The notes beneath the pieces are model-generated. The model saw nothing but the letters and a program-made list of their open reading frames with translations, ran no database searches and was not told where the DNA came from. Both the position numbers and the translations under genes were made by a program. Below are positions 1-64,000 of a DNA stretch of 64,000 nucleotides, in pieces (position 1 is the stretch's first letter; the number at the start of each line of letters is the position of its first letter). Source of the stretch: Caproicibacterium amylolyticum (lineage in GTDB: Bacteria; Bacillota; Clostridia; Oscillospirales; Acutalibacteraceae); contig NZ_CP060696.1 of assembly GCF_014467055.1 (NCBI RefSeq), forward strand, positions 2,480,001-2,544,000, written 5' to 3'.

Positions 1-2090
1 ATTTGTGCGTCGACGAGTCGTCCATGACGGGCGAAGCGGAAGGCGTTTGGAAGGTCGCGCTCGGGACCGCCGATGCAGACGGCGGGCACTGGCGGCGCGA
101 CCACTGCTACGCGGGGACTCTTGTGACGCAGGGAAGCGCGCTGGTCCGCGTGGATCAAATCGGCAAAGCCACCGAGTTCGGGAAAATCGGTACAAATGTC
201 GTCGGCGCACCGGAAGCCCCGTCGCCGCTTCAGAGGCAGACCCGCGGGCTCGTGAAGCTTTGCGCGGTTATTGCGGCGGTCCTGTTTGTATTGGTAGGCT
301 GCTTCACCTGGCTGAATATCCCGGACCACCAATTTACCGACAGGCTGATCGAAAGCATCCTTTCCGGCGTCACGCTCGCCATGGCCATGATCCCGGAAGA
401 GTTCCCGGTTATTTTGACAGTCTTCCTTTCCATGGGCGCATGGCGGCTTGCAAAAAAGCATTCGCTGATGCGCAGGCTGGCTTCCGTGGAAACGCTCGGC
501 GCCGTGTCGGTTCTTTGCGTTGATAAGACCGGCACCATTACGATGAATCAGATGACCGTATGCGATACGTGGACAGAGGAAAACAAAGAGCGGGACCTCT
601 GCGCGGTCATGGGGATGGCCTGCGAACCGGACGCATATGACCCTATGGAAAAGGCCATGATTTCGTATTGTGAAGGCAGGGGCCTGTCCAGGGATTTCCT
701 GTTCGGCGGCAAGCTGATTCGGGAATATTCCTTCACTCATGAGGCAAAAATGATGGGCCATGTCTGGAGACGCGGCAATGAAATCCTGATCGCCGCGAAA
801 GGCTCGCCGGAAAAGGTCCTCGCTTTATGTAATCTCAATTCGGACGAACGGGACAAAGCGCAGGAAAAAGCCGCCGATATGGCGGCACGCGGGCTCCGCG
901 TGATCGCGGTTGGCAGAATGGACGTTGGAACGGCGGGCGAAGTTCCCGCTTCTTTGGCCCAATGCCGCCTTCAGTTCTGCGGATTGGTTGGCCTTGCGGA
1001 TCCTCCGAGGGAATCCGTAAAAGCGGATATCCTCCGCTGCAGGAAGGCAGGCGTCCGCGTTGTGATGATTACGGGCGACAACGGCATCACGGCAGGCGCG
1101 ATCGCGAAGCAGATCGGCATGCCATGCGGGAAATCCGTCACTGGCGACGAGATCGACCGGATGACGGATGAGGAACTTCAGAGACGTGTCCGTTCCGTCA
1201 GCATTTTTTCCCGCGTCGTCCCGGAGCATAAGATGCGCATCGTGAAGGCTTTCAAGGCAAACGGCGAGATCGTGGCAATGACGGGCGACGGGGTCAACGA
1301 CGCCCCCGCGCTCAAATATGCCGATATCGGCATCGCGATGGGAAAGCGCGGTTCGGAGGTGTCCCGCGAAGCCGCCGATCTCATCCTGCTTGACGATAAT
1401 TTTTCGACGATTGTGGATACCATCAGGGACGGCAGGCGGATTTACGACAACATCAAAAAAGCGGTCGGATATGTGTTCACGATTCACATTCCAATCGCGT
1501 TTTCCTGTCTGTTGGCCCCTCTTCTGAAAGTAAATCCGGCGAACCTTATGTTACTGCCCATCCATGTCGTCCTTTTGGAACTGATTATCGACCCGACCTG
1601 CTCCATCATTTTTGAACGGCAGCCCGCGGAACAGAATGTGATGGAACGCGATCCCCGTGATCCGAAAGAAAAACTGATGAGAGCGAAAGGTCTCTTCAGA
1701 AGCATTCTGCAGGGGCTGACGGTTTTTGCCTCTTCTTTTGGAACCTATTATACGGTTCTTATGGCAGATCCAGCCGTAAACGCTCCGGTTGCCCGTGCAA
1801 TGGGCCTTTCCATTATTTTTCTAAGCAATCTGCTTTTGGTTCTGGTCAACAGTTCCCAAACGGATTTTGCATTCCAGTCATTCCACCGTCTGATCAAAGA
1901 CAAGGTGATGTGGGCGGCCTTTGCGGGAACCATTTCCATGCTTGTCCTGCTCTTATACACTCCGCTTTCAGCCTTTGTGAAGCTGGCTCCGCTGACCGGA
2001 CCGGAAGCGATCGCCGTAATCGTGATGTCGGCGGCGTCGGTACTTTGGGTCGAAATCGTAAAACTTGTAAAACATCTGAGAAAGAATTAA
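1..2090 (+). CDS. P-type cation-transporting ATPase (5' end outside window)
   Basis: ATP-driven membrane cation pump of the P2 (calcium-type) class. The reading frame is open to the left edge; about 695 residues are visible. Seen: the actuator loop SMTGEAEGVW at the start, membrane motif PEEFPV, phosphorylation motif DKTGTIT (about residue 174 of the fragment), and the hinge motif TGDGVNDAP followed by ADIGIAMGKRG. The C-terminal half has several hydrophobic helices, including one with ELIIDPTCS. Missing: the N-terminal cytoplasmic segment and the first two helices. It is closely related to the ATPase at 60776-63307. The ion is not decidable from sequence; Ca2+ is the family default. It converges on the ferritin-like gene with a shared terminator between them. 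Confidence 0.9.
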   Translation, partial: LCVDESSMTGEAEGVWKVALGTADADGGHWRRDHCYAGTLVTQGSALVRVDQIGKATEFGKIGTNVVGAPEAPSPLQRQTRGLVKLCAVIAAVLFVLVGCFTWLNIPDHQFTDRLIESILSGVTLAMAMIPEEFPVILTVFLSMGAWRLAKKHSLMRRLASVETLGAVSVLCVDKTGTITMNQMTVCDTWTEENKERDLCAVMGMACEPDAYDPMEKAMISYCEGRGLSRDFLFGGKLIREYSFTHEAKMMGHVWRRGNEILIAAKGSPEKVLALCNLNSDERDKAQEKAADMAARGLRVIAVGRMDVGTAGEVPASLAQCRLQFCGLVGLADPPRESVKADILRCRKAGVRVVMITGDNGITAGAIAKQIGMPCGKSVTGDEIDRMTDEELQRRVRSVSIFSRVVPEHKMRIVKAFKANGEIVAMTGDGVNDAPALKYADIGIAMGKRGSEVSREAADLILLDDNFSTIVDTIRDGRRIYDNIKKAVGYVFTIHIPIAFSCLLAPLLKVNPANLMLLPIHVVLLELIIDPTCSIIFERQPAEQNVMERDPRDPKEKLMRAKGLFRSILQGLTVFASSFGTYYTVLMADPAVNAPVARAMGLSIIFLSNLLLVLVNSSQTDFAFQSFHRLIKDKVMWAAFAGTISMLVLLLYTPLSAFVKLAPLTGPEAIAVIVMSAASVLWVEIVKLVKHLRKN

Positions 2091-2102
2091 CAGTAAAATC
2101 AG

Positions 2103-2139
2103 AACGGCCGTGACATCCCCAATGGATTTCATGGCCGTT
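2103..2139. terminator. Bidirectional hairpin between convergent genes
   Basis: Inverted repeat AACGGCC (2103-2109) and GGCCGTT (2133-2139) lies between the stop of the plus-strand ATPase and the stop of the minus-strand ferritin-like gene. It has no long T-run, so its strength is uncertain. Confidence 0.5.
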
Positions 2140-2170
2140 CAAGTTTGTCGGTTCCCTGAAATGCCCGGAA

Positions 2171-2683
2171 TCAAACCAGTTCATCATACGGATCGACGTC
2201 ATATTTTAGCAATAGCCTGGTAAGATGCTCCGCGTGCCCTTTTTCGTCGTCAATCACGGCCTGCAAGGTGGTGCGGATATCCCGATATGGATATTTTGGC
2301 AGCTGCGCTTCATACAGAATCACGGCCTCGAGTTCTCCCTTGATATCGTCCCGGATATCGTTCAGAATGGCCGCACCGCCGGACTGGGAATGGGAGAGCG
2401 ACACCGGTGTCTGGGGCCCGGGGTTGTCGTCCTTATGAGCTAAAAACTGTTTATACTGCTCCGGATCATATTTGCGGAGCAGCTTCAGCACCCAGCCGTA
2501 ATGCTGCTTTTCGTCGAGCATAATACTGTGCCAGGCATCGTTTATTTCAGAAATGTCCGAGTTGGCGATGTGGGTTTGGTAACCGTTAATCGCGATGATT
2601 TCACTGATCAGGATTTCCCTGAGTTTATCCGTAAACTTCTGTGCCGTGCCCTGCGGCTGTCCGTTCGGATGCGTATAGCTCAT
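2171..2683 (-). CDS. Ferritin-like (rubrerythrin-type) protein
   Basis: A 170-residue four-helix-bundle protein of the ferritin-like superfamily, probably binding a di-iron centre. The start MSYTHPNG was chosen because GGAGGATTATC lies just ahead; the upstream extension has no site of its own. Two similar half-modules are visible: EIIAINGY followed by DEKQHYGW, and GELEAVILYE followed by DEKGHAEH. These supply the expected E and ExxH ligands in order. It lacks the rubredoxin-like C-terminal Cys pairs of classical rubrerythrin. Likely role is oxidative stress protection or iron handling; the substrate is unknown. It is transcribed alone, convergent with the ATPase. Confidence 0.8.
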   Translation of the reverse strand: MSYTHPNGQPQGTAQKFTDKLREILISEIIAINGYQTHIANSDISEINDAWHSIMLDEKQHYGWVLKLLRKYDPEQYKQFLAHKDDNPGPQTPVSLSHSQSGGAAILNDIRDDIKGELEAVILYEAQLPKYPYRDIRTTLQAVIDDEKGHAEHLTRLLLKYDVDPYDELV

Positions 2684-2885
2684 GATAATCCTCCGCCTTT
2701 CATATAAATCTGCCTTCAGCCGCTGAGAGCCTCTCCCTTTTAGCCTCAAAATTGGACAGGCAGGAATAGCGTACAGTAGGCTGATCCTGCCTTAGTCATC
2801 TGTTCAAATCTTTTTCTGCATCATTATTCCAATGGGACTTGGGCCCGAATTCAAATACTCCAAAGCGCTTGATGATACCGTTATT

Positions 2886-3305
2886 TTATGTCCCTGTTGC
2901 TATTGCGTCGTCTTTCGTTTTGTGAACGGTTCCCCAAGGATGTTGGGGAGGTGCATAAATCGAATATACTTTTAAGGGTACGGTGCCTACATTGACGACG
3001 TTATGCCATGTCCCGGCTGGTATGACAATGGCATCGCTTGGCCCGACTCGCTTTTGAAAATTCATATTGTCTCTCCGGTTTCCGAACTTCGCAAGCCCTT
3101 CGCCCTGCTCGATGCGGATAAACTGGTCAACATCAGGGTGCATTTCCAAGCCGATATCATCGTTCACACGAATGCTCATCAGCGTAAGCTGCAGATGATT
3201 CCCTGTCCAGAAAGCGGTACGGAAGGTATTGTTTTGCTCCGTAACCGCTTCAATATTCACTACTATTGGTATGGGGCCATAGTCTCTTAATTCTTCATCA
3301 GGCAT
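2886..3305 (-). CDS. Cupin-domain protein
   Basis: A 139-residue single-domain cupin. The core shows a metal-binding motif EMHPDVDQFIRIEQGEG (one His and the Glu of cupin motif 1) and a second motif PAGTWHNVVNVG with its His, then a short C-terminal tail. Related to mannose-6-phosphate-isomerase-like cupins, but too small for that enzyme; the substrate cannot be told. The ATG follows GGGAGAGGATCGG. About 220 bp without a gene separate it from the FMN-binding remnant; I see no clear signal there. Confidence 0.8.
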   Translation of the reverse strand: MPDEELRDYGPIPIVVNIEAVTEQNNTFRTAFWTGNHLQLTLMSIRVNDDIGLEMHPDVDQFIRIEQGEGLAKFGNRRDNMNFQKRVGPSDAIVIPAGTWHNVVNVGTVPLKVYSIYAPPQHPWGTVHKTKDDAIATGT

Positions 3306-3529
3306 ATCTTCCGATCCTCTCCCGTTGATTTTAACCCATAATATGAATTATCTGCCGGAAAAGTGCTTTTCAAAACGATATGGGTTTCGAGCGTTGTTCC
3401 ATGTTATTGCCGCGCGATTGGCTCAGTTCGTTTCAATCTGTTCCGCTGAGGGGAACGGAAACCTTGCTTAGACCCAATAAACCTGTAGACGGAAATTCAT
3501 CCCCAATATTTGCATCTTTAAATGAATCA

Positions 3530-3830
3530 TTATGCTTGAGCCAAGGCATTGGAAACTGCATCCATAATGCCCCTGCTGCTGTATGTCGCGCCGGATACAG
3601 CGTCCACTTCCGCTGTCTGGTTGCTGATGATTTCATTGGAAACCATTGTGTACGCAGCATTGAAAAAGCTCGGAGCATCCTCGCTGGAATCCACTTGGAT
3701 TGCAGTAATTTTCCCGCCTGAAACTTCGACCGTCACCGTCGTTGTTCCTCCCCGAAATCCGGCGCCAAATCCATGATAAGTACCGTCCTTATACCGGCCC
3801 CGACGACTGAGCGGAAAGTGTATGGACATA
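3530..3830 (-). pseudogene. Truncated FMN-binding domain protein
   Basis: The C-terminal about 90 residues of an FMN-binding domain (RnfG/NosR type) are readable, from YKDGTYHGFG through VEVSGGKITAIQV to DAVSGATYSSRG. The SGAT(Y/S) motif is where flavin is covalently attached to Thr in this family. No signal peptide or upstream half is present: the frame runs straight into the transposase fragment at about 3.83-3.85 kb, so the 5' end was replaced. A full gene of this type usually encodes a signal peptide and one or two such domains. Probably not expressed. Confidence 0.75.
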
Positions 3831-3849
3831 GACATAAAAGAAAGCACAG

Positions 3850-4068
3850 CATCCGGCCGGCAAAATATACGGCCAGTTGGGCGTGGATCACGCTCCAGTC
3901 CTGCCGCCTGCCGGTCAATTTTTTCGTGATGTCCATCATGGCCAGATACAGCATCTTGAGCAGGCTGTCATCCGTCGGAAAGACCGATTTCGCCTTCGTC
4001 ACCTTTCGGAGCTGCCGGTTGAAGCCTTCAATAACATTGGTGGTGTAGATCAGCCGGCGCACCCCCGC
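3850..4068 (-). mobile_element. IS256-family transposase C-terminal fragment
   Basis: About 70 residues match the C-terminus of IS256-type transposases: IYTTNVIEGFNRQLRKVTK, then VFPTDDSLLKMLYLA and GRRQDW. IYTTN(A/V)IEGFNR carries a conserved Glu region of the DDE fold. The N-terminal 80 percent is missing; the frame starts abruptly near 4068 next to the cad module and fuses at the other side to the FMN-binding remnant. No terminal inverted repeats were recognised. It is an inactive relic marking a rearrangement point. Confidence 0.8.
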
Positions 4069-4098
4069 CTCATTTCAGCTAAACTAATACCTGTATCA

Positions 4099-4479
4099 TT
4101 ATTTTTTGATATGCGTTATACATAGATCAAACATCATTTTAATATGTGCATCATTCAGTGAATAATAAGCGATTTTCCCGTCACGCCTGTATTTAATTAA
4201 GTGGGTTTGCCGTAACGATTTTAGATGATGCGAAATAGCAGGCTTCGACATATTCAGCAAAGCTGCAATATCACACACGCACATTTCAGAAAGCATAAGC
4301 GCATTTATAATTTTTAGGCGTGTAGGATCGCTGAGTACTTTAAATATACCAGCCATATTATACAAAGTATCATCGTCAGTTATTTCTTTTTTCACTTTAT
4401 CTAATATATCCTGATGAACAATAGTGATATCACACATTGCATTTTCTTGATCTGTCATGTTTTCGTGGTTTTCAGACAT
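4099..4479 (-). CDS. ArsR/SmtB-family metal-sensing repressor (CadC/CzrA-like)
   Basis: A 126-residue winged-helix repressor. Seen: Cys-containing MCVCDIA ahead of the recognition helix (MSKPAISHHLKSLR), which matches the CVC metal site of CadC, and at the C-terminus a D-x-H-(10)-H pattern in helix 5 (NDAHIKMM...THIKK), the zinc site of SmtB/CzrA. One Cys sits near the N-terminus instead of the CadC pair. The ATG at 4479 follows AAAGGGTGGC. It is 50 bp downstream of cadA on the same strand, so probably co-transcribed. It likely binds the dyad at the cadA promoter and releases it with Cd, Zn or Pb. Confidence 0.88.
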   Translation of the reverse strand: MSENHENMTDQENAMCDITIVHQDILDKVKKEITDDDTLYNMAGIFKVLSDPTRLKIINALMLSEMCVCDIAALLNMSKPAISHHLKSLRQTHLIKYRRDGKIAYYSLNDAHIKMMFDLCITHIKK

Positions 4480-4528
4480 TATAGCCACCCTTTCATATAA
4501 ACAATATAAGATATAATCATAAAAAGAT

Positions 4529-6652
4529 TCATATTTTTTTCGTATTCAGAGCTCTCATTGCGTTAACAACTGCAATCAGAGCAACCCCCATATCTGCAAA
4601 CACGGCCGCCCACATGGAAGCTAACCCCAATGCTCCTAATACGAGGAATATGGCTTTAACTCCTAATGCAAACACGATATTCTGAGATACAATGTTTCTC
4701 GTTCTTTTCGCAATTTTTATCGCTGATGCTACTTTATGAGGTTCATCAGTCATAATCACTACATCTGCGGCCTCAATCGCAGCGTCCGAGCCCAAGCCTC
4801 CCATAGCGATACCGATGTCGGCTCTTGCAAGTACCGGCGCATCGTTAATTCCATCACCAACAAATACAATCTTTCCCTTGTGAGATTTTTGGGCTTCCAG
4901 GGATTCAACTTTTTCAACTTTATCGGCGGGTAACAGTTCAGAATAAACCTTGTCTAAACCTAATTCCTTGCCGATATTGTCTGCCACCTTCTTCAAGTCG
5001 CCAGTAAGCATAACTGTTTTTCTAACGCCAAGCGCTTTCAACTCTTTAATTGTTTTTGCAGAGTCTTCTTTCACCTCATCTGAAATTATGATACTGCCCG
5101 CATACTTTTTGTCTATGGCCACATGTACTACTGTGCCTAACGTATCCACATCAGTGTATTGGATGTTTTCACTGATCATTAATTTAGTATTTCCAACGAG
5201 TACTTCCTTTCCATTGACATTGACCTTAATTCCATGTCCCGCTATTTCCTGATAATTTTCAATTTTATATTTATCAATTTCAGCATGATAAGCAGCTATA
5301 ATTGAAAGTGCAATCGGATGATTTGAATAGCTTTCAGCATATGCCGCATATTTGATCAGTTCATCCTCTGTATAACCGTTTTCAGAAATCGCTTTTGTAA
5401 CCTTGAATACACCTTTGGTTAAAGTCCCCGTCTTATCAAAAACAACTGCTTCAACATTGTTCAATGCTTCAAGGTAGTTGCCGCCTTTTACTAATATTCC
5501 CTTTTTTGAAGCTCCCCCAATTCCCCCAAGGAATCCCAATGGTATTGAAAGCACTAACGCGCAGGGGCAGGAAACCACCAAGAATACTAACCCTCGGTAA
5601 ATCCAGTCAGAGAAGGATGCTCCTGGAATAACCAAAGGCGGAATAATTGCTAATGCCAATGCTCCAAATACAACAACCGGAGTATAGTAACGCGCAAATT
5701 TTGTTATAAATTTTTCAGTTGGCGCTTTTTTGTTGCTGGCATTCTGTACTAAATCCAAGATTTTTGAAACTGTAGATTCTCCGAATCCTTTTGTAACTTC
5801 AATAGTCAAAACGCCATTCTTATTTACAAACCCGCTCAAAGCATCACTTCCGGGTTTTAACTCACGTGGAACGGATTCTCCGGTCAATGCCGCTGTATCA
5901 ACCATTGAAGTGCCTTCTATGACCTTGCCGTCAAGAGGAATTTTTTCTCCCGGTTTTACTACGATCTTATTACCGATATTTACTTCATCAGGAGATACTT
6001 TTTTGAGTTCTTCGCCAACCTGTAAATTTGCATAATCAGGTCTTATATCCATTAATTCACTGATTGACTTTCTGGAATTATCCACGGCCATATCCTCGAA
6101 TAATTCCCCAACCAGATAGAACAACATAACGGCGACGCCTTCCGGATACTCTCCAACAAAGAAGGCACCGATTGTAGCAACACTCATCAGGAAGTGCTCA
6201 CTGAATACCTGACCTCGTACGATCCCCTTTATTGCGCTTAAAACAACTTTTCTGCCAACAATGATATAGCTTATTAAAAATATGGTAAGTTCAAGCCAGT
6301 TTTGAAATTTAAAAATCAATCCAACAACAAATAAAGTTCCTCCAATCACCAGTTCGACTATCTCTTTTTTATGCCCTTCTTCATCGTCGTCATCTTTTTC
6401 TTCTATTTTAGATTTAGAAGGATTTTTCACTAAAGCAATTTTCACATCCGGTTCTATTTTTTTTACGATGCTTTCTATCTTCTCCACTAACATAGGAACA
6501 TTGGTATTCGACTCAGCTTCCCAAGTAAGTCTCTTAGAAACATAATCTACTGAAGCGAACTTAATCCCTTCAATGTTTTTAATTTCTGTTTCTATTTTTG
6601 CGGCACAGTTGGCGCAGTCCAACCCATTAAGCATAAATACCTTCGTCGACAT
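4529..6652 (-). CDS. cadA: Cadmium/zinc/lead-exporting P1B-type ATPase
   Basis: A 707-residue heavy-metal efflux pump. Domain order: one heavy-metal-associated domain with GLDCANCAAK (residues 10-19), a short Asp/Glu/His-rich linker (about 85-97), membrane helices, actuator loop ALTGESVP, metal-site helix SCPCALVLS (about 364), DKTGTLT (about 404), TGDLKKV, and GDGINDAPV. The CPC motif and single N-terminal GxDCxxC match P1B-2 pumps (Zn, Cd, Pb) rather than copper pumps. The ATG follows a G-rich site. Base composition is clearly more AT-rich than the surrounding genes, which suggests separate acquisition. It forms an operon with the downstream ArsR repressor. Confidence 0.93.
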   Translation of the reverse strand: MSTKVFMLNGLDCANCAAKIETEIKNIEGIKFASVDYVSKRLTWEAESNTNVPMLVEKIESIVKKIEPDVKIALVKNPSKSKIEEKDDDDEEGHKKEIVELVIGGTLFVVGLIFKFQNWLELTIFLISYIIVGRKVVLSAIKGIVRGQVFSEHFLMSVATIGAFFVGEYPEGVAVMLFYLVGELFEDMAVDNSRKSISELMDIRPDYANLQVGEELKKVSPDEVNIGNKIVVKPGEKIPLDGKVIEGTSMVDTAALTGESVPRELKPGSDALSGFVNKNGVLTIEVTKGFGESTVSKILDLVQNASNKKAPTEKFITKFARYYTPVVVFGALALAIIPPLVIPGASFSDWIYRGLVFLVVSCPCALVLSIPLGFLGGIGGASKKGILVKGGNYLEALNNVEAVVFDKTGTLTKGVFKVTKAISENGYTEDELIKYAAYAESYSNHPIALSIIAAYHAEIDKYKIENYQEIAGHGIKVNVNGKEVLVGNTKLMISENIQYTDVDTLGTVVHVAIDKKYAGSIIISDEVKEDSAKTIKELKALGVRKTVMLTGDLKKVADNIGKELGLDKVYSELLPADKVEKVESLEAQKSHKGKIVFVGDGINDAPVLARADIGIAMGGLGSDAAIEAADVVIMTDEPHKVASAIKIAKRTRNIVSQNIVFALGVKAIFLVLGALGLASMWAAVFADMGVALIAVVNAMRALNTKKI

Positions 6653-6665
6653 GGATAAGCCCCCC

Positions 6666-6703
6666 TAATATAACGATTAAACGATTGCTTAATCGTTATA
6701 TTA
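6666..6703. promoter_or_regulatory. 15-bp perfect dyad, probable ArsR-type operator
   Basis: Arms 6666-6680 and 6689-6703 are exact inverted repeats (core TAACGATTAA / TTAATCGTTA) with an 8-bp spacer. The right arm overlaps the -10 box of the cadA promoter and the dyad ends 14 bp before the ATG. This is where an ArsR-family repressor would block transcription. Confidence 0.75.
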
Positions 6704-6726
6704 TCATTATCATAAATTATTGTCAA
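6698..6726 (-). promoter_or_regulatory. cadA promoter
   Basis: On the minus strand: -35 TTGACA (6721-6726), exactly 17 bp, then -10 TAATAT (6698-6703). The -35 is a perfect consensus. The -10 lies inside the operator dyad. Confidence 0.8.
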
Positions 6727-6739
6727 TAGAAAAAAAAAT

Positions 6740-6960
6740 ATTCCGGATCTGTTGGATGCCGTGTTTGTGGTTGAAAATCCTGGCCCACCGTTCGTAGCCG
6801 ATGCCTTTTCCGGCGCGGAGTTTGGCCCGAATGTACACCAGCAGATTGACTCGTTTTCCCGGCGCGGATCTGATGACTTTATTGCGCGGCTTGTGTACCT
6901 TTTCCCGGAGAGTACGGCTCGAAGCACTGCTGGCCTGCAGCCAGCCGGATGGAGAAATCA
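6740..6960 (-). pseudogene. Relaxase/mobilisation nuclease fragment
   Basis: Minus-strand frame reads GKRVNLLVYIRAKLRAGKG, then IGYERWARIFNHKHG. This matches the conserved tract that follows the catalytic domain in Firmicutes relaxases (typically ..DIQAKL.AGKG.GYERWAKVFN..). No HUH motif or start is present. The fragment is cut on one side by the AT-rich cad module and on the other by unrelated sequence. It is a relic of another mobilisable element, distinct from the intact relaxase at 11271-14171. Confidence 0.6.
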
Positions 6961-7253
6961 TCGCCGACCCGCGAACGGTATTTGCTGAACTGGATCCCCC
7001 AAAAGAGGCACCAACTACGGGAGCCGTCGTAACAACCCGCTTCGGGAAGCGGGGGTGGAAATACAGAATGTGGCATCGGTTTCCACCATCAGCGATGTTC
7101 TGCGCGCGCTCAAAAGCAAATATCTGACACCGGATGTGCCGGACATTCAGGAGCAATGAAAAACTTAGCGCGACACCAATTGATTCTGTCAAGGTGACGG
7201 CGTTTTTGACGCTTACTTAAAAACAGTTTTTATCCCCGCTGCAATGAATACTG
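6961..7253 (+). other. Remnant-rich stretch without an intact gene
   Basis: A plus-strand frame ending at 7159 reads RGTNYGSRRNNPLREAGVE, continues with a serine/leucine-rich stretch and ends with PDVPDIQEQ. It has no credible start and I do not recognise it. The remainder holds no gene or strong signal that I can see. This looks like debris from successive insertions. Confidence 0.3.
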
Positions 7254-7430
7254 GTGAACCGCTCCGGTTCCGTTCTGGCGGTTTACAAAGAACAGATGCT
7301 CGTTTTTGTGGAATCTGCCGCTCATCTCGTTACATACGCCAGAGAAAAGAACAAGGGAATTATTCTGATTGACCCGGATACAGCGGAGGTTACTCCCATA
7401 CCGGTGAAAGAAAGGAAGAAAGAAAAATAA
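7254..7430 (+). CDS. Small ORF or gene fragment of unknown function
   Basis: A 58-codon frame beginning at GTG, without a ribosome site, with protein-like composition: LAVYKEQMLVFVESAAHLV, then NKGIILIDPDTAEV and a Lys-rich end. It is probably the 3' end of a truncated gene rather than a functional start. I do not recognise the family. Confidence 0.3.
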   Translation: MNRSGSVLAVYKEQMLVFVESAAHLVTYAREKNKGIILIDPDTAEVTPIPVKERKKEK

Positions 7431-7487
7431 ACCTTTCCGCTTGTCTTTTCTCTGATTTAGATCTGCTTAGAGTAGGAGGTTCGCTTT

Positions 7488-7578
7488 CATGGTTCACCAT
7501 GAACCGTTCCACGGTTCACCTGTGGGCAGACTTTCTTCTTGGCAGAGCAGATACTTTTTCAGCGTTTACCTTATGTGA
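7488..7578 (+). other. GGTTCA/TGAACC repeat cluster with short ORF
   Basis: Between 7491 and 7518 the half-site GGTTCA occurs twice and TGAACC once, forming overlapping palindromes (TGAACCGT-tcc-ACGGTTCA is perfect). A 29-codon plus-strand ORF starts at 7489 after AGGAGGTTCGCTTTC and overlaps the 3' end of the next minus-strand gene. This could be an operator cluster, or the start of a gene cut by the left end of the element. Confidence 0.35.
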
Positions 7579-7820
7579 TACAGATTGGAGGATTTTCCGC
7601 CGTTTTCGCGCCACCTCGGCTCTTTGCAGAGGTGGTCGCTTTTTTCAAGATCGGCGATAGCCCGTTTGACCGTGCTTTTGGACAGCTTCAGCTCCCGTGC
7701 GATGGTACCGATCGCCGGGTAGCATTTGCCGTCCTTATCGGCTCGGTCGCGCAGGTACATATACACGGCAACCGCGCGGTGAGGAAGCTCAGAAGCATAC
7801 AAAGATGTAAAATACCCCAC
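7566..7820 (-). CDS. Helix-turn-helix protein at the end of the transfer region
   Basis: An 84-residue protein starting at GTG after AGGAGTGATATGTC, 12 bp downstream of virD4. The body carries a winged-helix DNA-binding pattern: CYPAIGTIARELKLSKSTVK then RAIADLEKSDHL, like replication-initiator or GntR-type HTH domains in which KSTVKRAI is the recognition helix. Such small HTH proteins often accompany VirD4 in clostridial elements. Probable role: regulator of transfer genes. Its 3' end overlaps a short antisense ORF. Confidence 0.7.
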   Translation of the reverse strand: MGYFTSLYASELPHRAVAVYMYLRDRADKDGKCYPAIGTIARELKLSKSTVKRAIADLEKSDHLCKEPRWRENGGKSSNLYHIR

Positions 7821-7832
7821 GACATATCACTC

Positions 7833-9650
7833 CTATTCGATGCGAACGGGATCTTTTCTTCGAGGAAAACCATTTATCTCCTGCGCAGGCGCATGCTCGA
7901 TCCCACCGTGTGTACTGGGTTCACCTTCAGCTATGTCCGGGTCAACCGTATAAGCCGCATTCCTGCGGATGAGTTCTTCCTCCAGCTCGAACCGGTCGGC
8001 GTACTCCACCTTCCGGGCCGACTTTTCCTCAACCTCATAAGGCTTTCCGAAGGTGATACCCCAATCCTTAAACAGCTTGAGCCGGGTGCGCATTGGATAA
8101 GCGCCGGTTTTCGTCACAACGAATCTGCCCTTGGGCATGGATTTGAGTTCGTCCGGCGAAAGGAGCGGACGCTCGATCATTTCGAGGTTCTGCGAGCCGT
8201 CGCTTTTGCCTCGGTTAACGGTCCCGCTCATCACCGTTCGGGTTCCCAGCGATTTGGACAGGGTTTCCGCCGACTCGCTGTTGGGCGCGAAACCTCCGAA
8301 AATCGTGTCCTGGCAGTTATCCACGATGATGGCGGCGCCTTCTTTTCCGTAATTTTTCTCCAACTGAGCAAGGCTCTGGATGATGGCTGTTATAGACACC
8401 CGCCGTGAGCGACTGGATGAGAACATCATCTCGGCTGACTCTATTTTTGGAATGGTCCCTATCTCATCAAGGTACATCATGACACGGTTGGGCAGCTTCC
8501 CGCCGTGCTCGTCGGCCACCGAGAGGATTTCACGGTAAAGCTGTTGGACGATCAGCGAGATAATAAAATATTTCGTGTTATCTTCTTCCGGCATGACAAG
8601 AAAAACGGCGCTTTTCTCCGTGCAGAATTTTTCCGCGTCTATGGCGGTATCGAAGCACAGAACCTGCTCCAGTTCGGAATCCAGGAATGCGTTGAGCCTG
8701 GAAAGCGCCGTGGAAAGGACGCTCTGCATCGCCATATCCGCGCTGTTGAGCGCCGCGCCCGCGAACCATTTTGTCTTGTGGTCGTCCGGAAGATGCGCCA
8801 TCAGCAACTGGAACAGAGTCCTGCCCTTCACGCCGCTCGGTGCGAGCAGGTCCTGAATCAGTTTGAAGACGGAGACGATGTGACGCTTCTTCGGAGGGCA
8901 GAATTCCGCGAGCAGAAGGATGACCGAGGTCAACAGACCTTCCGCCGCATCGTAAAAAAAGGCGTTCTGGCCTGCCGTGGCAATATCGAACCCGCCAGAT
9001 CCGATGATGGTTTTCGCCGTAATCTTGGCATACTTCTCGGCTTTCGCCTTATACGCCAGGTTGGTATCGTCCCGTAGATAGGCGTCCATGTACCGGTTGA
9101 CGAGATGATTCAGGTTAAATCCGTCGCTTTTGGTCGGATTGCGCAGATCAATCACGGCAACGTCGTAACCGTAACACTCTTTTGCGATCCCCCCATAATT
9201 GCGATACAGATCTCCCTTGGTGTCGGTCGTAAGAAAGCTCATGCCGGCCGCACAGGCGTATTCGAGGTTGGGATATAAAAAGTTTGCGGTTTTCCCTACG
9301 CCCGCAGCCCCGATCATGAGGCAGTGAATATCGTCGTCATCAACCAGCGCGTAGCCGTGTGGAGCGGTCCGGTCAAACAGCGGCGCTTTATGCCAGCCGA
9401 TAATCAGGCCCTGTGCGGAAGGAAGGTTTTTGCCCTGCCGCCAGAGTTCCGGCTCAAAAGGGACTTCCGAATAGGTGTGCTTGATTTCGGATTTGGTCGC
9501 CCAACGGGCCGTACCGTGCTGGCCGTCGCCCACCGTCCGGGATTTGATGCCGTTGAGGGTATAGTAATGCGCCAGCAGGGACAGAAGCCCGATGACGGCG
9601 AACATCAGGAATCCGGCGATCAGCAGAGTGACAACCGGAGAAATAATCAT
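7833..9650 (-). CDS. virD4: VirD4-type type IV coupling protein (CD1115-like)
   Basis: A 605-residue TraG/VirD4 ATPase that links the relaxase-DNA complex to the transfer channel. Seen: an N-terminal membrane segment (about residues 5-30), Walker A GAAGVGKT (about 117), TTDTKGDLYRNYGG after it, and Walker B-like MMYLDEIGTIPKI (about 390). A linker GDGQHGTARWATKSEI follows the membrane part, typical of Firmicutes VirD4. The length is normal for this group. It is the second-last gene of the minus-strand run, 13 bp after the primase-like gene. Confidence 0.92.
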   Translation of the reverse strand: MIISPVVTLLIAGFLMFAVIGLLSLLAHYYTLNGIKSRTVGDGQHGTARWATKSEIKHTYSEVPFEPELWRQGKNLPSAQGLIIGWHKAPLFDRTAPHGYALVDDDDIHCLMIGAAGVGKTANFLYPNLEYACAAGMSFLTTDTKGDLYRNYGGIAKECYGYDVAVIDLRNPTKSDGFNLNHLVNRYMDAYLRDDTNLAYKAKAEKYAKITAKTIIGSGGFDIATAGQNAFFYDAAEGLLTSVILLLAEFCPPKKRHIVSVFKLIQDLLAPSGVKGRTLFQLLMAHLPDDHKTKWFAGAALNSADMAMQSVLSTALSRLNAFLDSELEQVLCFDTAIDAEKFCTEKSAVFLVMPEEDNTKYFIISLIVQQLYREILSVADEHGGKLPNRVMMYLDEIGTIPKIESAEMMFSSSRSRRVSITAIIQSLAQLEKNYGKEGAAIIVDNCQDTIFGGFAPNSESAETLSKSLGTRTVMSGTVNRGKSDGSQNLEMIERPLLSPDELKSMPKGRFVVTKTGAYPMRTRLKLFKDWGITFGKPYEVEEKSARKVEYADRFELEEELIRRNAAYTVDPDIAEGEPSTHGGIEHAPAQEINGFPRRKDPVRIE

Positions 9651-9663
9651 AAATAGACCTCCT

Positions 9664-11115
9664 TCACAAGCTCATCTTAAAATTTAGCGCCGATTCCTTC
9701 GGCGCCTGGAGCGGCTGGGACAGTTCCAGCCGGACAAAAAGCTGCGCCTTTATGCAGTCAAGTGCGAGGCGCATATAATCTGAAACCAGCGTCTGCCGAT
9801 CCTGCAGCGTGCGGATGCCGGGTGCGAGTGACTGCCGGTCGATATTCACCGCATCCTCGCGGATATCTGCCGCTTTAGTTCGCATCCAGCCCCGGTCCAG
9901 GTGGGGCCTATAGCTGTCGCGCAGGTTTCCAATCAGCTGCCCGACCGTTTCCGGCCGTTCCATTTGCCGAAGCTCCCGCTGCGCGGAAAGCAGCGCGCCC
10001 GCCGCCATTTTCTGCAGGCAAGCTCCCACGATCTCCGAATTGGCGGCAGCGAGCTTTTCGGAATCGACCAGCGGCGTCAGCCTCCGGTGATATTCCCGGA
10101 TGACAGCGGCCGGGTCCGGAACGGCCGACAGGGTTTCGCATACGGAGGAAAGATTTTCGCAGATCTCCGGCAGCAGAACGAGCTTTGGATGCTCCCCGGC
10201 CGGGATGGGGGTAATGCCGTGCTTTGCTTTGATATCCTCGTTCCAGTCCTTGTACCGGGACTGGAGCACAGGGATATCCATATAGGCGGGGTCGTAGTAG
10301 TCATGTTCGGCAAGGATGTCCTTCAGTCTGCCGGTGGCCTCAATCCCGGCCTCGTCGTGATCAAGGCACAGCACTATATTTTTCAGGTTCGGATGGCTTT
10401 TGAGCTGCTGAAGCATCGCGTGCTCAGACACACCGTCCAGCGTGACATAGCTGTGTTTTTGCCAGTCTTTCAGGTGAAGAGAAATAAAAGAGAGCATATC
10501 GATCGGCGCCTCGAACACATAAAGGGTGTCGTCCTCGCCGATGTAGTGAAAGCTGTATTTCGGGTCGCTTCCCTCCACGTTGCCCTTGTAAGGCTCGCCT
10601 TTGGTGTAGGTGCCGCGTTTGTGCGCGTGACGGGGAATACTATTTTCATCCACACCGACAAACACAGCGTTGTGGTACTCTTTATCCTCATAGATCAGGT
10701 GTTCGCGTGCGAAATACGACAGCACGCTCGGATCGATGAACCGCTGTTTGAGCAGATAGGCGAACACCCGGCGCATGTCCGGATTGGCTTCCGGGAGTGC
10801 AAAGTCTTTCTTGGGCGGCGGCGCGCTTTTCTCGGTCTGGTTCCATTCCAGGCCGCCCTCGCCGCCGAGCAGAAAGGTGACCGCTTCGGGGAAATCCATG
10901 TCATAGAACCGCTGGACGAAGTCAATCGCGTGGCCTCCCTCCTTGCGGGAATGCCGAAACCACTCGCTGCCGCGGATAGTCACGCTGTCATGCCGTTTCC
11001 AGCGCCACTCATGCCCGGAGCGGATGAGCTGCTCGCCCTGCCTCTGTAAAAAGTCCACGAGGTCAACCGAGTTGGCCCTTTGTTTTTCTTCCTCTGTGAA
11101 CGGGATATAGGACAT
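9664..11115 (-). CDS. DUF3991/Toprim primase-like protein
   Basis: A 483-residue protein. The N-terminal module (about 1-90) matches DUF3991: VDLVDFLQRQG, then GHEWRWK and GGHAIDFVQRF, resembling the CHC2 zinc-finger fold of primases without its Cys ligands. A Toprim domain follows (about 195-290) with FEAPIDMLS supplying the Glu and LCLDHDEAG the DxD-like acidic pair. Such proteins are thought to help second-strand synthesis or DNA handling during conjugation. ATG at 11115 follows AAGGAAGGATCC. It lies between the relaxase and virD4, as is usual in these elements. Confidence 0.85.
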   Translation of the reverse strand: MSYIPFTEEEKQRANSVDLVDFLQRQGEQLIRSGHEWRWKRHDSVTIRGSEWFRHSRKEGGHAIDFVQRFYDMDFPEAVTFLLGGEGGLEWNQTEKSAPPPKKDFALPEANPDMRRVFAYLLKQRFIDPSVLSYFAREHLIYEDKEYHNAVFVGVDENSIPRHAHKRGTYTKGEPYKGNVEGSDPKYSFHYIGEDDTLYVFEAPIDMLSFISLHLKDWQKHSYVTLDGVSEHAMLQQLKSHPNLKNIVLCLDHDEAGIEATGRLKDILAEHDYYDPAYMDIPVLQSRYKDWNEDIKAKHGITPIPAGEHPKLVLLPEICENLSSVCETLSAVPDPAAVIREYHRRLTPLVDSEKLAAANSEIVGACLQKMAAGALLSAQRELRQMERPETVGQLIGNLRDSYRPHLDRGWMRTKAADIREDAVNIDRQSLAPGIRTLQDRQTLVSDYMRLALDCIKAQLFVRLELSQPLQAPKESALNFKMSL

Positions 11116-11130
11116 GAAGGATCCTTCCTT

Positions 11131-11253
11131 TCAGCGTTTGCGTTTCCCGCACCGGCGAAAAAAGGCCGTCCGCTGATGTACGGACGGCTTATCCAGCACC
11201 ATATTGATTTTGGCGGGCAGGATCTCTTTTGTCTGTGGATACTGTTTTCGCAT
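11131..11253 (-). CDS. 40-residue basic protein between relaxase and primase
   Basis: Short ORF with a strong ribosome site (AAAGGAGGCGCACATTTG, then ATG at 11253). The product has about 11 Lys/Arg and ends RRCGKRKR; MRKQYPQTKEILPAKI forms the first half. It fills the gap between the relaxase and the Toprim gene and its stop sits just ahead of the next ribosome site, which supports it being translated. I recognise no characterised family. It might bind DNA or a partner of the relaxosome. Confidence 0.5.
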   Translation of the reverse strand: MRKQYPQTKEILPAKINMVLDKPSVHQRTAFFRRCGKRKR

Positions 11254-11270
11254 CAAATGTGCGCCTCCTT

Positions 11271-14171
11271 TTAATAGCTCTGTTCGGGCGCCCGCTCGTC
11301 GGGCGCGTGACCCATTGCCATCTTCTTCTGCCGGAGCCGGCGGCGGAGCTTGCTGTCCGTTCCCATGCCGGGGCCTCCGTACAGCCTACTTTGCTGCTGC
11401 CGGAAGATCCGGCTCAGGTGGTGCAGGAGCCGGGTGACCGCCAGCATCGGGGACGGATCACGGAACGAGTCCAGATGATTGAGGAAAAACCGGGCGTATG
11501 GATTGCCCTGCCCGGCGGAAGCCGTCAGCCATCGAACGGCGGCTTCGCGGTCGCGTGGAACATCCTGCCCCATCAGGTAGAGCTTGCCGAGCATGTATTG
11601 CGCATATTGGTTGTCCAGCTCCGCGGAAGCTGTGAGCCACTTGACGGCGGCCTCCACATCTTTGGGAACTTCCTCTCCCAGAAGGTACAGCTTGCCGAGG
11701 CGGTATTGGGCGAAGGAATTGTTCTGCAGGGCCGCCTTTGTAAGCAGATCCACCGCCTGATGAATATTCTTTGGCACATCTTCGCCAGCCAGATACAGCT
11801 TTGCCAGCGCGTACTGCGCATACGCATTGCCGAGGCCGGCCGAGAATGTCAGCCATCTGGCTGCGACGCCCATATCCTTTGCGACAGCCGTTCCTTCGAG
11901 GCACAACTTTCCCAAGGCGTAGGCGGCATAGGGGTTCTTCTGGTCGGCCGCCGCGGTGAACAGTGCGACGGCTTTTTCCGCGTTTCGCTCCACATACAGG
12001 CCGTCCCGGTAGAGCTTTCCTAACAGATACTCGGCGGAGTCATTTCCGGCATCCACAGCTTTGGTGAGCCAGAAAACGCCCCTTTCGGGATCCGCGTGGG
12101 TATCTTCATCCGGATTCAACGGACTTTCAACAGCCAGATAAATTTTCCCAAGCAGGCATTGGGCATAGACGTTTCCGAGCTTGGCCGATTTTTCGAGGTA
12201 TTGCACCGCAGCGCCGATATCCCGTTCCGTTCCGGTGCCGGTGTAGAGCATCTGCCCGAGGCGGTACTGGAGCTTGTCGTCGCGGCTTTGTGCCTCCAGT
12301 TGCTGAAATCCAAGAAAGGCTTCCCGGAAGCAGTCGGCGGCCGCATTTTTATCTTTTGCCGTGCCGATGCCGTCCCGGTACATCTTCGCCAGTTCATAGG
12401 ACGCATACGGGAAGTGCTGCCGCGCCGCTTTCTGATACAGCGCAAACGCTGTATTATAATTCAGTTCCACGCCCTGGCCCCGGTAGTACAGGCCGGCGAG
12501 GGAATACTGTGCGTACTTGTAGTTCTCCGAGGCAGATTCCTCAAACCAGCCTGCCGCTTCTTCATAGTCCTGATCGATGCCGTGACCGGCAGCATGCATC
12601 TTGCCGATGCGGTATTCCACATAGCGGTGGCTTTTCCCCATTTTAATCTCATAAAAGGCTGTGAGGGCCTTTTCGTACCAGGTGAAAGAAATCCCCGCAT
12701 CGGCTTCTATCCCCAGTCCGTCTGCGTACATGCGTCCGAGATCATGCATGGCGAGTGCGTTTCCAGCATCGGCTTCTTCTTGAAACAGCCGGAGCGCCTG
12801 AGCTAAATCCGGCTCCATATCGTCTTTCCCGTACAAAAATTCACGGGCCTGTTTGTAGCGGTCGCTCCATTCGATATATGGGTGGGGTGTCGCGGGCGGA
12901 CTTTCAATGGGTTCCGGGCCTTCCGATGTGCTGTTCGGAAAATTCCCGTCTTCTGGGGATTCATCGTCTGGCTCATCCTCCGGCTCATACACCGGATCGG
13001 TCTGATCCGCTGCCGTTTCCGCCTGAGCCTCAATGCCCTCGTCGCCCTCAAACATGATCTGCCGCTCGCCGATACGCAGAGCTTCTTCGATCACGATGTT
13101 CTTGATGTGCTTGAATTCCTTTTGCTGGGAAAGCGGAAGCGGGTCGGGCAGCTTGTCGGCGTAAGTGTGCAGAATCTCGTTATGTAACTTGTACCATGCC
13201 CGGTAGGCTTCCGCCATCCGCGCGTCCTTTGAGAGCTCATCCACGATCTGATCGACGAGGGTCTTGAGCTCCGCTTTGAGGTAACCGTACTGTTTTCTGC
13301 CCGAGGTGTATTTCAGGCGTTCGGAAAGCCGGGAGAGCATATCTTCAATAACCTTGTTTTCGTAGACACCGGATTCCATCTGCCCGATGATTTCGGAAAG
13401 CGCGACACGGCTCTGTTCGGCGAGCTCGTTGCGGCGTGCGGTCTGATCCGGATAAATCTGCATCAGGTCCTGCTGGAAGATTTCATGCGCCAGCGTACTC
13501 CGCATTTCGTTGATGGCGGGTTTGGTGACGTAACCCTCGCGGGGATCAACGGAATAGACGATCATGTGGCAGTGCGGATGGTGGCCTTCATCGTGAAAAG
13601 CTGCGTACCAGCGCAGGTTTTCCGGGGAGATCTTCATCTGCTCGGAAAACAGGTTGCGCTGTTTGCGCAGAAGCGCCATCCACGCCGCGGCATGGTCATA
13701 CCCGAGCCGGGCGGCGTCCTCCCGCCGCAGGCTGATAATCGGTGTCCAGACGTTTCCCGTGTGGCGGGAGACTTCCTCCGCCACCTCGGACAATATTGGT
13801 GGCGCCTCGGCATCCGAGAACAGGCCATGCGTGCCGGATTTCTCCACACGAGGGCGGGTGGCGATATATTGAACATACACGTCCTTGCGCCCAAGCGGAT
13901 CCATGTTCTGCTCCAGCGCCGCTGTGATGAATTCCGAGGCGTTTTCAATAGTCGGCTGCTTCTGGTAGTCTTCATATTCGAGCAGGTCCGCGGTGTCTGG
14001 AAACTGAGCCAGCAGATCACCGATGAGCCGTCGCTGTTTTGCCGTGGAGGGCAGGGCGCGGATATTCGCCGGAAGCTTCTCCACGCCCTCGCGCGTCGCC
14101 ATGTATTTCACGAGGTTGGCGGCATGGGTTCCGTCCTTGAGATACCGGCACTTAAAGATGATTTTCGGCAT
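11271..14171 (-). CDS. MobP3-type relaxase with Sel1-repeat C-terminus
   Basis: A 966-residue relaxase that would nick oriT and lead the DNA strand into the recipient. The N-terminal about 400 residues are the relaxase: MPKIIFKCRYL, catalytic HUH-type motif HDEGHHPHCHMIVY (about 190-205), and YVQYIATRPRVEK. An acidic Pro-rich linker (about 385-440) follows. The rest holds about eleven Sel1-like repeats of about 36 residues (for example AQYRLGKLYLLGEEVPKD and AQYMLGKLYLMGQDVPRD). Sel1 repeats make an alpha solenoid for protein binding, so this half probably docks partners. ATG follows GAAGGGTGAG. The preceding gene ends 6 bp upstream. Confidence 0.9.
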   Translation of the reverse strand: MPKIIFKCRYLKDGTHAANLVKYMATREGVEKLPANIRALPSTAKQRRLIGDLLAQFPDTADLLEYEDYQKQPTIENASEFITAALEQNMDPLGRKDVYVQYIATRPRVEKSGTHGLFSDAEAPPILSEVAEEVSRHTGNVWTPIISLRREDAARLGYDHAAAWMALLRKQRNLFSEQMKISPENLRWYAAFHDEGHHPHCHMIVYSVDPREGYVTKPAINEMRSTLAHEIFQQDLMQIYPDQTARRNELAEQSRVALSEIIGQMESGVYENKVIEDMLSRLSERLKYTSGRKQYGYLKAELKTLVDQIVDELSKDARMAEAYRAWYKLHNEILHTYADKLPDPLPLSQQKEFKHIKNIVIEEALRIGERQIMFEGDEGIEAQAETAADQTDPVYEPEDEPDDESPEDGNFPNSTSEGPEPIESPPATPHPYIEWSDRYKQAREFLYGKDDMEPDLAQALRLFQEEADAGNALAMHDLGRMYADGLGIEADAGISFTWYEKALTAFYEIKMGKSHRYVEYRIGKMHAAGHGIDQDYEEAAGWFEESASENYKYAQYSLAGLYYRGQGVELNYNTAFALYQKAARQHFPYASYELAKMYRDGIGTAKDKNAAADCFREAFLGFQQLEAQSRDDKLQYRLGQMLYTGTGTERDIGAAVQYLEKSAKLGNVYAQCLLGKIYLAVESPLNPDEDTHADPERGVFWLTKAVDAGNDSAEYLLGKLYRDGLYVERNAEKAVALFTAAADQKNPYAAYALGKLCLEGTAVAKDMGVAARWLTFSAGLGNAYAQYALAKLYLAGEDVPKNIHQAVDLLTKAALQNNSFAQYRLGKLYLLGEEVPKDVEAAVKWLTASAELDNQYAQYMLGKLYLMGQDVPRDREAAVRWLTASAGQGNPYARFFLNHLDSFRDPSPMLAVTRLLHHLSRIFRQQQSRLYGGPGMGTDSKLRRRLRQKKMAMGHAPDERAPEQSY

Positions 14172-14176
14172 GGCCG

Positions 14177-14590
14177 TTACTCACCCTTCTGGAATTTCAC
14201 CACATCCTCGAAGGTGACGGAACCGACAGACCTTTTAACGTCGTTCACGCACTTGCCGCGCAGCCTGCGCAGCATGGTTTCGTCCACATCTGCGTTTGCC
14301 GCGAGGATGTTCATCATCATGCTCATCTCGACAGCCAGTTTGAAAATAAGGCGAGCCATCCGGCTTTCCAGACTGTCCACCATTCCGGTCATGGCGGACG
14401 TGATGGCGGCGGGCAGATAGCGCACGCCGTCCTCCGCCGAAATGTAGCCGCAGTAGAAACGGACGGCCTTTTCGATGAACTCGCTCTGACTCTGGCAGTT
14501 GTCCTGTTTGTACCATTTCTCGATCAGAGTGCGTGTTTCCGGGTACATCCACAGCGGGAATTTCTTCTTGTTTACTCTTTCTTCCGGCAT
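14177..14590 (-). CDS. Ribbon-helix-helix-like relaxosome accessory protein
   Basis: A 137-residue protein starting MPEERVNKKKFPLWM after GGAGGAAAACA. The segment KKFPLWMYPETRTLIEKWY and the following helix resemble small DNA-binding auxiliary proteins encoded just ahead of MobP-type relaxases. A middle hydrophobic stretch (AVEMSMMMNILAA) is unusual. It sits between the candidate oriT region and the relaxase gene, 5 bp from the latter. Likely role: binding oriT and recruiting the relaxase. The fold assignment is inferred from position and size, not from a strong motif. Confidence 0.65.
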   Translation of the reverse strand: MPEERVNKKKFPLWMYPETRTLIEKWYKQDNCQSQSEFIEKAVRFYCGYISAEDGVRYLPAAITSAMTGMVDSLESRMARLIFKLAVEMSMMMNILAANADVDETMLRRLRGKCVNDVKRSVGSVTFEDVVKFQKGE

Positions 14591-15035
14591 TGTTTTCCTC
14601 CATTCTGTTTTATACAAAAAGGGCCATGACTCCTGTCATGACCCCTCTGTAAAGGCGTAAAGATGCGGGTTTCCGGCCTTTTTTTTCGCCGCCGACCCCG
14701 GAACCGACCCCAGGGGCCGAAATCCGACCCCGGAGCAAAACGTTCCCCGACCCGCATTGCGGGGCGGTGTGAGCCGCAGCGGGGACGCACCGCGACCCCG
14801 CTGCTTTAACCCGCATCGTTTTCCACCCCATGGTTCATTCCCCGAAAGCGGAGCTTCTCCTGTCTCAAACTTCCGCACAAAGCCCCAGCACTGGGTCTTA
14901 TCGCCTCATGGGTGTAACCGTGCGATCCCTGCTGAAAAAAAGCGACACGGGGGCACACGGGCGGTGACATGGGCGAGAAGCAGACTTCGCTGTTTCAAGG
15001 TCAGCGTCTACGGGCTCTGATCCTATGTCGGCACC
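14591..15035. promoter_or_regulatory. 445-bp non-coding region, candidate oriT/promoter
   Basis: No convincing gene. It contains a hairpin, GGGCCATGAC-tcct-GTCATGACCC (14621-14644), and four direct copies of CCGACCC (14692, 14704, 14724, 14747), three of them extended to CCGACCCC. Position just upstream of the accessory and relaxase genes, iteron-like repeats and an inverted repeat are what an origin of transfer shows. The nick site is not identifiable. Short frames here are low-complexity Arg/Pro/Gly translations. Confidence 0.45.
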
Positions 15036-15506
15036 TTACATCCGCATTTCGGGTGCCTGGGTCGGCTGGTTCAGGGAGGAATCGACTGTCAGCAGGTTCC
15101 AGCTTCGATCAGCCGGATGGTAATGGCAACTCTCGACAGTCTGCTCCCTCAGTTCCTCCCATGTGACCGGGATTTCCGTACCGCGCTCGCCCGCATGGGC
15201 GAACAGCTCACTCAGCGGTTTGCCGGGAGCGATAGTGACATAGCCGCCCGGCGACATGATCTGGATCATGTCGTTTGGATGCTCCCGCACAAACTGCTCC
15301 AGCGTTTCCGGTTCTTCCCCTGACTGAGCCATATTCCGTTTGTCAATGGCCTCCCGGACTTCGGCCGGCACATGGGACTGATAAAGGGTATCCAACAGGG
15401 ACTCCATGCCGGATCGCAGCTCGGATTCGTCTTTCATATATCTTTGGAGGGCGCACAGTTTTTCGGCGTCATAAGAAATCTGCATTTTAAAAGCTGCCTG
15501 TTTCAT
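15036..15506 (-). CDS. DUF6103-like protein
   Basis: About 156 residues. The N-terminal part KMQISYDAEKLCALQRYM, then DESELRSGMESLLDTLY and VPAEVREAID, matches the DUF6103 pattern found in clostridial conjugative elements: a short strand followed by helices, reminiscent of ribbon-helix-helix proteins. A C-terminal extension includes HPNDMIQIMSPGGYVTIAPG, related to YodL/LPD-type ICE modules. Start uncertain: ATG 15506 fits AAAGGATG at about 9 bp; ATG 15518 and 15527 are alternatives. It lies downstream of parR across the repeat array. Function unknown. Confidence 0.65.
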   Translation of the reverse strand: MKQAAFKMQISYDAEKLCALQRYMKDESELRSGMESLLDTLYQSHVPAEVREAIDKRNMAQSGEEPETLEQFVREHPNDMIQIMSPGGYVTIAPGKPLSELFAHAGERGTEIPVTWEELREQTVESCHYHPADRSWNLLTVDSSLNQPTQAPEMRM

Positions 15507-15583
15507 AGGATCATTCATCCTTTCCATTCTCGGTTTCAACAATCGGTCTTGTAATCGGCAGGGCTCAAAAGGTATGAGGCCAA

Positions 15584-15706
15584 GCACCTAACAGGGTGCA
15601 TGCGAAAATGAGTCTGTACGGAATTTGATGCTCCAAACACCTAACAGGGCGCATGATACCGATATGCGGTGCCCGCTTGTGAGAGTGCTGGCACCCAATA
15701 AGGTGC
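15584..15706. repeat. Three GCACC-N6-GGTGC palindromes, candidate parC
   Basis: Units at 15584-15599 (GCACCTAACAGGGTGC), 15637-15652 (ACACCTAACAGGGCGC) and 15691-15706 (GCACCCAATAAGGTGC), spaced 53-54 bp apart. They lie directly downstream of parR and upstream of the DUF6103 gene, in a stretch without coding capacity. A centromere-like site bound by ParR is the simplest reading; an operator for the downstream gene is an alternative. Confidence 0.55.
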
Positions 15707-15717
15707 TTGGGTGGGTA

Positions 15718-16020
15718 TTATGGATCATCCATCGCGTGGAGCAGGCTGTCCGGCACATCAGAAAGATTTGCCTCATCCAGTTGCAGAACAGCAGAGGAAG
15801 CAGGCAGGTCGGACGGCGCTTGGTAATCGGTGAAATGCTGCAGTTCCTCCTGAATGGCCGTGCGGACGATCTTCTCCAGTTTCACCGACTGGTCATATCG
15901 CAGGATACAATCCACAATAAACTCCGTGCGCTGCCCGACAGGCTGTTCATCAAGCAGGCGGGCCGCTTCTCTGTGCCGTGCGGCTTGCAAATCAAAGGAG
16001 ACGTTGAAGCGTTTTCTCAT
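15718..16020 (-). CDS. parR: ParR-like centromere-binding protein
   Basis: A 100-residue protein partnered with ParM. The N-terminus RKRFNVSFDLQAARHREA then QRTEFIVDCILRYDQS is the ribbon-helix-helix-type segment seen in small proteins next to ParM/StbA in Firmicutes. The acidic C-terminal tail would contact the ParM filament. ATG 16020 follows GGGGTGAGCAAG; GTG at 16029 is possible. It follows parM by 5 bp, and candidate centromere repeats lie immediately downstream. Function inferred from context. Confidence 0.75.
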   Translation of the reverse strand: MRKRFNVSFDLQAARHREAARLLDEQPVGQRTEFIVDCILRYDQSVKLEKIVRTAIQEELQHFTDYQAPSDLPASSAVLQLDEANLSDVPDSLLHAMDDP

Positions 16021-16025
16021 CTTGC

Positions 16026-16910
16026 TCACCCCAACAGCAGACGATAACCGTCCGCGTTGGCGAAGCGGTTCAGAACAGCCACCGTATTGACGCTGCCGCC
16101 ACGCAGCAGGCCGTCGAGCAGCTCCGCTCCGCCGCCCGCGAACACGGTGGGGAGCTTCAGGTCAAGTCCCCTTTCCCGCAGTGTGTTAAGTAATTCCCTG
16201 GTATACCTCTGCATTTCCTGTTCCACGGTCTGCCGTATGAAGTCCTGATCCGCGTGCTGAATTTTACCGCGGATGGCATCGGTGACAAGTTCGTCGGTCA
16301 GCAGGATGTCCCGTTGCCGCAGGATGTCCTGAATGCGGGTATAGAGCGTGATGGTGCCCATCCGGAGGCTTGTGCAGCTCGATCGGTCCAGCCTGGAGCC
16401 ATGCATGGTTAGAACATCTACCGTATACCCCCCGATGTCGGCCAGGGTAATGCTGCGGTATCCCCGGAGCTGAGGATAGTACCGGCAGAGTGCCGCATGC
16501 CCTTGGGCGAACACTTTGCAATCCGCAATGTGGCAGCGGTAATCCGCTCCTTCAAACCGGAAAGTCAGATTTCCGCGCAGAAAATATTGGCGGAAGGCGT
16601 CTTTCTGCATTCCGTATGCTTCGATGGGCAGCCCTACGCCCAGAAGGACATCTGCTTCCTGAACACCCGCCTTTTTCATGGCGGACGCAATGGCCGGCAA
16701 CGTCAGAAGAAAGGTGTCCGGATCTTTCGTTTTGTCCTGCTGAAACCGCATCCGCTTTTCGCCAATGGCGTAATATCTGCCGCTATAGCAGAGCTGCATC
16801 TCATCCGTGATGAATTCCTTATCGCTTGCCGCGTACCCGGAGGCGTACAGCATCCCTTCTGAGGATTTTGTGTTGTAGTTGCCGTTATCGACACCGAGTT
16901 TGATCATCAT
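16026..16910 (-). CDS. parM: ParM/StbA-family actin-like ATPase
   Basis: A 294-residue actin-fold protein that forms filaments to separate DNA copies. Seen: phosphate-1 loop LGVDNGNYNTKSS near the start, LLGVGLPIEAYG, phosphate-2 loop TLADIGGYTVDVL (about 160), and adenosine motif VFAGGGAELLDGL near residue 265. The ATG follows AAAGGTGTGATTCAG. It forms an operon with parR. A partition system in an integrating element suggests that the excised circle is maintained or segregated for some time. A transcription terminator separates it from the upstream M23 gene. Confidence 0.87.
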   Translation of the reverse strand: MMIKLGVDNGNYNTKSSEGMLYASGYAASDKEFITDEMQLCYSGRYYAIGEKRMRFQQDKTKDPDTFLLTLPAIASAMKKAGVQEADVLLGVGLPIEAYGMQKDAFRQYFLRGNLTFRFEGADYRCHIADCKVFAQGHAALCRYYPQLRGYRSITLADIGGYTVDVLTMHGSRLDRSSCTSLRMGTITLYTRIQDILRQRDILLTDELVTDAIRGKIQHADQDFIRQTVEQEMQRYTRELLNTLRERGLDLKLPTVFAGGGAELLDGLLRGGSVNTVAVLNRFANADGYRLLLG

Positions 16911-17027
16911 CTGAATCACACCTTTCTTGAAAAAAGAAGGCAAGCCGCATGGGCCCGCCTCCGTATGATTGCTCCTCGGATTACATGCCATTGAGTTTCA
17001 ACCTGCTTACCTCCTTCGAAGCACAAA

Positions 17028-17051
17028 AAGCCGTTCCCCAAGAGACGGCTT
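17028..17051 (-). terminator. Terminator after the M23 lysin gene
   Basis: Minus strand: AAGCCGT, 10-bp loop, ACGGCTT followed by TTTG. It lies between the M23 gene and parM. Confidence 0.7.
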
Positions 17052-17090
17052 CAATCGGTTTATATTGAAAGGTTCCCTGCAGAGTCTGCT

Positions 17091-18134
17091 TTACGGCAGA
17101 TACCCTCTGGGGTTGACCGCCTTGCCATTGATGCGCACTTCAAAGTGCAGGTGGCTGCCGGTGCTGTGGCCAGTGTTTCCGGACAGTGCGACGACGTCGC
17201 CAGCTTTGACAGCTTGCCCTACGTGGGCGATAATTTGGGAGCAGTGTCCGTACAGCGTGACCAGCCCACCGCCATGGTCGATCATTAGATAGTTTCCATA
17301 GCCGTCAGGATCCCAGGCAACCTTGGAAACTGTTCCGTCCTTCGCCGCATGAACCTGTGTGCCGGTCGGTATGCCCAGATCGATGCCGGTATGAACAGTG
17401 GCTTTTCCGTTGATCGGGTCAATGCGAGGGCCGAATTCCGAGGTAACCAGTGCCCGCCAGTTACTTCCGATAGGGGAAATCAGGCCGGCAGTGGAGAGAA
17501 TTTGTGATGAGTCCGAAGGCCCTGTGCCGCTCTCGCCAAAAGTATGTTGATAGATTTCGTCGGCATTGGATTTTTCATCGTCGGTGACGGCCCGGCCAAG
17601 GAGTCTTTCAATATTCTTATAGACCTGATTGAGATCAGTCAACGGAGCAATTGCGTCATAACTCTGTTCAGTCTGAGTTCCATCCGGATTCTGAACAGTG
17701 CGGGTGCGGATTTCCGTTTTCACAAAGCAACCGGCAAACGAATCGTAGTCCACCTCCTGCAGGGAATCGGCGCCGAAATACAGAGAATAAAAAACAGCCT
17801 TGACCCGCGTGGAGTCAAGGCTTCCGTCCCCGGATTCAATAGGCAGCTGTGCGATCGCATCGTCCAGTTGCCTGAACGCATCTTGCATTTCTTCGATATG
17901 CTGCCGATATTCAGAAGGGACATCCGAGGAGATCATCCCTCCGTGGAAGGCGAGATTCACAGCATCATTGTTGTGTGCCGCGCCCCCGGAAAGAAAACTC
18001 ATGAGTAAAAGGATGGCGAGAATAAAAGGCATCAGGGCAGCGGCGATGATTACTGCAATCACCTTCCACGTCCGTTTGTCTGTGGCGGCGGCAATCGCCG
18101 CCTTAACTGCAAGGGCCACAGCGGGTGCGGCCAT
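17091..18134 (-). CDS. Membrane-anchored M23 peptidase, conjugation lysin
   Basis: A 347-residue cell-wall hydrolase that would open peptidoglycan for the transfer channel. One membrane segment (about 24-48) follows a short Ala-rich cytoplasmic start. A linker region (about 60-210) is followed by a C-terminal LytM/M23 domain: HTGIDLG supplies the zinc His and Asp, and GSHLHFEV the HxH motif; GLVTLYGHCSQ carries another conserved His. All zinc ligands appear present, so it should be active. ATG follows AAGGAGGAGTGTTAT. It is the last gene of the type IV channel block. Confidence 0.88.
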   Translation of the reverse strand: MAAPAVALAVKAAIAAATDKRTWKVIAVIIAAALMPFILAILLLMSFLSGGAAHNNDAVNLAFHGGMISSDVPSEYRQHIEEMQDAFRQLDDAIAQLPIESGDGSLDSTRVKAVFYSLYFGADSLQEVDYDSFAGCFVKTEIRTRTVQNPDGTQTEQSYDAIAPLTDLNQVYKNIERLLGRAVTDDEKSNADEIYQHTFGESGTGPSDSSQILSTAGLISPIGSNWRALVTSEFGPRIDPINGKATVHTGIDLGIPTGTQVHAAKDGTVSKVAWDPDGYGNYLMIDHGGGLVTLYGHCSQIIAHVGQAVKAGDVVALSGNTGHSTGSHLHFEVRINGKAVNPRGYLP

Positions 18135-18165
18135 ATAACACTCCTCCTTTGGGCAGAAAAGAACA

Positions 18166-18191
18166 GACGCCCCGGCGAGTAATGGGGCGTC
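18166..18191. terminator. Hairpin terminator between GGCT-like and M23 genes
   Basis: GACGCCCC (18166-18173) and GGGGCGTC (18184-18191) pair perfectly around a 10-bp loop. A short T-rich run follows on each strand (CGTTTTA on plus, TGTTCTTTTC on minus). Confidence 0.6.
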
Positions 18192-18231
18192 CGTTTTACC
18201 AGTCGATCCTATTTCAATAATTGATTGAGCG

Positions 18232-18750
18232 TTACTTCCATTTCATGTCGAACAGACTGCCTTGTTCCATATCCGGTGATTCCCGCTTGACCTGCTCTTG
18301 TTCTTCGGCCAGCCGGATGGACTTCTCCACGGATCTTTCCAGAAAATCCGTATTAAAGCCCGCTGTCTTATAGCCTTCCATGATGGTTTCCAGGTAGTAA
18401 TCCGATGGAGCACCGAAAGGATGCCCATCGTTCATGATGTAGACCATGGCCGGCTGCGTCTTTCCTCCGAGTTCCACCGGCAGGACCTCTTTGTGATAAA
18501 AATGGGGATATCCTTCATACCGATCAAGTGCCTGCTCGTCGGCAGGTCGGATCTTCCACAGCAGAATGGGAACATTCGAGTCCTTGAGTGGCTCCACGGT
18601 GGCTACTGCCCCCCGACCGCCGCCGCGGAACAGCAGTTCATAATCCTTGATTTCGCTCGCTCCCACCACTTTGGCGGTCGGGCAGCGATACGCCATCTGC
18701 GGAAGGTTGAGGTTGCTGCCGTAAGCGATATACAGCATAGGTTTACTCAT
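18232..18750 (-). CDS. Gamma-glutamylcyclotransferase-like (AIG2) protein
   Basis: A 172-residue protein of the GGCT/AIG2 superfamily. The substrate-loop motif IAYGSNLN is at residues 8-15 and the catalytic Glu is in LDRYEGYPHFYHKEV. These enzymes release 5-oxoproline from gamma-glutamyl compounds. ATG follows AAGGAGATGTGTTTCT. Its neighbour upstream is an amidoligase, 23 bp away, the enzyme type that builds gamma-glutamyl or related amide bonds; the two probably act on the same product in opposite directions. The substrate is unknown. Confidence 0.85.
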   Translation of the reverse strand: MSKPMLYIAYGSNLNLPQMAYRCPTAKVVGASEIKDYELLFRGGGRGAVATVEPLKDSNVPILLWKIRPADEQALDRYEGYPHFYHKEVLPVELGGKTQPAMVYIMNDGHPFGAPSDYYLETIMEGYKTAGFNTDFLERSVEKSIRLAEEQEQVKRESPDMEQGSLFDMKWK

Positions 18751-18773
18751 AGAAACACATCTCCTTTATATGT

Positions 18774-19841
18774 TTACATACGCATGACAAAGGCCGGGGA
18801 CTCATCCTCCCCGGCCTGTTCCTGTTGTTCATTTTCCGTAATTTCCTCCTGCGGTGTGGCTGCCGCGGCCTCCTGCTGGGTTTGGCTTTCTGCGTCCAAT
18901 TCCAGTTCTTTTTCTTTTTTCTGTCGTAACCTTTGCTTTTGCTGTATAGCCTGCTCGGGATCCTTCCATGCGATACAGCCATCCAAGTGCTCGAGGAGAT
19001 GGAGTCTTGCTGTCTTGAATTCATCCCCAATCAACCCCAATCTCAACAGCCACGTTCGGAAAGTATATTTTTCATTGGTGCTGTGGGTTTTCTGTCTGCT
19101 GGCGCAACGCTGGTTGAGGGCCTGTGCGGAAATGGCAAGGCAGAACTGGATGTACGCCTTGATTTTTCCCGCATGAGTGGTGGAATTAAAAAGCCTGAAC
19201 TCAATCGTGCCCTTTTGGAACACGCTATGTAAGTTCAGGCAGTGGTAACGGGAATCGTCATAATGGTGGTAGCTCCGGTCTGCGCCGCCGTACCAGATGC
19301 GGCTGACCTCATTGAGCGTCTTTGGCTTCTTTCGGTTAAGTTCTTCAAGGAATCTCTGATCAACCTTTCTGCAATATTGGTGTTCACGGGCCACCTCGAC
19401 CTGCATCGCCTTATAGATCAGATCCTCTTTCGAGGCCATGATATTGGTGATGTTGCGCAGAGTGTTCGCGTTGTGCGGGGAGGCGTCTACATGCACATGG
19501 ATCCCACAGCTTTTATCGGCGATCATGCCGGCGCCGCGAAGTTTTCGCACAATCTCCTGGATGGTTTCAATATCACCCCAATGGCAGATGGGGCTGACCA
19601 GTTCCACGCTGTAATTATTGTCCGCGGGGACGAGCCGGCCTCCTTCTCTTTTCTGACAGGTAATACTGCCGTCGCTCATGACCTTCCAGCGGCGGCTCTC
19701 ACTGTCCAAAACAGAATATTCGCCGTAATACCCCCCGTCGCGGCTGACGGGATTCCCGAAATGTTCGGACAGCACACGTGCGGCAGCCTCACGGGTCAAG
19801 CCTGTCATCTCGATTTCAATCCCGAACCGCTGTTCTTTCAT
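18774..19841 (-). CDS. Amidoligase family protein
   Basis: About 355 residues. The fold is the glutamine-synthetase-like ATP-dependent amide-bond-forming family: RFGIEIEMTGLTREAA at the N-terminus (metal-binding Glu pair), SDGSITCQ, YSVELVSPI, SCGIHVHVDAS (conserved His), and GTIEFRLFNSTTHAGK. A Gln/Glu-rich tail (about 290-345) follows. ATG 19841 preferred; a TTG 6 bp upstream is possible. It lies between virB4 and the GGCT gene. Known for this family: frequent pairing with GGCT enzymes in mobile elements and proposed peptide or cell-wall modification. The target here is unknown. Confidence 0.85.
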   Translation of the reverse strand: MKEQRFGIEIEMTGLTREAAARVLSEHFGNPVSRDGGYYGEYSVLDSESRRWKVMSDGSITCQKREGGRLVPADNNYSVELVSPICHWGDIETIQEIVRKLRGAGMIADKSCGIHVHVDASPHNANTLRNITNIMASKEDLIYKAMQVEVAREHQYCRKVDQRFLEELNRKKPKTLNEVSRIWYGGADRSYHHYDDSRYHCLNLHSVFQKGTIEFRLFNSTTHAGKIKAYIQFCLAISAQALNQRCASRQKTHSTNEKYTFRTWLLRLGLIGDEFKTARLHLLEHLDGCIAWKDPEQAIQQKQRLRQKKEKELELDAESQTQQEAAAATPQEEITENEQQEQAGEDESPAFVMRM

Positions 19842-19871
19842 GTCCAAAATTTTTCATCTCTTTTCCGATGA

Positions 19872-21725
19872 TCAGCGGCCTCCGGCCGTACCGAAGAGTT
19901 TTGATTTGTACTCCGGTGCGGTGACCATCAGGTTATACCGCTCGTTGCCGCATTTATACAAGCAGACGCCCCGCTGGGGGTAACGGATCAGGTTGTACTC
20001 GGATTCCTCGAGCTGCAGGGAGTCGATGTAAAAATGCTTGTCGATGTTGCCAGCGTTGAAGAGGAACGCGTGCGTGGGGATGGAAAACAGCGGCTTCGTC
20101 AGCTCCCTGATGCCCTCGATGTTGAAATCTTCGAGATTCTGCGAGGCCAGAATCATGGCGGAGTCCTTTTTCCGTACCCGCTTCATGCAGCTTCGAATAT
20201 ACTCAATGACCACATAATTGTTACCGTTGCCGCCGCCATTGTTGGTCAGGAACAGATACAGCTCGTCGATGCTGGCGGCCGTATTGCCTTCGGTCAGCAG
20301 TTTGTCGGACATAAAGGAAAGGACGTTGAACAGGAGAGCGCTCTTGACATTCCGGCTGGCCTGCAGTAATCCCTTGACGCCAAACACAATAAAGCGGTTG
20401 GAAGTCACATTGGTATGGCCGTTGAAGAATTTGCTCTCGGCGCCCTGGCACATGGAGTGGAGCCCCAGCAGGATTTCCTGCAGGAGCTCGGCGGTGTAGA
20501 GCTGATATTTTGCCTGGTCGTAGCTTTTGTACTCATCCTCAATCAGCGCGTACAGGTCGGAAAGGATGGGGTAATCAGCGGCCTCCAGCTTGCTGAAATC
20601 GGTGCGGTCGCTGAGCCCCCATTTTTCATAGAGCTTACCCAGCATGATTTCGATAACATCGATGTGGCGGTCGGAAAAATTCTTGTAACAGCGGAAAAAG
20701 TCCTTCAGGAAAGAAACATGCTGGCTGAGCTTTGTCCGCTGCCGGAATGCCTGGGGCGCTTCCTTGTCCTCGGGGCTGCCGCCTTCGTCCCAGGTCTTGG
20801 GCTCCAAAGGGTTTATCATATATTGACCGCTCATGAGGTCGGCAAAACACCCCCCGAGGTTTTCGGCCAGATCGACGTATTCATGTTCCGGATCGAGGCA
20901 GATCACGCTTTTTCCGGATTCAAGGATATTGCAGAGGATCAGCTTCAAAAGGTGGCTTTTGCCCTGGCCGCTATTGCCAAGGATCAAAATATTGCTGTTG
21001 GTTTTATCATCGTCCCGCTTGTCGAAGTCCACGATTATATTCGAGCCGAACTTATCGCGGCCCAGGTAAAAGCCATGGGGATCTGTTTTGCCCGAATAAT
21101 TAAAGGGGTACAGGTTGGCGGCGGAGCTTGCGGGCACGACCCGCTCAAATTGGCTGGAAAACGCATTCCAGCCTGAGGGGATGACGCTCTGGAATCCCTG
21201 CTGCTGGCGGAGCAGGAGTTTATCCACATTGAGCTTGGAACGAATGAGTTCTGTCAGCACTTCGGTTTGAAGCAGACCGAGCTGTTCCAGACTGTGGGCG
21301 GAGAGCTCGATGTAAACCGCCGTATGCAGAAGCGGCTCCTTACTCCGGTGCATCTGTGTGACAAGGGTGGTGACGTCTTGTAAATTCGACTCAGCTGTGA
21401 CGGTTTGTTGAAGATCCTGTGTGCTGCTCCGCTGCATACGGTTTTTGTTCGCAGCATTTGAGATGATTTTCTTTTCCTCCATGGGTGTGACATGCCTGGT
21501 GTAGAGGTGCAGGGTTACGCCGTCTTTTTCTCCGAGATAGCGTAAGATGGCCTGCTCATCGGTCGTCGTCGGGTATTCACGCAAAGCCCAAACGCACCGA
21601 AATGTGTTGCCGCAGATAAAATAATCCGTGAAAAACTTGATCACCGAGGGTGCGATCATGTCCAGAAATTCCTGCATGCGGATATCCTCCTGCGGCGGCG
21701 TTTTCGTCTTCTGCTGCTTTGCCAT
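19872..21725 (-). CDS. virB4: VirB4-like conjugation ATPase
   Basis: A 617-residue ATPase that powers the type IV secretion channel. Seen: FFTDYFICGNTFRCVWAL near the start, Walker A ILGNSGQGKSHLLK (about 250-263), Walker B-type CLDPEHEYVDLAENLGG (about 285), an Arg-rich MKRVRKKDSAMILASQN motif late, and LTKPLFSIPTHAFLFNAG. ATG 21725 follows GGAAGGAAGATG; the upstream frame extension is not needed. Length is near the lower end for VirB4, consistent with some N-terminal functions residing in the separate protein at 24505-25095. Confidence 0.9.
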   Translation of the reverse strand: MAKQQKTKTPPQEDIRMQEFLDMIAPSVIKFFTDYFICGNTFRCVWALREYPTTTDEQAILRYLGEKDGVTLHLYTRHVTPMEEKKIISNAANKNRMQRSSTQDLQQTVTAESNLQDVTTLVTQMHRSKEPLLHTAVYIELSAHSLEQLGLLQTEVLTELIRSKLNVDKLLLRQQQGFQSVIPSGWNAFSSQFERVVPASSAANLYPFNYSGKTDPHGFYLGRDKFGSNIIVDFDKRDDDKTNSNILILGNSGQGKSHLLKLILCNILESGKSVICLDPEHEYVDLAENLGGCFADLMSGQYMINPLEPKTWDEGGSPEDKEAPQAFRQRTKLSQHVSFLKDFFRCYKNFSDRHIDVIEIMLGKLYEKWGLSDRTDFSKLEAADYPILSDLYALIEDEYKSYDQAKYQLYTAELLQEILLGLHSMCQGAESKFFNGHTNVTSNRFIVFGVKGLLQASRNVKSALLFNVLSFMSDKLLTEGNTAASIDELYLFLTNNGGGNGNNYVVIEYIRSCMKRVRKKDSAMILASQNLEDFNIEGIRELTKPLFSIPTHAFLFNAGNIDKHFYIDSLQLEESEYNLIRYPQRGVCLYKCGNERYNLMVTAPEYKSKLFGTAGGR

Positions 21726-21810
21726 TTGGCATCTTCCTTCCCGATTGGATTTTGGATAAAAAAACCGCCACATCTCTGTGACGGCACGGACCCTCTTGCG
21801 GTTAAGCATG

Positions 21811-21839
21811 GTATAATAAGTGCGATGTTAAATGCACTT
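21811..21839 (+). promoter_or_regulatory. TATAAT box and AAGTGC dyad ahead of polymerase cassette
   Basis: GTATAATAAGTGC: a -10-like TATAAT (21812-21817) abuts the inverted repeat AAGTGC (21818-21823) / GCACTT (21834-21839). It lies about 190 bp upstream of the Y-family polymerase start. The rest of the 21.84-22.03 kb leader shows nothing clear; I found no Clostridium-type LexA box (GAAC-N4-GTTC). Confidence 0.4.
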
Positions 21840-22027
21840 TATCAGACATTGTGAAAACGCTGAAACAACTTGGTTTCTAATTTTAGGGTAATGTACTATA
21901 TATTTCAACGAATGGTACCCCTGAAACGTGGTTTTTCATGAAGCATAGTGGGGAAACGTAAAATGGGAACTCTGTAATTTCAATCTGCAAACAGATGACT
22001 TTTAAAGGAGGAGGCCGGAGAATAAGC

Positions 22028-23551
22028 ATGGAGAACAGGACCTATATCGCAATCGATCTAAAATCCTTCTACGCTTCGGTCGAGTGCGTGGAACGAGGGC
22101 TTGATCCGCTGACCACCAACCTCGTTGTCGCTGATGCAAGCCGCACCGAAAAAACCATCTGCCTCGCCGTCTCTCCTTCCCTCAAAGCATACGGCATCCC
22201 CGGCAGGGCGAGGCTGTTTGAGGTCGTACAGAAGGTCAAGGAAGTAAATGCGGGACAGCTGCGCAAAGCACCGGGACGAGCCTTTTCCGGTGCCTCCTGT
22301 AACGATACCGAACTGAAATCCTCACCGGGTCTTTCGTTGGATTATATTGTCGCAACGCCAAGAATGGCCTATTATATAGAGTACAGCACACGGATTTACA
22401 ATATCTACCTGAAGTACATCGCGCCCGAGGATATTCATGTCTACTCCATTGACGAGGTGTTTATTGATGCCACCGCATATCTGAACACCTACAATCTCTC
22501 AGCCCGTGAGCTTGCCAAGGAAATGATTCTGGATGTACTCAAAACAACTGGCATTACAGCAACGGCGGGAATTGGCGCAAACCTGTACCTCAGCAAGATC
22601 GCTATGGATATCCAGGCAAAGCACATACCGGCTGATAACAACGGTATGCGGATCGCTGAATTAGACGAAATGAGCTACCGTCGCCTGCTGTGGTCGCACC
22701 GGCCTTTAACAGACTTTTGGCGCGTCGGAAAAGGATATGCCAAGAATCTGGAGGAACACGGCCTCTTTACGATGGGGGATATTGCGAGATGCTCTCTCGG
22801 TAAACCTACCGATTACTATAACGAGGATTTACTGTACAGACTGTTCGGCGTCAACGCCGAGCTGCTGATCGACCACGCATGGGGGTGGGAGCCATGCACG
22901 ATTGCCGATATTAAAGCATATAAGCCAGGCTCAAACAGTGTTGGATCGGGGCAGGTGCTGCAATCCGCCTATACTTTTGACAAAGCGAAGCTGATCGTGC
23001 GGGAAATGACCGATCTGCTGGTACTCGATCTGGTGGATAAACGGCTTGTGACCGACCAGCTTGTCTTGACGGCCGGATATGATATCGAAAATCTGACAAA
23101 TCCGACGATAAAAAAATCATATCACGGGGCAATTACCATGGATCACTATGGACGCGCCGTTCCGAAATCCGCGCATGGTTCAATAAATCTTGGCAGACCG
23201 ACCTCGTCTACAAAGCTAATATTGGATGCCGTCGCAAAGCTGTTTGACCGCATCATTGACAAAAATCTCCTGATCAGAAGAGTCAACATTACAGCAAATC
23301 ATGTTGTTGATGAGGGAACTGTTCAAAAGGCGGACAACTTTGAACAGCTTGATCTCTTTACGGATTACGCGGCTGCGCAGGCGAAAAAAGAGGATGAAAA
23401 AGCCGAACTTGCACGAGAAAAAAAGGTGCAGAAAACAATGCTGGAGATAAAAAAGAAACACGGCAAGAACGCCATTCTAAGGGGTATGAATCTGGAGGAA
23501 GGCGCTACCACAATAGATCGGAACAGGCAGATTGGAGGGCACAAGGCATGA
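22028..23551 (+). CDS. Y-family DNA polymerase (ImpB/MucB/SamB type)
   Basis: A 507-residue translesion polymerase. Catalytic motifs are intact: YIAIDLKSFYASVECVERG (first Asp) and VYSIDEVFIDAT (Asp-Glu pair), then AGIGANLYLSKIAMD. The C-terminal little-finger region ends in a Lys/Glu-rich tail. ATG 22028 follows GGAGGAGGCCGGAGAATAAGC. It is encoded on the plus strand, opposite to all surrounding transfer genes, and overlaps the following YolD gene by 4 bp, so the pair is one cassette. Many plasmids and elements carry such mutagenic polymerases, which may help copy damaged DNA after transfer. Confidence 0.9.
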   Translation: MENRTYIAIDLKSFYASVECVERGLDPLTTNLVVADASRTEKTICLAVSPSLKAYGIPGRARLFEVVQKVKEVNAGQLRKAPGRAFSGASCNDTELKSSPGLSLDYIVATPRMAYYIEYSTRIYNIYLKYIAPEDIHVYSIDEVFIDATAYLNTYNLSARELAKEMILDVLKTTGITATAGIGANLYLSKIAMDIQAKHIPADNNGMRIAELDEMSYRRLLWSHRPLTDFWRVGKGYAKNLEEHGLFTMGDIARCSLGKPTDYYNEDLLYRLFGVNAELLIDHAWGWEPCTIADIKAYKPGSNSVGSGQVLQSAYTFDKAKLIVREMTDLLVLDLVDKRLVTDQLVLTAGYDIENLTNPTIKKSYHGAITMDHYGRAVPKSAHGSINLGRPTSSTKLILDAVAKLFDRIIDKNLLIRRVNITANHVVDEGTVQKADNFEQLDLFTDYAAAQAKKEDEKAELAREKKVQKTMLEIKKKHGKNAILRGMNLEEGATTIDRNRQIGGHKA

Positions 23552-23988
23552 AAAGGACATATGACGACATCATCAATCTCCCTCACCATATCTCCGCGAC
23601 ACGTTCCCATATGACCGCTATTGACCGGGCAGCTCAGTTTTCCCCGTTTGCCGCACTGACCGGTTATGAAGCCGCAATCAAAGAAACCGCAAGACTGACT
23701 GACGAGAGAGTAGAGTTGGACGAATATGCGAAGGACGCTCTGCGAGAAAAGCTGCAAATCATAACGGATCGGATTAAAGAGCATCCCGAAATCACGATCA
23801 CCTATTTCCAGCCGGATGCGAAGAAAAAAGGCGGTGCCTATGTTACCGCTGTCGGCTCAGCTAAAAAGATAGACGAATATGAACGGGTTGTCGTTATGAC
23901 CGACGGCACAGTGATCCCTATTGACGAAACAATCAGCATAGATGGGCAGATATTTGAATTGATGGCGTTTCATTCTTGTGATGAGTGA
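23548..23988 (+). CDS. YolD-like protein
   Basis: A 146-residue protein of the YolD-like family, which commonly accompanies Y-family polymerases in Firmicutes (as YolD-UvrX pairs). The N-terminus has MKRTYDDIINLPHH, then MTAIDRAAQFSPFAAL and GYEAAIKETARLTDER, followed by a small beta-rich domain ending ISIDGQIFELMAF. Its ATG overlaps the polymerase stop (ATGA), which indicates translational coupling. Proposed role of the family is regulating or assisting the polymerase; it has not been worked out biochemically. Confidence 0.85.
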   Translation: MKRTYDDIINLPHHISATRSHMTAIDRAAQFSPFAALTGYEAAIKETARLTDERVELDEYAKDALREKLQIITDRIKEHPEITITYFQPDAKKKGGAYVTAVGSAKKIDEYERVVVMTDGTVIPIDETISIDGQIFELMAFHSCDE

Positions 23989-24026
23989 ACAGTATAAATC
24001 GGATTTTTCTGTCCGATTATGGACAA

Positions 24027-24061
24027 ACCGTAAAGCCGATGTACTGCATCGGCTTTACGGT
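24027..24061 (+). terminator. Strong terminator of the polymerase-YolD cassette
   Basis: Perfect 15-bp stem ACCGTAAAGCCGATG / CATCGGCTTTACGGT with a 5-nt loop, followed by TGCTTCTTTTG, 38 bp after the YolD stop. Confidence 0.85.
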
Positions 24062-24209
24062 TGCTTCTTTTGTGGCCTTAGCAACAAAAGAGCGGTAAGG
24101 TTGGTGTCCGGATCCACAAATGCGAACGGCATTGAACGCTATGGATTCGCACAGCTGGGTAAGTGCCGATTCAAAAACATCCCAAATATATTCTCCGTTA
24201 TTCCTCCAA

Positions 24210-24392
24210 TCATTTGGGAGGATGATCTGACCGTATGATCCTGAATACGGGCTGTATCGGCGGAACTTCGCCTCCCGCCGCCTTAAAGCCCGCAATAAAC
24301 GCTCTGCGGATGCCGGAAAAATGGTCGTTGAAGATCTCATCGGCCTCATAGGTTTCCAGATAGTCGCTCAGCGCCTCGTCAACATCCTTCAT
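24210..24392 (-). CDS. Small acidic protein of the transfer operon
   Basis: A 60-residue product beginning MKDVDEALSDYLETYEADE, then FNDHFSGIRRAFIAGFKAA and a short basic end. ATG 24392 follows AAGGACGTGTAAAACG. It has normal protein composition and lies between the polymerase cassette and the conserved ICE protein upstream. A longer overlapping frame (24017-24349) in another phase is probably spurious. I recognise no family; the stretch 24062-24209 holds no other gene. Confidence 0.5.
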   Translation of the reverse strand: MKDVDEALSDYLETYEADEIFNDHFSGIRRAFIAGFKAAGGEVPPIQPVFRIIRSDHPPK

Positions 24393-24504
24393 CGTTTTAC
24401 ACGTCCTTAACCGTAAATATGTAATCCAAGGGGACCCCTTTGGATACACAATATCCGAAATTCTGTGTCAAGTCTATTACCAAACCCAACAAGAACCGGC
24501 GCCG

Positions 24505-25095
24505 CTATTCGTCTGGAATCAACCAACGCTCCCCGTCGAAATCCTCAAACTTTTCAGAGGTGACATTCTGTTCGAAGTAAACGGCCAAAAGGCATTTGAT
24601 GTCCTCTGAATCTGCGCGTTTGGCGGAGAAGCCCTGTTCCCGCAGGGTCTTCTCAATGCGGTTAAGATAGGAATAAATTTCGCCTTGCTTCTCATTCCGC
24701 AGGCGCAGCACGACCAGAAATTCCCGCGCCGTCGCCATCTGCATCTGGATACGATCCAGATGGTTCAGGTCGGCCTCCAACAGAGCACGGATAGCCGGAT
24801 TCTGTTCCTTTTCAAGCCGCGTGCGCAGAAATTGCTTGTTGCCCTCGAAATTTTCGCGGCTGTTTAAGCATATAAACTCCAATTCCGCAATCCCCTTGAG
24901 GACGGTCATCAGCGCATAGATCCGGGCGGACAGGCTTTCTTCAGACAGCACGGAGATATTTGTGGGCTGCACGATAAAATAGACCAGTTCGTCGTTCCGA
25001 TAGGTTTGCAGGCTGTAATCGGTGATGGCTTTTGTGTTGATCAGCTGGCGGGTGGTCTGCCGCTGCCTTGCCTGTTTTTTTGTTTGCCTGCTCAT
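24505..25095 (-). CDS. Conserved conjugation protein, VirB4 N-terminal-domain-like
   Basis: A 196-residue soluble protein. After a basic start (SRQTKKQARQRQTTRQ) comes DELVYFIVQPTNISVLSEE, then LMTVLKGIAELEFICLNSRE and QMATAREFLVVLRLR, ending QNVTSEKFEDFDGERW. The layout resembles the N-terminal domain of VirB4/CagE ATPases, here as a separate polypeptide. It overlaps the upstream VirB3-like gene by 4 bp (ATGA), so the two are translationally coupled. Likely part of the inner-membrane channel complex. Assignment to the VirB4 N-domain is inference. Confidence 0.65.
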   Translation of the reverse strand: MSRQTKKQARQRQTTRQLINTKAITDYSLQTYRNDELVYFIVQPTNISVLSEESLSARIYALMTVLKGIAELEFICLNSRENFEGNKQFLRTRLEKEQNPAIRALLEADLNHLDRIQMQMATAREFLVVLRLRNEKQGEIYSYLNRIEKTLREQGFSAKRADSEDIKCLLAVYFEQNVTSEKFEDFDGERWLIPDE

Positions 25096-25403
25096 AAGTT
25101 TTTGCTCCTTCCACGCGGTCCCATATCAGGCGGATTCGCAGCGTCCGACAGCCCCCATTCAAAATACTGCTGTTTCGTGAGGAAGAAAGCCGCTGCATTT
25201 TTGATGAAATTCAAAATGCTGGTGTCGTCGAAGCGGATACTCAAAAAGGCGTAAAGCGCGACGAGGACAATAGGCGGCAGAAATCGCAGCTGAGCCAACG
25301 CAAGCACCGCGAGGAGAAGGCCGACGCCGATCACGCCGAGATCCCGCAACTCCCACAGCCAGAGGGTGGGCTTCGCCCGGAGATTGTCCGGATAGATATA
25401 CAT
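25092..25403 (-). CDS. VirB3/PrgI-like inner-membrane channel protein
   Basis: A 103-residue protein with two adjacent hydrophobic helices (LGVIGVGLLLAVLALAQL and PPIVLVALYAFLSI), then RFDDTSILNFIKNAAAFF and a C-terminal tail ending in basic residues. It begins MYIYPDNLRAKPTLW. Size, two-helix hairpin and position immediately before VirB4-type genes match PrgI/VirB3 subunits. The start at 25403 lies 5 bp past the stop of the methylase gene; no strong ribosome site is visible, so translational coupling is possible. Confidence 0.75.
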   Translation of the reverse strand: MYIYPDNLRAKPTLWLWELRDLGVIGVGLLLAVLALAQLRFLPPIVLVALYAFLSIRFDDTSILNFIKNAAAFFLTKQQYFEWGLSDAANPPDMGPRGRSKNL

Positions 25404-25407
25404 GCAA

Positions 25408-27429
25408 TCAGTCCTTTTCATTTCTGATTTTGAGCAAAAAATAAGCGATCCCCCGGAGCACATGCTCCACACAGGGGATCGCCACGCTGTTTCCGAGGGC
25501 CTTGTACCGCGCGCTGTCACATGCGCCGGGGATATCCGTCCAGTGATCGGGAAAGCCCTGGAGCCGTTCGCATTCGAGCGGTGTCAGCCGCCGGATGAGC
25601 TTTCCGGTCCGGACCGAATGCTGGGTACTGAGAGAGCCGCCGCCTGGATGAGACTGTGGCGTACCGCACAGGTCGCCCTTTTCCGATCCGGCACGGCAGT
25701 TGATTCCCGCGATGTCGGTGTCGCACACGAGATCGGTCGCATCTTTATACTGGCGGGCACTCTGGGTGCTGACCACGCCGTTCGGCGTGTACTCGTCGCT
25801 TCGTTGCTGAGAAAAGACACAATGCCGGTCCGCGGTGTTCAGCGTGTAGCTGATGTTTGGTTGAACGCCGATCCCGTTGCCGCCGTTATGATCCTGCCGG
25901 TCGATAATGTTGCCGGCGATGCAGTAACTCTGACCGGTAGGAAGGTCGGAGCCGACCCCTTCGCTCGGCTGGCTGATCAGCGGCACGTTGTTGCCGCCCG
26001 TTCCGTACCGCGCGGATATTGTGGGCGCCACGCCGTGCGGCCCGGTGTAGCGGGAATCGATCCCGTGGTTTTCATATAACTCCGGTTCGCCCATCACGAG
26101 AGGCGTGTGCCCATGCTCCTGCGCCCGGAGCGTACCGGAGAGGTTGCCGCTCAGATCGATGCGGCTCCCGCCCTGATCGTTCAGACACAGAACGCCTGGC
26201 ACCATGTTGCCGCCTTCGGTCGCTTTAAGGGTCGGCGCGCATTCCTCACGATATCCGATGCCGCCCGCCGCAGCACCGGCCCCCGTGGAAAAGGCGGCGG
26301 TCAGGACGCAGGGATACCCCTGGCCTGCCTGCCCGCCACCCGATGAAAGAGCCGTATGCTGTTCAGGTGTGAGAAAGCACTCGCCGTTTCCTTTGCTGAC
26401 TACGCCCGCAGACAGTAGGAGTCCACCGGGGTTTCTGCCGCCGTTTCCATCCACACCGGCAAGCGTCGGAGCGACACTTTTTTCCGTAAAGATCCGCTTC
26501 TGCTGGGTGTCCCATGGAGTCAGGCAGTTGGAAGTCTGCGTTTCCTTGGACGGATGAGCGATAAAAGTCTGCTGCTTCATCCCCGGCTGGGCTTGAATGG
26601 CGCCGGACACATTATGGAGATTCCGCACCTCGTCCCGCTGGTTGCAGGCAAAGGCAACAAGACTGCTATCCGCGCCTATGTTGACCGGATCCCTGCCTGA
26701 ATCTCCAGAGCCATTTGCAGCACCGGCGGGAGGTCTTTCCCGCGTTTCCTCGCCCGGCGCAGGATCCCCAAACAGGCGGTCTTGCTCAAATAATATTTCG
26801 GGTGCGGTACAGCCTCCAAAATCTGCGACAAGGTACACCCTTTTGCGGCGCTGGGCGAGGCCCCAGTATTGAGCGTCGTATATTCTCCAAGCGAGGGAGA
26901 ATTGATCTCCCATAATGCACCCAGCAGCGTACCACACCCCGCCCGGAGGTCGAGGAACAGATATGGCGCCGTTGACAATTCGGCAGGTTTCCTCCAGCAC
27001 GATACGGAAATCCTCTCCATCGGCGCTGGAGAAGGCGCCGGGGACGTTCTCCCAGACCATGTATTGGGGGCGAACAGCGTCAGCTGTCCGTCCGGTTCCT
27101 GCGTCATGTGTTCTCATCTCCTTGATCACCCGGATCTGTTCCATAAACAGCCCGGAACGCGCGCCCTGGAGCCCCGCCCGCTTTCCCGCAGTGCTCAGAT
27201 CCTGGCACGGGCTGCCCCCGCAGACCACGTCCACAGGGGGCAAATCTGCCCCGTTGAGCTGCGTAATGTCGCCTACGTGAATCATATTTGAAAAATGAAG
27301 TTTGGTCACCCGGATGGGAAACGGCTCGATCTCGCTGGCCCACAGAGGGGTGAAGCCCTGCCGGCTGCCAGCCAGGGGAAAGCCGCCTATCCCGTCGAAT
27401 AGACTGCCCATGGTCAGTGAAGTGCTCAT
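25408..27429 (-). CDS. DNA cytosine-5 methyltransferase
   Basis: A 673-residue C5 methylase that transfers methyl from SAM to cytosine. Motif I MGSLFDGIGGFPLAG at the start, motif IV GGSPCQDLSTAG with the catalytic Cys, ENVPGAFSS, QYWGLAQRRKRVYLVADFG, and late motifs LTPLECERLQGFPDHW and YKALGNSVAIPC. A large Gly/Asn/Gln-rich insert of roughly 330 residues separates motif VIII from the C-terminal motifs; it is several times the size of a normal recognition domain and internally repetitive. No restriction partner is adjacent, so it is probably a protective orphan methylase. Its start overlaps the preceding gene by 4 bp. Confidence 0.9.
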   Translation of the reverse strand: MSTSLTMGSLFDGIGGFPLAGSRQGFTPLWASEIEPFPIRVTKLHFSNMIHVGDITQLNGADLPPVDVVCGGSPCQDLSTAGKRAGLQGARSGLFMEQIRVIKEMRTHDAGTGRTADAVRPQYMVWENVPGAFSSADGEDFRIVLEETCRIVNGAISVPRPPGGVWYAAGCIMGDQFSLAWRIYDAQYWGLAQRRKRVYLVADFGGCTAPEILFEQDRLFGDPAPGEETRERPPAGAANGSGDSGRDPVNIGADSSLVAFACNQRDEVRNLHNVSGAIQAQPGMKQQTFIAHPSKETQTSNCLTPWDTQQKRIFTEKSVAPTLAGVDGNGGRNPGGLLLSAGVVSKGNGECFLTPEQHTALSSGGGQAGQGYPCVLTAAFSTGAGAAAGGIGYREECAPTLKATEGGNMVPGVLCLNDQGGSRIDLSGNLSGTLRAQEHGHTPLVMGEPELYENHGIDSRYTGPHGVAPTISARYGTGGNNVPLISQPSEGVGSDLPTGQSYCIAGNIIDRQDHNGGNGIGVQPNISYTLNTADRHCVFSQQRSDEYTPNGVVSTQSARQYKDATDLVCDTDIAGINCRAGSEKGDLCGTPQSHPGGGSLSTQHSVRTGKLIRRLTPLECERLQGFPDHWTDIPGACDSARYKALGNSVAIPCVEHVLRGIAYFLLKIRNEKD

Positions 27430-27992
27430 AGCCGCATGCTCATGCCGAAGGAGGGCGTTTCTTCCGGCAGGGGACATCTTTCCTGCGGAAAATATTCTAC
27501 CGTCCGGTTGACGGGCCCTATTCCTTCATTAAGCTGCCCTGCTTCGGCGGCCGCTTCCTCGTAGGTGTCAAATGTTACCGGCTCTCCATCCTGTTTCACC
27601 CACGCCTCGGCGAAGCCGCAGACCGACAAGGCGCTGCGGCGCGCCAGAATGCCGTACTGCCTGATGGCTTGTTTTTTCTGAATTTGTTCAGCCGATATCC
27701 TGCGGACCGGAATGCCGAGCCGCTTTGCTTCAGCAATTTCTTTTTCCATGCCCTCGCTGGTATGATTTCCACACACCCACAGTTCTTCGCAGGAGGCTAA
27801 AACCCGCAGCCCCATTAGGATACCGGCTTCTCTTTCCATGGGAACGGCGTCGTTCAAAAACTGCGGGTACAGAAGGTGCGGGGCAATGGGTGCGCAGCCC
27901 TGCTTCATAGCGTACCGGCACGCGGCTTTGGCAAAGCGGACATTTTCCTCAATGCTCCCCGCGTATGGGGAACAGATATAGACCAGTTTCAA
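27426..27992 (-). CDS. DUF4406-domain protein (deoxyribosyltransferase-like)
   Basis: A 188-residue protein. The N-terminal 100 residues resemble nucleoside 2-deoxyribosyltransferases and DUF4406: VYICSPYAGSIEENVRFA, APIAPHLLYPQFLND, ELWVCGNHTSEGMEKEI. The C-terminal 80 residues (KQAIRQYGILARRS.. and VTFDTYEEAAAEAGQL) form a second, unrecognised module. The start is TTG at 27992 preceded by GAAGGGATGAAGT. It is translationally coupled to the C5 methylase. A role in nucleotide metabolism or base modification is possible but not shown. Confidence 0.75.
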   Translation of the reverse strand: MKLVYICSPYAGSIEENVRFAKAACRYAMKQGCAPIAPHLLYPQFLNDAVPMEREAGILMGLRVLASCEELWVCGNHTSEGMEKEIAEAKRLGIPVRRISAEQIQKKQAIRQYGILARRSALSVCGFAEAWVKQDGEPVTFDTYEEAAAEAGQLNEGIGPVNRTVEYFPQERCPLPEETPSFGMSMRL

Positions 27993-28012
27993 ACTTCATC
28001 CCTTCTTTTCGT

Positions 28013-28915
28013 TTACTTCGCCACCGCCTTCGCAATGGTGCGGGTGATAGACACTGCGGTTTGTGCGGCATACGCCGCGCTCATGAGGTTGGCCTTGGTT
28101 GACGTATCAAGTCCGAAAGCCCCGGCAATGCGGGGAATTTCGCCGGCCGACAGCATCAGCCCAAGCCCCAGCAGGGCATGGTCTTTGACCACCAGCAGAC
28201 CGGCGCAGAGGATGGTCGCCTGCAGAAACGTCGTCAGGCACAACCCGACGATCTGTTTGCACCATGATACAAATCCGTCAATGTAGCCGCGCGGGACGCT
28301 GAACATATACAGACTTCCCACTGCGATCTGGATCAGCAGGATTCCGCCGCGTTTGAGGTTGCTGAAAAATACTTTAATCACGGCGTACCCCATGAGAATG
28401 AGGATAAACAAGATCAGAATGGGGCTGGTAATGGCGCCGAGCCCGCCGAATACATTGGTGCTTGCCGCCTGTTCCAGTGTGCCTGCCGAGTTAAGCCCGG
28501 TGATGATTGAGCTTGCAAGGCCGCTGATTCCCGAACCATAGCCGGTAATGCCCGCCGTCAGGCTGCTCTGTAGGGATACGGACAGCTTATACAGCTCCAC
28601 CGGCACGGTCGAAAAAAGCCCTACTGCCATAAAACCCTTGATGGCGTTGAGGGCTGTGTCTTTGATGCTGCCGCGGCCGGACTGATACTCAATGGCGCAC
28701 TCGAAAACCGCCACCACAAGACCCGTGCCGTATAGTGCCCAGGCCAGGTAAACGAAAAAGAGAACGATGGACTTCACCCAATCCATGTCGAACAGCTCGG
28801 CGCCCATGTCTCCCATCTGCGCGAAAAAGTTTCCAAGGAAGCCGACGATCTGACTATAGATCCAGTCGATAATCTGATTGAGCACGGTTCCGGCTACGAA
28901 ATTCCAGATGAACAC
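28013..28915 (-). CDS. VirB6/TrbL-like polytopic channel protein
   Basis: A 300-residue membrane protein with five or more hydrophobic helices. The start is taken as GTG 28915 (FIWNFVAGTVLNQIIDWIY follows), because AAAGGA lies 10 bp ahead and the longer upstream frame contains poor sequence. Features: IVGFLGNFFAQMGDMGAELF, then long helices (SIVLFFVYLAWALYGTGLVV) and a Gly/Ser-rich middle loop. It matches the conserved VirB6/TrbL-like protein of clostridial transfer regions, which forms the inner-membrane part of the channel. The about 150 bp upstream has no gene. Confidence 0.8.
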   Translation of the reverse strand: MFIWNFVAGTVLNQIIDWIYSQIVGFLGNFFAQMGDMGAELFDMDWVKSIVLFFVYLAWALYGTGLVVAVFECAIEYQSGRGSIKDTALNAIKGFMAVGLFSTVPVELYKLSVSLQSSLTAGITGYGSGISGLASSIITGLNSAGTLEQAASTNVFGGLGAITSPILILFILILMGYAVIKVFFSNLKRGGILLIQIAVGSLYMFSVPRGYIDGFVSWCKQIVGLCLTTFLQATILCAGLLVVKDHALLGLGLMLSAGEIPRIAGAFGLDTSTKANLMSAAYAAQTAVSITRTIAKAVAK

Positions 28916-29065
28916 AGCATTCACTTCCTTTGCGCAAAATAAAAAGCCACCGTATACCGAATTGCCCTTTACAAAGCAAGAAAATAACAAACAAAATATC
29001 GGAAACGCCAAGCGGTCTGCTGGTTAGACCTTATAACACCGGGATTAGGCTGACCGGTCAATTGG

Positions 29066-29407
29066 CTACATCCCGATGACACCCCAGATATAAAGGGGGG
29101 CCGTCAAGGTGAAAACTAAGCACGCAAACAAAATGGCTGGCGCGGCCCACTCAAATTGGCCCTGCTTTCTGTAGTCGAAATAAGCCGTGCCAAGTTTGGC
29201 AAAGAAGAAAACAGCAAGAATCAGATCAATAGCGGGGAAAACCACTTTGTTGACCACCGTCTTGATCTGCTGGGAAGCAGTCGACCAGGTACTCTGTACC
29301 GCCCCCGCCACGTCGCCGCTGCCGGCTGCGGACGCTGTGATACAAAACACGGAGAGCATCACTAAAGCCATGCAAATGAGAATCACAAACTTCTTCCGCT
29401 TTTTCAT
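29066..29407 (-). CDS. DUF3852 protein, VirB2-like small membrane protein
   Basis: A 113-residue exported protein. Signal-like N-terminus KKFVILICMALVMLSVF ending CITASAAG, then a short amphipathic region (STWSTASQQIKTVVNK) and two membrane helices (FPAIDLILAVFFFAKLG and PAILFACLVFTLTAPLY) separated by a polar turn YFDYRKQGQFEW. This is the architecture of VirB2-type pilin or channel subunits, and DUF3852 members occur at this position in related elements. ATG 29407 preferred; an ATG 21 bp upstream is possible. Confidence 0.75.
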   Translation of the reverse strand: MKKRKKFVILICMALVMLSVFCITASAAGSGDVAGAVQSTWSTASQQIKTVVNKVVFPAIDLILAVFFFAKLGTAYFDYRKQGQFEWAAPAILFACLVFTLTAPLYIWGVIGM

Positions 29408-29443
29408 ATATGCTTTCACACCTTTCATTGTAGGATAAAATTC

Positions 29444-29473
29444 AAGGCCGCAGAGCATGATGCCTACGGCCTT
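29444..29473 (-). terminator. Hairpin terminator after the large exported protein
   Basis: Minus strand AAGGCCG, 16-nt loop, CGGCCTT followed by GAATTTTATCC. Located just after the stop at 29494. Confidence 0.55.
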
Positions 29474-29493
29474 CTTCTTTATCTGCGGATGGT

Positions 29494-31227
29494 TCAGGGT
29501 AATGCCGGGATGGCGCGCCAGTCCGACCACAGGTTTCCCCTAATTGTCACTGAGTCGGTCAGATTCATGCTGAGCATGCCGGTCGGGGTCCAACAATCTT
29601 CCAAAAAGGTGTATGGAGTATAGCTTCCGTCCGGCATCCAAAGCGGTGTGAAATGAGTGCGCCGGTTGTAGGTGGAATAGCGGTTGGGGGCAAATTCAAA
29701 CCGTGCGTTGAACCCGCCGGCTGTCGGGTCCAGCAGGCGCCAATACGTCTTATACCCAAATTCGGGGAAGTAGGTGACGGCGGTTTGAGCGCCAGTTACC
29801 GCCGAGGACTGATTGGTGCTGACAGACGCCGCAGCGGTCTGATTGATCCCATATCCGCTTTTGATTGTTTCGTCGGATGCAGTCGGGTCTTTGCCGTCCG
29901 GCGTGATGCTCATGGATGCGGAAAGGCTCGCGGAATAGGTATCGCAGGCAAAGTCCCACCAGCCGTGATCAACCCAACTGCCGTTGTCCTCCCAAGAACC
30001 GCTGGTGTCGTCGCCGTGCCAAACCCAGTCCGAAACCCACACCCAATCGGCATGCCATACGGGCCGCCATACGTTCCATGAGGCCGAAGTTTTTTGTGGA
30101 TTGCTTGGCATACTCGCCGGGGAATAGCCGCTGTTTCGGTCATCGGCGTTGGGATCAGGCGGGTCATGACCGGAAAGATCCACAATGCTCGCGTTGATCG
30201 TGCCTTCACTGGTGCTTCCTCTGCCCGTTGCAGACACATGAATGGCCATGGACTGCGGCGTGGAAGGCGTTGTCCAGCGCACCCAAGCCAGCTGACTGTC
30301 GCCGTCAGGATAATATACGTTGCCAACCGCATAGTTTCTGCCGCCGATATTGAATCTTACCGTTACCGGGTGGTCGGGATCCGACTGCCCGCCGCTGACA
30401 GTCACCGGTGTGATAACTTCGGTGTTGACACGGTAAGTGTAATTCTGAGTGCTGACCTGCGTTGGCGGTTCGGCTGCGGAAAAGCGGACGATGCCGAGAC
30501 CGAGAGAGGAAATAATCGTGGAGTCGGACACGCGATCATCTCTGGAACCCGTCCAGGCGGGGTAACCAAGATCCGAGGTATCGAGAAACATAGAAAGCGG
30601 CAAATTCTTGTGCGTCAGGGACGCCATCTTGGAACGAAGGTCGCCTCCGAGTCTCTGATCGTACAATGCGGCTTCCGTAGCGGTCATCGCCACCCGTGCG
30701 CCATAAAAAGTGAAATATGCGATAGGTTCCAACAGAATTTTGTAATTGCCATTGGTAAGAATCGAGTAGCTAAAGCCAGTCAGGTTTGCAATACTTCGGA
30801 GCACCTGTTCGTCAGTGAAATAACTTTTTATCACTTCGATACTGGACTGCCCCTGATCGGAGTTGATGATCTTGGGAAGCGGCTGCGCCGGATTGACATA
30901 AGAATACCGGCCGGTATTCAGTGCCAGCGCATGGCCGTTGTTGTAGGCGATCTTGCTTACTTTTCCAAAGTTGATAATAATATTATCCGGATGCCTGTTG
31001 GTGAAATCCACGGAAGCTGACGCCACCGCATGGTCGCTGGCCCGGATGACGGTTACTCGGACACCTTCATCACCGGAGTTCCAGAAATTCTCGTCGCTTC
31101 CGTTTCCGAGCCCGCCGCCTCCATGATCGATGTTTCCGTCCCCGTCCCCATCGGCATAGGCGCTGAGCGGAGTGCAAAGCGTCAGTAGCAATGCCAGAGA
31201 AAGAAAGATGCTGAATAGCCGCTTCAT
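29494..31227 (-). CDS. Large exported protein of the conjugative element
   Basis: A 577-residue protein with a clear signal peptide (KRLFSIFLSLALLLTLCTP, cleavage near AYADG) and an Asp/Gly-rich mature start. The body is beta-rich; a tract near residues 385-425 is extraordinarily rich in Trp, His and Asp (WVWVSDWVWHGDD). No sortase motif or C-terminal membrane anchor is visible, so it is secreted or bound non-covalently. ATG follows TTTGGAGGCGATT. It lies between the DUF6550 and VirB2-like genes. I recognise no characterised family; a surface or channel-tip role in mating is plausible. Confidence 0.75.
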   Translation of the reverse strand: MKRLFSIFLSLALLLTLCTPLSAYADGDGDGNIDHGGGGLGNGSDENFWNSGDEGVRVTVIRASDHAVASASVDFTNRHPDNIIINFGKVSKIAYNNGHALALNTGRYSYVNPAQPLPKIINSDQGQSSIEVIKSYFTDEQVLRSIANLTGFSYSILTNGNYKILLEPIAYFTFYGARVAMTATEAALYDQRLGGDLRSKMASLTHKNLPLSMFLDTSDLGYPAWTGSRDDRVSDSTIISSLGLGIVRFSAAEPPTQVSTQNYTYRVNTEVITPVTVSGGQSDPDHPVTVRFNIGGRNYAVGNVYYPDGDSQLAWVRWTTPSTPQSMAIHVSATGRGSTSEGTINASIVDLSGHDPPDPNADDRNSGYSPASMPSNPQKTSASWNVWRPVWHADWVWVSDWVWHGDDTSGSWEDNGSWVDHGWWDFACDTYSASLSASMSITPDGKDPTASDETIKSGYGINQTAAASVSTNQSSAVTGAQTAVTYFPEFGYKTYWRLLDPTAGGFNARFEFAPNRYSTYNRRTHFTPLWMPDGSYTPYTFLEDCWTPTGMLSMNLTDSVTIRGNLWSDWRAIPALP

Positions 31228-31246
31228 AATCGCCTCCAAAATGGAA

Positions 31247-31278
31247 AAGACGCACAGCCTAACTATGCTGTGCGTCTT
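31247..31278 (-). terminator. Strong hairpin after the DUF6550 gene
   Basis: Perfect 12-bp stem AAGACGCACAGC / GCTGTGCGTCTT with an 8-nt loop, followed on the minus strand by TTCC. It probably limits read-through between the pilus block and the downstream exported-protein gene. Confidence 0.65.
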
Positions 31279-31307
31279 AAATACTGTTTTAAATTTTGAA
31301 ATTTGAC

Positions 31308-31835
31308 TCAGTCCATCTGTCCGACCTTGTTTCCGTTTTCATACATATCGCTCGCTGTACTTCCCGAGCCACCGCCGCCGTTGTTCGTTACCCATCCAAA
31401 TCCGGGGACATAGATTTTCCCGTCTTTTTTCTGAAAGTTTTGATCTCCGGATCCCTTGCCTGGAGAAGTATCCTTCGAGCTATACGTCGGTGCCTTGGAA
31501 GGATTGGTGGTGCTGCCCTGTGCGGCAGGCTTGGAGGAAGGTGCCGCGGGTTTCGATACATCGGGCTGGATCGCCTGATCCGCCTTGCTTGAAGCTTCCT
31601 GTGCCTGGGAGGATGCGGACGAAGAAGGCGCCGTGCTTTCCGTTGTATTATTATCCGTCCCGATAGGTGAGACAGTCACTTCGCTGGAGGAGGCTGAGGA
31701 GGACGGTGTGACGTCAACGTCTTTGGCTCCCTCGGCCTTAAGCTGATAGGAAATCCCGATTATCACAGCCACACACACCACGCCGATGCCGGCGATGGTC
31801 AGCGACCTTTTGGCTCTGTCAGGTAATTTCTTCAT
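31308..31835 (-). CDS. DUF6550 single-pass membrane protein
   Basis: A 175-residue protein: short basic cytoplasmic start (MKKLPDRAKRS), one membrane helix (about residues 12-30), then a long Ser/Ala/Pro/Thr-rich extracellular linker (about 40-125) and a small C-terminal module KIYVPGFGWVTNNGGGG. The GFGWV end-motif is typical of DUF6550 members in clostridial elements. ATG follows AGGAGGTCAAACTCC. The linker is long enough to cross the wall. Function unknown; part of the pilus gene block. Confidence 0.75.
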   Translation of the reverse strand: MKKLPDRAKRSLTIAGIGVVCVAVIIGISYQLKAEGAKDVDVTPSSSASSSEVTVSPIGTDNNTTESTAPSSSASSQAQEASSKADQAIQPDVSKPAAPSSKPAAQGSTTNPSKAPTYSSKDTSPGKGSGDQNFQKKDGKIYVPGFGWVTNNGGGGSGSTASDMYENGNKVGQMD

Positions 31836-31931
31836 GGAGTTTGACCTCCTTTTTTCTTTTTTCCGTTTGTTTCCTCTTGTTTCACACACTATCACAGAAA
31901 GGGTAAAAAGTCTATTGCTACTGCGATTTTT

Positions 31932-32492
31932 TTAGAAAACAGGCATATATTTTGCCCGAACTTTCAATGTGGCGTGCATTGGAGAAAGCGTCTTACCACC
32001 GAAGCTCACCGGTACTTCCAGTTGAATCGTCGCGTCGGCCGCAAAGACCGGACTGTTTGCAGGGTTGGAGGGCGCCAGCGGTGCGTTTTGAATGGTCACC
32101 GACAAACCAGATATCTTGAATTCCTCCGCACCGTCTGCTTCCTTTACATGGGCTCCGCTTTCATTTGTAAGGCCGAGGTTCCGATCAAGCCGCCCGTAGA
32201 TATCGCCGGTACTGACGCTTCCGACCCAGGAAGAGCCGCTGGGTCGATATCCACCGGAATATCCCTCACGGATTCCGTGATAAACGTTGCTGTAATTGTC
32301 GGTTACGGTAGCGACGACGGCAGACTGCACCGCATCCCGGACGCCCGACGCGATGATGCATAGACGCAGGTATTCGGAGATCCCGCACAGGATGAGCACC
32401 AGCGCGAGGGCGACCGCCACAACCAGCGGGAAAGAAAACCCGCGCCGGTCTTTCAGAATATGCTTCAGTTTTTTGCGCACGTTTTCCTTCAC
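31932..32492 (-). CDS. TadE/TadF-like pseudopilin
   Basis: A 186-residue protein beginning (GTG start) with a basic segment KENVRKKLKHILKDRRG, then a hydrophobic helix FSFPLVVAVALALVLILCG. RRG followed by F and a helix is the prepilin-peptidase substrate pattern of TadE/TadF-type minor pilins, with cleavage expected after Gly. The exported part is beta-rich and ends with HATLKVRAKYMPVF. It follows the DUF4320 gene directly, with only one base between stop and start codons. Likely a minor subunit of the Tad-like machine. Confidence 0.7.
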   Translation of the reverse strand: MKENVRKKLKHILKDRRGFSFPLVVAVALALVLILCGISEYLRLCIIASGVRDAVQSAVVATVTDNYSNVYHGIREGYSGGYRPSGSSWVGSVSTGDIYGRLDRNLGLTNESGAHVKEADGAEEFKISGLSVTIQNAPLAPSNPANSPVFAADATIQLEVPVSFGGKTLSPMHATLKVRAKYMPVF

Positions 32493-32493
32493 C

Positions 32494-32889
32494 TCATTTC
32501 CAGTAAATTTCGCTTTTCCCGTTGGCCTTTCCTTCCAGATTGATCGGAAAACTGCCGAGTCCGCCGAACAGCCCGATATTTGCCTGTGCGGACACCGTCA
32601 CTGTGAATTCCTGATCGAGCGGGATTTTACCTGTCCTTGACCAGTCGACAGACGGGTGCAGCCCGGTCTGTTCCTCCAGTTCCCGCGCCCGTGCGTCCGT
32701 TTCCGTACCGATGCGGCCTGAGATCTCCGCTTCCCGGCACAGCTCCGTGGCAAAGGAGTCCAGCTGGTTTTTCTCTATATACACGGGAAACAGTTTGACC
32801 GCGAAAGCGATGACCAGCATGGCGCAGAGCACCAGCACCGCGATGTCGATATAACCTTCCCCGCGGCGGGAGCGGAGCCGTTTCAGCAC
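32494..32889 (-). CDS. DUF4320 protein, TadE-like minor pilin
   Basis: A 131-residue protein with the start LKRLRSRRGEGYIDIAVLV followed by a hydrophobic helix. The RRGEG-(Y/F)-(I/V)-D pattern is shared with the pilin-like protein at 38626-38856, which suggests processing by the same peptidase encoded at 38203-38619. The C-terminal domain is a small exported fold ending NGKSEIYWK. GTG start overlaps the preceding gene and follows AGGGGGTGAAACT. DUF4320 members are recurrent in clostridial conjugative elements. Confidence 0.8.
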   Translation of the reverse strand: MLKRLRSRRGEGYIDIAVLVLCAMLVIAFAVKLFPVYIEKNQLDSFATELCREAEISGRIGTETDARARELEEQTGLHPSVDWSRTGKIPLDQEFTVTVSAQANIGLFGGLGSFPINLEGKANGKSEIYWK

Positions 32890-33248
32890 AGTTTCACCCC
32901 CTGCTGTTCCGGAGGGTGAAAATCCTCGTCAAGTTCATAACTATGCTCCGCATCCCCGCGGTCCGCGACCGACCAGAGAACATGCTCCATATCCTCATCG
33001 GGCGCATAGGATTCTTCCTCCATCCACTGATCCCGCACAACCTCCAGAGGGTTCCGAAACCGGAGCAGATATTCCATGTCCCTGAAATGGCTGGCCCGGA
33101 ACGCCTTGTATACCGTTTTGGTTGCGGCGATTTCCTCCGCTTTTTCGATCAGGGTCGGTGTGTCGAGATTTAACCATCCCTGCACAAAGGCATTGTAATT
33201 TTCATCGAGCTTTTCCTGAAGCTCCTGCAGCGTTTTCTGATGGTCCAT
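32883..33248 (-). CDS. DUF3848 protein
   Basis: A 121-residue soluble, acidic protein. It starts MDHQKTLQELQEKLDENYN and contains IEKAEEIAATKTVYKAF and MEYLLRFRNPLEVVRDQW, the signature of DUF3848, a family found with conjugative elements. ATG follows GGGAGGTTTATAG. It overlaps DUF4320 by 7 bp. No export signal, so it acts inside the cell; the role is unknown. The about 105 bp upstream contains a small inverted repeat (AGCGGC/GCCGCT, about 33340) after the TadC stop. Confidence 0.75.
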   Translation of the reverse strand: MDHQKTLQELQEKLDENYNAFVQGWLNLDTPTLIEKAEEIAATKTVYKAFRASHFRDMEYLLRFRNPLEVVRDQWMEEESYAPDEDMEHVLWSVADRGDAEHSYELDEDFHPPEQQGVKLC

Positions 33249-33354
33249 CTATAAACCTCCCTTCCTCACATACATGGATATATTCAGGATCCCGGGTGCC
33301 TTGTTTTCCGCTGGATGCTGTCTGCACCCGCGTCATATCAGCGGCGGTTCGCCG

Positions 33355-34227
33355 CTAAAACATGGTGCCGAGGGATTTCATGATTGAGATCGCCATGACG
33401 GCGAGCCATGTGAACAGGAAACACATCAGCATCACAAAGGAATAGACGCGGATCTTCGGCGGAATTTTAAGCGCCTCGCCGCGCAGCCGCTGGAGCTCCA
33501 GCGCCTTGAAGTCGTGATCGAGCATCTGGAAGTATACCGCTCCGTCGTCGCCCCGCAGCACCCCGATCAGGCCGCGCGTCACATCGGATATACGAGGTGA
33601 ATTGAACCGAGCCTCAAAGCGGGTCAGCGCCGCCTCATAGGAGGAGGAGCGCATGTCGGCGGTCAGAATTCCCAGCTCGTTCGCAAAGGCTTCGCCCGCG
33701 TTTTGCTTGTAATGCTCCAGCATCGCCAGCACGTCGCGGCTGGATTTGAGGGATTGCTCAATGGTCGCCACAAAGCGGGGCAGCTCGCTTTCAATCTGCT
33801 CGCGTTTCGCCTTGAGCTGCTCGTCCGCCTTTCGGACTTCTTTGAAATATACAAGGGCGGCAAGCAGCATCAGCACCGGAGCCAGCAGCGGCAGAAGAAA
33901 CAGGCAGAGAATTGCCAATACGGCGATCGCGCCTCCTTTTACAATGGCGTATGCGGTATAAAGCTCCGGCGTCATGGGGATTCCAGCCGCCTTGAGGGTG
34001 TTCTCCAACCGGCTGCGTTTGTATTCGTTCATGCGGATAAACCTTGCCAGCTTGCCGGCACACGTCATGAGGTAAGCCTCCACGCTTTTGGCGGCTTTTT
34101 TCCGGGGCTTCCCGGCGCTCAGCAAAGCCTTGGCCGCGGCCAGCGTCGGAAGCTTCAGCAAATCGGATAGAAGGAAAAACAGCCCCGCCGCAAGCAGGGC
34201 TGCAAAAAGAAACAGCAGACCCGTCAT
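33355..34227 (-). CDS. tadC: TadC-like inner-membrane platform protein (GspF family)
   Basis: A 290-residue type II secretion F-domain membrane protein. Helices at the start (MTGLLFLFAALLAAGLFFLL), in the middle (GAIAVLAILCLFLLPLL..) and at the C-terminus (RVYSFVMLMCFLFTWLAVMA) flank a cytoplasmic domain with PRFVATIEQSLKSSRDVLAM. The start at 34227 is chosen because AGGAGG lies 8 bp ahead; a GTG 9 bp upstream overlaps that site. It follows tadB with 5 bp between stop and start. Works with TadB and the TadA ATPase to move pilin subunits. Confidence 0.87.
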   Translation of the reverse strand: MTGLLFLFAALLAAGLFFLLSDLLKLPTLAAAKALLSAGKPRKKAAKSVEAYLMTCAGKLARFIRMNEYKRSRLENTLKAAGIPMTPELYTAYAIVKGGAIAVLAILCLFLLPLLAPVLMLLAALVYFKEVRKADEQLKAKREQIESELPRFVATIEQSLKSSRDVLAMLEHYKQNAGEAFANELGILTADMRSSSYEAALTRFEARFNSPRISDVTRGLIGVLRGDDGAVYFQMLDHDFKALELQRLRGEALKIPPKIRVYSFVMLMCFLFTWLAVMAISIMKSLGTMF

Positions 34228-34232
34228 CCACG

Positions 34233-35162
34233 TCACCTCCTGTAGCGGATGGGCTTTGTCAGTTTGATCACGAAGGCACCGCTGATGAAAATCGCCGCGG
34301 CACAGGCCGCAAGGACGATCTGGCCCGCGAGGCTGTGCATCAGCGCCGCGTACCAGCTCCGGTTGAGGAAATACATGAGCGGGATGTTGCCGACAACCAA
34401 CAGCGCCATGATGACGAATTCCTTTCGCGGTTCAAACACCAAGTAGTCCAACTCGGCGTTGACCACGCGGACGTCGGAGAGCTTGGTAACAATCGGCGTC
34501 AGCGTGCTTTTCAGGCTCCGATCGTATTGACACGTGGCGACGGCATCGCACCATTCCTGAAACACTTCGTTTTGAATTTTGGGTTTCATCTCCCGGATTG
34601 CCGCTTCGACGTCGGGGTCGATGAGCTTGACCCGCGCGGTAAATTCCGCAAAAACATTCTTCACCGGCGGGTTCAGATAGGGCAGGTTTTCCTCTATCGA
34701 GGTCAGCAGATCCTCATTGCGCAAATAGGCCGATGTGACAATGGAGAGCGCCGTTTCCAGTTCGGCGGCGACGTTTTTTTTGAAGTGCTCCGCCGTCGTC
34801 CTGACATAGAGAAACGGCAGGAACGCGAGCCCCACCGCCAGAACCGGCACCAGAATCACATTCTGCATTAGAATGGCAACGCACGCTCCGAGAGCGAAGA
34901 ACAGGAGCGACGCCGCGCAGACCATGGAAAAGCGTTCGCTCTGTCCGGTCATCCGGAGGATTTCCTGCGCCTCTCTGATTTCACGGCGCAGGAATGACGG
35001 CTTTTTTCGCCTGGTGGTTTCATTGATCTCATCCCGGATGCTCCGGGGCCGTTTCAGCAGAAAGCCGAACAGTCCGTCCGCGAATTCCAGCGGCGAGAGC
35101 TTCAGAATCATAAATGCGCCGGCGATCAGGCCGGCGCAGGCAAACAGCTCTATTGCGGTCAT
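34233..35162 (-). CDS. tadB: TadB-like inner-membrane platform protein (GspF family)
   Basis: A 309-residue partner of TadC. Two N-terminal hydrophobic stretches, a pair of helices near residues 80-115 (AASLLFFALGACVAILM, VILVPVLAVGLAFLPFL), a cytoplasmic F-domain with ALSIVTSAYLRNEDLLTSI and MKPKIQNEVFQEWCDAV, and two C-terminal helices. ATG overlaps the tadA stop by 4 bp. Tandem TadB/TadC genes after the ATPase gene are the standard Tad order. Confidence 0.87.
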   Translation of the reverse strand: MTAIELFACAGLIAGAFMILKLSPLEFADGLFGFLLKRPRSIRDEINETTRRKKPSFLRREIREAQEILRMTGQSERFSMVCAASLLFFALGACVAILMQNVILVPVLAVGLAFLPFLYVRTTAEHFKKNVAAELETALSIVTSAYLRNEDLLTSIEENLPYLNPPVKNVFAEFTARVKLIDPDVEAAIREMKPKIQNEVFQEWCDAVATCQYDRSLKSTLTPIVTKLSDVRVVNAELDYLVFEPRKEFVIMALLVVGNIPLMYFLNRSWYAALMHSLAGQIVLAACAAAIFISGAFVIKLTKPIRYRR

Positions 35163-36532
35163 GCGGCCTCGCCTCCAATCTGCAGAATTCGTTTGAAGAT
35201 GTCCTGCGGCATGCCGTTTTCAATGAGCCGCCTCTGCAGGCTCGGAGAGATGCCCTGTACCACGCTGTGACTGCCGCTGATGATGAACCGGCCGTCTTCA
35301 ATGCGGTTTTCGCCGATGGCGAACTGGAAGATGGGGCGGAAATTTCTCGCGCCATCCGGCAGGATTTCGCACTCCATTACTTCCATTACACGGCGCTGCC
35401 GGTTTTCCAGCTGTTTGCAGAATACAATCAGCGGGAACGCCTCGGTGACATAGCCCATGAGGGTCGCGTCGGGCGTATCGACGGCGCGCTTGCACAGGGA
35501 CACCATGCGGGAATAGGTTGCCTGGCAGGAGTTGGCGTGGATGGTGGTGACGACAGCGATGCCGGTGCGGGCGGCTTCCTGCGCCGCGTCCGCCTCGGGT
35601 CCGCGCATTTCACCTACAACAACATAATCGGGGTTGAAACGCAGGGCGATGTCCAGCAGATCGGTCTGGTCGATCCGCTGCCGGCCGTTCTCGCTGTCGC
35701 GGGTCAGCGTGTGGATGACGCTGTTGCGGATTTTCCCGTTTGCATCCCTTCTCACCAGCGAAAGCTCGCGGCTTCCGGATTCGATGGTAAAGATGCGTTT
35801 GTTGTCCGGTATGGTGGTCAGGAGCCAGCCCGCAAGTGTGGTCTTGCCGGATCCGGTCGGCCCCGCGACGCAGATGGAAATGCCGTAGCGCAGACACTCG
35901 GAGAGAAAATCCAGCATGTCCTCCGTTGCCGTGCCGAGGCGAATAAAATCGTCACGCCCCATGTTCTGCGGGTTGACGATCCGGATGGACGCGGCCACCG
36001 CCACGTCCTCGTCCACCAGAGGATCCTTGAGCGTGGCGATGCGGATGTTTTTGCTCAAATGCCCCAGCACGGCCGGAGATGCGTTGTCAAGCACCATGCC
36101 CGATATGTGGAGCATACGGCGGATGACGCTGACGGCGTGCGCCGGGGAATCGAAATGCTCATCGAGCTTTCTGATGCTGCCGTCGCTGTACTGCACCTCC
36201 ACGTCGTCCCAGGCGTTGACGTCGATTTCTTCAATTCCGGAGCCGAAAATGTAACGGGTCAGGAAACCGAATTCTGCCATCTCGGTGTGTAGCGCCTCTA
36301 CGAGCCGGGGTTGGTCCATGCCGGAGACGGCGATCCGGTTTTCCCGCACATACTGCGCGATGTACCGTTTGAGCTGCGCCTTGGATTCAAGGCCCGCCCC
36401 CGCCGAAAGCAAAGAGGCGTAGTGAGTGGAGATATATCCCTGAACTTCCCGCAGAACCTCTCCGAAGTCTCTGGCTTCATCTGCAGGTGTAAAAAACAGG
36501 TTCTGGCTGTCTGTCATATGAATGGGCTTCAA
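35159..36532 (-). CDS. tadA: TadA/CpaF-type secretion ATPase
   Basis: A 457-residue hexameric ATPase of the Tad/type IV pilus group. Seen: N-terminal domain with GIEEIDVNAWDDVEVQYSDG, Walker A GPTGSGKTTLAGW (about 222), the Asp/Glu box region FTIESGSREL, Walker B-like VVVGEMRGPEADAAQEA, and His box VVTTIHANSC. All catalytic elements are present. The start is TTG, overlapping the tadZ stop (TTGA), with GGAGG 13 bp ahead. It drives pilin assembly with TadB/TadC. It is distinct from VirB11 by its CpaF-type N-domain and neighbours. Confidence 0.92.
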   Translation of the reverse strand: MKPIHMTDSQNLFFTPADEARDFGEVLREVQGYISTHYASLLSAGAGLESKAQLKRYIAQYVRENRIAVSGMDQPRLVEALHTEMAEFGFLTRYIFGSGIEEIDVNAWDDVEVQYSDGSIRKLDEHFDSPAHAVSVIRRMLHISGMVLDNASPAVLGHLSKNIRIATLKDPLVDEDVAVAASIRIVNPQNMGRDDFIRLGTATEDMLDFLSECLRYGISICVAGPTGSGKTTLAGWLLTTIPDNKRIFTIESGSRELSLVRRDANGKIRNSVIHTLTRDSENGRQRIDQTDLLDIALRFNPDYVVVGEMRGPEADAAQEAARTGIAVVTTIHANSCQATYSRMVSLCKRAVDTPDATLMGYVTEAFPLIVFCKQLENRQRRVMEVMECEILPDGARNFRPIFQFAIGENRIEDGRFIISGSHSVVQGISPSLQRRLIENGMPQDIFKRILQIGGEAA

Positions 36533-37344
36533 ACGTCGAACACCTCCTTGCTGATTTTCTGGATTTCTTTGCGAAAACCCCGACTTTCCTTGAGCGACAG
36601 ATCCCGAAACAGATCTCCCGCGAGCATCTGGTTTTCCAGTTCGTCGGAATGGGGAAGCCTGAATGCGACGCTGCCAAGAATCTGCTCCATATTCTCGCTG
36701 GCCTGATTGGCCCGGATATTGCTTGCCGCCTTATACTGTTTTTCCGCGTCCCATTTGTTGTCCTTGAGGAGCGGGAGCTGGGAGGACAGGTAGCTGACGG
36801 ATTTCAGGTCACAACCGACCAGCCGCAGAACGGCGTCGGAGTCCATGAGCGCCACCGCCGACAGAATATCGTGGGCGATGGCGCTGCCACAGTCGATGAT
36901 CACATAGGGTGCGACCTCCCGCAGACCGGCGATCAGTTCCGCCGCAAGCTCAGAGTTATATGGCGGGTAGGTAAAGACGTTTTCCCCTTTGCGCATCCCG
37001 AGAATGCTCAGGTGGCTGATGCGCTTATGGGTGATGCAGTTGTGCCGGATCAGGCTCGCGGTGATATGCGAGGCGGCAAGGACACTCCCAAGGGAACACT
37101 CGCACTCGAGATCGGCGGGCGGGCAGATACAGGGCAGCATGGGCGTCGTGCTGTCACAGAGCAGAAGCAGCACGTTGCGGCGCTGACCCGTCAGGTATTG
37201 GGCCAGCTTGACGCTGACCGTGGTCTTCCCGCTGCCGGGGCTGCCCCATACGGCCAGAATTTGTGTGGAAGGCTCCGGTTCGGGATCCGCCTTGGGCGCG
37301 CCGGAGCTCCGGGAGAAAAGGCTTCCGGTCTGAAAATGAAACAT
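36529..37344 (-). CDS. tadZ: TadZ/CpaE-like ATPase
   Basis: A 271-residue MinD/ParA-like protein. Phosphate loop ILAVWGSPGSGKTTVSVKLA near residue 32, VLLLLCDSTTPMLPCI, and YVIIDCGSAIAHDILSA supplying the Asp of the Walker B region. CpaE/TadZ proteins position the Tad machine in the cell; here it is encoded inside a mobile element. ATG overlaps the cpaB stop (TAATG). It ends in overlap with tadA, so the genes are tightly coupled. No receiver domain is present at the N-terminus, unlike full CpaE. Confidence 0.8.
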   Translation of the reverse strand: MFHFQTGSLFSRSSGAPKADPEPEPSTQILAVWGSPGSGKTTVSVKLAQYLTGQRRNVLLLLCDSTTPMLPCICPPADLECECSLGSVLAASHITASLIRHNCITHKRISHLSILGMRKGENVFTYPPYNSELAAELIAGLREVAPYVIIDCGSAIAHDILSAVALMDSDAVLRLVGCDLKSVSYLSSQLPLLKDNKWDAEKQYKAASNIRANQASENMEQILGSVAFRLPHSDELENQMLAGDLFRDLSLKESRGFRKEIQKISKEVFDV

Positions 37345-38183
37345 TACTGTCCCCCCTCGCCGGAGGGAGAGGCGGTCTGAGAAGAGCTGCTTCCCTGAGC
37401 CGGGCCGGAAGAATCCGTCAGCACCGTACTGGAGGCGTCCGGGTACAGCTCTTTTAGGGCCTTGTCCTGTGCGTCGAGGAATTTCTGAGCGTTGTCCTTG
37501 CCGCCCCGGTAGACAAGGGCAAGGTGCAGCTTCCCGTCCGCGTCCAGCCCCGCGAGGATGGCGCTCTGCTCCGGCGTCGCCAGCAGGGTGACGGTGCTTG
37601 GCAAATTCTTTTCTGCATCTTCCGTTGAAGACGAATTGGATCCAGCGTCACGCTGGTCGGCATCCGCGCCCTCACTGGTGGTCACGCCGATGACCTCCAC
37701 ATACTGCAGTTCCTTCGGGGTGACGGTGCTGCCCTGGTTCTGGTAGTCCGGGGCTAGAACCGAGACAATATCGCCCGGTTGCAGTTTGCCGGAAACCCCT
37801 TCCGCAAGGGTTTTAAGTGTCACGGAAACAGCCTGCCTGCTCCCATTGAGGTCCGATAGATAGGCGTTTGACACGGTAGGAGTGCCGGTAATTTTCGTGC
37901 TGAGAACATAGTCGCCGGGAGCGAGATCCGCAGCGGCGTATTTTCCTACAACACTGTCCGGGCTTTTCAGTACATTTGAAGGCAGGTTATAACCTCCGAC
38001 TTCCACGGTCTGCACCATGTCTTTGGTGATCTGCTGCCCGGCCTGAATATCCTTCGTGACGCGCACGATGCTCGTCTTATGCGAAACTCCGGCGTTAAAA
38101 AGGGGCGTGACCGCAAAACAAATGAGGAGTGAAAGCAAAATGCAGAGCGCCCCAAGAACGGTGCGGTTTTTGAAAAAGCTCAC
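37344..38183 (-). CDS. cpaB: CpaB/RcpC-like SAF-domain protein
   Basis: A 279-residue exported protein: one N-terminal membrane helix (GALCILLSLLICFAVTPLF), then a SAF domain with TKDIQAGQQITKDMVQTV and APGDYVLSTKI, an RcpC-type domain (LKTLAEGVSGKLQPGDIVSV) and a Ser/Gly/Thr-rich tail. These proteins form part of the envelope portion of Tad pili and may bind peptidoglycan. GTG start follows TTGGAGGGATTATCTC. In the usual Tad order it precedes TadZ and TadA, as here. Confidence 0.85.
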   Translation of the reverse strand: MSFFKNRTVLGALCILLSLLICFAVTPLFNAGVSHKTSIVRVTKDIQAGQQITKDMVQTVEVGGYNLPSNVLKSPDSVVGKYAAADLAPGDYVLSTKITGTPTVSNAYLSDLNGSRQAVSVTLKTLAEGVSGKLQPGDIVSVLAPDYQNQGSTVTPKELQYVEVIGVTTSEGADADQRDAGSNSSSTEDAEKNLPSTVTLLATPEQSAILAGLDADGKLHLALVYRGGKDNAQKFLDAQDKALKELYPDASSTVLTDSSGPAQGSSSSQTASPSGEGGQ

Positions 38184-38202
38184 GAGATAATCCCTCCAAT
38201 AT

Positions 38203-38619
38203 TCATAGAAAATAGGCCGCGATAAATCCGAATGAGATAAAAGGCGCGAGGGGGTATGGCTGGTTCAGCACCCTTCCATGCGGCCTGTACTTCCGATAGA
38301 TCCGACAGCCGACGTAAAAAAAGAGCATGGAGCTGTAGGCGATGATCTGTGCCCACAATCCATGCTCAAATCCAACGACGAACCCGGCCGCGATGGTCAG
38401 CCATACGTCCCCGAAACCCAGCCTGTCCTTGCAGATCAGAGCGAGGACAAAAACGGGGGCGCCCGCAAAAATTCCAAACAGTTTGATGGGGTTAAAACAG
38501 AGGAGTCCGGCAAGAAATATGCCGGGAATGTCGCCCCTCGGAATCTCCCTGTTTCTGAGATCACCGGCAGCCGCCGCCGACAGCAGAAGAAAAAAAGCGG
38601 CGGCTCGAATCCAGGCCAT
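38203..38619 (-). CDS. tadV: Prepilin peptidase, A24/TadV-type
   Basis: A 138-residue membrane aspartyl peptidase that cleaves prepilin leaders. First catalytic Asp in AAGDLRNREIPRG near residue 19, second in the conserved GFGDVWLTIAAGFVVG (GxGD motif, about 72). Four or more hydrophobic helices. The length is that of short CpaA/TadV enzymes, without the methylase domain of PilD. It is 6 bp downstream of the pilin-like gene. Expected substrates are the pilin at 38626 and the pseudopilins at 31932 and 32494. Confidence 0.9.
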   Translation of the reverse strand: MAWIRAAAFFLLLSAAAAGDLRNREIPRGDIPGIFLAGLLCFNPIKLFGIFAGAPVFVLALICKDRLGFGDVWLTIAAGFVVGFEHGLWAQIIAYSSMLFFYVGCRIYRKYRPHGRVLNQPYPLAPFISFGFIAAYFL

Positions 38620-38625
38620 GGCCGC

Positions 38626-38856
38626 TTACCCGGCATAGTTGAACATATCTTTGATCCGCTGGGTCACGGTCGGCAGGATGGTGTTGCCGAACAGGGCGTA
38701 CAGGCCGGCGAGGAGCAGGGCGCCGATGACGACGGCGATTAGGATTTTGATGGCGCTGTCCACGAACCCCTCCGCCCTCCGTGATGACACTCTGGCATAA
38801 AACCGGAGCAGCCTACACGCGAACCCCTTTTTCGCGCTGGATATTTTCTTTTTCAT
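38626..38856 (-). CDS. DUF6133 pilin-like protein (Flp-type)
   Basis: A 76-residue protein with a basic leader (KKKISSAKKGFACRLLRFY..), then RRAEGFVDSAIKILIAVVIG and a continuous hydrophobic helix, ending LPTVTQRIKDMFNYAG. It has the size and shape of a Flp/Tad major pilin; cleavage is expected after the Gly of RRAEG. ATG follows GGAGGTACTTC. It is the first gene of the pilus run, next to its peptidase, consistent with being the major structural subunit. Confidence 0.8.
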   Translation of the reverse strand: MKKKISSAKKGFACRLLRFYARVSSRRAEGFVDSAIKILIAVVIGALLLAGLYALFGNTILPTVTQRIKDMFNYAG

Positions 38857-38904
38857 GAAGTACCTCCGTCAAAAATTTTTGTTTATGCTTTGGGGTGAAA
38901 AAAT

Positions 38905-38925
38905 GGCGGGCGTCACACGCCCGTC
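38905..38925 (-). terminator. Terminator overlapping the SpoVG stop
   Basis: Minus strand GACGGGCG-tgtga-CGCCCGCC followed by ATTTTTTC. It separates spoVG from the pilus operon, so the pilin promoter should lie in 38857-38905. Confidence 0.75.
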
Positions 38926-39299
38926 ATCTGCATTCCGGCTTCCTGCTTCGGAGCCTCGGGAGACTGCTGCTTGAGGGCCTCCTTCTGCCCCTGGATCAGC
39001 GCCTGGTGATAGGCGTCCAACACCGCGCCGTTGAGCTGCTCCCGGAATTCTTTGGTGACCGGGAAGCAAATGTCCCGGTACTCGCCGTTCCTGGCCCGGT
39101 AGCTCGGCATGCTGACGAACAGCCCCTTGCTGCTTTCGAGCACCTTGACATTGCGGATAGCAAAGCAGCCGTTCAGGTTGACTGAAGCGTAGGCTTTGAC
39201 GTTGCCCTCCGGACGGATAGAGCCGATTTTCACATCCACCTGCATGGGCTGCGCCGGGCTTTCGGGCGCGGCGGCCTGTGCTTTCTGCATTTCACTCAT
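38913..39299 (-). CDS. SpoVG-family protein
   Basis: A 128-residue protein. After an Ala/Pro/Gln-rich extension of about 25 residues comes the SpoVG core: VDVKIGSIRPEGNVKAYAS, FAIRNVKVLESSKGLFVSM, PSYRARNGEYRDICFPV. Family members bind nucleic acids and adjust sporulation, septation and virulence genes. ATG 39299 follows AGGAGGAACAAGTC. The extra N- and C-terminal Gln/Ala-rich parts differ from chromosomal SpoVG. Being in the element next to the pilus genes, it may regulate their expression. Confidence 0.82.
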   Translation of the reverse strand: MSEMQKAQAAAPESPAQPMQVDVKIGSIRPEGNVKAYASVNLNGCFAIRNVKVLESSKGLFVSMPSYRARNGEYRDICFPVTKEFREQLNGAVLDAYHQALIQGQKEALKQQSPEAPKQEAGMQMTGV

Positions 39300-39373
39300 G
39301 ACTTGTTCCTCCTGTATTTTCAAATTTGGGCATAAAAAGACAGCCCTCCGCTGTCAGTGGAAAAAATCCGTTT

Positions 39374-41245
39374 TCAATCTGTAAGATCGAAAAACAGCGA
39401 AAGGCTGTGAACCGAAGTGTAGGCTTTATCCCAGGCAAGACCGTATTTCGCCGTGAGCGCCAGGGTCCCCGCGGCACCGTTGGGGTTCAGAATGCCGAGG
39501 AAAGTCCGGCCTGCGATATCTGAGGCATAGAGCGGGGCTGTTCGGTCGATCTCCGACCATGTGCCGCTTCCGGTTGCTGTTTCCCTGATCCCAAGCCCGA
39601 GGGCAATATTCGATCTGGTCTGCACGGTTGTCAGCTTGCTCCAGTCCGCATACTTGGAGGGCGGCACGTCGTTCAGCGTGAGCGAGCCTCCGGTGGATGC
39701 GGACAGGCTTTGAACGGAAACCCGAATGGGGATCGTGGAATTGTTGACGATTTGGACATCCGGCGCCGTAAAAGGAGCCGCGCTGTTGGGGTTGATCGCA
39801 TAGCCGACGCTGACCGGATGTGTGACGGAAACAAGCTCGTCCACATGATAGGTCGAGACTGCTGAAACATTTCCTACGTTGTCGTCAGCGGCAATGTGAA
39901 CATAAAAACCGCTGCCGGATGGCCGCGCAAAAGTGTAACTTCCTGCTGTGGTGGTGATGGAGCCGTCAGGAACCCCGGATGGGTTATTGTCGACAGCAAT
40001 GGAGTAACCCTTCATCCCGCTTTCGATGCTGGTGCTGATGGTAGGCGAATCGTATTTCATACCATCGTTTTCACCGGTGCTTTCCACATAATACTGATAA
40101 CCAGTAGCATTGTCCTGCGAGGAGTAGCTGACCGTGTATTGTGTTCGCCCGGAATTATGGGTGATGCCTGAAATGGCTGGCGCATCCGGTGCGTCCAAAT
40201 CCTGCCCCTTGTGATCAGACCAACTCGTATCGGTGGTGATCTGGCTTAAATAGAAAAGGGTGTTCGCCGTCACCCGCTGCTCATCGGGGGTAGCGTCGCC
40301 ATTGGAGTGACCTGTCTGGATCATTGCGGCATTGCTCCAGCTGGTGAGATAGAAATTATTGGTGCCCAGACCCGAGGTAACAAGGGTGCTGTTCGGATAG
40401 GTAAAAGGCTGCTGGTAGGTCATCCAGATGTCGCCGAAGGCCATCTGGTTGGAGTGAGACATCGGCACGTTCAGCACCGTGCCGATGCCCCCAACCTGCC
40501 AGGGGTAGTTGGTCAGCAAGCCTTTTTTGAAAACCTTGATCTGTGTATTGCCGAGCACCGTGTAATGGCTGATGGTCTGAATATCGCAGTAATGGGCCAG
40601 CTTGAAGAAATTAGGCATGGAGATGGTGTCATTGTCAACCATCGTGTCATGACCGAACAGCACCCCTCTGCCGGTTTTAATGAAAGCGTCGGTGGCGGTC
40701 TCCGCCGCAGCAGAGAGATCCTCGCTGGCAAAGGCATCCCATGCTCCAAAATATAAGGTGTCATATTTATACAAGCCGTCTGAATTCTTCAGGTATGCGT
40801 TCGGATTGGCATTATAACTGGTAATGGATACGGGATCAACCGAAATCAAGCCTTTGCCGTAGCCCTTGGGGTCATATTGGTTCGGCACCTCCATCCACGC
40901 TTTCAGCGATGCCGACTTCGGCAGGGTATAGCCTTGTTCTGTCCATGTCGTAAAGCTGACGGTGGGCGTTACGTCGGGGTAGATGTTCAGCACTTTCACG
41001 CTGGCCTTTGATGGAATACTTTGGAACGTCGAATCATGGGATGATTTGCTGTACAGCATGTAGCTGTACGGCTGGCTTTTGTCGCTGTTTGTCCAGCTCA
41101 AAGCAACATAATTTTCTGCGGGATTCGGCGTTGCAGAAAGTGTCAGGGTGGTTGCCGCGGAGGCCGTGATGCCGGGCAAAATGGACGTGAACAGGAGAAA
41201 GCAGGCAAGGAGCGGGACGCAACACAGGCGCTTGAAGCGATGCAT
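39374..41245 (-). CDS. DUF5057-like exported surface protein
   Basis: A 623-residue secreted protein with a signal peptide (CCVPLLACFLLFTSILPG, cleavage near ASA). It starts with a fibronectin-like segment (TPNPAENYVALSWTNSDKS). The DUF5057-like part follows: YDTLYFGAWDAFASEDLSA and TGRGVLFGHDTMVDN. Further beta domains lead to a C-terminal domain (about 470-623) with TLALTAKYGLAWDKAYTSV, which is homologous to the smaller protein encoded next (41322-41912). ATG follows AAAGGAGGTCAAACTCTTC. Likely surface adhesin or pilus-associated protein; no membrane anchor seen. Confidence 0.78.
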   Translation of the reverse strand: MHRFKRLCCVPLLACFLLFTSILPGITASAATTLTLSATPNPAENYVALSWTNSDKSQPYSYMLYSKSSHDSTFQSIPSKASVKVLNIYPDVTPTVSFTTWTEQGYTLPKSASLKAWMEVPNQYDPKGYGKGLISVDPVSITSYNANPNAYLKNSDGLYKYDTLYFGAWDAFASEDLSAAAETATDAFIKTGRGVLFGHDTMVDNDTISMPNFFKLAHYCDIQTISHYTVLGNTQIKVFKKGLLTNYPWQVGGIGTVLNVPMSHSNQMAFGDIWMTYQQPFTYPNSTLVTSGLGTNNFYLTSWSNAAMIQTGHSNGDATPDEQRVTANTLFYLSQITTDTSWSDHKGQDLDAPDAPAISGITHNSGRTQYTVSYSSQDNATGYQYYVESTGENDGMKYDSPTISTSIESGMKGYSIAVDNNPSGVPDGSITTTAGSYTFARPSGSGFYVHIAADDNVGNVSAVSTYHVDELVSVTHPVSVGYAINPNSAAPFTAPDVQIVNNSTIPIRVSVQSLSASTGGSLTLNDVPPSKYADWSKLTTVQTRSNIALGLGIRETATGSGTWSEIDRTAPLYASDIAGRTFLGILNPNGAAGTLALTAKYGLAWDKAYTSVHSLSLFFDLTD

Positions 41246-41321
41246 GAAGAGTTTGACCTCCTTTCCGGGGGACAGACAGCGGCCGGAAACTGTGTGCCTC
41301 CGGTCGCCTGTCCGTTATCGG

Positions 41322-41912
41322 TTATGTGAGCTGGAACAGGAACACGAGGCTGTGGTTTGCGGTGTAGGCTGCGTCGAAGGCAAGGCCGTAATCCGCCGTA
41401 AGCGTCAGGATCCCGTTCGTGGCGGGATTCAGCGATCCGACCAGCAGCGGCGACGGGGTGGTCGCCCAATGGGTGGCGGTGCTGTAACCGGAGTTCCAGC
41501 CGGTGGAGTCCTTTGCTTTCACGCCGAGCGCGATGTATTTTTTGGAATCCGCGTTGTTCAGTGTATTCCACGACTTGGACGCGGGGTCGACATCGGTGAA
41601 GGTCAGCGTACCGCCGGATGCTGCGTCGAGGGACTGGACGGTGACGTTGACCGCCGTTTTGGTGTTGTTGGTGATGCCGATGTCCGGTGAAGTGAACGTG
41701 CCGGCGTCGGGACTGATGGCGTAGGCGACGTTGATGGGGTGCGTCACGCTGATCGTCAGCGGCGAAATGGATCCGTTGATGGTTACAGAGCCGGTGACGC
41801 TGCCGGTTCCCGAGTCGGTTGTGGTGGTCGCGGCAAACGCCGGAACCGCCGCGAGGGAAAGCATGGCGAGGGTGACGATGCCCGCAAGCAGTTTTTTGAT
41901 ACCCTTTTTCAT
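41322..41912 (-). CDS. Exported protein homologous to the C-terminus of its neighbour
   Basis: A 196-residue secreted protein with a signal peptide (LLAGIVTLAMLSLAAVPAF, cleavage after AFA). The mature part, LTISVTHPINVAYAISPDA to ILTLTADYGLAFDAAYTAN, aligns along its length with the last about 150 residues of the upstream-strand neighbour at 39374-41245. This is a stand-alone copy of that beta domain, so the two may co-assemble, with this one as a possible repeating subunit. ATG follows AAGGAGGATTCCCC. WxL-like in general look, but without the diagnostic WxL motifs. Confidence 0.78.
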   Translation of the reverse strand: MKKGIKKLLAGIVTLAMLSLAAVPAFAATTTTDSGTGSVTGSVTINGSISPLTISVTHPINVAYAISPDAGTFTSPDIGITNNTKTAVNVTVQSLDAASGGTLTFTDVDPASKSWNTLNNADSKKYIALGVKAKDSTGWNSGYSTATHWATTPSPLLVGSLNPATNGILTLTADYGLAFDAAYTANHSLVFLFQLT

Positions 41913-41957
41913 GGGGAATCCTCCTTATAAATCTGATTGTAAGCCGGAAATCCGGCT

Positions 41958-42527
41958 TTACGAAACGGTGAGCTTGAGGCGGTAATCCGCCTGACCAAGC
42001 AGTGACTTGGTATCCGTGCTGTAATATTTGATATTTGCGATGACGTCGTAAGTACCAGGGGCTACCTTCTGGGAGAGGGTGATCTGCTCAATATGCTGGC
42101 CCGGATAGATCGGCACCGATTCCGCGACGGTCTGTCCGTTCAGTATGACAGCGCACTGCTCAATCACCTTGTTGGATGCCGGGTTCTCCACCGTCCATGT
42201 GCCGACCGCGCCCTTGATGCCGCTTGAAAAAGCAATCTGTTCGCTTACTTTGTCGGTGACTACGACCTCCTCTTCCCGCAACTCGGACAGGATCTCCTGC
42301 CGGGATTTGGGAACGTACCCGCCCGGTAAGGCGTTGCCGTTATCGTCGAGGGAAGAAGAAGGGGCCGATTGGCTGGATGGGGACGGGCCGCCACCATTCG
42401 GTGTCCCGGCATGGCAAAAAGAAAAGGTGATGCCGATGATCGCAAGCAAAAGGATGAGCAGGATAATCGGCAGCACCCTTTTGCGCTTTTTATTTTTTTC
42501 CTTTCCGTCGTTGTTTTCGTGGTTCAT
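41958..42527 (-). CDS. Single-pass membrane protein with extracellular beta domain
   Basis: A 189-residue protein: very basic cytoplasmic start (KEKNKKRKRVLP), one membrane helix (about 20-37), Pro/Ser linker, then an extracellular domain with GTWTVENPASNKVIEQCAV and SQKVAPGTYDVIANIKYYS that resembles immunoglobulin-like DUF916/COG-type carrier domains. ATG follows GGAGGTGTGG. It sits with the two exported proteins 45 bp downstream; it may anchor them at the membrane. No characterised family recognised with confidence. Confidence 0.7.
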   Translation of the reverse strand: MNHENNDGKEKNKKRKRVLPIILLILLLAIIGITFSFCHAGTPNGGGPSPSSQSAPSSSLDDNGNALPGGYVPKSRQEILSELREEEVVVTDKVSEQIAFSSGIKGAVGTWTVENPASNKVIEQCAVILNGQTVAESVPIYPGQHIEQITLSQKVAPGTYDVIANIKYYSTDTKSLLGQADYRLKLTVS

Positions 42528-42569
42528 TCCACACCTCCATGTATTTTGTTTTAAATCTCAAAGCACCTT

Positions 42570-43169
42570 TCAGGGATTCAGGGCGGGCCCCTGGCGCATC
42601 TCCTGCCCGGGTGGGTCAAATCCGATCTCTTTAAAGCCGAAATGGTCGACATAGTGGAAGGAGCTGCCCGTTTCGTCGTACAGCTCCACCACGTCCGACA
42701 TGGAAAGGCTGTGCCCCTCGTAACCGGGCGGATGATCGATGTTGAATTTGGTGTAGAGTTCCTCCAGATCGTTGGTTTCCACCTGCCCGTCGTAGGCAAT
42801 CTGGTAATTGCCGGGATCCGGCTCGCCGAAGTTCTTCAGCAGCTCGTCGTAGCCGACGAATTTCATGCGGACATCCACGTCCGGCTTCAGCTGCCATATC
42901 CGGCAGCTTTTCAGCGGCGGGCGGTCGGGGAAACCATGGGCCCGCCCGGCTGCGGGGACCTCCGCGCCTGCCGCTGTGGTTTCTCTCGCGGCAGTGAGCC
43001 GGTCGTATACACCGTTGGTCCATAGAGTCTCGAGCTTCTCCTTTGTAAGAAAGTCCGAGAGCTCATCGCTTTGGAAGATGGGGTCGACCACGGCCCTGCC
43101 GTTTTCCACATAGCCCGCTTCATTGCCATAATACAGGACGCGGCCGTTTCGGATTTCAATATTCTTCAT
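42570..43169 (-). CDS. YodL-domain protein
   Basis: A 199-residue cytoplasmic protein. The C-terminal half (about 90-180) matches the YodL-like domain of element proteins: CRIWQLKPDVDVRMKFVGY, LEELYTKFNIDHPPGYEGH, SLSMSDVVELYDETGSSFH. The N-terminal 60 residues (NGRVLYYGNEAGYVENGRA) form another small module. ATG 43169 follows GTGAGGCGATCC. The family is widespread in conjugative elements and phages of gut Firmicutes, usually in large multi-domain proteins; function unknown. No export signal. Confidence 0.75.
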   Translation of the reverse strand: MKNIEIRNGRVLYYGNEAGYVENGRAVVDPIFQSDELSDFLTKEKLETLWTNGVYDRLTAARETTAAGAEVPAAGRAHGFPDRPPLKSCRIWQLKPDVDVRMKFVGYDELLKNFGEPDPGNYQIAYDGQVETNDLEELYTKFNIDHPPGYEGHSLSMSDVVELYDETGSSFHYVDHFGFKEIGFDPPGQEMRQGPALNP

Positions 43170-43197
43170 TGCCGGATCGCCTCACTTTCTCGGAAAT

Positions 43198-43794
43198 TTA
43201 CGGTTTCATTTCCATCCCGCCGGATACGGGCGCGTCCGACAGCGTTTGTTCTTCATTCAAGCGCTCGATGTCCTCCTGTGTAGGGAAAATGACCTTACCC
43301 GCGGTCATTTCGAATACACAGCTGTCTTCGCTGTCGCAGATCATGACGCGGTGCTGGTATCCGCGCTGCGTGTCGATGTACTCCCGCACCTCCATCTCAT
43401 CGGAAAGAGGAACACCAGCGGCATAGCGCCCGTCCGGCAGGAAGCAGTAACCGAAAAATTGCGGCGCCTTGGGAACCTCCGAATCCAGGGGCCGGATCTG
43501 TGACAGCTGAAGCCGCGCGCGGTCGGGAAGCAGCTCGGTTTTCAGCAACCCAAGGATCTCGCTGCGTTTCCGGCGAACACATTCCCCGTTGGCGAGGGAA
43601 ACGGCGCGCACGGAAGAACCGTCGGGTTCGTCCGGGCCGCTGCCCCATCCGCCTTCGCAGAAGAGGAGCTGACGGATACCGTGCTGATCTTGTGGCAATG
43701 CTTCCGGCTTGAGGACGATCACATAACCGGAGATGAACATGCCGGTTCCGGTTTGGACGCAGTCTTCCTCGCCATAGGCCGGTTTCTCATCCAT
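43198..43794 (-). CDS. Conserved element protein of unknown function
   Basis: A 198-residue acidic soluble protein. Visible segments: SGYVIVLKPEALPQDQHGI, RQLLFCEGGWGSGPDEPDG, RRKRSEILGLLKTELLPDR and a C-terminal part FPTQEDIERLNEEQTL. The GGWGSGP stretch recurs in proteins of related elements as far as I recall, but I cannot give a named function. ATG overlaps the end of the AbrB gene upstream by 8 bp and follows AAAGGAAGGCC, so it belongs to that operon. Confidence 0.6.
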   Translation of the reverse strand: MDEKPAYGEEDCVQTGTGMFISGYVIVLKPEALPQDQHGIRQLLFCEGGWGSGPDEPDGSSVRAVSLANGECVRRKRSEILGLLKTELLPDRARLQLSQIRPLDSEVPKAPQFFGYCFLPDGRYAAGVPLSDEMEVREYIDTQRGYQHRVMICDSEDSCVFEMTAGKVIFPTQEDIERLNEEQTLSDAPVSGGMEMKP

Positions 43795-44077
43795 GGCGGC
43801 CTTCCTTTCTCTGCTGGATCAGCTCCAGCAGCCGGGCGGCGATGGCGATCTGGCTATCCTCCGGCATCTCCCGGATGGCGGCGTGCACGAATGCTTCCAC
43901 CGCCTCCGGAGATTTGTCCCCAACCTCGACGATGTTGACCTTTTTGACCGACACCCGGCCGTTCTGAACATCCAGACGGACAATGTCGCCGTAGTCCATG
44001 CCCGCGGCTGAGCGCGCTTCCCGCGGGATCAGCACGCGCCCCTTGGCGTCGAGAATCTTGTAAATCGGCTTATTCAC
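43787..44077 (-). CDS. AbrB/SpoVT-type transcription regulator (second of pair)
   Basis: A 96-residue protein. The N-terminal swapped-hairpin DNA-binding domain reads YKILDAKGRVLIPREARSA then GDIVRLDVQNGRVSVKK. A helical C-terminal part (EAVEAFVHAAIREMPED, IAIAARLLELIQQRK) may oligomerise. The start is GTG 44077 preceded by AAAGGAGGTTATTTCC, inside the end of the upstream AbrB-like gene. The longer in-frame reading to 44338 crosses that gene and is not used. Likely a transition-state-type regulator of element genes. Confidence 0.8.
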   Translation of the reverse strand: MNKPIYKILDAKGRVLIPREARSAAGMDYGDIVRLDVQNGRVSVKKVNIVEVGDKSPEAVEAFVHAAIREMPEDSQIAIAARLLELIQQRKEGRHG

Positions 44078-44516
44078 GGAAATAACCTCCTTTCCGCATC
44101 GCATTCCGAACCGTGTCGGGGTTGAATCCGAGATCACCGCACAGCCTGCGCAGATCGTCCGGCAGGCTGTCAAGAGGGTCGAGACGGCCGGGCGCTTCGT
44201 CCGAGGCCGTAATGACGATCTTCCGCTCGCCGCAGACGGCGTCAAGCTCGTCGCCGGCGCGGAACCCCGCCTGCGCCAGCATCTCCCCGGGAAGCACAAC
44301 TTCCTCCAAAGCCTCGTTGTCAGCCGGATCCTGTTCATCCTCCACGCCCTGGCGGGAAACGAACTCCCGCCACAGAGCCTGCAGAGTGTGCGAATCGTCG
44401 CAGATCAGGGCACGGATTTCATCGCCGGGGGAAAGCTCCAGCTGAATGGAGACTTCCTCGGGAATTCTGAGGCGCCCTTTCCGGTCGACGGCGGCGCTGG
44501 TTTCAAGTAATCTCAT
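44070..44516 (-). CDS. AbrB-like regulator (first of pair)
   Basis: A 148-residue protein that appears to carry two AbrB-type modules: ETSAAVDRKGRLRIPEEVS with LSPGDEIRALICD at the N-terminus, and a second, degenerate one (VVLPGEMLAQAGFRAGDEL, ERKIVITASDE). A C-terminal helical segment (SLPDDLRRLCGDLGFNPDT) follows. ATG 44516 follows CAAGGAGGAAAATGCA. It overlaps the next AbrB gene by 8 bp. Inverted repeats in the 130-bp region upstream may be its own operators. Confidence 0.75.
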   Translation of the reverse strand: MRLLETSAAVDRKGRLRIPEEVSIQLELSPGDEIRALICDDSHTLQALWREFVSRQGVEDEQDPADNEALEEVVLPGEMLAQAGFRAGDELDAVCGERKIVITASDEAPGRLDPLDSLPDDLRRLCGDLGFNPDTVRNAMRKGGYFRE

Positions 44517-44551
44517 TGCATTTTCCTCCTTGATTTGGGCCGTTTGGTCAT

Positions 44552-44633
44552 AAAACTTCATGTGCGGATTATCGCGCGCCACGATGGATGCAAACGAGGC
44601 GGGAGCGCATGAAGTTTTCGCGCATGTGGCGCG
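44552..44633. promoter_or_regulatory. Interleaved inverted repeats upstream of the AbrB pair
   Basis: AAAACTTCATG (44552-44562) is repeated inverted as CATGAAGTTTT (44608-44618), and GCGCGCCAC (about 44574-44582) as GTGGCGCG (44626-44633). Between them a GATAAT box lies on the minus strand. This may be the operator region of the AbrB operon. A palindrome GCTATGC-tttt-GCATAGC follows at about 44648-44665, covering the end of the Dam gene. Confidence 0.5.
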
Positions 44634-44649
44634 GTAATTTATTTTTTTG

Positions 44650-45594
44650 CTATGCTTTTGCATAGCAAAAAAGGCCGGCGTCGGACGAACCGAAGAGATT
44701 CATCTGCACCGGCAGTTCGCGCAGTTTTTCACTGGTGTCATAGTTGGCGATAAGGACTTCGGCGTATTCGCAGCCGCCGTCATACCGCTGGGCAAGGTTG
44801 CTCAGGCGGCTGACCGCCTCGATCTGAAAGTCATGGTAGAGCTCACGGATGAATGCGCAGTCGTTATAGCTCACCAGCCATTTCCCCTTGCAGGAAGCGA
44901 GCGTGTCCCGCAGACGGTAATGGTCCTCGAGGCCAAACGCCACGGCGTAATGACCTTCCGTCTGGTAATACGGCGGGTCGCAGTAATAGAAGGCGTCATC
45001 CCGCTCGTACTGCCGGATGAGGGCCTCAAAGTCTTTGTTCTCTATAACCGTGTCGCGGAGCCTCCGGCTGCCTTCCCACAACAAATGGAAGGTCTTGCGG
45101 ATATCGAAGGGCTGGCAGCCGTAGCTGGTGCAGCCGCTGCCGTAGCTCAGGCGGACGAGTTTGTAAAAGGCCGCGGCCCGCTTGACGTCATTCATCGTTG
45201 CGTTTTCGAGCAGGATCGGCTTGATTTCCTCATACTCCGGAGGAGCCAGGTAACGCTCGGCGATCTCCAGTTCCTCTTTCAGGTAAGGGCTGGTGAATTC
45301 CTCTTTTTCGAGGTATCTTTTGAGGACGCCGAATTCGTCCCGCCCGTTAAGGGGCAGAAAGTTCAATTCCTTCAGAAGCGCGAACGGGCGGTCGCGGACG
45401 CAGCGAAAAAGGTTGACAAGATTGGCATTGAAGTCGTTATACACCTCCATAGCGGAGTCGGGCCTTCGTCCGAACAACACCCAGCCGCCCCCGCCGAACA
45501 CCTCGACATATCGTCCTATCTGAATCGGCATCCGCTGGTAGATCTGGTCGCGCAGAGCTTTCTTCCCGCCGATCCAGCTGATGATGCTGTTCAC
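44650..45594 (-). CDS. dam: DNA adenine methyltransferase (Dam family)
   Basis: A 314-residue N6-adenine methylase of the D12/Dam class. Motifs: WIGGKKALRDQIYQRMP at the start, SAM-binding YVEVFGGGGWVLFG (about 30-43), and catalytic DAFYYCDPPYYQTEG (DPPY, about 200). C-terminal KWLVSYNDCAFIRELY fits the family. GTG start (45594) follows GAAGGCGGCGCAA and overlaps the stop of the small Cys-rich gene. No restriction endonuclease is adjacent, so it is probably an orphan methylase for protection or regulation. Its last codons lie in a palindrome. Confidence 0.9.
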   Translation of the reverse strand: MNSIISWIGGKKALRDQIYQRMPIQIGRYVEVFGGGGWVLFGRRPDSAMEVYNDFNANLVNLFRCVRDRPFALLKELNFLPLNGRDEFGVLKRYLEKEEFTSPYLKEELEIAERYLAPPEYEEIKPILLENATMNDVKRAAAFYKLVRLSYGSGCTSYGCQPFDIRKTFHLLWEGSRRLRDTVIENKDFEALIRQYERDDAFYYCDPPYYQTEGHYAVAFGLEDHYRLRDTLASCKGKWLVSYNDCAFIRELYHDFQIEAVSRLSNLAQRYDGGCEYAEVLIANYDTSEKLRELPVQMNLFGSSDAGLFCYAKA

Positions 45595-45797
45595 TTGCGC
45601 CGCCTTCTTCCATCGCGGCGGTTCATTTCTTCCTCATCCGTGCGTATGCAGGTCCCGTCCGTGTTCCAGCAGATGAAGCCGATTCCAGGGTACGGGCAGC
45701 CTTTGCAGCGGGACAGCTCTTTGGGAAGCGGGAGGGTTACCGGCTTCGGAGGGCCCGCCGATCCTGTTCCGGGTTTTTCTTTTGTTTTCTGATCCAT
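45591..45797 (-). CDS. 68-residue Cys-containing protein
   Basis: A small protein with Pro/Lys-rich start and a central motif LSRCKGCPYPGIGFICWNTD then GTCIRTDEEE, giving CxxC plus two more Cys that could hold a metal. The C-terminus is Arg/Lys-rich (MNRRDGRRRRK). ATG follows ATAAGGAGATGAACC. Its stop overlaps the GTG of dam, so the two are translationally coupled. Function unknown; a zinc-binding partner of the methylase or a regulator is possible. Confidence 0.6.
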   Translation of the reverse strand: MDQKTKEKPGTGSAGPPKPVTLPLPKELSRCKGCPYPGIGFICWNTDGTCIRTDEEEMNRRDGRRRRK

Positions 45798-45827
45798 GGT
45801 TCATCTCCTTATAACGGAAACGGCGCT

Positions 45828-45853
45828 GCCTTTTTGCAAAGGCGGCGCCGTTT
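45828..45853. terminator. Hairpin in the 195-bp gap before the Cys-rich gene
   Basis: AAACGGCGC...GCGCCGTTT with a further GCCTTT/AAAGGC inner stem; near-perfect, on the minus strand followed by CCGTTATAAGG. Because it lies ahead of the Cys-rich/dam operon it may be an attenuator or leader structure rather than a plain terminator. Confidence 0.5.
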
Positions 45854-45906
45854 GTTAACCGTATTCGATTGTCCTGCCAACATTTTTCCTCCTGAAACAA
45901 AAAAGT

Positions 45907-45936
45907 GCCTTTTGATCTTCGTTAAAATCAAAAGGC
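45907..45936 (-). terminator. Terminator of the ArdA-like operon
   Basis: Minus strand GCCTTTTGAT, 10-nt loop, ATCAAAAGGC followed by ACTTTTTTG, a classical intrinsic terminator, 57 bp past the ArdA-like stop. Confidence 0.85.
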
Positions 45937-45992
45937 GACGCAAAGTTTATTCTGTCTACGGTTGCACATCTCTGGATAAAAGTATGATTCAT

Positions 45993-47222
45993 TCACCTCA
46001 TTTCCATCTGCGGTTCGGGCCGATTCAGGCACTGTTCCACCGTCCGGCCGCCCCGTGAGACGAGGGCACCGTATTCGGTGGAGGAAGCCTTGTCGCGCTC
46101 CATGAGCCTTTCACCGTAAGAGCAGAGGGCCGCGTCACTGGCAAACAGTTCCTCTTTCAGCGGGATTGTACATTTCGCAAGCTCCGCTTTCGCGTAATCC
46201 GCAGGGGTCGCGGTTTCCCGCAGAAGCCTGAATTCATCGGTCTGATACGCGAGGTCGAGCGCTTCCTCCAGAGAGATGTCCCTGGGCGCCAACATCAGCA
46301 TCGCCTTGCAAATGGGGACGCCGCCCTCGCGGTCAAGATGCCGGAGCTGTCCCGCCAGTTCGTTGACCAGACCGTAGCAATCGCCATTTGTTGCTTCCAG
46401 CTCATCTGTGATTTTCTCCGTCAATTGCGGAATGGCGCAGTCCACGGCGACAAACGAGCAGTCCTCCGGCGATACCGCGTCCACCTCCTTCACCGCTTGA
46501 AAAAGCTCCTGATCGCCGGCGGGCAGCTTCAGGAGCGCGGAGAGACCGTTGTCAGATTCGGGATCGTTGAAATACCCTTTGGTCACGCGCAGGAGCACCG
46601 TGTAGTCCGGCTTCTCGGCGGGGACGGCCTCTCCGCTCTGATACAGCCGCGCGATCATACCGTTCTGCACCACATAGCCGTGCGGGGTAAAGACGCCGCC
46701 TTCGCCCTCGCGAATCTCTTTTCCGATCTTGCCGAAGTCCAGCCATGCGTAGATATTGTCCGGCAGGCTGTCCAGTTGCGGCACGAAGCCGTTTTCCGCA
46801 TAAAATTTGCCGAGGGATTCGTCGTTGTGTGCTTCGTAGGCGATCTGACAGTGCTCCATACTGGCGGTCATGTTGATCAGCCGATCCACAGGGATCAAAG
46901 CATAGCTGTTCTGGATAGCGTCCATCATCACCATCCCTTCGAAGCAGTCCAGCTCCCAATCGCTGAGTGAGGCCAGCCGCTGGGAGAGATGGTTCATTTC
47001 ATACAGGTTGGAGCTGGGGCTGAGAAATTGGGGCAGGTAGTCCAGTTCGCAGCGCAGGATTTCCGTGGAGTAGATAACCCGTTCGTCGGTCACGCGCGCC
47101 CTGTCCAGTGCATCCAACAGCTCATAGGGGGTGGCGGGCAACGCAATTGTCGACGAAGTATTCGAGCCGAACGTACCGGGACGGCTGATCTCCAGCTCCA
47201 TGATTCTTTTATTGTTGATCAA
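45993..47222 (-). CDS. ArdA-like anti-restriction protein
   Basis: About 409 residues, acidic, as expected for a DNA mimic. It matches the Firmicutes element proteins annotated as ArdA: IALPATPYELLDALDRARV, LYEMNHLSQRLASLSDWEL, CFEGMVMM, LGKFYAENGFVPQL, and GEGGVFTPHGYVVQNG. ArdA proteins mimic DNA and block type I restriction enzymes in a new host. Start uncertain: TTG 47222 has GGGAGG at 8 bp, ATG 47201 has no good site. It overlaps the upstream gene by 14 bp. Full-length classical ArdA is near 165 residues; this is a longer, multi-domain relative. Confidence 0.75.
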   Translation of the reverse strand: MINNKRIMELEISRPGTFGSNTSSTIALPATPYELLDALDRARVTDERVIYSTEILRCELDYLPQFLSPSSNLYEMNHLSQRLASLSDWELDCFEGMVMMDAIQNSYALIPVDRLINMTASMEHCQIAYEAHNDESLGKFYAENGFVPQLDSLPDNIYAWLDFGKIGKEIREGEGGVFTPHGYVVQNGMIARLYQSGEAVPAEKPDYTVLLRVTKGYFNDPESDNGLSALLKLPAGDQELFQAVKEVDAVSPEDCSFVAVDCAIPQLTEKITDELEATNGDCYGLVNELAGQLRHLDREGGVPICKAMLMLAPRDISLEEALDLAYQTDEFRLLRETATPADYAKAELAKCTIPLKEELFASDAALCSYGERLMERDKASSTEYGALVSRGGRTVEQCLNRPEPQMEMR

Positions 47223-47940
47223 GCCGCATGCCTCCCATCTGCTGGCTCTGCTCCAGCTCATCCTGCGTCATGATGTTCCAGCCTTTCTCGCTGCTCCACA
47301 GGCTGACGTAAATCTCACCGTCCGGGGTCTTGATCGGCCGCTGCTCGAAGCCTTCCCCGAACCCATCGGACGCCTGGCCGGAGATGTTCCCCTTTAGCCG
47401 TTCCAGTTCCTCAGCTGTCAGTTCGCTCTTGATGCGGCACTCAGCGACTCCCATCAATTGGCCCTGGACACGTTCCACCGTGAAAACATAAGACCGCACC
47501 TTGTCGTTTACAGCGTCGTCCGCGCCATAGTATTTCATGAGGCCGCGCTCCGCTTCCTCCGGCGCGCGCTCCTTCAGAATGGCGGCGAGGATATGATCCT
47601 CATAGGGAAGGACCGTCCGGCTGTCAAGCTCGACGGGATCGTTGTCCATGTCGCCGTATTCGTCGCGCTCATAGGTGGTGACGGTGAGCGGCATGTAGAG
47701 CTTGAGAGTCTGGAGCGGCCGCGGAATGACGGAAAAGTGATCCTCACTGGGGATGAGCGCGAGGGTGCGGCCGTTGTCCCAATTTATCTGGAACTGGCCC
47801 GCGTCGTCGATGTACTCGAGCGTCCCCTCGGTGCCGGGCGGCACGGGGGAATAGGGATCGTTCATCTGTGCGAGCCGGATACGTGTGCCCGGCGGGTACT
47901 GCTCGCGTAAAAACTCCAGCCATTTCGGATGCTGTCTCAT
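47209..47940 (-). CDS. DUF4314-domain protein
   Basis: A 243-residue acidic protein. The first about 65 residues form a DUF4314 domain: YPPGTRIRLAQMNDPYSPV, then GTEGTLEYIDDAGQFQINW and DNGRTLALIPSEDHF, a small SH3-like barrel. The remainder (LYMPLTVTTYERDEYGDMD.. and DHILAAILKERAPEEAERG) is a second element-specific domain, similar to DUF6329 proteins. ATG 47940 follows GGGAGGCTTATGAG. It is the middle gene of the three-gene operon at the right end of the ICE core. Confidence 0.72.
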   Translation of the reverse strand: MRQHPKWLEFLREQYPPGTRIRLAQMNDPYSPVPPGTEGTLEYIDDAGQFQINWDNGRTLALIPSEDHFSVIPRPLQTLKLYMPLTVTTYERDEYGDMDNDPVELDSRTVLPYEDHILAAILKERAPEEAERGLMKYYGADDAVNDKVRSYVFTVERVQGQLMGVAECRIKSELTAEELERLKGNISGQASDGFGEGFEQRPIKTPDGEIYVSLWSSEKGWNIMTQDELEQSQQMGGMRLDQQ

Positions 47941-47941
47941 C

Positions 47942-48790
47942 TCATAAGCCTCCCATCGTGATGCCCTGTTCGGGCGTCTGATCCTCGATTCCATCTTCAA
48001 GGCCGCAATCCTGCGCGGGCGTTTTCTGTTTCATATTCATCCTCTGTTGTACCCGCAGATCGAAAGCCGCAAGGTACGCCTGATAATCTCCGGGACCGGG
48101 ATTGCACCGCAGGCAGTAGCAGTAATGCTCCGTTTCCACGATGTAGCCATAGTCCTGCCGCCCGCCGCCCTCGATCTGGCCGCCATACCCGGCGCAGTAG
48201 CCGGACATGGCGCTGAGACTTTTCAGCGGACCGGTTTCCTTCAGTTCATTCACCAGCTCTTTCAGCTCCGCTTTGAATTCGGGGCTGTTCAATTCCTCGT
48301 CGCCCCTCGGCCACCATGTGTGCCAGAACTCCTTTCCTTCACCGCCGAAATCGATCCGCATATGGCCAATGGTTCCAAGCTCCGCGTCCCGTCCTTTCGG
48401 CAGGGCGAAAAAAAGGCCCGCCTCACTGGAAGAGGCAGGCCGCAGAATAAACTTCCGGTCGTCGGGTGGGAGCCTGAGATTTTGCTTTTCACAGAATTCC
48501 GGGAGCGTCAGACATTCACCGAGAAAGTTGAGGCCGCCGCGCAATCGGCGAAAGCCCTCCCTGGGAATGGTGATTGGCTCGGCTGTCAGCACCGTACCGG
48601 CGTGATTGACGGCCACCCGATTTTCCACCGTCGTCGGTTTTCCGGGGTCGCGGTCCGAGCCGCGCAGGTCGTAGCAGTGGAAGCCTTCCGGCACGGTGCC
48701 GCGGTCAATGCGGGAATTCGTGAAAAGCGCGGGCCGGCCGAACAGCTCCACATGCTTATATTCTTCTTCTTTGGCGTTTACGCTCACCAA
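47942..48790 (-). CDS. LPD28-domain protein
   Basis: A 282-residue protein. The N-terminal about 75 residues match the large polyvalent protein-associated domain 28: EYKHVELFGRPALFTNSRI, VPEGFHCYDLRGSDRDPG, NRVAVNHAGTVLTAEPIT. A middle segment (about 80-110) has LNFLGECLTLPEFCEKQNL, and the C-terminus has YGYIVETEHYCYCLRCNPG with a Cys cluster. Start TTG 48790 or GTG 48787; AAGGAG precedes. First gene of the rightmost operon. LPD domains occur in large phage and element proteins thought to be co-injected or early expressed; function unknown. Confidence 0.72.
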   Translation of the reverse strand: MVSVNAKEEEYKHVELFGRPALFTNSRIDRGTVPEGFHCYDLRGSDRDPGKPTTVENRVAVNHAGTVLTAEPITIPREGFRRLRGGLNFLGECLTLPEFCEKQNLRLPPDDRKFILRPASSSEAGLFFALPKGRDAELGTIGHMRIDFGGEGKEFWHTWWPRGDEELNSPEFKAELKELVNELKETGPLKSLSAMSGYCAGYGGQIEGGGRQDYGYIVETEHYCYCLRCNPGPGDYQAYLAAFDLRVQQRMNMKQKTPAQDCGLEDGIEDQTPEQGITMGGL

Positions 48791-48843
48791 TATTCATCTC
48801 CTTCTTTTGATTTGTCAAGCACACAGGATACCACGAAGAGAAC

Positions 48844-48857
48844 GGAATAGCTACTCC
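48844..48857. promoter_or_regulatory. Near-palindrome upstream of the rightmost transfer operon
   Basis: GGAATAGCTACTCC matches its own complement at 12 of 14 positions and lies about 55 bp before the LPD28 start. It may be an operator for the leading operon; no clear -35/-10 pair was found around it. Confidence 0.3.
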
Positions 48858-48907
48858 ATTTTTATAACGCCCGCGATTATTAGGATTTTCGCGTTTGGAT
48901 ATAAAAA

Positions 48908-48943
48908 AAGAGCTATGTCCTCCAATTGGAAAACATAGCTCTT
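48908..48943 (-). terminator. Terminator at the right edge of the transfer block
   Basis: Minus strand AAGAGCTATGT, 14-nt loop, ACATAGCTCTT followed by TTTTTATATCC. It would stop transcription coming from the tRNA side. The stretch 48944-49068 has no gene beyond a 15-codon frame. Confidence 0.8.
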
Positions 48944-49068
48944 CCCTCGCTTTTGGTAATGGGATCGCTCTATGAAAATGAGGATATCAAGGATTACCCA
49001 TCATGAGATGACTGATCTCCGCATTCCCCTGATATTTATCAAGTGTCCGGTCGCCGTAGATAAAACGC

Positions 49069-49096
49069 AAGCCACAAGGTTTTGGCCTTGTGGCTT
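49069..49096. terminator. Hairpin just downstream of the tRNA-Ala-like gene
   Basis: AAGCCACAAGG and CCTTGTGGCTT form a perfect 11-bp stem with a 6-nt loop; minus strand continues GCGTTTTATC, plus strand ATTGTTTTTGG. It sits 9 bp after the tRNA CCA end. Confidence 0.75.
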
Positions 49097-49104
49097 ATTG
49101 TTTT

Positions 49105-49180
49105 TGGTGGAGATAAGCGGGATCGAACCGCTGACCTCCTGCATGCCATGCAGGCGCTCTCCCAGTTTAACTATAACCCT
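49105..49180 (-). tRNA. tRNA-Ala(GGC)-like gene with degenerate 5' half
   Basis: A 76-nt cloverleaf on the minus strand ending in an encoded CCA at 49105. The anticodon arm is perfect (CCTGC-ATGGCAT-GCAGG, anticodon GGC) and the T-arm AGCGG-TTCGATC-CCGCT is perfect. The 5' side is damaged: the acceptor stem has mismatches at pairs 1-72 (A-C) and 5-68 (T-T), and the D stem has one mismatch (13-22) and one G-T pair. It is either a decayed tRNA or an attachment-site copy whose 5' half was replaced. Confidence 0.7.
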
Positions 49181-49296
49181 GCGTCGAGAAAACCATTTAT
49201 CTTTTTGCAATAGTCAATTACCCTTGCATATCGGTATAATTTGCATTATACTGATACATAATGATACTAAATAATATCGTAAGATGAGGTGAGTAT

Positions 49297-50469
49297 ATGG
49301 ATGCGGCGCTCTATGCCAAGATACTTTCAGATAAAAGCATTACCGATCTGAAAAAAATAAAATACAAGTTTCCAGATGTCAACATGCAAGAACTCATATC
49401 GCTGTTAAAATCCAGCGTTTATAAAACCATGCCCATCCCTGACTTTTCCGGGAACAATCTTGTCTATATGGAAAATGCGGCACAGGTACGGATGAAGGCA
49501 GTAAAACGCCTCCTCACGCCCCAAAGCTCAAACGAAGTTTTTGGGCTCAAGGCAATGGAGGACGAAATTGCATCTTCGCTTACCATAGAAAGCATTGATT
49601 TCTCACGCGATAGCGTAAGAAAAATACTGCGCGGCTACGCGCCTGCCGACGAGAGTGAGAACCGTATCTTTGGCATGAAAAAGGGCCTTGAGTTTATTTC
49701 TGATCCTGACAACGAGATCACTGAGGATAACATACACACTCTTTATGATATAGCTATCGGCCAATACTTGCCGGAAAACGACAAACTAAAGCCGGGCGTC
49801 TTCTATCGTCACGACAGTGTGTATATCATTGGTCAGGAACTGGAGCATACCGGCCTGCCTTATGAAGAGCTTCCTGAATATATGAGCAAATTCGTAACCT
49901 TCATCAATGCTGAAAGCACGATGAACGACTTGCTCAAGGCGGCGGTTATCCATTTCTATATTGCTTATCTGCATCCGTATTTTGACGGCAACGGTCGCAT
50001 GGCCAGACTTATACATCTATGGTACTTGAAGAGGCAGGGTTACTCATCAACGTTGTTTATCCCGTTCTCCAGCTACATCGAGCGAAGCCGAAAGGGATAT
50101 TACAGTGCCTATTCGCTAGTCGAGAGAAATACGAAGATTAGCGGCGTGATGGATGTAACGCCGTTCTTAGTCTACTTCATTGAAAATGTATACAACAAAC
50201 TCGGCAGTGCGCTGCCGCAGGTCAACACGATGGCGACTTTCAACAAAGCATTGGATGACGGCCAAATCACAGAGAAAGAAAAGGACCTTTGGAACTTTGC
50301 CCTGTCCGCATACGGGAACGGCGAATTTTCGACCAAACAGCTTGAACGGGATTTCGGCAACGCCGCCTATGCCACGATACGCGGTTTCGTGCTAAAATTT
50401 GAGGACCTTGGCCTTTTGTCAGCACAAAAATACGGAAATAAAGTGAAATATTCCGTGCGGGATAAATAA
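49297..50469 (+). CDS. Fic-domain protein (class II type)
   Basis: A 390-residue Fic protein, predicted to transfer AMP or another nucleotide group to target proteins. The active-site motif HPYFDGNGRMAR (about 226) matches HPFx(D/E)GNGRxxR with Phe changed to Tyr. An N-terminal SLTIES fits the inhibitory (S/T)xxxE helix, with Ser in place of the usual Gly/Asn. The C-terminal about 80 residues form a winged-helix-like part (LERDFGNAAYATIRGFVLK). ATG follows GATGAGGTGAGTAT. It lies alone on the plus strand between the two tRNA relics. No separate antitoxin gene was seen. Confidence 0.88.
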   Translation: MDAALYAKILSDKSITDLKKIKYKFPDVNMQELISLLKSSVYKTMPIPDFSGNNLVYMENAAQVRMKAVKRLLTPQSSNEVFGLKAMEDEIASSLTIESIDFSRDSVRKILRGYAPADESENRIFGMKKGLEFISDPDNEITEDNIHTLYDIAIGQYLPENDKLKPGVFYRHDSVYIIGQELEHTGLPYEELPEYMSKFVTFINAESTMNDLLKAAVIHFYIAYLHPYFDGNGRMARLIHLWYLKRQGYSSTLFIPFSSYIERSRKGYYSAYSLVERNTKISGVMDVTPFLVYFIENVYNKLGSALPQVNTMATFNKALDDGQITEKEKDLWNFALSAYGNGEFSTKQLERDFGNAAYATIRGFVLKFEDLGLLSAQKYGNKVKYSVRDK

Positions 50470-50657
50470 TTCAAATCAAAAGGCACGGTCATGGGTGATT
50501 CATCACTCCATTTCCGTGCCTTTTTCCGATTGTAGGCTTTTGGATTTTCTGGCTTGCGGGTAACGGGATTCAGTGCGCCCCAACTTTCTCGCCGTGCTAT
50601 GGCAAGCTCCCGTCGCTTTTTCTTGGACAGTTTCTCATAGGGAATGAATTTTTCCAT
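50367..50657 (-). CDS. Small basic element protein, 3' end overlapping fic
   Basis: A 96-codon frame. The first about 55 residues look genuine: MEKFIPYEKLSKKKRRELA, then SWGALNPVTRKPENPKAYN and RKKARKW, a pattern recurrent near helix-turn-helix genes at ends of clostridial elements. The rest reads antisense through the fic terminator and 3' end and probably is an extension after loss of the native stop. ATG follows a GGAGG-like site (CCAGGAGGTTGACAAG). Function unknown. Confidence 0.5.
   Translation of the reverse strand: MEKFIPYEKLSKKKRRELAIARRESWGALNPVTRKPENPKAYNRKKARKWSDESPMTVPFDLNYLSRTEYFTLFPYFCADKRPRSSNFSTKPRIVA
50479..50523 (+). terminator. Terminator of the fic gene
   Basis: AAAAGGCACGG, long loop, CCGTGCCTTTTT; 10 bp after the fic stop and followed by TCC. 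Confidence 0.75.
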
Positions 50658-50735
50658 CTTGTCAACCTCCTGGCTGAATAAAAACTCAGGCTAAAACAGA
50701 GCCGGTTTCTATTTTAGCCTAAGTTCATCAAAATA

Positions 50736-51314
50736 TCAACGCCGCGCGGTTTCGCCATGATATTCCTCAAAAAAACGATTCAGCAGTTTCTGATGCTTTT
50801 TCGATTTATGTATAATGAGGTAGCCGTCATGGCAGTAAAAATCAATTAACCATACCTTGGCCGTTACAGATTGGTTATAAAGTGAAACGCATCGCAGTTT
50901 TCCCGTAGAGATCCAGCCTTGAAAGGCGCTATCGGAATAGCCGGTCAACTGAGCCATTTTTCTTTTGGTCATGGCATCCGGTGCGGCAAACCACTCATCC
51001 TCCAGCCAGAGGTGGAATTCTTCTACAGGCAGCCTTTGTGCCCCTTTGCCGTGCTGATGCGGAGTGGCAGAAGAAAAGGCTCCGCTGGGAAGCATATACT
51101 TTTCCGGATGCTCTTCCATCTCTTCCAGATAAGAAATGACATCCTTCAGCTTGACCCGAAAGTTGCGCGTCTTCTTGCCGCTGTCTTTGCAGGGGATGTA
51201 GCCATTCTTCAACATATAGCTCGCTTTACGCTTGCTGATATGCAAGATCGTGCGCATTTCGTCCAGAGTCAGGTCTTCAGGATACCGGTCCTTCAAATCG
51301 GCATACTTGCTCAT
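50736..51314 (-). CDS. Helix-turn-helix protein, excisionase-like (second of pair)
   Basis: A 192-residue protein with two MerR/excisionase-like HTH parts: DLTLDEMRTILHISKRKAS then YMLKNGYIPCKDSGKKTRN, and MTKRKMAQLTGYSDSAFQG with WISTGKLRCVSLYN. ATG 51314 overlaps the stop of the upstream HTH gene (ATGA) and follows CGAGGTTCCCAAAA. Pairs of such proteins near the attachment site may control excision. No catalytic recombinase residues are present, so it is not itself the integrase. Confidence 0.7.
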   Translation of the reverse strand: MSKYADLKDRYPEDLTLDEMRTILHISKRKASYMLKNGYIPCKDSGKKTRNFRVKLKDVISYLEEMEEHPEKYMLPSGAFSSATPHQHGKGAQRLPVEEFHLWLEDEWFAAPDAMTKRKMAQLTGYSDSAFQGWISTGKLRCVSLYNQSVTAKVWLIDFYCHDGYLIIHKSKKHQKLLNRFFEEYHGETARR

Positions 51315-51769
51315 TTTTGGGAACCTCGTTCGGACTTCTGCTTTTTGCACTGATATAGCACCACGCCCTTGTAACGGTCATTACCTGAGGAAACATAGGA
51401 TTCCAACATCTTCTCCCGGCACATGGGCGCCAGCAGCACCTTTCGGCAGTATTGGTTGGATATCCCCAGTATACTCGAAATCTCAGAAGCAGTTCGCGGC
51501 TTGGCGCAGTACTTTTGGATTTCCTTGCGCTGGTCGGTGGGCGAGATGCATTCGGTGTAGCCGCTGGCGAGAACAAAGTCAATCACGTCCTGCTTGGCCA
51601 CATGATATTTGTTGGTCACAAGATAACAGGAGATCAGGTTGCCCTTCAGCATGTGGTAAACGGTGTTGATACCGAGGCGGAGCATTTTGGATACGTCCTC
51701 GGGAAATACGCAGTCGGGATATTTTTTGAACTGCCGCTCCAGCTTTTTACGGAGTTGTTCCTGTGTCAT
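51311..51769 (-). CDS. Helix-turn-helix protein, excisionase-like (first of pair)
   Basis: A 152-residue DNA-binding protein. Two HTH segments: VFPEDVSKMLRLGINTVYH with MLKGNLISCYLVTNKYHV, an excisionase-type layout, and TASEISSILGISNQYCRKV. ATG follows GGAAGGAAGAATTTAA. Forms an operon with the next HTH gene (4-bp overlap). The about 330 bp upstream is non-coding and holds arm-site-like repeats and the tRNA-Ser fragment, which fits a role in recombination directionality or its control. Confidence 0.7.
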   Translation of the reverse strand: MTQEQLRKKLERQFKKYPDCVFPEDVSKMLRLGINTVYHMLKGNLISCYLVTNKYHVAKQDVIDFVLASGYTECISPTDQRKEIQKYCAKPRTASEISSILGISNQYCRKVLLAPMCREKMLESYVSSGNDRYKGVVLYQCKKQKSERGSQK

Positions 51770-51838
51770 TTAAATTCTTCCTTTCCGTTGTTTGCCGACG
51801 GCAGAAAGGAGAATCATTCTAAAATCAGGGTCTTGCTT

Positions 51839-51915
51839 CTTGCAATTTTACAAGGTCGGTTCTTGAAAGGCGCATGGCGTCAGGGAATTTCATCTTGCAG
51901 TTTTCTTGCACTTTT
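51839..51915 (+). repeat. Three direct CTTGCANTTTT repeats near the element end
   Basis: Copies at 51839-51849 (CTTGCAATTTT), 51894-51904 (CTTGCAGTTTT) and 51905-51915 (CTTGCACTTTT), the last two in tandem. They lie 180-260 bp inside the tRNA-Ser attachment copy. Such short direct repeats flanking a core site are typical arm-type binding sites of tyrosine integrases. The rest of 51770-52097 has no gene. Confidence 0.55.
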
Positions 51916-52097
51916 GCAGAAAATAAGCAAAACAGCGGCATTTTTGTCTGAAATCCGGTTGATAAACCAGAGCGCTTATGAGTCCTTATTTTATCAGGGT
52001 TTGCTGGCTCAAAGTCTTGGAAACACTAGGTTTCACGGCGGTTTTTCCCGTGATGAACCGTGATGTTCTGTGAGATACCGTGCCGTTTCCCCAACGG

Positions 52098-52153
52098 CTC
52101 GAAATCAGGTAGGCCGCAAGGTCTCGTGGGTTCGAATCCCACCGCTTCCGCCA
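52098..52153 (+). tRNA. 3' half of tRNA-Ser(CGA), probable attachment-site copy
   Basis: From the anticodon loop CTCGAAA the sequence follows a class II tRNA-Ser: 3' anticodon strand TCAGG, a variable arm with GGCC-gcaa-GGTC, T-arm GTGGG-TTCGAAT-CCCAC, acceptor strand CGCTTCC, G and encoded CCA ending at 52153. The 5' half is absent: the preceding bases (CCCAACGG) do not pair with TCAGG. A crossover in the anticodon loop is a classical integration point, so this is the distal copy of an att site; the intact tRNA should lie to the left. Confidence 0.8.
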
Positions 52154-52190
52154 AAACCCGCATGAACATTGCGTTTGTGTGGGTTTTTTT
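52154..52190 (+). terminator. tRNA terminator retained after the attachment copy
   Basis: AAACCCGCA, loop, TGTGGGTTTTTTT directly after the CCA. It probably terminated the original tRNA-Ser gene. From here to about 52.34 kb I see no gene. Confidence 0.75.
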
Positions 52191-52349
52191 ACCTTTTTGA
52201 ATGTAAAATTTTCCTTTTTTAGAATTAGCTGTTAATTTGCAGCCTTTTATGAAATTTACGATTGCCGAAAGCCTTGCGGCAAAGCGGCTGAGCGGCTCTT
52301 TTGCAAGAAAATCGGCAAGATAAAAAACGGTTCTGAATATTTGGTATTT

Positions 52350-52508
52350 TGTGGACCACGTTTTTTCCGAAACAATTTTCAAAGGCCGGATTTCCATTGA
52401 CAACCTGAAAGATATGCACCGCTACCTCAATGCTGGCGAAACTTTGCTGCGCTCGCTCACAGATTCGGCGCTTGTCAATTTGTTCACAAACAGAAATCGT
52501 GACTGATT
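52350..52508 (+). pseudogene. Unrecognised gene remnant
   Basis: A short plus-strand frame reads VDHVFSETIFKGRISIDNL, then DMHRYLNAGETLLRSLTD, ending at TGA 52508. Composition is protein-like, but there is no ribosome site and the frame opens just after a stop. Probably the end of a truncated gene near the element boundary. Confidence 0.3.
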
Positions 52509-52594
52509 TTTCTCAAATTGCCGCCTATGGCGTCATGACAACGCCGGCCCTTGTGGTTGACGGTAAAGTGGTTTCTTATAGCGAGGTGTGCTGA
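52499..52594 (+). pseudogene. Thioredoxin-like small redox protein, C-terminal fragment
   Basis: The last 31 codons of a thioredoxin-like redox protein are visible: IAAYGVMTTPALVVDGKVV, with the conserved cis-Pro in TTPALVVDG. The N-terminal half with the CxxC site is missing. The fold assignment is confident for this short stretch; the gene is broken. Confidence 0.6.
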
Positions 52595-52637
52595 AAACAG
52601 AAGAAGTCATTGAGCAAACAACACAATTTATAACGAT

Positions 52638-52678
52638 AATAAAAGGATTTGAACCATCACGGTTTGAGTCCTTTTATT
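52638..52678 (+). terminator. Hairpin ahead of the Nudix gene
   Basis: AATAAAAGGA (52638-52647) pairs with TCCTTTTATT (52669-52678), extended by an inner AACC/GGTT stem. It lies just upstream of a TGGTATACT promoter-like box (TATACT at 52695-52700). Confidence 0.5.
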
Positions 52679-52749
52679 ATTTTACTTTTTATGGTATACT
52701 CAGGGCGCATTATATAGAATTGGCAGTCAAAATTGGGGAGAAAAGTCAA

Positions 52750-53229
52750 ATGGATATTACTTTTAAGACACCTGAGGGCGTGTTTAATTACCGGGTTTGT
52801 GCAATTATTATCAGTAATGAAAGGCTTCTTGTAATGAAGGATGAGAGAAGCCCATATTATTACTTGCCCGGTGGAAGAGTCACTCTACATGAAACCGCCG
52901 AGAAAGCAGTGCTGCGTGAAATCAAAGAGGAATTAGAGATCAATGCTAAAATCGTCAGGCCGTTATGGCTCAATCAAAGCTTTTTTACAGAAGATGTTAA
53001 CCATGAAAAATATCACGAACTGTGTCTATATTTTTTGATTGATGTTTCTGCCACAGACCTGCTGAGTCGAGGAAATAACTTCGTATTGACTGAAAACGGC
53101 AGGCATCATCATATTTTTTCATGGATGCCGTTTTGTGAATTGAATAAAAACTATTTTTATCCCGGGTTCATTAAAAAGCGTATTTTTAATTTACCTGTCA
53201 ATTTGGAAATCAATACTGAATTTGAGTAA
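52750..53229 (+). CDS. Nudix hydrolase
   Basis: A 159-residue Nudix enzyme, which hydrolyses a nucleoside diphosphate linked to another group. Nudix box: LPGGRVTLHETAEKAVLREI followed by KEELEI, matching Gx5Ex7REUxEExGU except that the final Gly is Glu. Preceding strand VCAIIISNERLLVMKDERS is typical. ATG 52750 follows TTGGGGAGAAAAGTCAA; the frame upstream runs through a hairpin and is not used. Single gene with its own extended -10 promoter (TGGTATACT). Substrate unknown. Confidence 0.87.
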   Translation: MDITFKTPEGVFNYRVCAIIISNERLLVMKDERSPYYYLPGGRVTLHETAEKAVLREIKEELEINAKIVRPLWLNQSFFTEDVNHEKYHELCLYFLIDVSATDLLSRGNNFVLTENGRHHHIFSWMPFCELNKNYFYPGFIKKRIFNLPVNLEINTEFE

Positions 53230-53428
53230 TAAGCATAGTCAGGACCTGCATCTAAAAGGATTTGAGTCATTTCCTTATGGTATACTCAGTTCAAATTATT
53301 TATATGAACTGTACTTATGAGTTCAACGCACAGACAATAAGGAATGTCTGTTGCTGGACTGCTACCCAATTTTCAAACATGGCAAAGATGTGTTAAAAAC
53401 AACATTCAATAAAAGGAGTGGAAACAGA

Positions 53429-54358
53429 GTGAAATTATCAAAATCAGATTTTGACCTTACGAAAAACTGGATATACCGAAATGCCCGCCATTTGGATTTC
53501 GTCAGATGGCAGTATCACTTTGAAAACGGCTGCAAAACAGATGTATTAGATGCTTTATTAGCATATCAGAATCCTGATGGTGGTTTCGGGCACGCGCTGG
53601 AAGCGGACTCTTGGAATCCCAATTCCACTCCAATTCAGACTGCAACAGCGGTCCAAATTCTTAAAGAAATCAATTTTGCAGACCAGAAGAGTCCTTTGAT
53701 TCAGGGAATCGTGAGATATTTAGGAAGCAAGTCAGATTTCGAGGGTAATCGATGGAAAAATACAGTCGAATCCAACAATCATTATCCCCACGCTCCGTGG
53801 TGGCATACCAATTCTGACCAGCCAACCCGCAGTCAATATAATCCCACTGCCATTTTAGGCGGGTTCCTTCTGCAATTTTCTGAAAAAGATAGTACGATTT
53901 ATAAGGACGCATTAGAAATTATACATCATTTAACTGATTCATTCCTGAAAGACCCGCAGATTGAAATGCATCCGCTTCTATGTGTATCAGACATGCTCTC
54001 GTACATTCATGAAGCAAATTTGCAAAACCAGTTTAGCTATACAGATTTGTGTTTGGCATTACATAAGCAAGTGCAGGCGTTAATCAAACAGGACGCGAAC
54101 AACTGGAGCGAATATGCATTTCGGCCTTCGCGGTATATTCAATCACCGGATAACGTTTTATATGAGGAAAACAAAGAAATCCTGAATAAGGAATTGGATT
54201 ATGTGTTAAAATCCAGAAATGCAGAAGGTGTTTGGGATATCACATGGAGTTGGGAAAACTATGAAAAAGAATTTGCAGTCAGTGAAAATTGGTGGAAAGC
54301 CGATGTTGCAATAAAAAACATGCTTTTGCTTCAGGCTTTTGGAAGAATAGAAGATTAA
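53429..54358 (+). CDS. Terpenoid-cyclase/prenyltransferase-fold protein
   Basis: A 309-residue protein with an alpha/alpha-toroid look. LDALLAYQNPDGGFGHALE near residue 45 is a QW-type repeat as in squalene cyclases; SPIQT-like STPIQTATAVQILKEI and VLKSRNAEGVWDITWSW (about 280) give further repeats. It lacks the DxDD motif of squalene-hopene cyclase, so it is probably not a cyclase itself. GTG 53429 follows AAAAGGAGTGGAAACAGA; promoter-like TGGTATACT lies at about 53279. Function unknown. Confidence 0.65.
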   Translation: MKLSKSDFDLTKNWIYRNARHLDFVRWQYHFENGCKTDVLDALLAYQNPDGGFGHALEADSWNPNSTPIQTATAVQILKEINFADQKSPLIQGIVRYLGSKSDFEGNRWKNTVESNNHYPHAPWWHTNSDQPTRSQYNPTAILGGFLLQFSEKDSTIYKDALEIIHHLTDSFLKDPQIEMHPLLCVSDMLSYIHEANLQNQFSYTDLCLALHKQVQALIKQDANNWSEYAFRPSRYIQSPDNVLYEENKEILNKELDYVLKSRNAEGVWDITWSWENYEKEFAVSENWWKADVAIKNMLLLQAFGRIED

Positions 54359-54530
54359 ATCAGCACTCAGGCACACTTTTCCTAATCCCTCAACTGTGTA
54401 AAGGCCGGTTCATAATGATTTCCCAGAAGATTTCTCCTGACCGTTAAATTTCAATTTTTCAGATAGATTCATTTTGGGCGGTGCGCATAATCAGATTCCG
54501 CATTTAAATTGAGTAAGTGAACAAAAAGGA

Positions 54531-54571
54531 AGAGAACCGAGAAGCCAGTACTGACTTTCCGGTTCTCTTTT
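54531..54571 (+). terminator. Terminator in the 285-bp gap before the radical SAM gene
   Basis: AGAGAACCG...CGGTTCTCT stem followed by TTTATTC, about 170 bp after the preceding stop. The rest of the gap shows nothing clear. Confidence 0.7.
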
Positions 54572-54643
54572 ATTCGCTATACAATCTTGATATGCCGTGC
54601 TATAATTTACCTGTCTTTTAACACCTTATATGAGAGGATTTTT

Positions 54644-55513
54644 ATGCATTACAAAAACGCAAAGGGGATTCTTTCCGCAGAAAATGGGATAAACCTTTAC
54701 CGCGGCTGTACCCACGGCTGCATTTACTGCGATGCCCGCAGCAAATGTTACCAGATGGAGCATGCTTTTGAAGACATTGAAGTCAAACAGAACGCACCCC
54801 AGCTGCTGGAGAATTCCCTGCGCCGCAAGCGCAGCCGCTGCATGATTGGAACCGGCGCCATGTGCGACCCGTACCTGCCGCTGGAAAAAGCGGAGCAGCT
54901 GACCCGCCGCTGTCTGGAACTGATTGACCGTTACGGATGCGGTGTCACCATACAGACAAAGTCAGATCTGGTTCTGCGCGACCTTGACCTTCTCAAAAGC
55001 ATTCAGGCAAAAACAAAGTGCGTCGTACAGATGACCCTGACTACTTTCGACGAAAAACTGTGCCGCACCGTTGAACCAAATGTCTGCACCACCCACCGCC
55101 GATATGAAGTGCTGAAAATTTTACAGGCAGAGGGCATCCCCACCGTAGTCTGGCTCTGCCCGATTCTGCCGTTCCTCAACGATACCGAAGAAAACCTGCG
55201 CGGCATTCTGCAGTACTGCTTTGACGCAGGTGTACAGGGAATTTTGTGCTTTGGCATGGGTGTTACCCTGCGTGAAGGTGACCGAGAATATTTTTACGCA
55301 AAGCTGGATGAACATTTTCCCGGCATGAAACAGCGCTACATTTCCGCTTTTGGAAACCAGTATGAATGCAGCAGTCCAAACAATCACCCCCTCATGCAGA
55401 TTTTTCACACCGAGTGCCACAGCCACAACATTCTGCACACGCCGGAAGCTGTATTTGCTTACCTCCATCAGTTTGAGGACAAACAGACTGCAGAACAGCT
55501 GTCTTTCTTTTAA
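54644..55513 (+). CDS. SPL-family radical SAM protein
   Basis: A 289-residue radical SAM enzyme related to spore-photoproduct-lyase-like proteins. The iron-sulphur motif is NLYRGCTHGCIYCDARSKC (CxxxCxxC) near residue 20, followed by MIGTGAMCDPYLPLEKAEQ, VTIQTKSDLVLRDLDLL and VVWLCPILPFLNDTEENL. ATG 54644 follows GAGAGGATTTTT. The family is used for repair or modification reactions; the substrate here is unknown. It ends in a 4-bp convergent overlap with the TetR gene. Confidence 0.87.
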   Translation: MHYKNAKGILSAENGINLYRGCTHGCIYCDARSKCYQMEHAFEDIEVKQNAPQLLENSLRRKRSRCMIGTGAMCDPYLPLEKAEQLTRRCLELIDRYGCGVTIQTKSDLVLRDLDLLKSIQAKTKCVVQMTLTTFDEKLCRTVEPNVCTTHRRYEVLKILQAEGIPTVVWLCPILPFLNDTEENLRGILQYCFDAGVQGILCFGMGVTLREGDREYFYAKLDEHFPGMKQRYISAFGNQYECSSPNNHPLMQIFHTECHSHNILHTPEAVFAYLHQFEDKQTAEQLSFF

Positions 55514-56154
55514 TTGCCGCCTTGGCTGTGCAGTCCGCCGCTGACCGCATAATGCTCCGCAAACGCACGAATCTGCTGCCGCAGCCTTTGGACTGCGGCT
55601 TCTCTGTCCCCTGCCGCATCAAAAATTGACATCAGCATAAAAATTGGGGAATACAGTTCAAATGCCATCTGCTCCGGATCTGCGGGATAAAAGTACCCCT
55701 GCCGCGTCATTTCCGCAAAAAGCTGTGTCATATAGTCAATCACGCCCTGCCCAAGGAACTCCTGATACAGCTGCGCCATCTCAGGGCTGCAAAACTGCTC
55801 CAAAATCAGCATCCGGCGAAAGCAGGAAGCGTACTCGTCACATGTCCAGTACAAAAACAGCGCTTCCCCGTAGTGCTCAATCGTTTCGACTGCAGCAGAG
55901 CCAAAGGCACGTGCGGACTCTACAATGTCACCGTGCGGCACACTCAGCTTCTCCATTTCCACCCGATTTTCCTCATTCATCTGCTTCACGATGCTGTCAA
56001 ATATATCCTGCTTGCTTTTATAATGCTTGTAAAGTGAGCTTTGGCGGATGTGCAGCTTTTCGGCAATATCGCGTACAGTTACCCCCTCATACCCACGACA
56101 GGCAAAAAGTTTTAATGCTTCTATTAAAATTTCTTCTTTTGTATTTCGTTTCAT
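55510..56154 (-). CDS. TetR/AcrR-family regulator
   Basis: A 214-residue repressor. N-terminal HTH: KEEILIEALKLFACRGYEG, then VTVRDIAEKLHIRQSSLYK and HYKSKQDIFDSIV, standard for TetR proteins. The C-terminal domain is helical, with no recognisable ligand motif. It is monocistronic; the target genes are unknown. A 155-bp region between its start and the cohesin gene's end holds that gene's terminator and probably the TetR promoter. Confidence 0.88.
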   Translation of the reverse strand: MKRNTKEEILIEALKLFACRGYEGVTVRDIAEKLHIRQSSLYKHYKSKQDIFDSIVKQMNEENRVEMEKLSVPHGDIVESARAFGSAAVETIEHYGEALFLYWTCDEYASCFRRMLILEQFCSPEMAQLYQEFLGQGVIDYMTQLFAEMTRQGYFYPADPEQMAFELYSPIFMLMSIFDAAGDREAAVQRLRQQIRAFAEHYAVSGGLHSQGGN

Positions 56155-56259
56155 TCTGTTTTCCCACTTTGCATAAGCATTCGTCGGGCCGATACCTCAA
56201 TGATTAAAGCTATCATTTGTTCACTTTCTATTGTAACCGTCTTTTCCCCGCCATGCAAG

Positions 56260-56308
56260 AAAAACCGCAAAGAGCGGTGTGCGCCTACACATTACTCTTG
56301 CGGTTTTT
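56260..56308 (-). terminator. Terminator of the cohesin-type gene
   Basis: Minus strand AAAAACCGCAAGAG, loop, CTCTTTGCGGTTTTT; long stem with terminal T-run, ending 3 bp from the gene's stop. Confidence 0.85.
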
Positions 56309-56310
56309 CT

Positions 56311-57852
56311 TTATTTTTTCGGTTCTTCCCCATCGTCTGTATTCTGCTTTAGCGGGTCATCCTCAGGTGTACTGCCTTTCTGCCTGCGGCAGTACGCACG
56401 TGTGCCAAGCACAGCGGCCACTGCTGCAGAGGCTGCTAAAAGCAGCACCAGCATGCCGGTTTGAAAACCTGTGAAGCCTTCATTGCCCGCTACAGTCAAA
56501 CCGCCTTGACCTCCTGCCGCTCCCAAAACAGCGGACGGCGTATATGCTTCACCGCTGCCGGCTGCAGCGGCGGCGCGTCCAGCTTTTGCAGATTTGGAGG
56601 ATGCTTTGCTGCGTGTGCCGGAGGCGCTTTTTCTGCTTGCGGCGCTCTTGGAGGAAGCACTTTTTTTGCTTCCCGCAGAAGATACACCGCCTGCCTTTCT
56701 GCTTGCAGAAGAAGTTTTTGCCGCCGCTGCAAGTCTGTGCACAACAAAGCGGTACTGGGTCTTGCTTTTATCGTCTGCGGAAGCGACCGTCAGCATTATC
56801 ACCGTGTCACTTCCAGCTGCCAGCAGCGTATGGCGATTCGCGGTGACCGCAGTTCCGCTGTCCGTGTCCGCATTCAGATAGACTTCCGTACATGCCGCCG
56901 GAACCGTTATTTCATAATCGCGGATATCTGGATTGAAGGCCGGTGTCAGGCCGGTCCCGGCAGGAGCCGCTACCGTGATCTGCTCTGCTTTCGGGCCACT
57001 TGTACTGCTGCTTGCCAGCGGTTGTGCCGTATGGGACCTATGTACAACAATCGTATAGACGCGCTCACCATTTCCGCCCAGCGCCCTTGCGGTAACGGTA
57101 ATCACCGTGTCGTTTCCGGCTTCCAGCAGTGTGTGGCGGTTGACCGTTACCGCTGTGTCTTGTGACTGCTGCGTCTGAAACCAGACCTCAGTGCAGTCTT
57201 CCGGTACTGTCATTTGATAGGAAGTCACATCCGGCTGAAAAGCGGGCTCCAACTGTCCCTTTGAAGCATCATCCGGCGCAAGTGCCGTCAGGTGCGTCTG
57301 CACTTTGGAAGCCACGGAAGATGCCTGCGAATTGGTCGGAACGACCTGCACTTCCAAATTGCTCTCACCACTGTCTGGCAGGGCCTTTCCGTCAAAGTCG
57401 CACACTTCATCTGTCGCCGCATGAAAAGCATAGGTTCCTGCGGCGGCGTCCTGCCGCACTTTGAAAACGTAAGTTGCAACTTCTCCCGAAAGGACTGCTG
57501 CACTGCCCTGCTGTACATCACAGGTATATACCGTTACCAGCGGATTCGACTGCCGTACAAAAAGGTCTGCGCCCTGCGTCTGTGGGGCATCCACCTTGGT
57601 CAGATATTCAAAAACGTTTGCATCATACTGTAGTGACATACGGAAAGCACCTGCGGCCGTGCGCCCCGGTGCAGCGGCCAGTTCCACACGCACTTCACTG
57701 CCCGCGCTGACCTCCCCAGTTTCTGTACGGATGCGGAAGGTCGGGCCGACATTGGCATTTAACGCAGCAAAAGCCGGTATGCTGACCAGCAGCAGCACGA
57801 CTGCCGCCGCCAGCAGAACCGGCTTCCATTTCATTTTTTGCTTTTCTTTCAT
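56311..57852 (-). CDS. Cohesin-domain surface protein with cadherin-like repeats
   Basis: A 513-residue membrane-anchored surface protein. Order: signal/membrane segment (about 9-28); cohesin-type domain (about 33-170) with GPTFRIRTETGEVSAGSEV, AFRMSLQYDANVFEYL and YVFKVRQDAAAGTY; two homologous cadherin-like beta-sandwich repeats (about 195-285 and 300-380), each with AV(T)xNRHTLLxAGxDTVI; a Ser/Lys/Ala-rich wall-spanning region (SASSKSAASRKSASGTRSK); and a C-terminal helix GMLVLLLAASAAVAAVLG with basic tail. Cohesins bind dockerins in cellulosomes; no dockerin or enzyme is encoded nearby. It overlaps the CrtO-like gene by 4 bp. Confidence 0.85.
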   Translation of the reverse strand: MKEKQKMKWKPVLLAAAVVLLLVSIPAFAALNANVGPTFRIRTETGEVSAGSEVRVELAAAPGRTAAGAFRMSLQYDANVFEYLTKVDAPQTQGADLFVRQSNPLVTVYTCDVQQGSAAVLSGEVATYVFKVRQDAAAGTYAFHAATDEVCDFDGKALPDSGESNLEVQVVPTNSQASSVASKVQTHLTALAPDDASKGQLEPAFQPDVTSYQMTVPEDCTEVWFQTQQSQDTAVTVNRHTLLEAGNDTVITVTARALGGNGERVYTIVVHRSHTAQPLASSSTSGPKAEQITVAAPAGTGLTPAFNPDIRDYEITVPAACTEVYLNADTDSGTAVTANRHTLLAAGSDTVIMLTVASADDKSKTQYRFVVHRLAAAAKTSSASRKAGGVSSAGSKKSASSKSAASRKSASGTRSKASSKSAKAGRAAAAAGSGEAYTPSAVLGAAGGQGGLTVAGNEGFTGFQTGMLVLLLAASAAVAAVLGTRAYCRRQKGSTPEDDPLKQNTDDGEEPKK

Positions 57853-58352
57853 ACTGCTGCAACCATACGTACCGCGTCACGCTGCAGCTTTTTGCGTAGA
57901 ATTTCCAACCGAAAGCGGTTGTACCGCTGAATCAACGTGCAGGGAACGTTCCCCATAAAAATAAGTACCGAAAAAGTGACGCCGACCATTGATTGATTGA
58001 CCAGCAGTGTCAGAGCAATGCTGCCAAGGTTCCAGGTATGCATCCACTCGCCGCGGCAGGTCTCACTGATAAACTGATTTAAATATTCCACCGACATATC
58101 CGTAATATGTTTTTTGGAAAAACCGTCTGCACTGACAAACTGCGGCACACGGTCTTTCCAGTCGTTTATGTGCAGATGGTCGCGGTACCAGCGCCCGCCT
58201 TTTTCCCACTTCCAAGGATGAAACAGGCCCTCACTCGGCTGAAAATCAGAGTCCGGCATTCTGGTAGAGAGTAAAAATGTAGTTCCGTGCCATGCACCCA
58301 CAAGCAGCAGATTGATGAAGAGCATGGATAAATAATTCATATCCTGAATCAT
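57849..58352 (-). CDS. CrtO-like acyltransferase family membrane protein
   Basis: A 167-residue protein with hydrophobic N- and C-terminal helices. It resembles the glycosyl-4,4'-diaponeurosporenoate acyltransferase (CrtO) family: KGGRWYRDHLHINDWKDRV, then PQFVSADGFSKKHITDM and YLNQFISETCRGEWMHTW. No other carotenoid genes are nearby, so the real acceptor is unknown. ATG 58352 follows AGGGAGAAAATCACAGT. Its stop overlaps the start of the cohesin-type gene (ATGA), which suggests the two are co-expressed at the envelope. Confidence 0.7.
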   Translation of the reverse strand: MIQDMNYLSMLFINLLLVGAWHGTTFLLSTRMPDSDFQPSEGLFHPWKWEKGGRWYRDHLHINDWKDRVPQFVSADGFSKKHITDMSVEYLNQFISETCRGEWMHTWNLGSIALTLLVNQSMVGVTFSVLIFMGNVPCTLIQRYNRFRLEILRKKLQRDAVRMVAAV

Positions 58353-58584
58353 ACTGTGATTTTCTCCCTTCGTGTGAAGAAGGTACCGCACTGTGTCCTA
58401 TGGGTTGTCACCGCCGACACTGCATTTTTTGCAGCACCATTCTTTCAATTAGTCATTGTTTTATTATAATACACAGGTTTCGTATTGTAAACCTTGCGGT
58501 CAAAATTACCGGCATCGTACAACGTAATTTTTGGGCTGAAAAGCGGCTGTTTCTGCTGCCTGTTCTTTGCAGATTTATGCAAAA

Positions 58585-58611
58585 ATGCCCGGCGACATAA
58601 GTGCCAGGCAT
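58585..58611 (-). terminator. Terminator of the dehydrogenase gene
   Basis: Minus strand ATGCCTGGCAC...GCCGGGCAT with TTTTTGC following; 25 bp after the stop at 58636. Confidence 0.75.
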
Positions 58612-58635
58612 CCTTTTTGTTCAACTTTTAAAATT

Positions 58636-59592
58636 TTACATTTTATCTGCGCGTTCGACAAAACTGCGAATAACGCTGCAGGAGTGTTCAAATTTTTCCT
58701 TTTCCTCTGGTGTCAGGCTGATTTCCAGCACATGCTCCACTCCGCCTTTGCCGATTACTGCAGGAACACCTGCGTGAATGCCGGTTTGCCCGTACTCCCC
58801 CTCCAGCAGGGCAGATACCGGCAGGATGCGCTTCTCATCACCCAGCACCGCCTTTACTATGTCCGCGCAGACCAGCCCAATGCCGAACTCTGTGCAGCCC
58901 TTGCCCTCCACAATATGAAAACCAGCCTCACAGTCCTGCCGGCAGATATCGTCAAAATCCAATTTTTGCAGCAGTTCCGGCCTGCCCGCCGCATAATCCA
59001 GAATCGGCACACCACCCACAAAGATATGGGAAGCCGGAACCATCTGTGAATCGCCGTGTTCCCCCATGCAGTACGCCTGAATCGAACGCCGGTCAACACC
59101 CAGAATTTCGGAAAGGATGCGGCGCAGGCGGGCAGAGTCCAGCGAAGTTCCTGTGCTGAACACCTGTGCTTTTGGCAAGCCAAGCCGTTTGCGCAGAAAG
59201 TCCGCAACAATATCGGCCGGATTAGAGATGCTGATGAGAATGCCGTGAAAACCGGAATCCTTCAGCGGACCGACAATGCTGTTCATGATTTCAATGGAAC
59301 TGTCGAACATATCCAGCCGGGTCTGACCTGGTTTGCGGCTCATGCCGGCCGCCATTACAACAATGTGTGCATCTGCGCAGTCCGCATAAGTACCCGCACG
59401 TACCCGCACTCGGCGTGCCATGTTGCTGGAAGCATCATTCTGATCCAGTGCTTCCATGCGTGCTTTTTCCTCTTTAATATCAATATAAACCAGTTCATCC
59501 ACTTCATTCAGCAGCATTAAACTCATGCCGCAGTGAATACCAACGTGCCCAGCGCCGATAATTACAATTTTTCTTTCCTTGATTTCCGCCAT
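58636..59592 (-). CDS. Lactate/malate-family dehydrogenase with Arg at the specificity position
   Basis: A 318-residue NAD-dependent 2-hydroxyacid dehydrogenase. NAD loop IVIIGAGHVGIHCG, catalytic Asp in STGTSLDSARLRRIL and catalytic His in CMGEHGDSQMVP are all present, and the general sequence is lactate-dehydrogenase-like. The substrate loop reads AAGMSRKPGQTRLDM; where lactate dehydrogenases have Gln (AGxNQKPGETR) this has Arg, the residue that defines malate dehydrogenase. Activity on oxaloacetate/malate or another acidic 2-oxoacid is therefore likely. ATG 59592 follows GAGGAACACGGA. Monocistronic, with its own promoter and terminator. Confidence 0.88.
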   Translation of the reverse strand: MAEIKERKIVIIGAGHVGIHCGMSLMLLNEVDELVYIDIKEEKARMEALDQNDASSNMARRVRVRAGTYADCADAHIVVMAAGMSRKPGQTRLDMFDSSIEIMNSIVGPLKDSGFHGILISISNPADIVADFLRKRLGLPKAQVFSTGTSLDSARLRRILSEILGVDRRSIQAYCMGEHGDSQMVPASHIFVGGVPILDYAAGRPELLQKLDFDDICRQDCEAGFHIVEGKGCTEFGIGLVCADIVKAVLGDEKRILPVSALLEGEYGQTGIHAGVPAVIGKGGVEHVLEISLTPEEKEKFEHSCSVIRSFVERADKM

Positions 59593-59624
59593 TCCGTGTT
59601 CCTCTTTTCTGTTGATTGCTTTTC

Positions 59625-59660
59625 CTAAATTATAGCACAACTTTAAAGTGTTACAGCAAA
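59625..59660 (-). promoter_or_regulatory. Promoter of the dehydrogenase gene, 19-bp spacer
   Basis: Minus strand TTGCTG, 19 bp containing ACTTTAAAGT, then TATAAT. About 30 bp of it, with 4 mismatches, recurs upstream of the methyltransferase gene (60470-60505). Long spacers with a central dyad are typical of MerR-regulated promoters. Confidence 0.55.
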
Positions 59661-59677
59661 AAATATATGCATGACTT

Positions 59678-60376
59678 TCACGATTCTTTACTCAAAATAA
59701 CGTGATGAAAAAAAGCAATGGCCTTGTATTCTTTTAACTCGCTTACCCGAAGCTCCATTTTTAACATCTGTTCCTGCCACGCCGTATCTTTCTGAACTTC
59801 TTGGTTTTGCTGTAAGTCCCAAAAAGTTCTCATCCCTAAGACTTTTTCTAATTTGAAGTCATGAAACCATGATAACAGTTCCTGATCCTCATAGTAATGA
59901 ATCGTGCCAAACTTTTGCGATTGTCCATTTTTACCCTCCAGCAACTCATTGGCATGTTCAAAATCATTCAGTAATACTGCCATCTGCATAACTCTTCCAG
60001 CCCGATTATGTTTTATAACAGAAAGATACCCCTTTGGCCTCAATATCCTTGAAAATTCCTTTACAATTTCTGTTCTGTCCCTTACATACTCAAAAACATT
60101 GTGACACAGAATTGCGTCAAACGATTCATCCTCAAAATTTTCAAGTGCCTTGACGCTTCCTTTTATTTGCACATAATTGTTTTCTGTACATCTATTTTGA
60201 AGCATATTTTCATCTGGCTCAACGGCTACAACTTCATTGTCTATTGCAAAATGGCTGGCGGTCACTCCGTTACCACTCCCAAAGTCCAATACTTTTTTAC
60301 CATGTATCTGTTTGAGTTGTTCCCATGTCATTTTTTTCTGCAGCAACTCCCAAGGAGCAATCTTCTTACTTTTCAT
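59678..60376 (-). CDS. SAM-dependent class I methyltransferase
   Basis: A 232-residue methyltransferase. SAM-binding motif I is KKVLDFGSGNGVTASHFAI near residue 30; motif II VVAVEPDENML, and FDAILCHNVFEYVRDR gives the motif IV region. This is the general small-molecule methyltransferase type (Methyltransf_11); the acceptor is unknown. ATG follows AAGGGGGATAGATT. It is divergent from the downstream-coordinate P-type ATPase and shares a promoter type with the dehydrogenase. Confidence 0.87.
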   Translation of the reverse strand: MKSKKIAPWELLQKKMTWEQLKQIHGKKVLDFGSGNGVTASHFAIDNEVVAVEPDENMLQNRCTENNYVQIKGSVKALENFEDESFDAILCHNVFEYVRDRTEIVKEFSRILRPKGYLSVIKHNRAGRVMQMAVLLNDFEHANELLEGKNGQSQKFGTIHYYEDQELLSWFHDFKLEKVLGMRTFWDLQQNQEVQKDTAWQEQMLKMELRVSELKEYKAIAFFHHVILSKES

Positions 60377-60469
60377 AATCTATCCCCCTTAAATTGGAGC
60401 CCCTACACCCCGCGTTATATTCCTGAAAACACAGCGTTTCTATGCATGATTTTTCGTCTTTCAATTTTT

Positions 60470-60505
60470 AAATTATAGCACAGCGTTAAAGCGTCACAGT
60501 ATAAT
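60470..60505 (-). promoter_or_regulatory. Promoter of the methyltransferase gene
   Basis: Minus strand ATACTG, 19 bp including ACGCTTTAACGCT, then TATAAT. Near-duplicate of the dehydrogenase promoter at 59625-59660, so the two genes may share a regulator. The region 60377-60469 otherwise shows nothing clear. Confidence 0.5.
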
Positions 60506-60621
60506 AGGCTAACTTTATATATTTTAATGTCGGTTGTCAAGGAATCCATCGGTTTTGCCGCCCTCAACTTTATTATATTATGCTTTTTCAATATTTCATT
60601 CTTTACGGAACCTTTTTTCCC

Positions 60622-60735
60622 GCTGCCGCATACCCTGTCGGCAGAATCTTTTTTGTTCAGGCACCCGGTGCCGGGCTGTAAGCTTACAGCAGCGGATGAA
60701 GCACATCTGCGGGAAATCGCAGATGTGCTTTTTTA
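60622..60735 (+). promoter_or_regulatory. Structured leader with two terminator-like hairpins before the ATPase
   Basis: Hairpin 1: CTGCCG/CGGCAG (60623-60644) followed by AATCTTTTTTG. A perfect 16-bp palindrome GCTGTAAGCTTACAGC lies at 60675-60690. Hairpin 2: AAGCACATCTGCG / CGCAGATGTGCTT (60699-60730) followed by TTTT. The ATPase start is 41 bp further. I found no match to the yybP-ykoY manganese riboswitch. The layout suggests attenuation, or termination of unrelated upstream transcription. Confidence 0.55.
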
Positions 60736-60775
60736 TGCGCCGGTGTCTGTAAAAATTGCAGCGGAGGGAACTGCT

Positions 60776-63307
60776 ATGACTGAACTTTCCAAATTGACAA
60801 CAGGACTGACCACTGCCGAGGCACAGGCGCGGCTAAAGCGTTTTGGGAAAAATGAACTGACTCCGCCTAAAAAACAGAATCCGTTTTTAAAATTTCTGCA
60901 TACACTCTGCCAGCCGATGTTTCTTCTGCTGCTCTGCGCAGCAGTCATCTACTTTCTGCTGGGGCAGGCGCGGGACGGCGCAGTCATGCTGGTATTTGTC
61001 TGCGGCATGATTGGCATCGACGCTGTACAGAGCTGGAAAACCGACAAAACACTGAATGCCCTGAAAAAGCTTTCCGCACCGCAGGTAACGGTTTTGCGGG
61101 ATGGACACGAAACCGCCGTCCCCAGCTGGGAGCTTGTTCCGGGGGATGTGGTCAAACTGACAGAGGGCATCCGGATCCCAGCAGACTGCCACATTTTGTC
61201 CTGCAGTGATTTGTGCATAGAGGAGTCAACGCTGACCGGAGAAGCACAGGGTGTTTGGAAAAGTGCCGCACATACAGAATCAGAACAGCTTGGCCGCTGG
61301 CGCCGGGATTGGTGCTATGCCGGCACACAGGTACTTGAGGGCAGTGCTGTTGTACTGGTGGAACAGACCGGGCTAAACACCGAATACGGCAAGATTGGTG
61401 TCAGTGTGGCTGCCGCACCGCAGGAACGCTCTCCTTTGCAAAAACAGACGGACCGGCTGGTAAAGGTCTGCACAGTGATTGCTGTGGTCCTGTTTGCCGC
61501 TGTCAGCTTCTTTACATGGCTGGAACTTGCCGGTACGGAAACCGCCGGTCGGCTTGTGCAAAGCATCCTTTCGGGTGTCACACTTGCCATGGCAATGATA
61601 CCGGAGGAATTCCCGGTAGTGCTTGCTGTATTCCTTTCCATGGGTGCGTGGCGGCTTGCAAAGCAGCAGGCACTGGTTCGCCGCCTGCCCGCTGTGGAAA
61701 CGCTGGGCGAAATTTCGGTTCTGTGCGTCGATAAAACCGGGACCATTACACAGAACCAAATGGCAGTACAGGAAACGTGGTGTTTCGCAGCAAATCCAGC
61801 GTCTTTGACAGAAGCGCTTGGGCTTGCCTGTGAACCGGAACCTTATGATCCTATGGAAAAAGCAATTCTGGACTATTGCAGTCAGCAGGGGCTGCCCGCA
61901 CAAACACTTTTCAGCGGCACATTGGTCAGAGAATATGCTTTTACACATGAAGACAAACGAATGGGGCACATTTGGCAAAAAGGCAGCCGCGCCCTGCTCG
62001 CCGCAAAAGGCTGTCCGGAAAGTATTTGGTCGCTGTGCGGCATGGACAATACCGCACAAAAAGCTGCTGAAAATGCCGCCAAAAAGCTTGCCGCGTCCGG
62101 CCTGCGCGTTCTGGCCGTAGCTGTTCAGGAGCTAACAGCGGGTACACCCCTGCCGGAAACCCTTTCCGAGTGCTCGCCTGCGTTTTTGGGACTTGTCGGA
62201 TTGGCTGACCCGCCGCGCGCGGGTGTAACACAGGACATCTGTCGCTGCACCGCCGCCGGCATTCGCGTGGTTATGATTACAGGTGACAGCGCAGAAACCG
62301 CTGGAAGTATCGCCCGGCAAACCGGAATGCCCGGTGCAGAAGCCGTTGTCACAGGCGGAGAAATTGACTGCATGGATGACTATACGCTGCGGCAGTGTGT
62401 ACAGCACACCAATATTTTTGCACGCGTTGTGCCGGAACACAAAATGCGTATTGTGAAAGCACTGCGTGCCTGCGGCGCGGTCACCGCCATGACCGGTGAC
62501 GGTGTAAACGATGCCCCTGCGCTGAAATATGCGGACATTGGCATTGCTATGGGCAAACGCGGCAGTGAGGTAGCACGTGAAGCCTCGGATCTAGTGCTGC
62601 TTGACGACAACTTTTCCACGATTGTCCGCACCGTGCGGGACGGCAGGCGCATCTATGACAACCTCTGCAAAGCAGTCGGCTATCTTTTTGCGATTCACAT
62701 TCCGTTTGCGCTTTCCGCGCTGCTGGTACCGCTGCTGCATATTGCACCGGAAAACGGTTTTTTGCTGCCGGTACACATTGTCGTGCTGGAACTGCTGATT
62801 GACCCTACCTGCTCCATTGTACTGGAACGTCAGCCTGCCGAAACAAATTTAATGAAGCAAAAGCCGCGCAGTTCACGGCAAACACTGATAACACCCCGTC
62901 TGATGCTGCACAGTTTTCTGCAGGGCGGGCTGCTGGCCGCCGCGGCATTTGGCTCCTACCTGTTCTGGATGCAGCAAACCGGAAACTCCGCGCTCGCCCG
63001 CACAATCGGCTTGGTCGTTTTGATGCTTGGCAATCTTTTTCTGGTGCAAACCGGCAGTTCGCGCACAGAATCCATTCTGCACACAGCAAAGGTACTGCGG
63101 CACGACAAAGTAATGTGGGCAATCCACCTCGGCACACTCGCCGGAATCAGTGTTCTGCTGTATACACCACTGTGCGGATTTTTCGGCTTGGTGCCGCTGT
63201 CTGCGCTCCAGCTGCTGACGGCCTTTCTGCTGGCTGCGGCAGCCGTATTGTGGAGTGAACCGGTAAAATGGCTGAAAAAACGATTTTTCCATAGTAAAAA
63301 AAATTAG
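60776..63307 (+). CDS. P-type cation-transporting ATPase (calcium type)
   Basis: An 843-residue P2-type pump, complete. N-terminal cytoplasmic start LSKLTTGLTTAEAQARLKR with FGKNELTPPKKQNPFLKF, two helices (MFLLLLCAAVIYFLLG), actuator loop ESTLTGEAQGVWK, PEEFPV in helix 4, DKTGTITQNQM (about 319), and TGDGVNDAP with DIGIAMGKRG; C-terminal helices with ELLIDPTCSIVLE. The start at 60776 is chosen because GCGGAGGGAACTGCT precedes it; the longer frame upstream runs through two hairpins. Closely related to the fragment at 1-2090. Ca2+ is the likely ion, unproven. Confidence 0.92.
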   Translation: MTELSKLTTGLTTAEAQARLKRFGKNELTPPKKQNPFLKFLHTLCQPMFLLLLCAAVIYFLLGQARDGAVMLVFVCGMIGIDAVQSWKTDKTLNALKKLSAPQVTVLRDGHETAVPSWELVPGDVVKLTEGIRIPADCHILSCSDLCIEESTLTGEAQGVWKSAAHTESEQLGRWRRDWCYAGTQVLEGSAVVLVEQTGLNTEYGKIGVSVAAAPQERSPLQKQTDRLVKVCTVIAVVLFAAVSFFTWLELAGTETAGRLVQSILSGVTLAMAMIPEEFPVVLAVFLSMGAWRLAKQQALVRRLPAVETLGEISVLCVDKTGTITQNQMAVQETWCFAANPASLTEALGLACEPEPYDPMEKAILDYCSQQGLPAQTLFSGTLVREYAFTHEDKRMGHIWQKGSRALLAAKGCPESIWSLCGMDNTAQKAAENAAKKLAASGLRVLAVAVQELTAGTPLPETLSECSPAFLGLVGLADPPRAGVTQDICRCTAAGIRVVMITGDSAETAGSIARQTGMPGAEAVVTGGEIDCMDDYTLRQCVQHTNIFARVVPEHKMRIVKALRACGAVTAMTGDGVNDAPALKYADIGIAMGKRGSEVAREASDLVLLDDNFSTIVRTVRDGRRIYDNLCKAVGYLFAIHIPFALSALLVPLLHIAPENGFLLPVHIVVLELLIDPTCSIVLERQPAETNLMKQKPRSSRQTLITPRLMLHSFLQGGLLAAAAFGSYLFWMQQTGNSALARTIGLVVLMLGNLFLVQTGSSRTESILHTAKVLRHDKVMWAIHLGTLAGISVLLYTPLCGFFGLVPLSALQLLTAFLLAAAAVLWSEPVKWLKKRFFHSKKN

Positions 63308-63340
63308 AGTTCAGCAAACTAAGTGTGCGAAACTCTAATT
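63302..63340. terminator. Hairpin at the end of the ATPase gene
   Basis: AATTAGAGTT (63302-63311) and AACTCTAATT (63331-63340) pair around a 19-nt loop; the stem includes the ATPase stop codon. The remaining gap to 63431 has a weaker GGGCAC/GTGCTC hairpin. Confidence 0.6.
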
Positions 63341-63431
63341 AAATTGTTCTATCTGATTGTTTTGGCTGTGCACACGGTAAACGATCATAAAGAAAAGGGC
63401 ACATCCTTTCGGAAGTGCTCACATACAGAAT

Positions 63432-64000
63432 TCATTTATTCGCTTTCGGTTTTCCCAGCCTGTACACGCGAATCATCCCCAAAACAAACACCAGCATATA
63501 TACACCAAGAAACAGCAGCAGCGGCAGGCCAATCGGCAACTGCGGATAAATTGCCGGCAGCGCAAGGTAGCAGAACATCGCTGCCATAATGCAGTTTGTT
63601 ACCTCCAGTGTATTGCGCATCGTTGTGTAAATACTGCGCCAGTTACCTTCCGTCAGGTTCCCGGGCATATTCCACACAGACGGAAAACGGCAAAGCACTT
63701 CCATACCTGCGTACATGACTGCTCCCACAAGAAACATCCACCAAATGCTGCTGCGGCTGCCCCATGCGTCAGCTGCTCCGGCAGCGTTCCAGTGTGTGGG
63801 AATTGTCTGTGGGAGTGACTGGTAAACTGTCAGCAGATAAATCAGCATACCTCCCAGCAGCAAACACCCTGCCACCCGGCAGCCTTTTTGAAAACCGTTA
63901 TACGGCAGTTTGCGCCCACGCCAGCCGCGAAACGGTGCATCCGGGTCAATCGGCCACGCTGTGCCGTCATCTTCCGCTTCATCCGCAATGCCTTTTAAAA
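63432..64000 (-). CDS. DUF1648-type membrane protein (5' end outside window)
   Basis: At least 189 residues; the frame is open to the right edge, so the start lies beyond it. Visible: a hydrophilic stretch (WPIDPDAPFRGWRGRKLPY), then membrane helices beginning VAGCLLLGGMLIYLLTVY, with the DUF1648 signature TIPTHWNAAGAADAWGSRS between helices, and further helices (PLLLFLGVYMLVFVLGMI) to a Lys-rich end. DUF1648 proteins are related to the SdpI immunity/sensor family. The function of this member is unknown. Calling it from the internal GTG at 63875 would drop real coding sequence. Confidence 0.72.
   Translation of the reverse strand, partial: LKGIADEAEDDGTAWPIDPDAPFRGWRGRKLPYNGFQKGCRVAGCLLLGGMLIYLLTVYQSLPQTIPTHWNAAGAADAWGSRSSIWWMFLVGAVMYAGMEVLCRFPSVWNMPGNLTEGNWRSIYTTMRNTLEVTNCIMAAMFCYLALPAIYPQLPIGLPLLLFLGVYMLVFVLGMIRVYRLGKPKANK

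Follow-up and report, generated by a model that had tools for sequence, protein, structure and literature searches.

The presence of a pilus-assembly locus among the transfer genes of an integrated element in the Gram-positive bacterium Caproicibacterium amylolyticum poses the question of what a pilus could contribute to conjugation there. How Gram-positive donors grip their recipients is largely unknown, and Gram-positive T4SSs are said to be pilus-less, at least in the accessible parts of the literature (PMC8092201, PMC11730352). We consider it likely, from computed gene content, linkage, and order, together with module exchange, differing integration sites, and purifying selection, that the locus belongs to an ICE transfer operon with an exchangeable mating-attachment module, filled here by a monoderm Tad (type IVc) pilus and a surface protein, c581.

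Gene content and limits of the element

The monoderm Tad set lies at 28-39 kb of the window (the whole stretch of DNA analyzed, 64,000 nucleotides) and consists of a pilin candidate, an A24 peptidase, CpaB, TadZ, TadA, TadB, TadC, and two pseudopilin-like genes; the secreted protein c581 and then VirB2- and VirB6-like genes follow downstream (Table 1). The other transfer genes of this Tad-bearing element are a split VirB4, VirD4, a MobP3 relaxase, and an M23 lysin, and the VirB4 N-terminal half is likewise a separate gene in all 10 relatives having both halves. Pfam, NCBIfam, and hhalign comparisons bear out the Tad and transfer genes named in the original prediction, all on the minus strand, with the VirB3-like and TadE-like names given without profile support (no match in NCBIfam for the former, and none in Pfam or NCBIfam for the latter). 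Pfam scores exceed the model cut-offs for TadA, CpaB, the A24 peptidase, DUF6133, DUF4320, DUF3852, and TrbL_5, whereas the TadZ matches lie at about the cut-off and VirB4 lies under that of NCBIfam. The region taken for the Tad machine, 29066..42527, proved too wide: the conserved Tad unit spans 29494-38856 on the minus strand, 29066-29530 is the VirB2 candidate, and 39374-42527 is variable.

Table 1. Features of the element, in window coordinates
Feature	Position	Strand	Basis or remark
VirD4 coupling protein	7833..9650	-	PF02534 147 bits (Pfam)
MobP3/MobL relaxase, C-terminal Sel1 repeats	11271..14171	-	NF041499 400 bits, cut-off 150; MobL and Sel1
M23 lysin	17091..18134	-	PF01551 113 bits
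VirB4 ATPase half	19872..21809	-	NF045975 positions 290-893, 315 bits, cut-off 590
VirB4 N-terminal half, own gene	24505..25095	-	NF045975 positions 93-288, 27.6 bits, far under cut-off
VirB3-like	25092..25520	-	Position and topology only; adjoins virB4N in relatives
VirB6-like TrbL_5	28013..29011	-	PF19511 499.5 bits
VirB2-like, DUF3852	29066..29530	-	PF12963 155 bits; TrbC under cut-off
c581, exported, tryptophan-rich, Ig-like surface protein	29494..31239	-	Signal sequence by eye
DUF6550, membrane-anchored, low-complexity (by eye)	31308..31895	-	PF20187 88.7 bits
TadE-like pseudopilin	31932..32492	-	Named by position, N-terminal RRGF and hydrophobic stretch
Pseudopilin-like DUF4320	32494..32889	-	PF14208 124 bits; GEGYID motif common to pilin candidate
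DUF3848-like small protein	32883..33248	-	PF12959 19.6 bits, under cut-off
TadC platform protein	33355..34236	-	hhalign vs chromosomal TadC set 98.6%, E 5.6e-16, 148 columns
TadB platform protein	34233..35162	-	hhalign vs chromosomal TadB set 98.4%, E 8.4e-15
TadA/CpaF assembly ATPase	35159..36532	-	T2SSE 96.5 bits (Pfam)
TadZ-like MinD/ParA ATPase	36529..37344	-	CbiA/AAA_31 at about cut-off; between cpaB and tadA
CpaB/RcpC	37344..38183	-	PF16976 (RcpC) 61 bits, PF08666 (SAF) 37 bits
Prepilin peptidase, TadV-like, A24	38203..38619	-	PF01478 32.1 bits, cut-off 26.5
Major pilin candidate, DUF6133, 76 aa	38626..38856	-	PF19629 107 bits; AEGFVD then hydrophobic helix
Variable exported c623, c196, c189	39374..42527	-	Between spoVG and yodL
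tRNA-Ala(GGC)-like end	49105..49180	-	Right limit of block common to G122/G125
tRNA-Ser 3' half	52098..52141	+	Candidate right attachment remnant; partner tRNA-Ser(CGA) 21.4 kb left of window

Among the features by which Tad/Flp (type IVc) systems are recognized, a TadA/CpaF ATPase, a TadB and TadC pair, and CpaB/RcpC with an A24 peptidase were found. TadB and TadC gave nothing significant in a direct Pfam search; in the chromosomal reference set with which they align, two TadB and two TadC proteins match T2SSF. TadZ had no match among solved structures, and the DUF6133 pilin candidate has no Flp match in Pfam. The motif [GASC]E[GND][FYW][VIL]D occurs in this candidate in 60 of 72 relatives, in DUF4320 in 71/72, and in the TadE-like protein in 0/72; the Asp of the DUF6133 motif falls at +5 if the cut precedes Glu, and Flp pilins are defined by a processing site together with Glu5-Tyr6. 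The variable exported proteins c623, c196, and c189 have orthologues in the congeneric genomes G122 and G125 but match none of the 80 top-ranking relatives (of 413); c196 and the c623 C terminus have a common domain (45% identity), and a structure prediction for c196 (pLDDT 35.6) was set aside.

The Tad block is contained in an integrated element of ~68-74 kb. Pfam and NCBIfam searches of the window recovered the relaxase, coupling protein, VirB4, and VirB6 expected of an ICE, and a recombinase with attachment repeats is present in the window genome (G000) as well as in G122 and G125, which carry the same block with different integration modules. In G122 and G125, a serine-recombinase-like gene accompanies 39- and 37-bp tRNA-Ala repeats (92% and 89% identity), and in G000 a tyrosine-integrase-like gene adjoins tRNA-Ser, with an imperfect 44-bp repeat (84%); the recombinase-like names in all three genomes come from reading the sequence rather than from a profile search. 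The element ends were obtained by whole-block comparison between genomes, an att search with a guessed pattern having returned nothing beyond chance. A 15-bp repeat (7.87 and 49.19 kb) was rejected as an element end because homology continues past its left copy. CD1110-type VirB4, like CD1115-type VirD4, is a feature of Tn1549/CD1115-type elements; the CD1110 model gives 156 bits on the window VirB4, against a cut-off of 325, and is outscored by NF045975 (315 bits), likewise under its own cut-off (590).

Linkage of the Tad genes to transfer genes and c581

Among the 80 best of 413 relatives, the order flp-A24-cpaB-tadZ-tadA-tadB-tadC-DUF4320-TadE-like-c581-virB2 is repeated as far as each contig reaches, with few exceptions (for example, L058, without the part after tadC); the TadE-like gene is present in 72 of the 80. 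virB2 lies downstream in 61/61 of these relatives with at least 9 kb past tadA, and virB2 and c581 are each found in 65/66 with at least 7.5 kb. The same order is kept across Clostridia at 65-74% TadA identity. Given the 61/61 virB2 linkage and the conserved gene order, chance co-location of Tad and transfer genes is ruled out. Of the 60 loci offering 9.9 kb or more, 40 have a detected VirB6; the 20 others have 0.07-4.6 kb remaining past virB2, the virB2-VirB6 gap reaches up to 3.7 kb in the 45 loci with both, and most of the loci without detected VirB6 may end too early on their contigs.

At greater distance, VirB4, VirD4, or a relaxase lies near 11 of 20 mid-distance TadA loci (35-54% identity) versus 0/10 distant controls (27-31%), in none of which is a transfer gene or c581 found within ~20 kb. 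The mid-distance sample comprised 19 of 30 roughly full-length places (34-54% identity) plus G025, and the controls were chosen among many 27-31% TadA places, mostly in single-contig genomes; at least one distant match was also kept from a TadA search of viral_contigs.

Tad and c581 travel as a unit. Of 72,556 plasmids, c581 was found in six, which are the six carrying the nearest TadA; these are without the window's VirB6 family and have other T4SS types. Residues 248-350 of c581 form a CARDB-like domain, and its Foldseek and VIA-align matches are mostly generic Ig-like domains.

These patterns bear on whether the pilus serves the element or its host. Cargo genes are usually variable in position, whereas Tad sits within the transfer operon with virB2 next to it; the alternatives found in its slot (see below) are contact devices throughout; and Tad-bearing loci occur in environmental genera such as Desulfosporosinus and Pelotomaculum, which speaks against a function confined to animal hosts. 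We regard it as unlikely that Tad pili or SpaA/TED adhesins are cargo that sticks the bacterium to surfaces or host tissue, with the element gaining only indirectly, although Tad and TED proteins serve such roles elsewhere according to the accessible text of two reports (PMC5696575, PMC8092201).

Exchange of modules ahead of the channel

Related elements do not all carry Tad: among 44 informative loci of the window's VirB6 family, only 12 have Tad, 28 of the 32 Tad-less loci have SpaA/thioester cell-wall proteins or sortases, and four have neither. tadA and an adhesin were found together in 0/44 (Fisher 9e-8, with kinship among loci uncorrected). The adhesin frames end no more than 0.9 kb from virB2 in 24 of 27 cases, and Pfam identified SpaA in 5/5 slot adhesins first tested and in a sixth, and TED in three. 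In G815, an isolated homologue of TadZ lies between adhesin and virB2 (41%, E 1e-49) and may be a relic of module exchange. The VirB6 tree, which was built by a quick method and has several long branches, implies at least five module changes, three of them forced by well-supported branches; its 44 genome_contigs rows are Tad by way of finding and make it Tad-rich by sampling, and some duplicate G-row genomes (near-zero branches).

The census combined 40 fetched upstream stretches with nine earlier loci (49), five of which were too short (G666, G668, G657, and two in G714; G657 and both G714 loci carry c581). The census left out matches that were weak or incomplete, those at the edge of a contig (G666 C18, G864, G729, and both G399 contigs), G664, and a second G838 place. 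G645 was scored as adhesin from sortases alone, and the Tad score of G119 was taken from a separate read because an insertion of ~15 kb separates its virB2 from virB6. Outside the 44, fourteen TrbL_5 loci share their contig and strand with TadA (two each in G302 and G254, and one each in G259, G332, G439, G367, G350, G249, G508, G180, G493, and G243); six of these entered the tree, and one of the two G254 loci has a stop in tadA.

Tad is not obligatory for VirB6-family elements, as G106, G084, and G021 are without tadA and yet have VirB2, VirB4, VirB6, and a relaxase. The original prediction took the absence of Tad from transfer-proficient relatives as evidence against a pilus for mating; Tad is absent from some relatives, none of which is known to transfer. 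It had also left the choice between a pilus of the element's own and a hybrid channel, in which TadA would replace VirB11 or the Tad platform would be integral to the DNA-transfer channel. The operon is indeed tight, and TadA is related to VirB11 and is the only T2SSE/VirB11-family match within the element's stretch of the genome. However, the TadA profile matches CpaF best among solved structures (155 bits, followed by an archaeal secretion ATPase at 126, FlaI at 98, and VirB11 at 82), so that TadA was rejected as a VirB11, and the full pilus set is retained, including pilin candidate and peptidase. Because the VirB6 family occurs without tadA, in the 28 adhesin loci as in the three genomes above, and Tad with c581 pairs with other T4SS types, a hybrid channel is disfavored and seems very unlikely; a separate contact pilus is better supported, by the virB2 linkage and by the adhesins or sortases of the Tad-less loci.

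A nonfunctional leftover of a past insertion is of slighter probability still. VirB4 is apparently damaged in both sister copies, with one stop in G122 and no match to the C-terminal half in G125, but the Tad genes of both genomes have no stops, and their order persists across Clostridia at the identities given above. dN/dS for the Tad genes is 0.05-0.39 over three genomes (G000, G122, and G125), which indicates purifying selection; DUF4320 is the exception, its values being 0.66 and 0.33 where divergence is very low. Least probable is import of free DNA, for which the Flp pili of Micrococcus luteus offer a precedent in the available portions of two reports (PMC4322843, PMC6370729), as competence genes were not found among the element genes searched with Pfam and sibling elements have adhesins in place of Tad.

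A proposed contact module and its known counterparts

If the Tad genes and c581 are a mating-attachment module, the A24 peptidase would trim the pilin and pseudopilins, judging from their common GEGYID-type motif, with the cut in the pilin and DUF4320 predicted ahead of the Glu of GEG[FY][VI]D, and TadA, TadB, TadC, TadZ, and CpaB would, by homology, build a thin pilus. c581, given its co-occurrence and Ig/CARDB-like fold, may be an adhesive or stalk part on the pilus or cell surface. The pilus would draw the recipient to the donor or keep the two in contact, and DNA would then be moved by the separate VirB/VirD4 channel with the M23 lysin and MobP3 relaxase.

We lean, by a little, toward a broader proposal, in which the transfer operon of clostridial ICEs includes a module devoted to contact that can be any of several unrelated, mutually exchanged surface machines (Tad with c581, a thioester/SpaA adhesin, or a sortase-assembled pilus), the Tad version would be a true monoderm conjugative pilus with c581 as its adhesin, and the choice of module would set the recipients or the setting (liquid or surface). 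The slot pattern suggests how Gram-positive donors may grip recipients: an entire pilus apparatus seems interchangeable with adhesins of several types before the same mating channel, in an element family that is widespread in Clostridia. One T4SS backbone with swappable contact devices would offer a route to what the device contributes to transfer, and to the range of recipients, in Clostridia of the gut and the environment.

Our literature search found no description of a Tad and transfer-gene arrangement for Bacillota. The statement in the original prediction that no functional description exists holds to that extent, but there are close precedents in pilus-assisted conjugation in Gram-negatives (IncI, PAPI-1) and in tad with transfer genes on Cutibacterium plasmids. 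Like the window element, the IncI1/IncI2 plasmids (R64, TP114) are conjugative elements bearing a type IV-family pilus separate from the channel; they differ in having diderm hosts and a type IVb pilus with a shufflon adhesin, rather than a monoderm type IVc/Tad set, and siblings of the window element, unlike IncI1/IncI2, replace Tad with LPXTG-type adhesins. PAPI-1 of Pseudomonas aeruginosa is likewise integrated, with type IV pilus genes alongside VirB4/VirD4; as far as the accessible text goes, its pilus is essential and it has only two clear T4SS homologues, to which the window element adds VirB2, VirB6, and a lysin (PMC12857230). The linear plasmids of Cutibacterium acnes are also Gram-positive elements; they carry FtsK/VirB4/TcpC-like genes as well as a tad locus, and a putative pilin and cell appendages have been detected (PMC5696575). 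These are actinobacterial, linear, and have the conjugation genes upstream of tad, and the available portion of that report contains no account of module exchange.

Chromosomal Tad loci of Clostridia have TadA, TadB, and TadC homologous to those of the window, but at 27-31% TadA identity and without nearby transfer genes or c581 (10/10 loci). pLS20 belongs to another T4SS group and has a single adhesin where the window element has a pilus; its thioester domain is of the kind that replaces Tad in the siblings of the window element. As described in the accessible parts of the report, the TIE thioester adhesin of pLS20 is, as here, a contact protein encoded in a Gram-positive transfer operon, and efficient pLS20 conjugation requires the TED adhesin (PMC8092201).

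Tad genes within the transfer operon

The window spans bases 2,480,001-2,544,000 of a complete genome (2.996 Mb, single contig), in which the window copy of TadA is the sole TadA match with E < 1e-20. Two PilB/PilT-like ATPases elsewhere in that genome outscore it as T2SSE matches, and its nearest solved structure by profile comparison is CpaF. TadB and TadC of the window have no Pfam match; their profiles align with TadB and TadC sets from chromosomal Tad loci, and the two TadB and two TadC proteins tested from those sets matched T2SSF in Pfam. The VirB4 halves are separate frames in all ten relatives having both. The relaxase, with its C-terminal repeats, looks like a fusion of an unusual kind.

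Features of the window and their positions
Feature	Position	Strand
Tad-to-VirB6 run, in order: DUF6133 pilin candidate, A24 peptidase, CpaB, TadZ-like ATPase, TadA, TadB, TadC, DUF3848-like, DUF4320, TadE-like, DUF6550, exported c581 (Ig-like surface protein), VirB2 candidate (DUF3852), TrbL_5 VirB6	38856 down to 28013	-
Remaining transfer genes, beyond VirB6 in the same direction: VirB3-like, VirB4 (two genes), M23 lysin, MobP3 relaxase, VirD4		
VirB4 halves	19872-25095	
Divergent operon with Y-family polymerase gene, separating the two VirB4 genes	21995-24238	+
MobP3/MobL relaxase with C-terminal Sel1 repeats	11271-14171	
c623 and c196, common C-terminal domain (45% identity)	39374-41912	
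ArsR-type regulator and heavy-metal P-type ATPase genes, lower-GC stretch within the shared block	4099-6652	
Block shared with sister genomes	18.9 kb left of window to 49179	
44-bp copy of the tRNA-Ser 3' half (84%)	52098-52141	

A profile of eleven TadA proteins, run against genome_contigs, recovered 413 relatives. Among the best 80 of these, a VirB2 gene lies downstream of tadA wherever the sequence extends 9 kb or more past tadA (61 of 61 loci), and in 65 of 66 loci when the limit is lowered to 7.5 kb; the sole miss, L058, has none of the set after tadC. The same best 80 have c581 in 65 of 66 loci at that 7.5-kb limit, and VirB6 in 40 of the 60 that extend 9.9 kb or more, the 20 loci lacking it having just 0.07 to 4.6 kb of sequence remaining past virB2. 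In a mid-distance sample of 20 loci (35-54% identity; 19 of the 30 such places listed, plus genome G025), VirB4, VirD4 or relaxase occurred within the examined stretch in 11, primase alone in two and no such gene in seven, and c581 was present in 14. Ten control TadA loci (27-31% identity) had no VirB4, VirD4, relaxase, primase or c581, and no SpaA, thioester-domain or sortase match. The original observation, that a Tad machine lies within a conjugative element beside its type IV channel, is right.

Exchange of modules upstream of VirB6

The stretch upstream of VirB6 was surveyed in 49 loci, five of which were too short. The 44 informative loci carry Tad (12), SpaA, thioester-domain or sortase genes (28), or neither (4: G605, G683, G486, also without a virB2 match, and G748, with a c581-like protein only). 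None of the 44 has tadA and an adhesin together (Fisher's test, 12 versus 32 loci, 9e-8, kinship ignored). By tblastn, thioester-domain queries match 17 and sortase queries 10 of the 28 adhesin loci, the five query source loci counted in. Pfam identified SpaA in all five slot adhesins first tested, with a thioester domain in three of those, and SpaA in a sixth; G158 has a thioester-domain protein, a Gram-positive pilin and two sortases. The adhesin frame ends within 0.9 kb of virB2 in 24 of 27 loci with such a frame, the farther three being G806 (1.9 kb), G815 (4.0 kb) and G158 (9.5 kb, past ArdA- and D12-like genes). These frames encode 1096-2778 aa, save one of two G573 loci (731) and G158 (547). 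In G815 (L247) a lone TadZ homologue (41%, E 1e-49; 18914-19606 in census orientation) separates the thioester/SpaA adhesin from virB2; it may be left over from an exchange of modules, or be an ATPase put to new use.

A tree built from 92 VirB6 rows (62 Tad, 28 adhesin, 2 neither) by a quick method, with several long branches, requires at least five changes, three of them forced by well-supported branches. A nine-member adhesin clade, including G158 and G645, is nested among Tad elements.

Tad and VirB6 are two modules able to part company. The TrbL_5 VirB6 is found without Tad in some loci; conversely, c581 occurs on six of 72,556 plasmids, the same six that carry the nearest TadA (40-51%), the next plasmid TadA among the matches listed being at 30%, and no plasmid matches the window VirB6 at E 1e-5. 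Five of the six were fetched, four of which carry annotation: beside Tad and c581, L006 and L007 carry pLS20_p028/CD1115-type genes, L008 PrgI-type genes, and L010 DUF3852 and a TrbL-family protein different from that of the window. MOB-suite calls in PLSDB type the five clostridial Tad-bearing plasmids L006-L010 as non-mobilizable, despite an annotated VirD4 on L006 and L007 and a MobP2 relaxase on L006; such typing may underestimate transfer potential. L310 (MT835617.1), a human faecal sequence entered in the database as 'Bacteriophage sp.', shares the gene order LPD28 ... flp-Tad-c581 and probably represents part of an element of this kind. The c581-like proteins of L260 and L268 (1477 and 857 aa) contain Flg_new (Listeria-Bacteroides) repeats, one also MucBP, which hints that surface-binding parts vary.

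Limits and integration of the element

Two complete genomes of the same genus, G122 and G125, have the window's block at piecewise identities of about 88-99%. Its edges there are partial tRNA-Ala gene repeats of 39 bp (92%) and 37 bp (89%), with large serine-recombinase-like genes inside the left end. The window's genome has in place of that left end a tyrosine-integrase-like gene adjoining tRNA-Ser(CGA), at -21.4 kb; both recombinase types were named from sequence reading. We infer a shared block of about 68 kb, an integrated copy of up to about 73.6 kb in the window's genome, and exchangeable integration modules. The C-terminal half of VirB4 is open in the window, contains one in-frame stop in G122, and has no match in the G125 stretch examined; the sister copies may therefore be unfit for self-transfer.

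Putative contact devices and known pairings

Two roles had been proposed for the Tad set, a contact pilus or a hybrid transfer channel. The first is likely, in which the pilus would serve contact in mating; a hybrid Tad/type IV secretion channel is unlikely. The new point is that putative contact devices are exchanged as modules upstream of one mating channel. Among the matches listed, titles and abstracts in the literature covered (subscription journals mostly outside its scope) include no description of the Bacillota arrangement or of module exchange, and no paper there names DUF4320, DUF3852, DUF6133 or DUF6550. In the sources consulted (PMC8941779, PMC6668835, PMC5696575, PMC12857230, PMC11730352, PMC9045228, PMC8092201), a type IV pilus is paired with conjugation in IncI plasmids and PAPI-1 (the latter in PMC12857230), as tad is with transfer genes on Cutibacterium acnes plasmids (PMC5696575).
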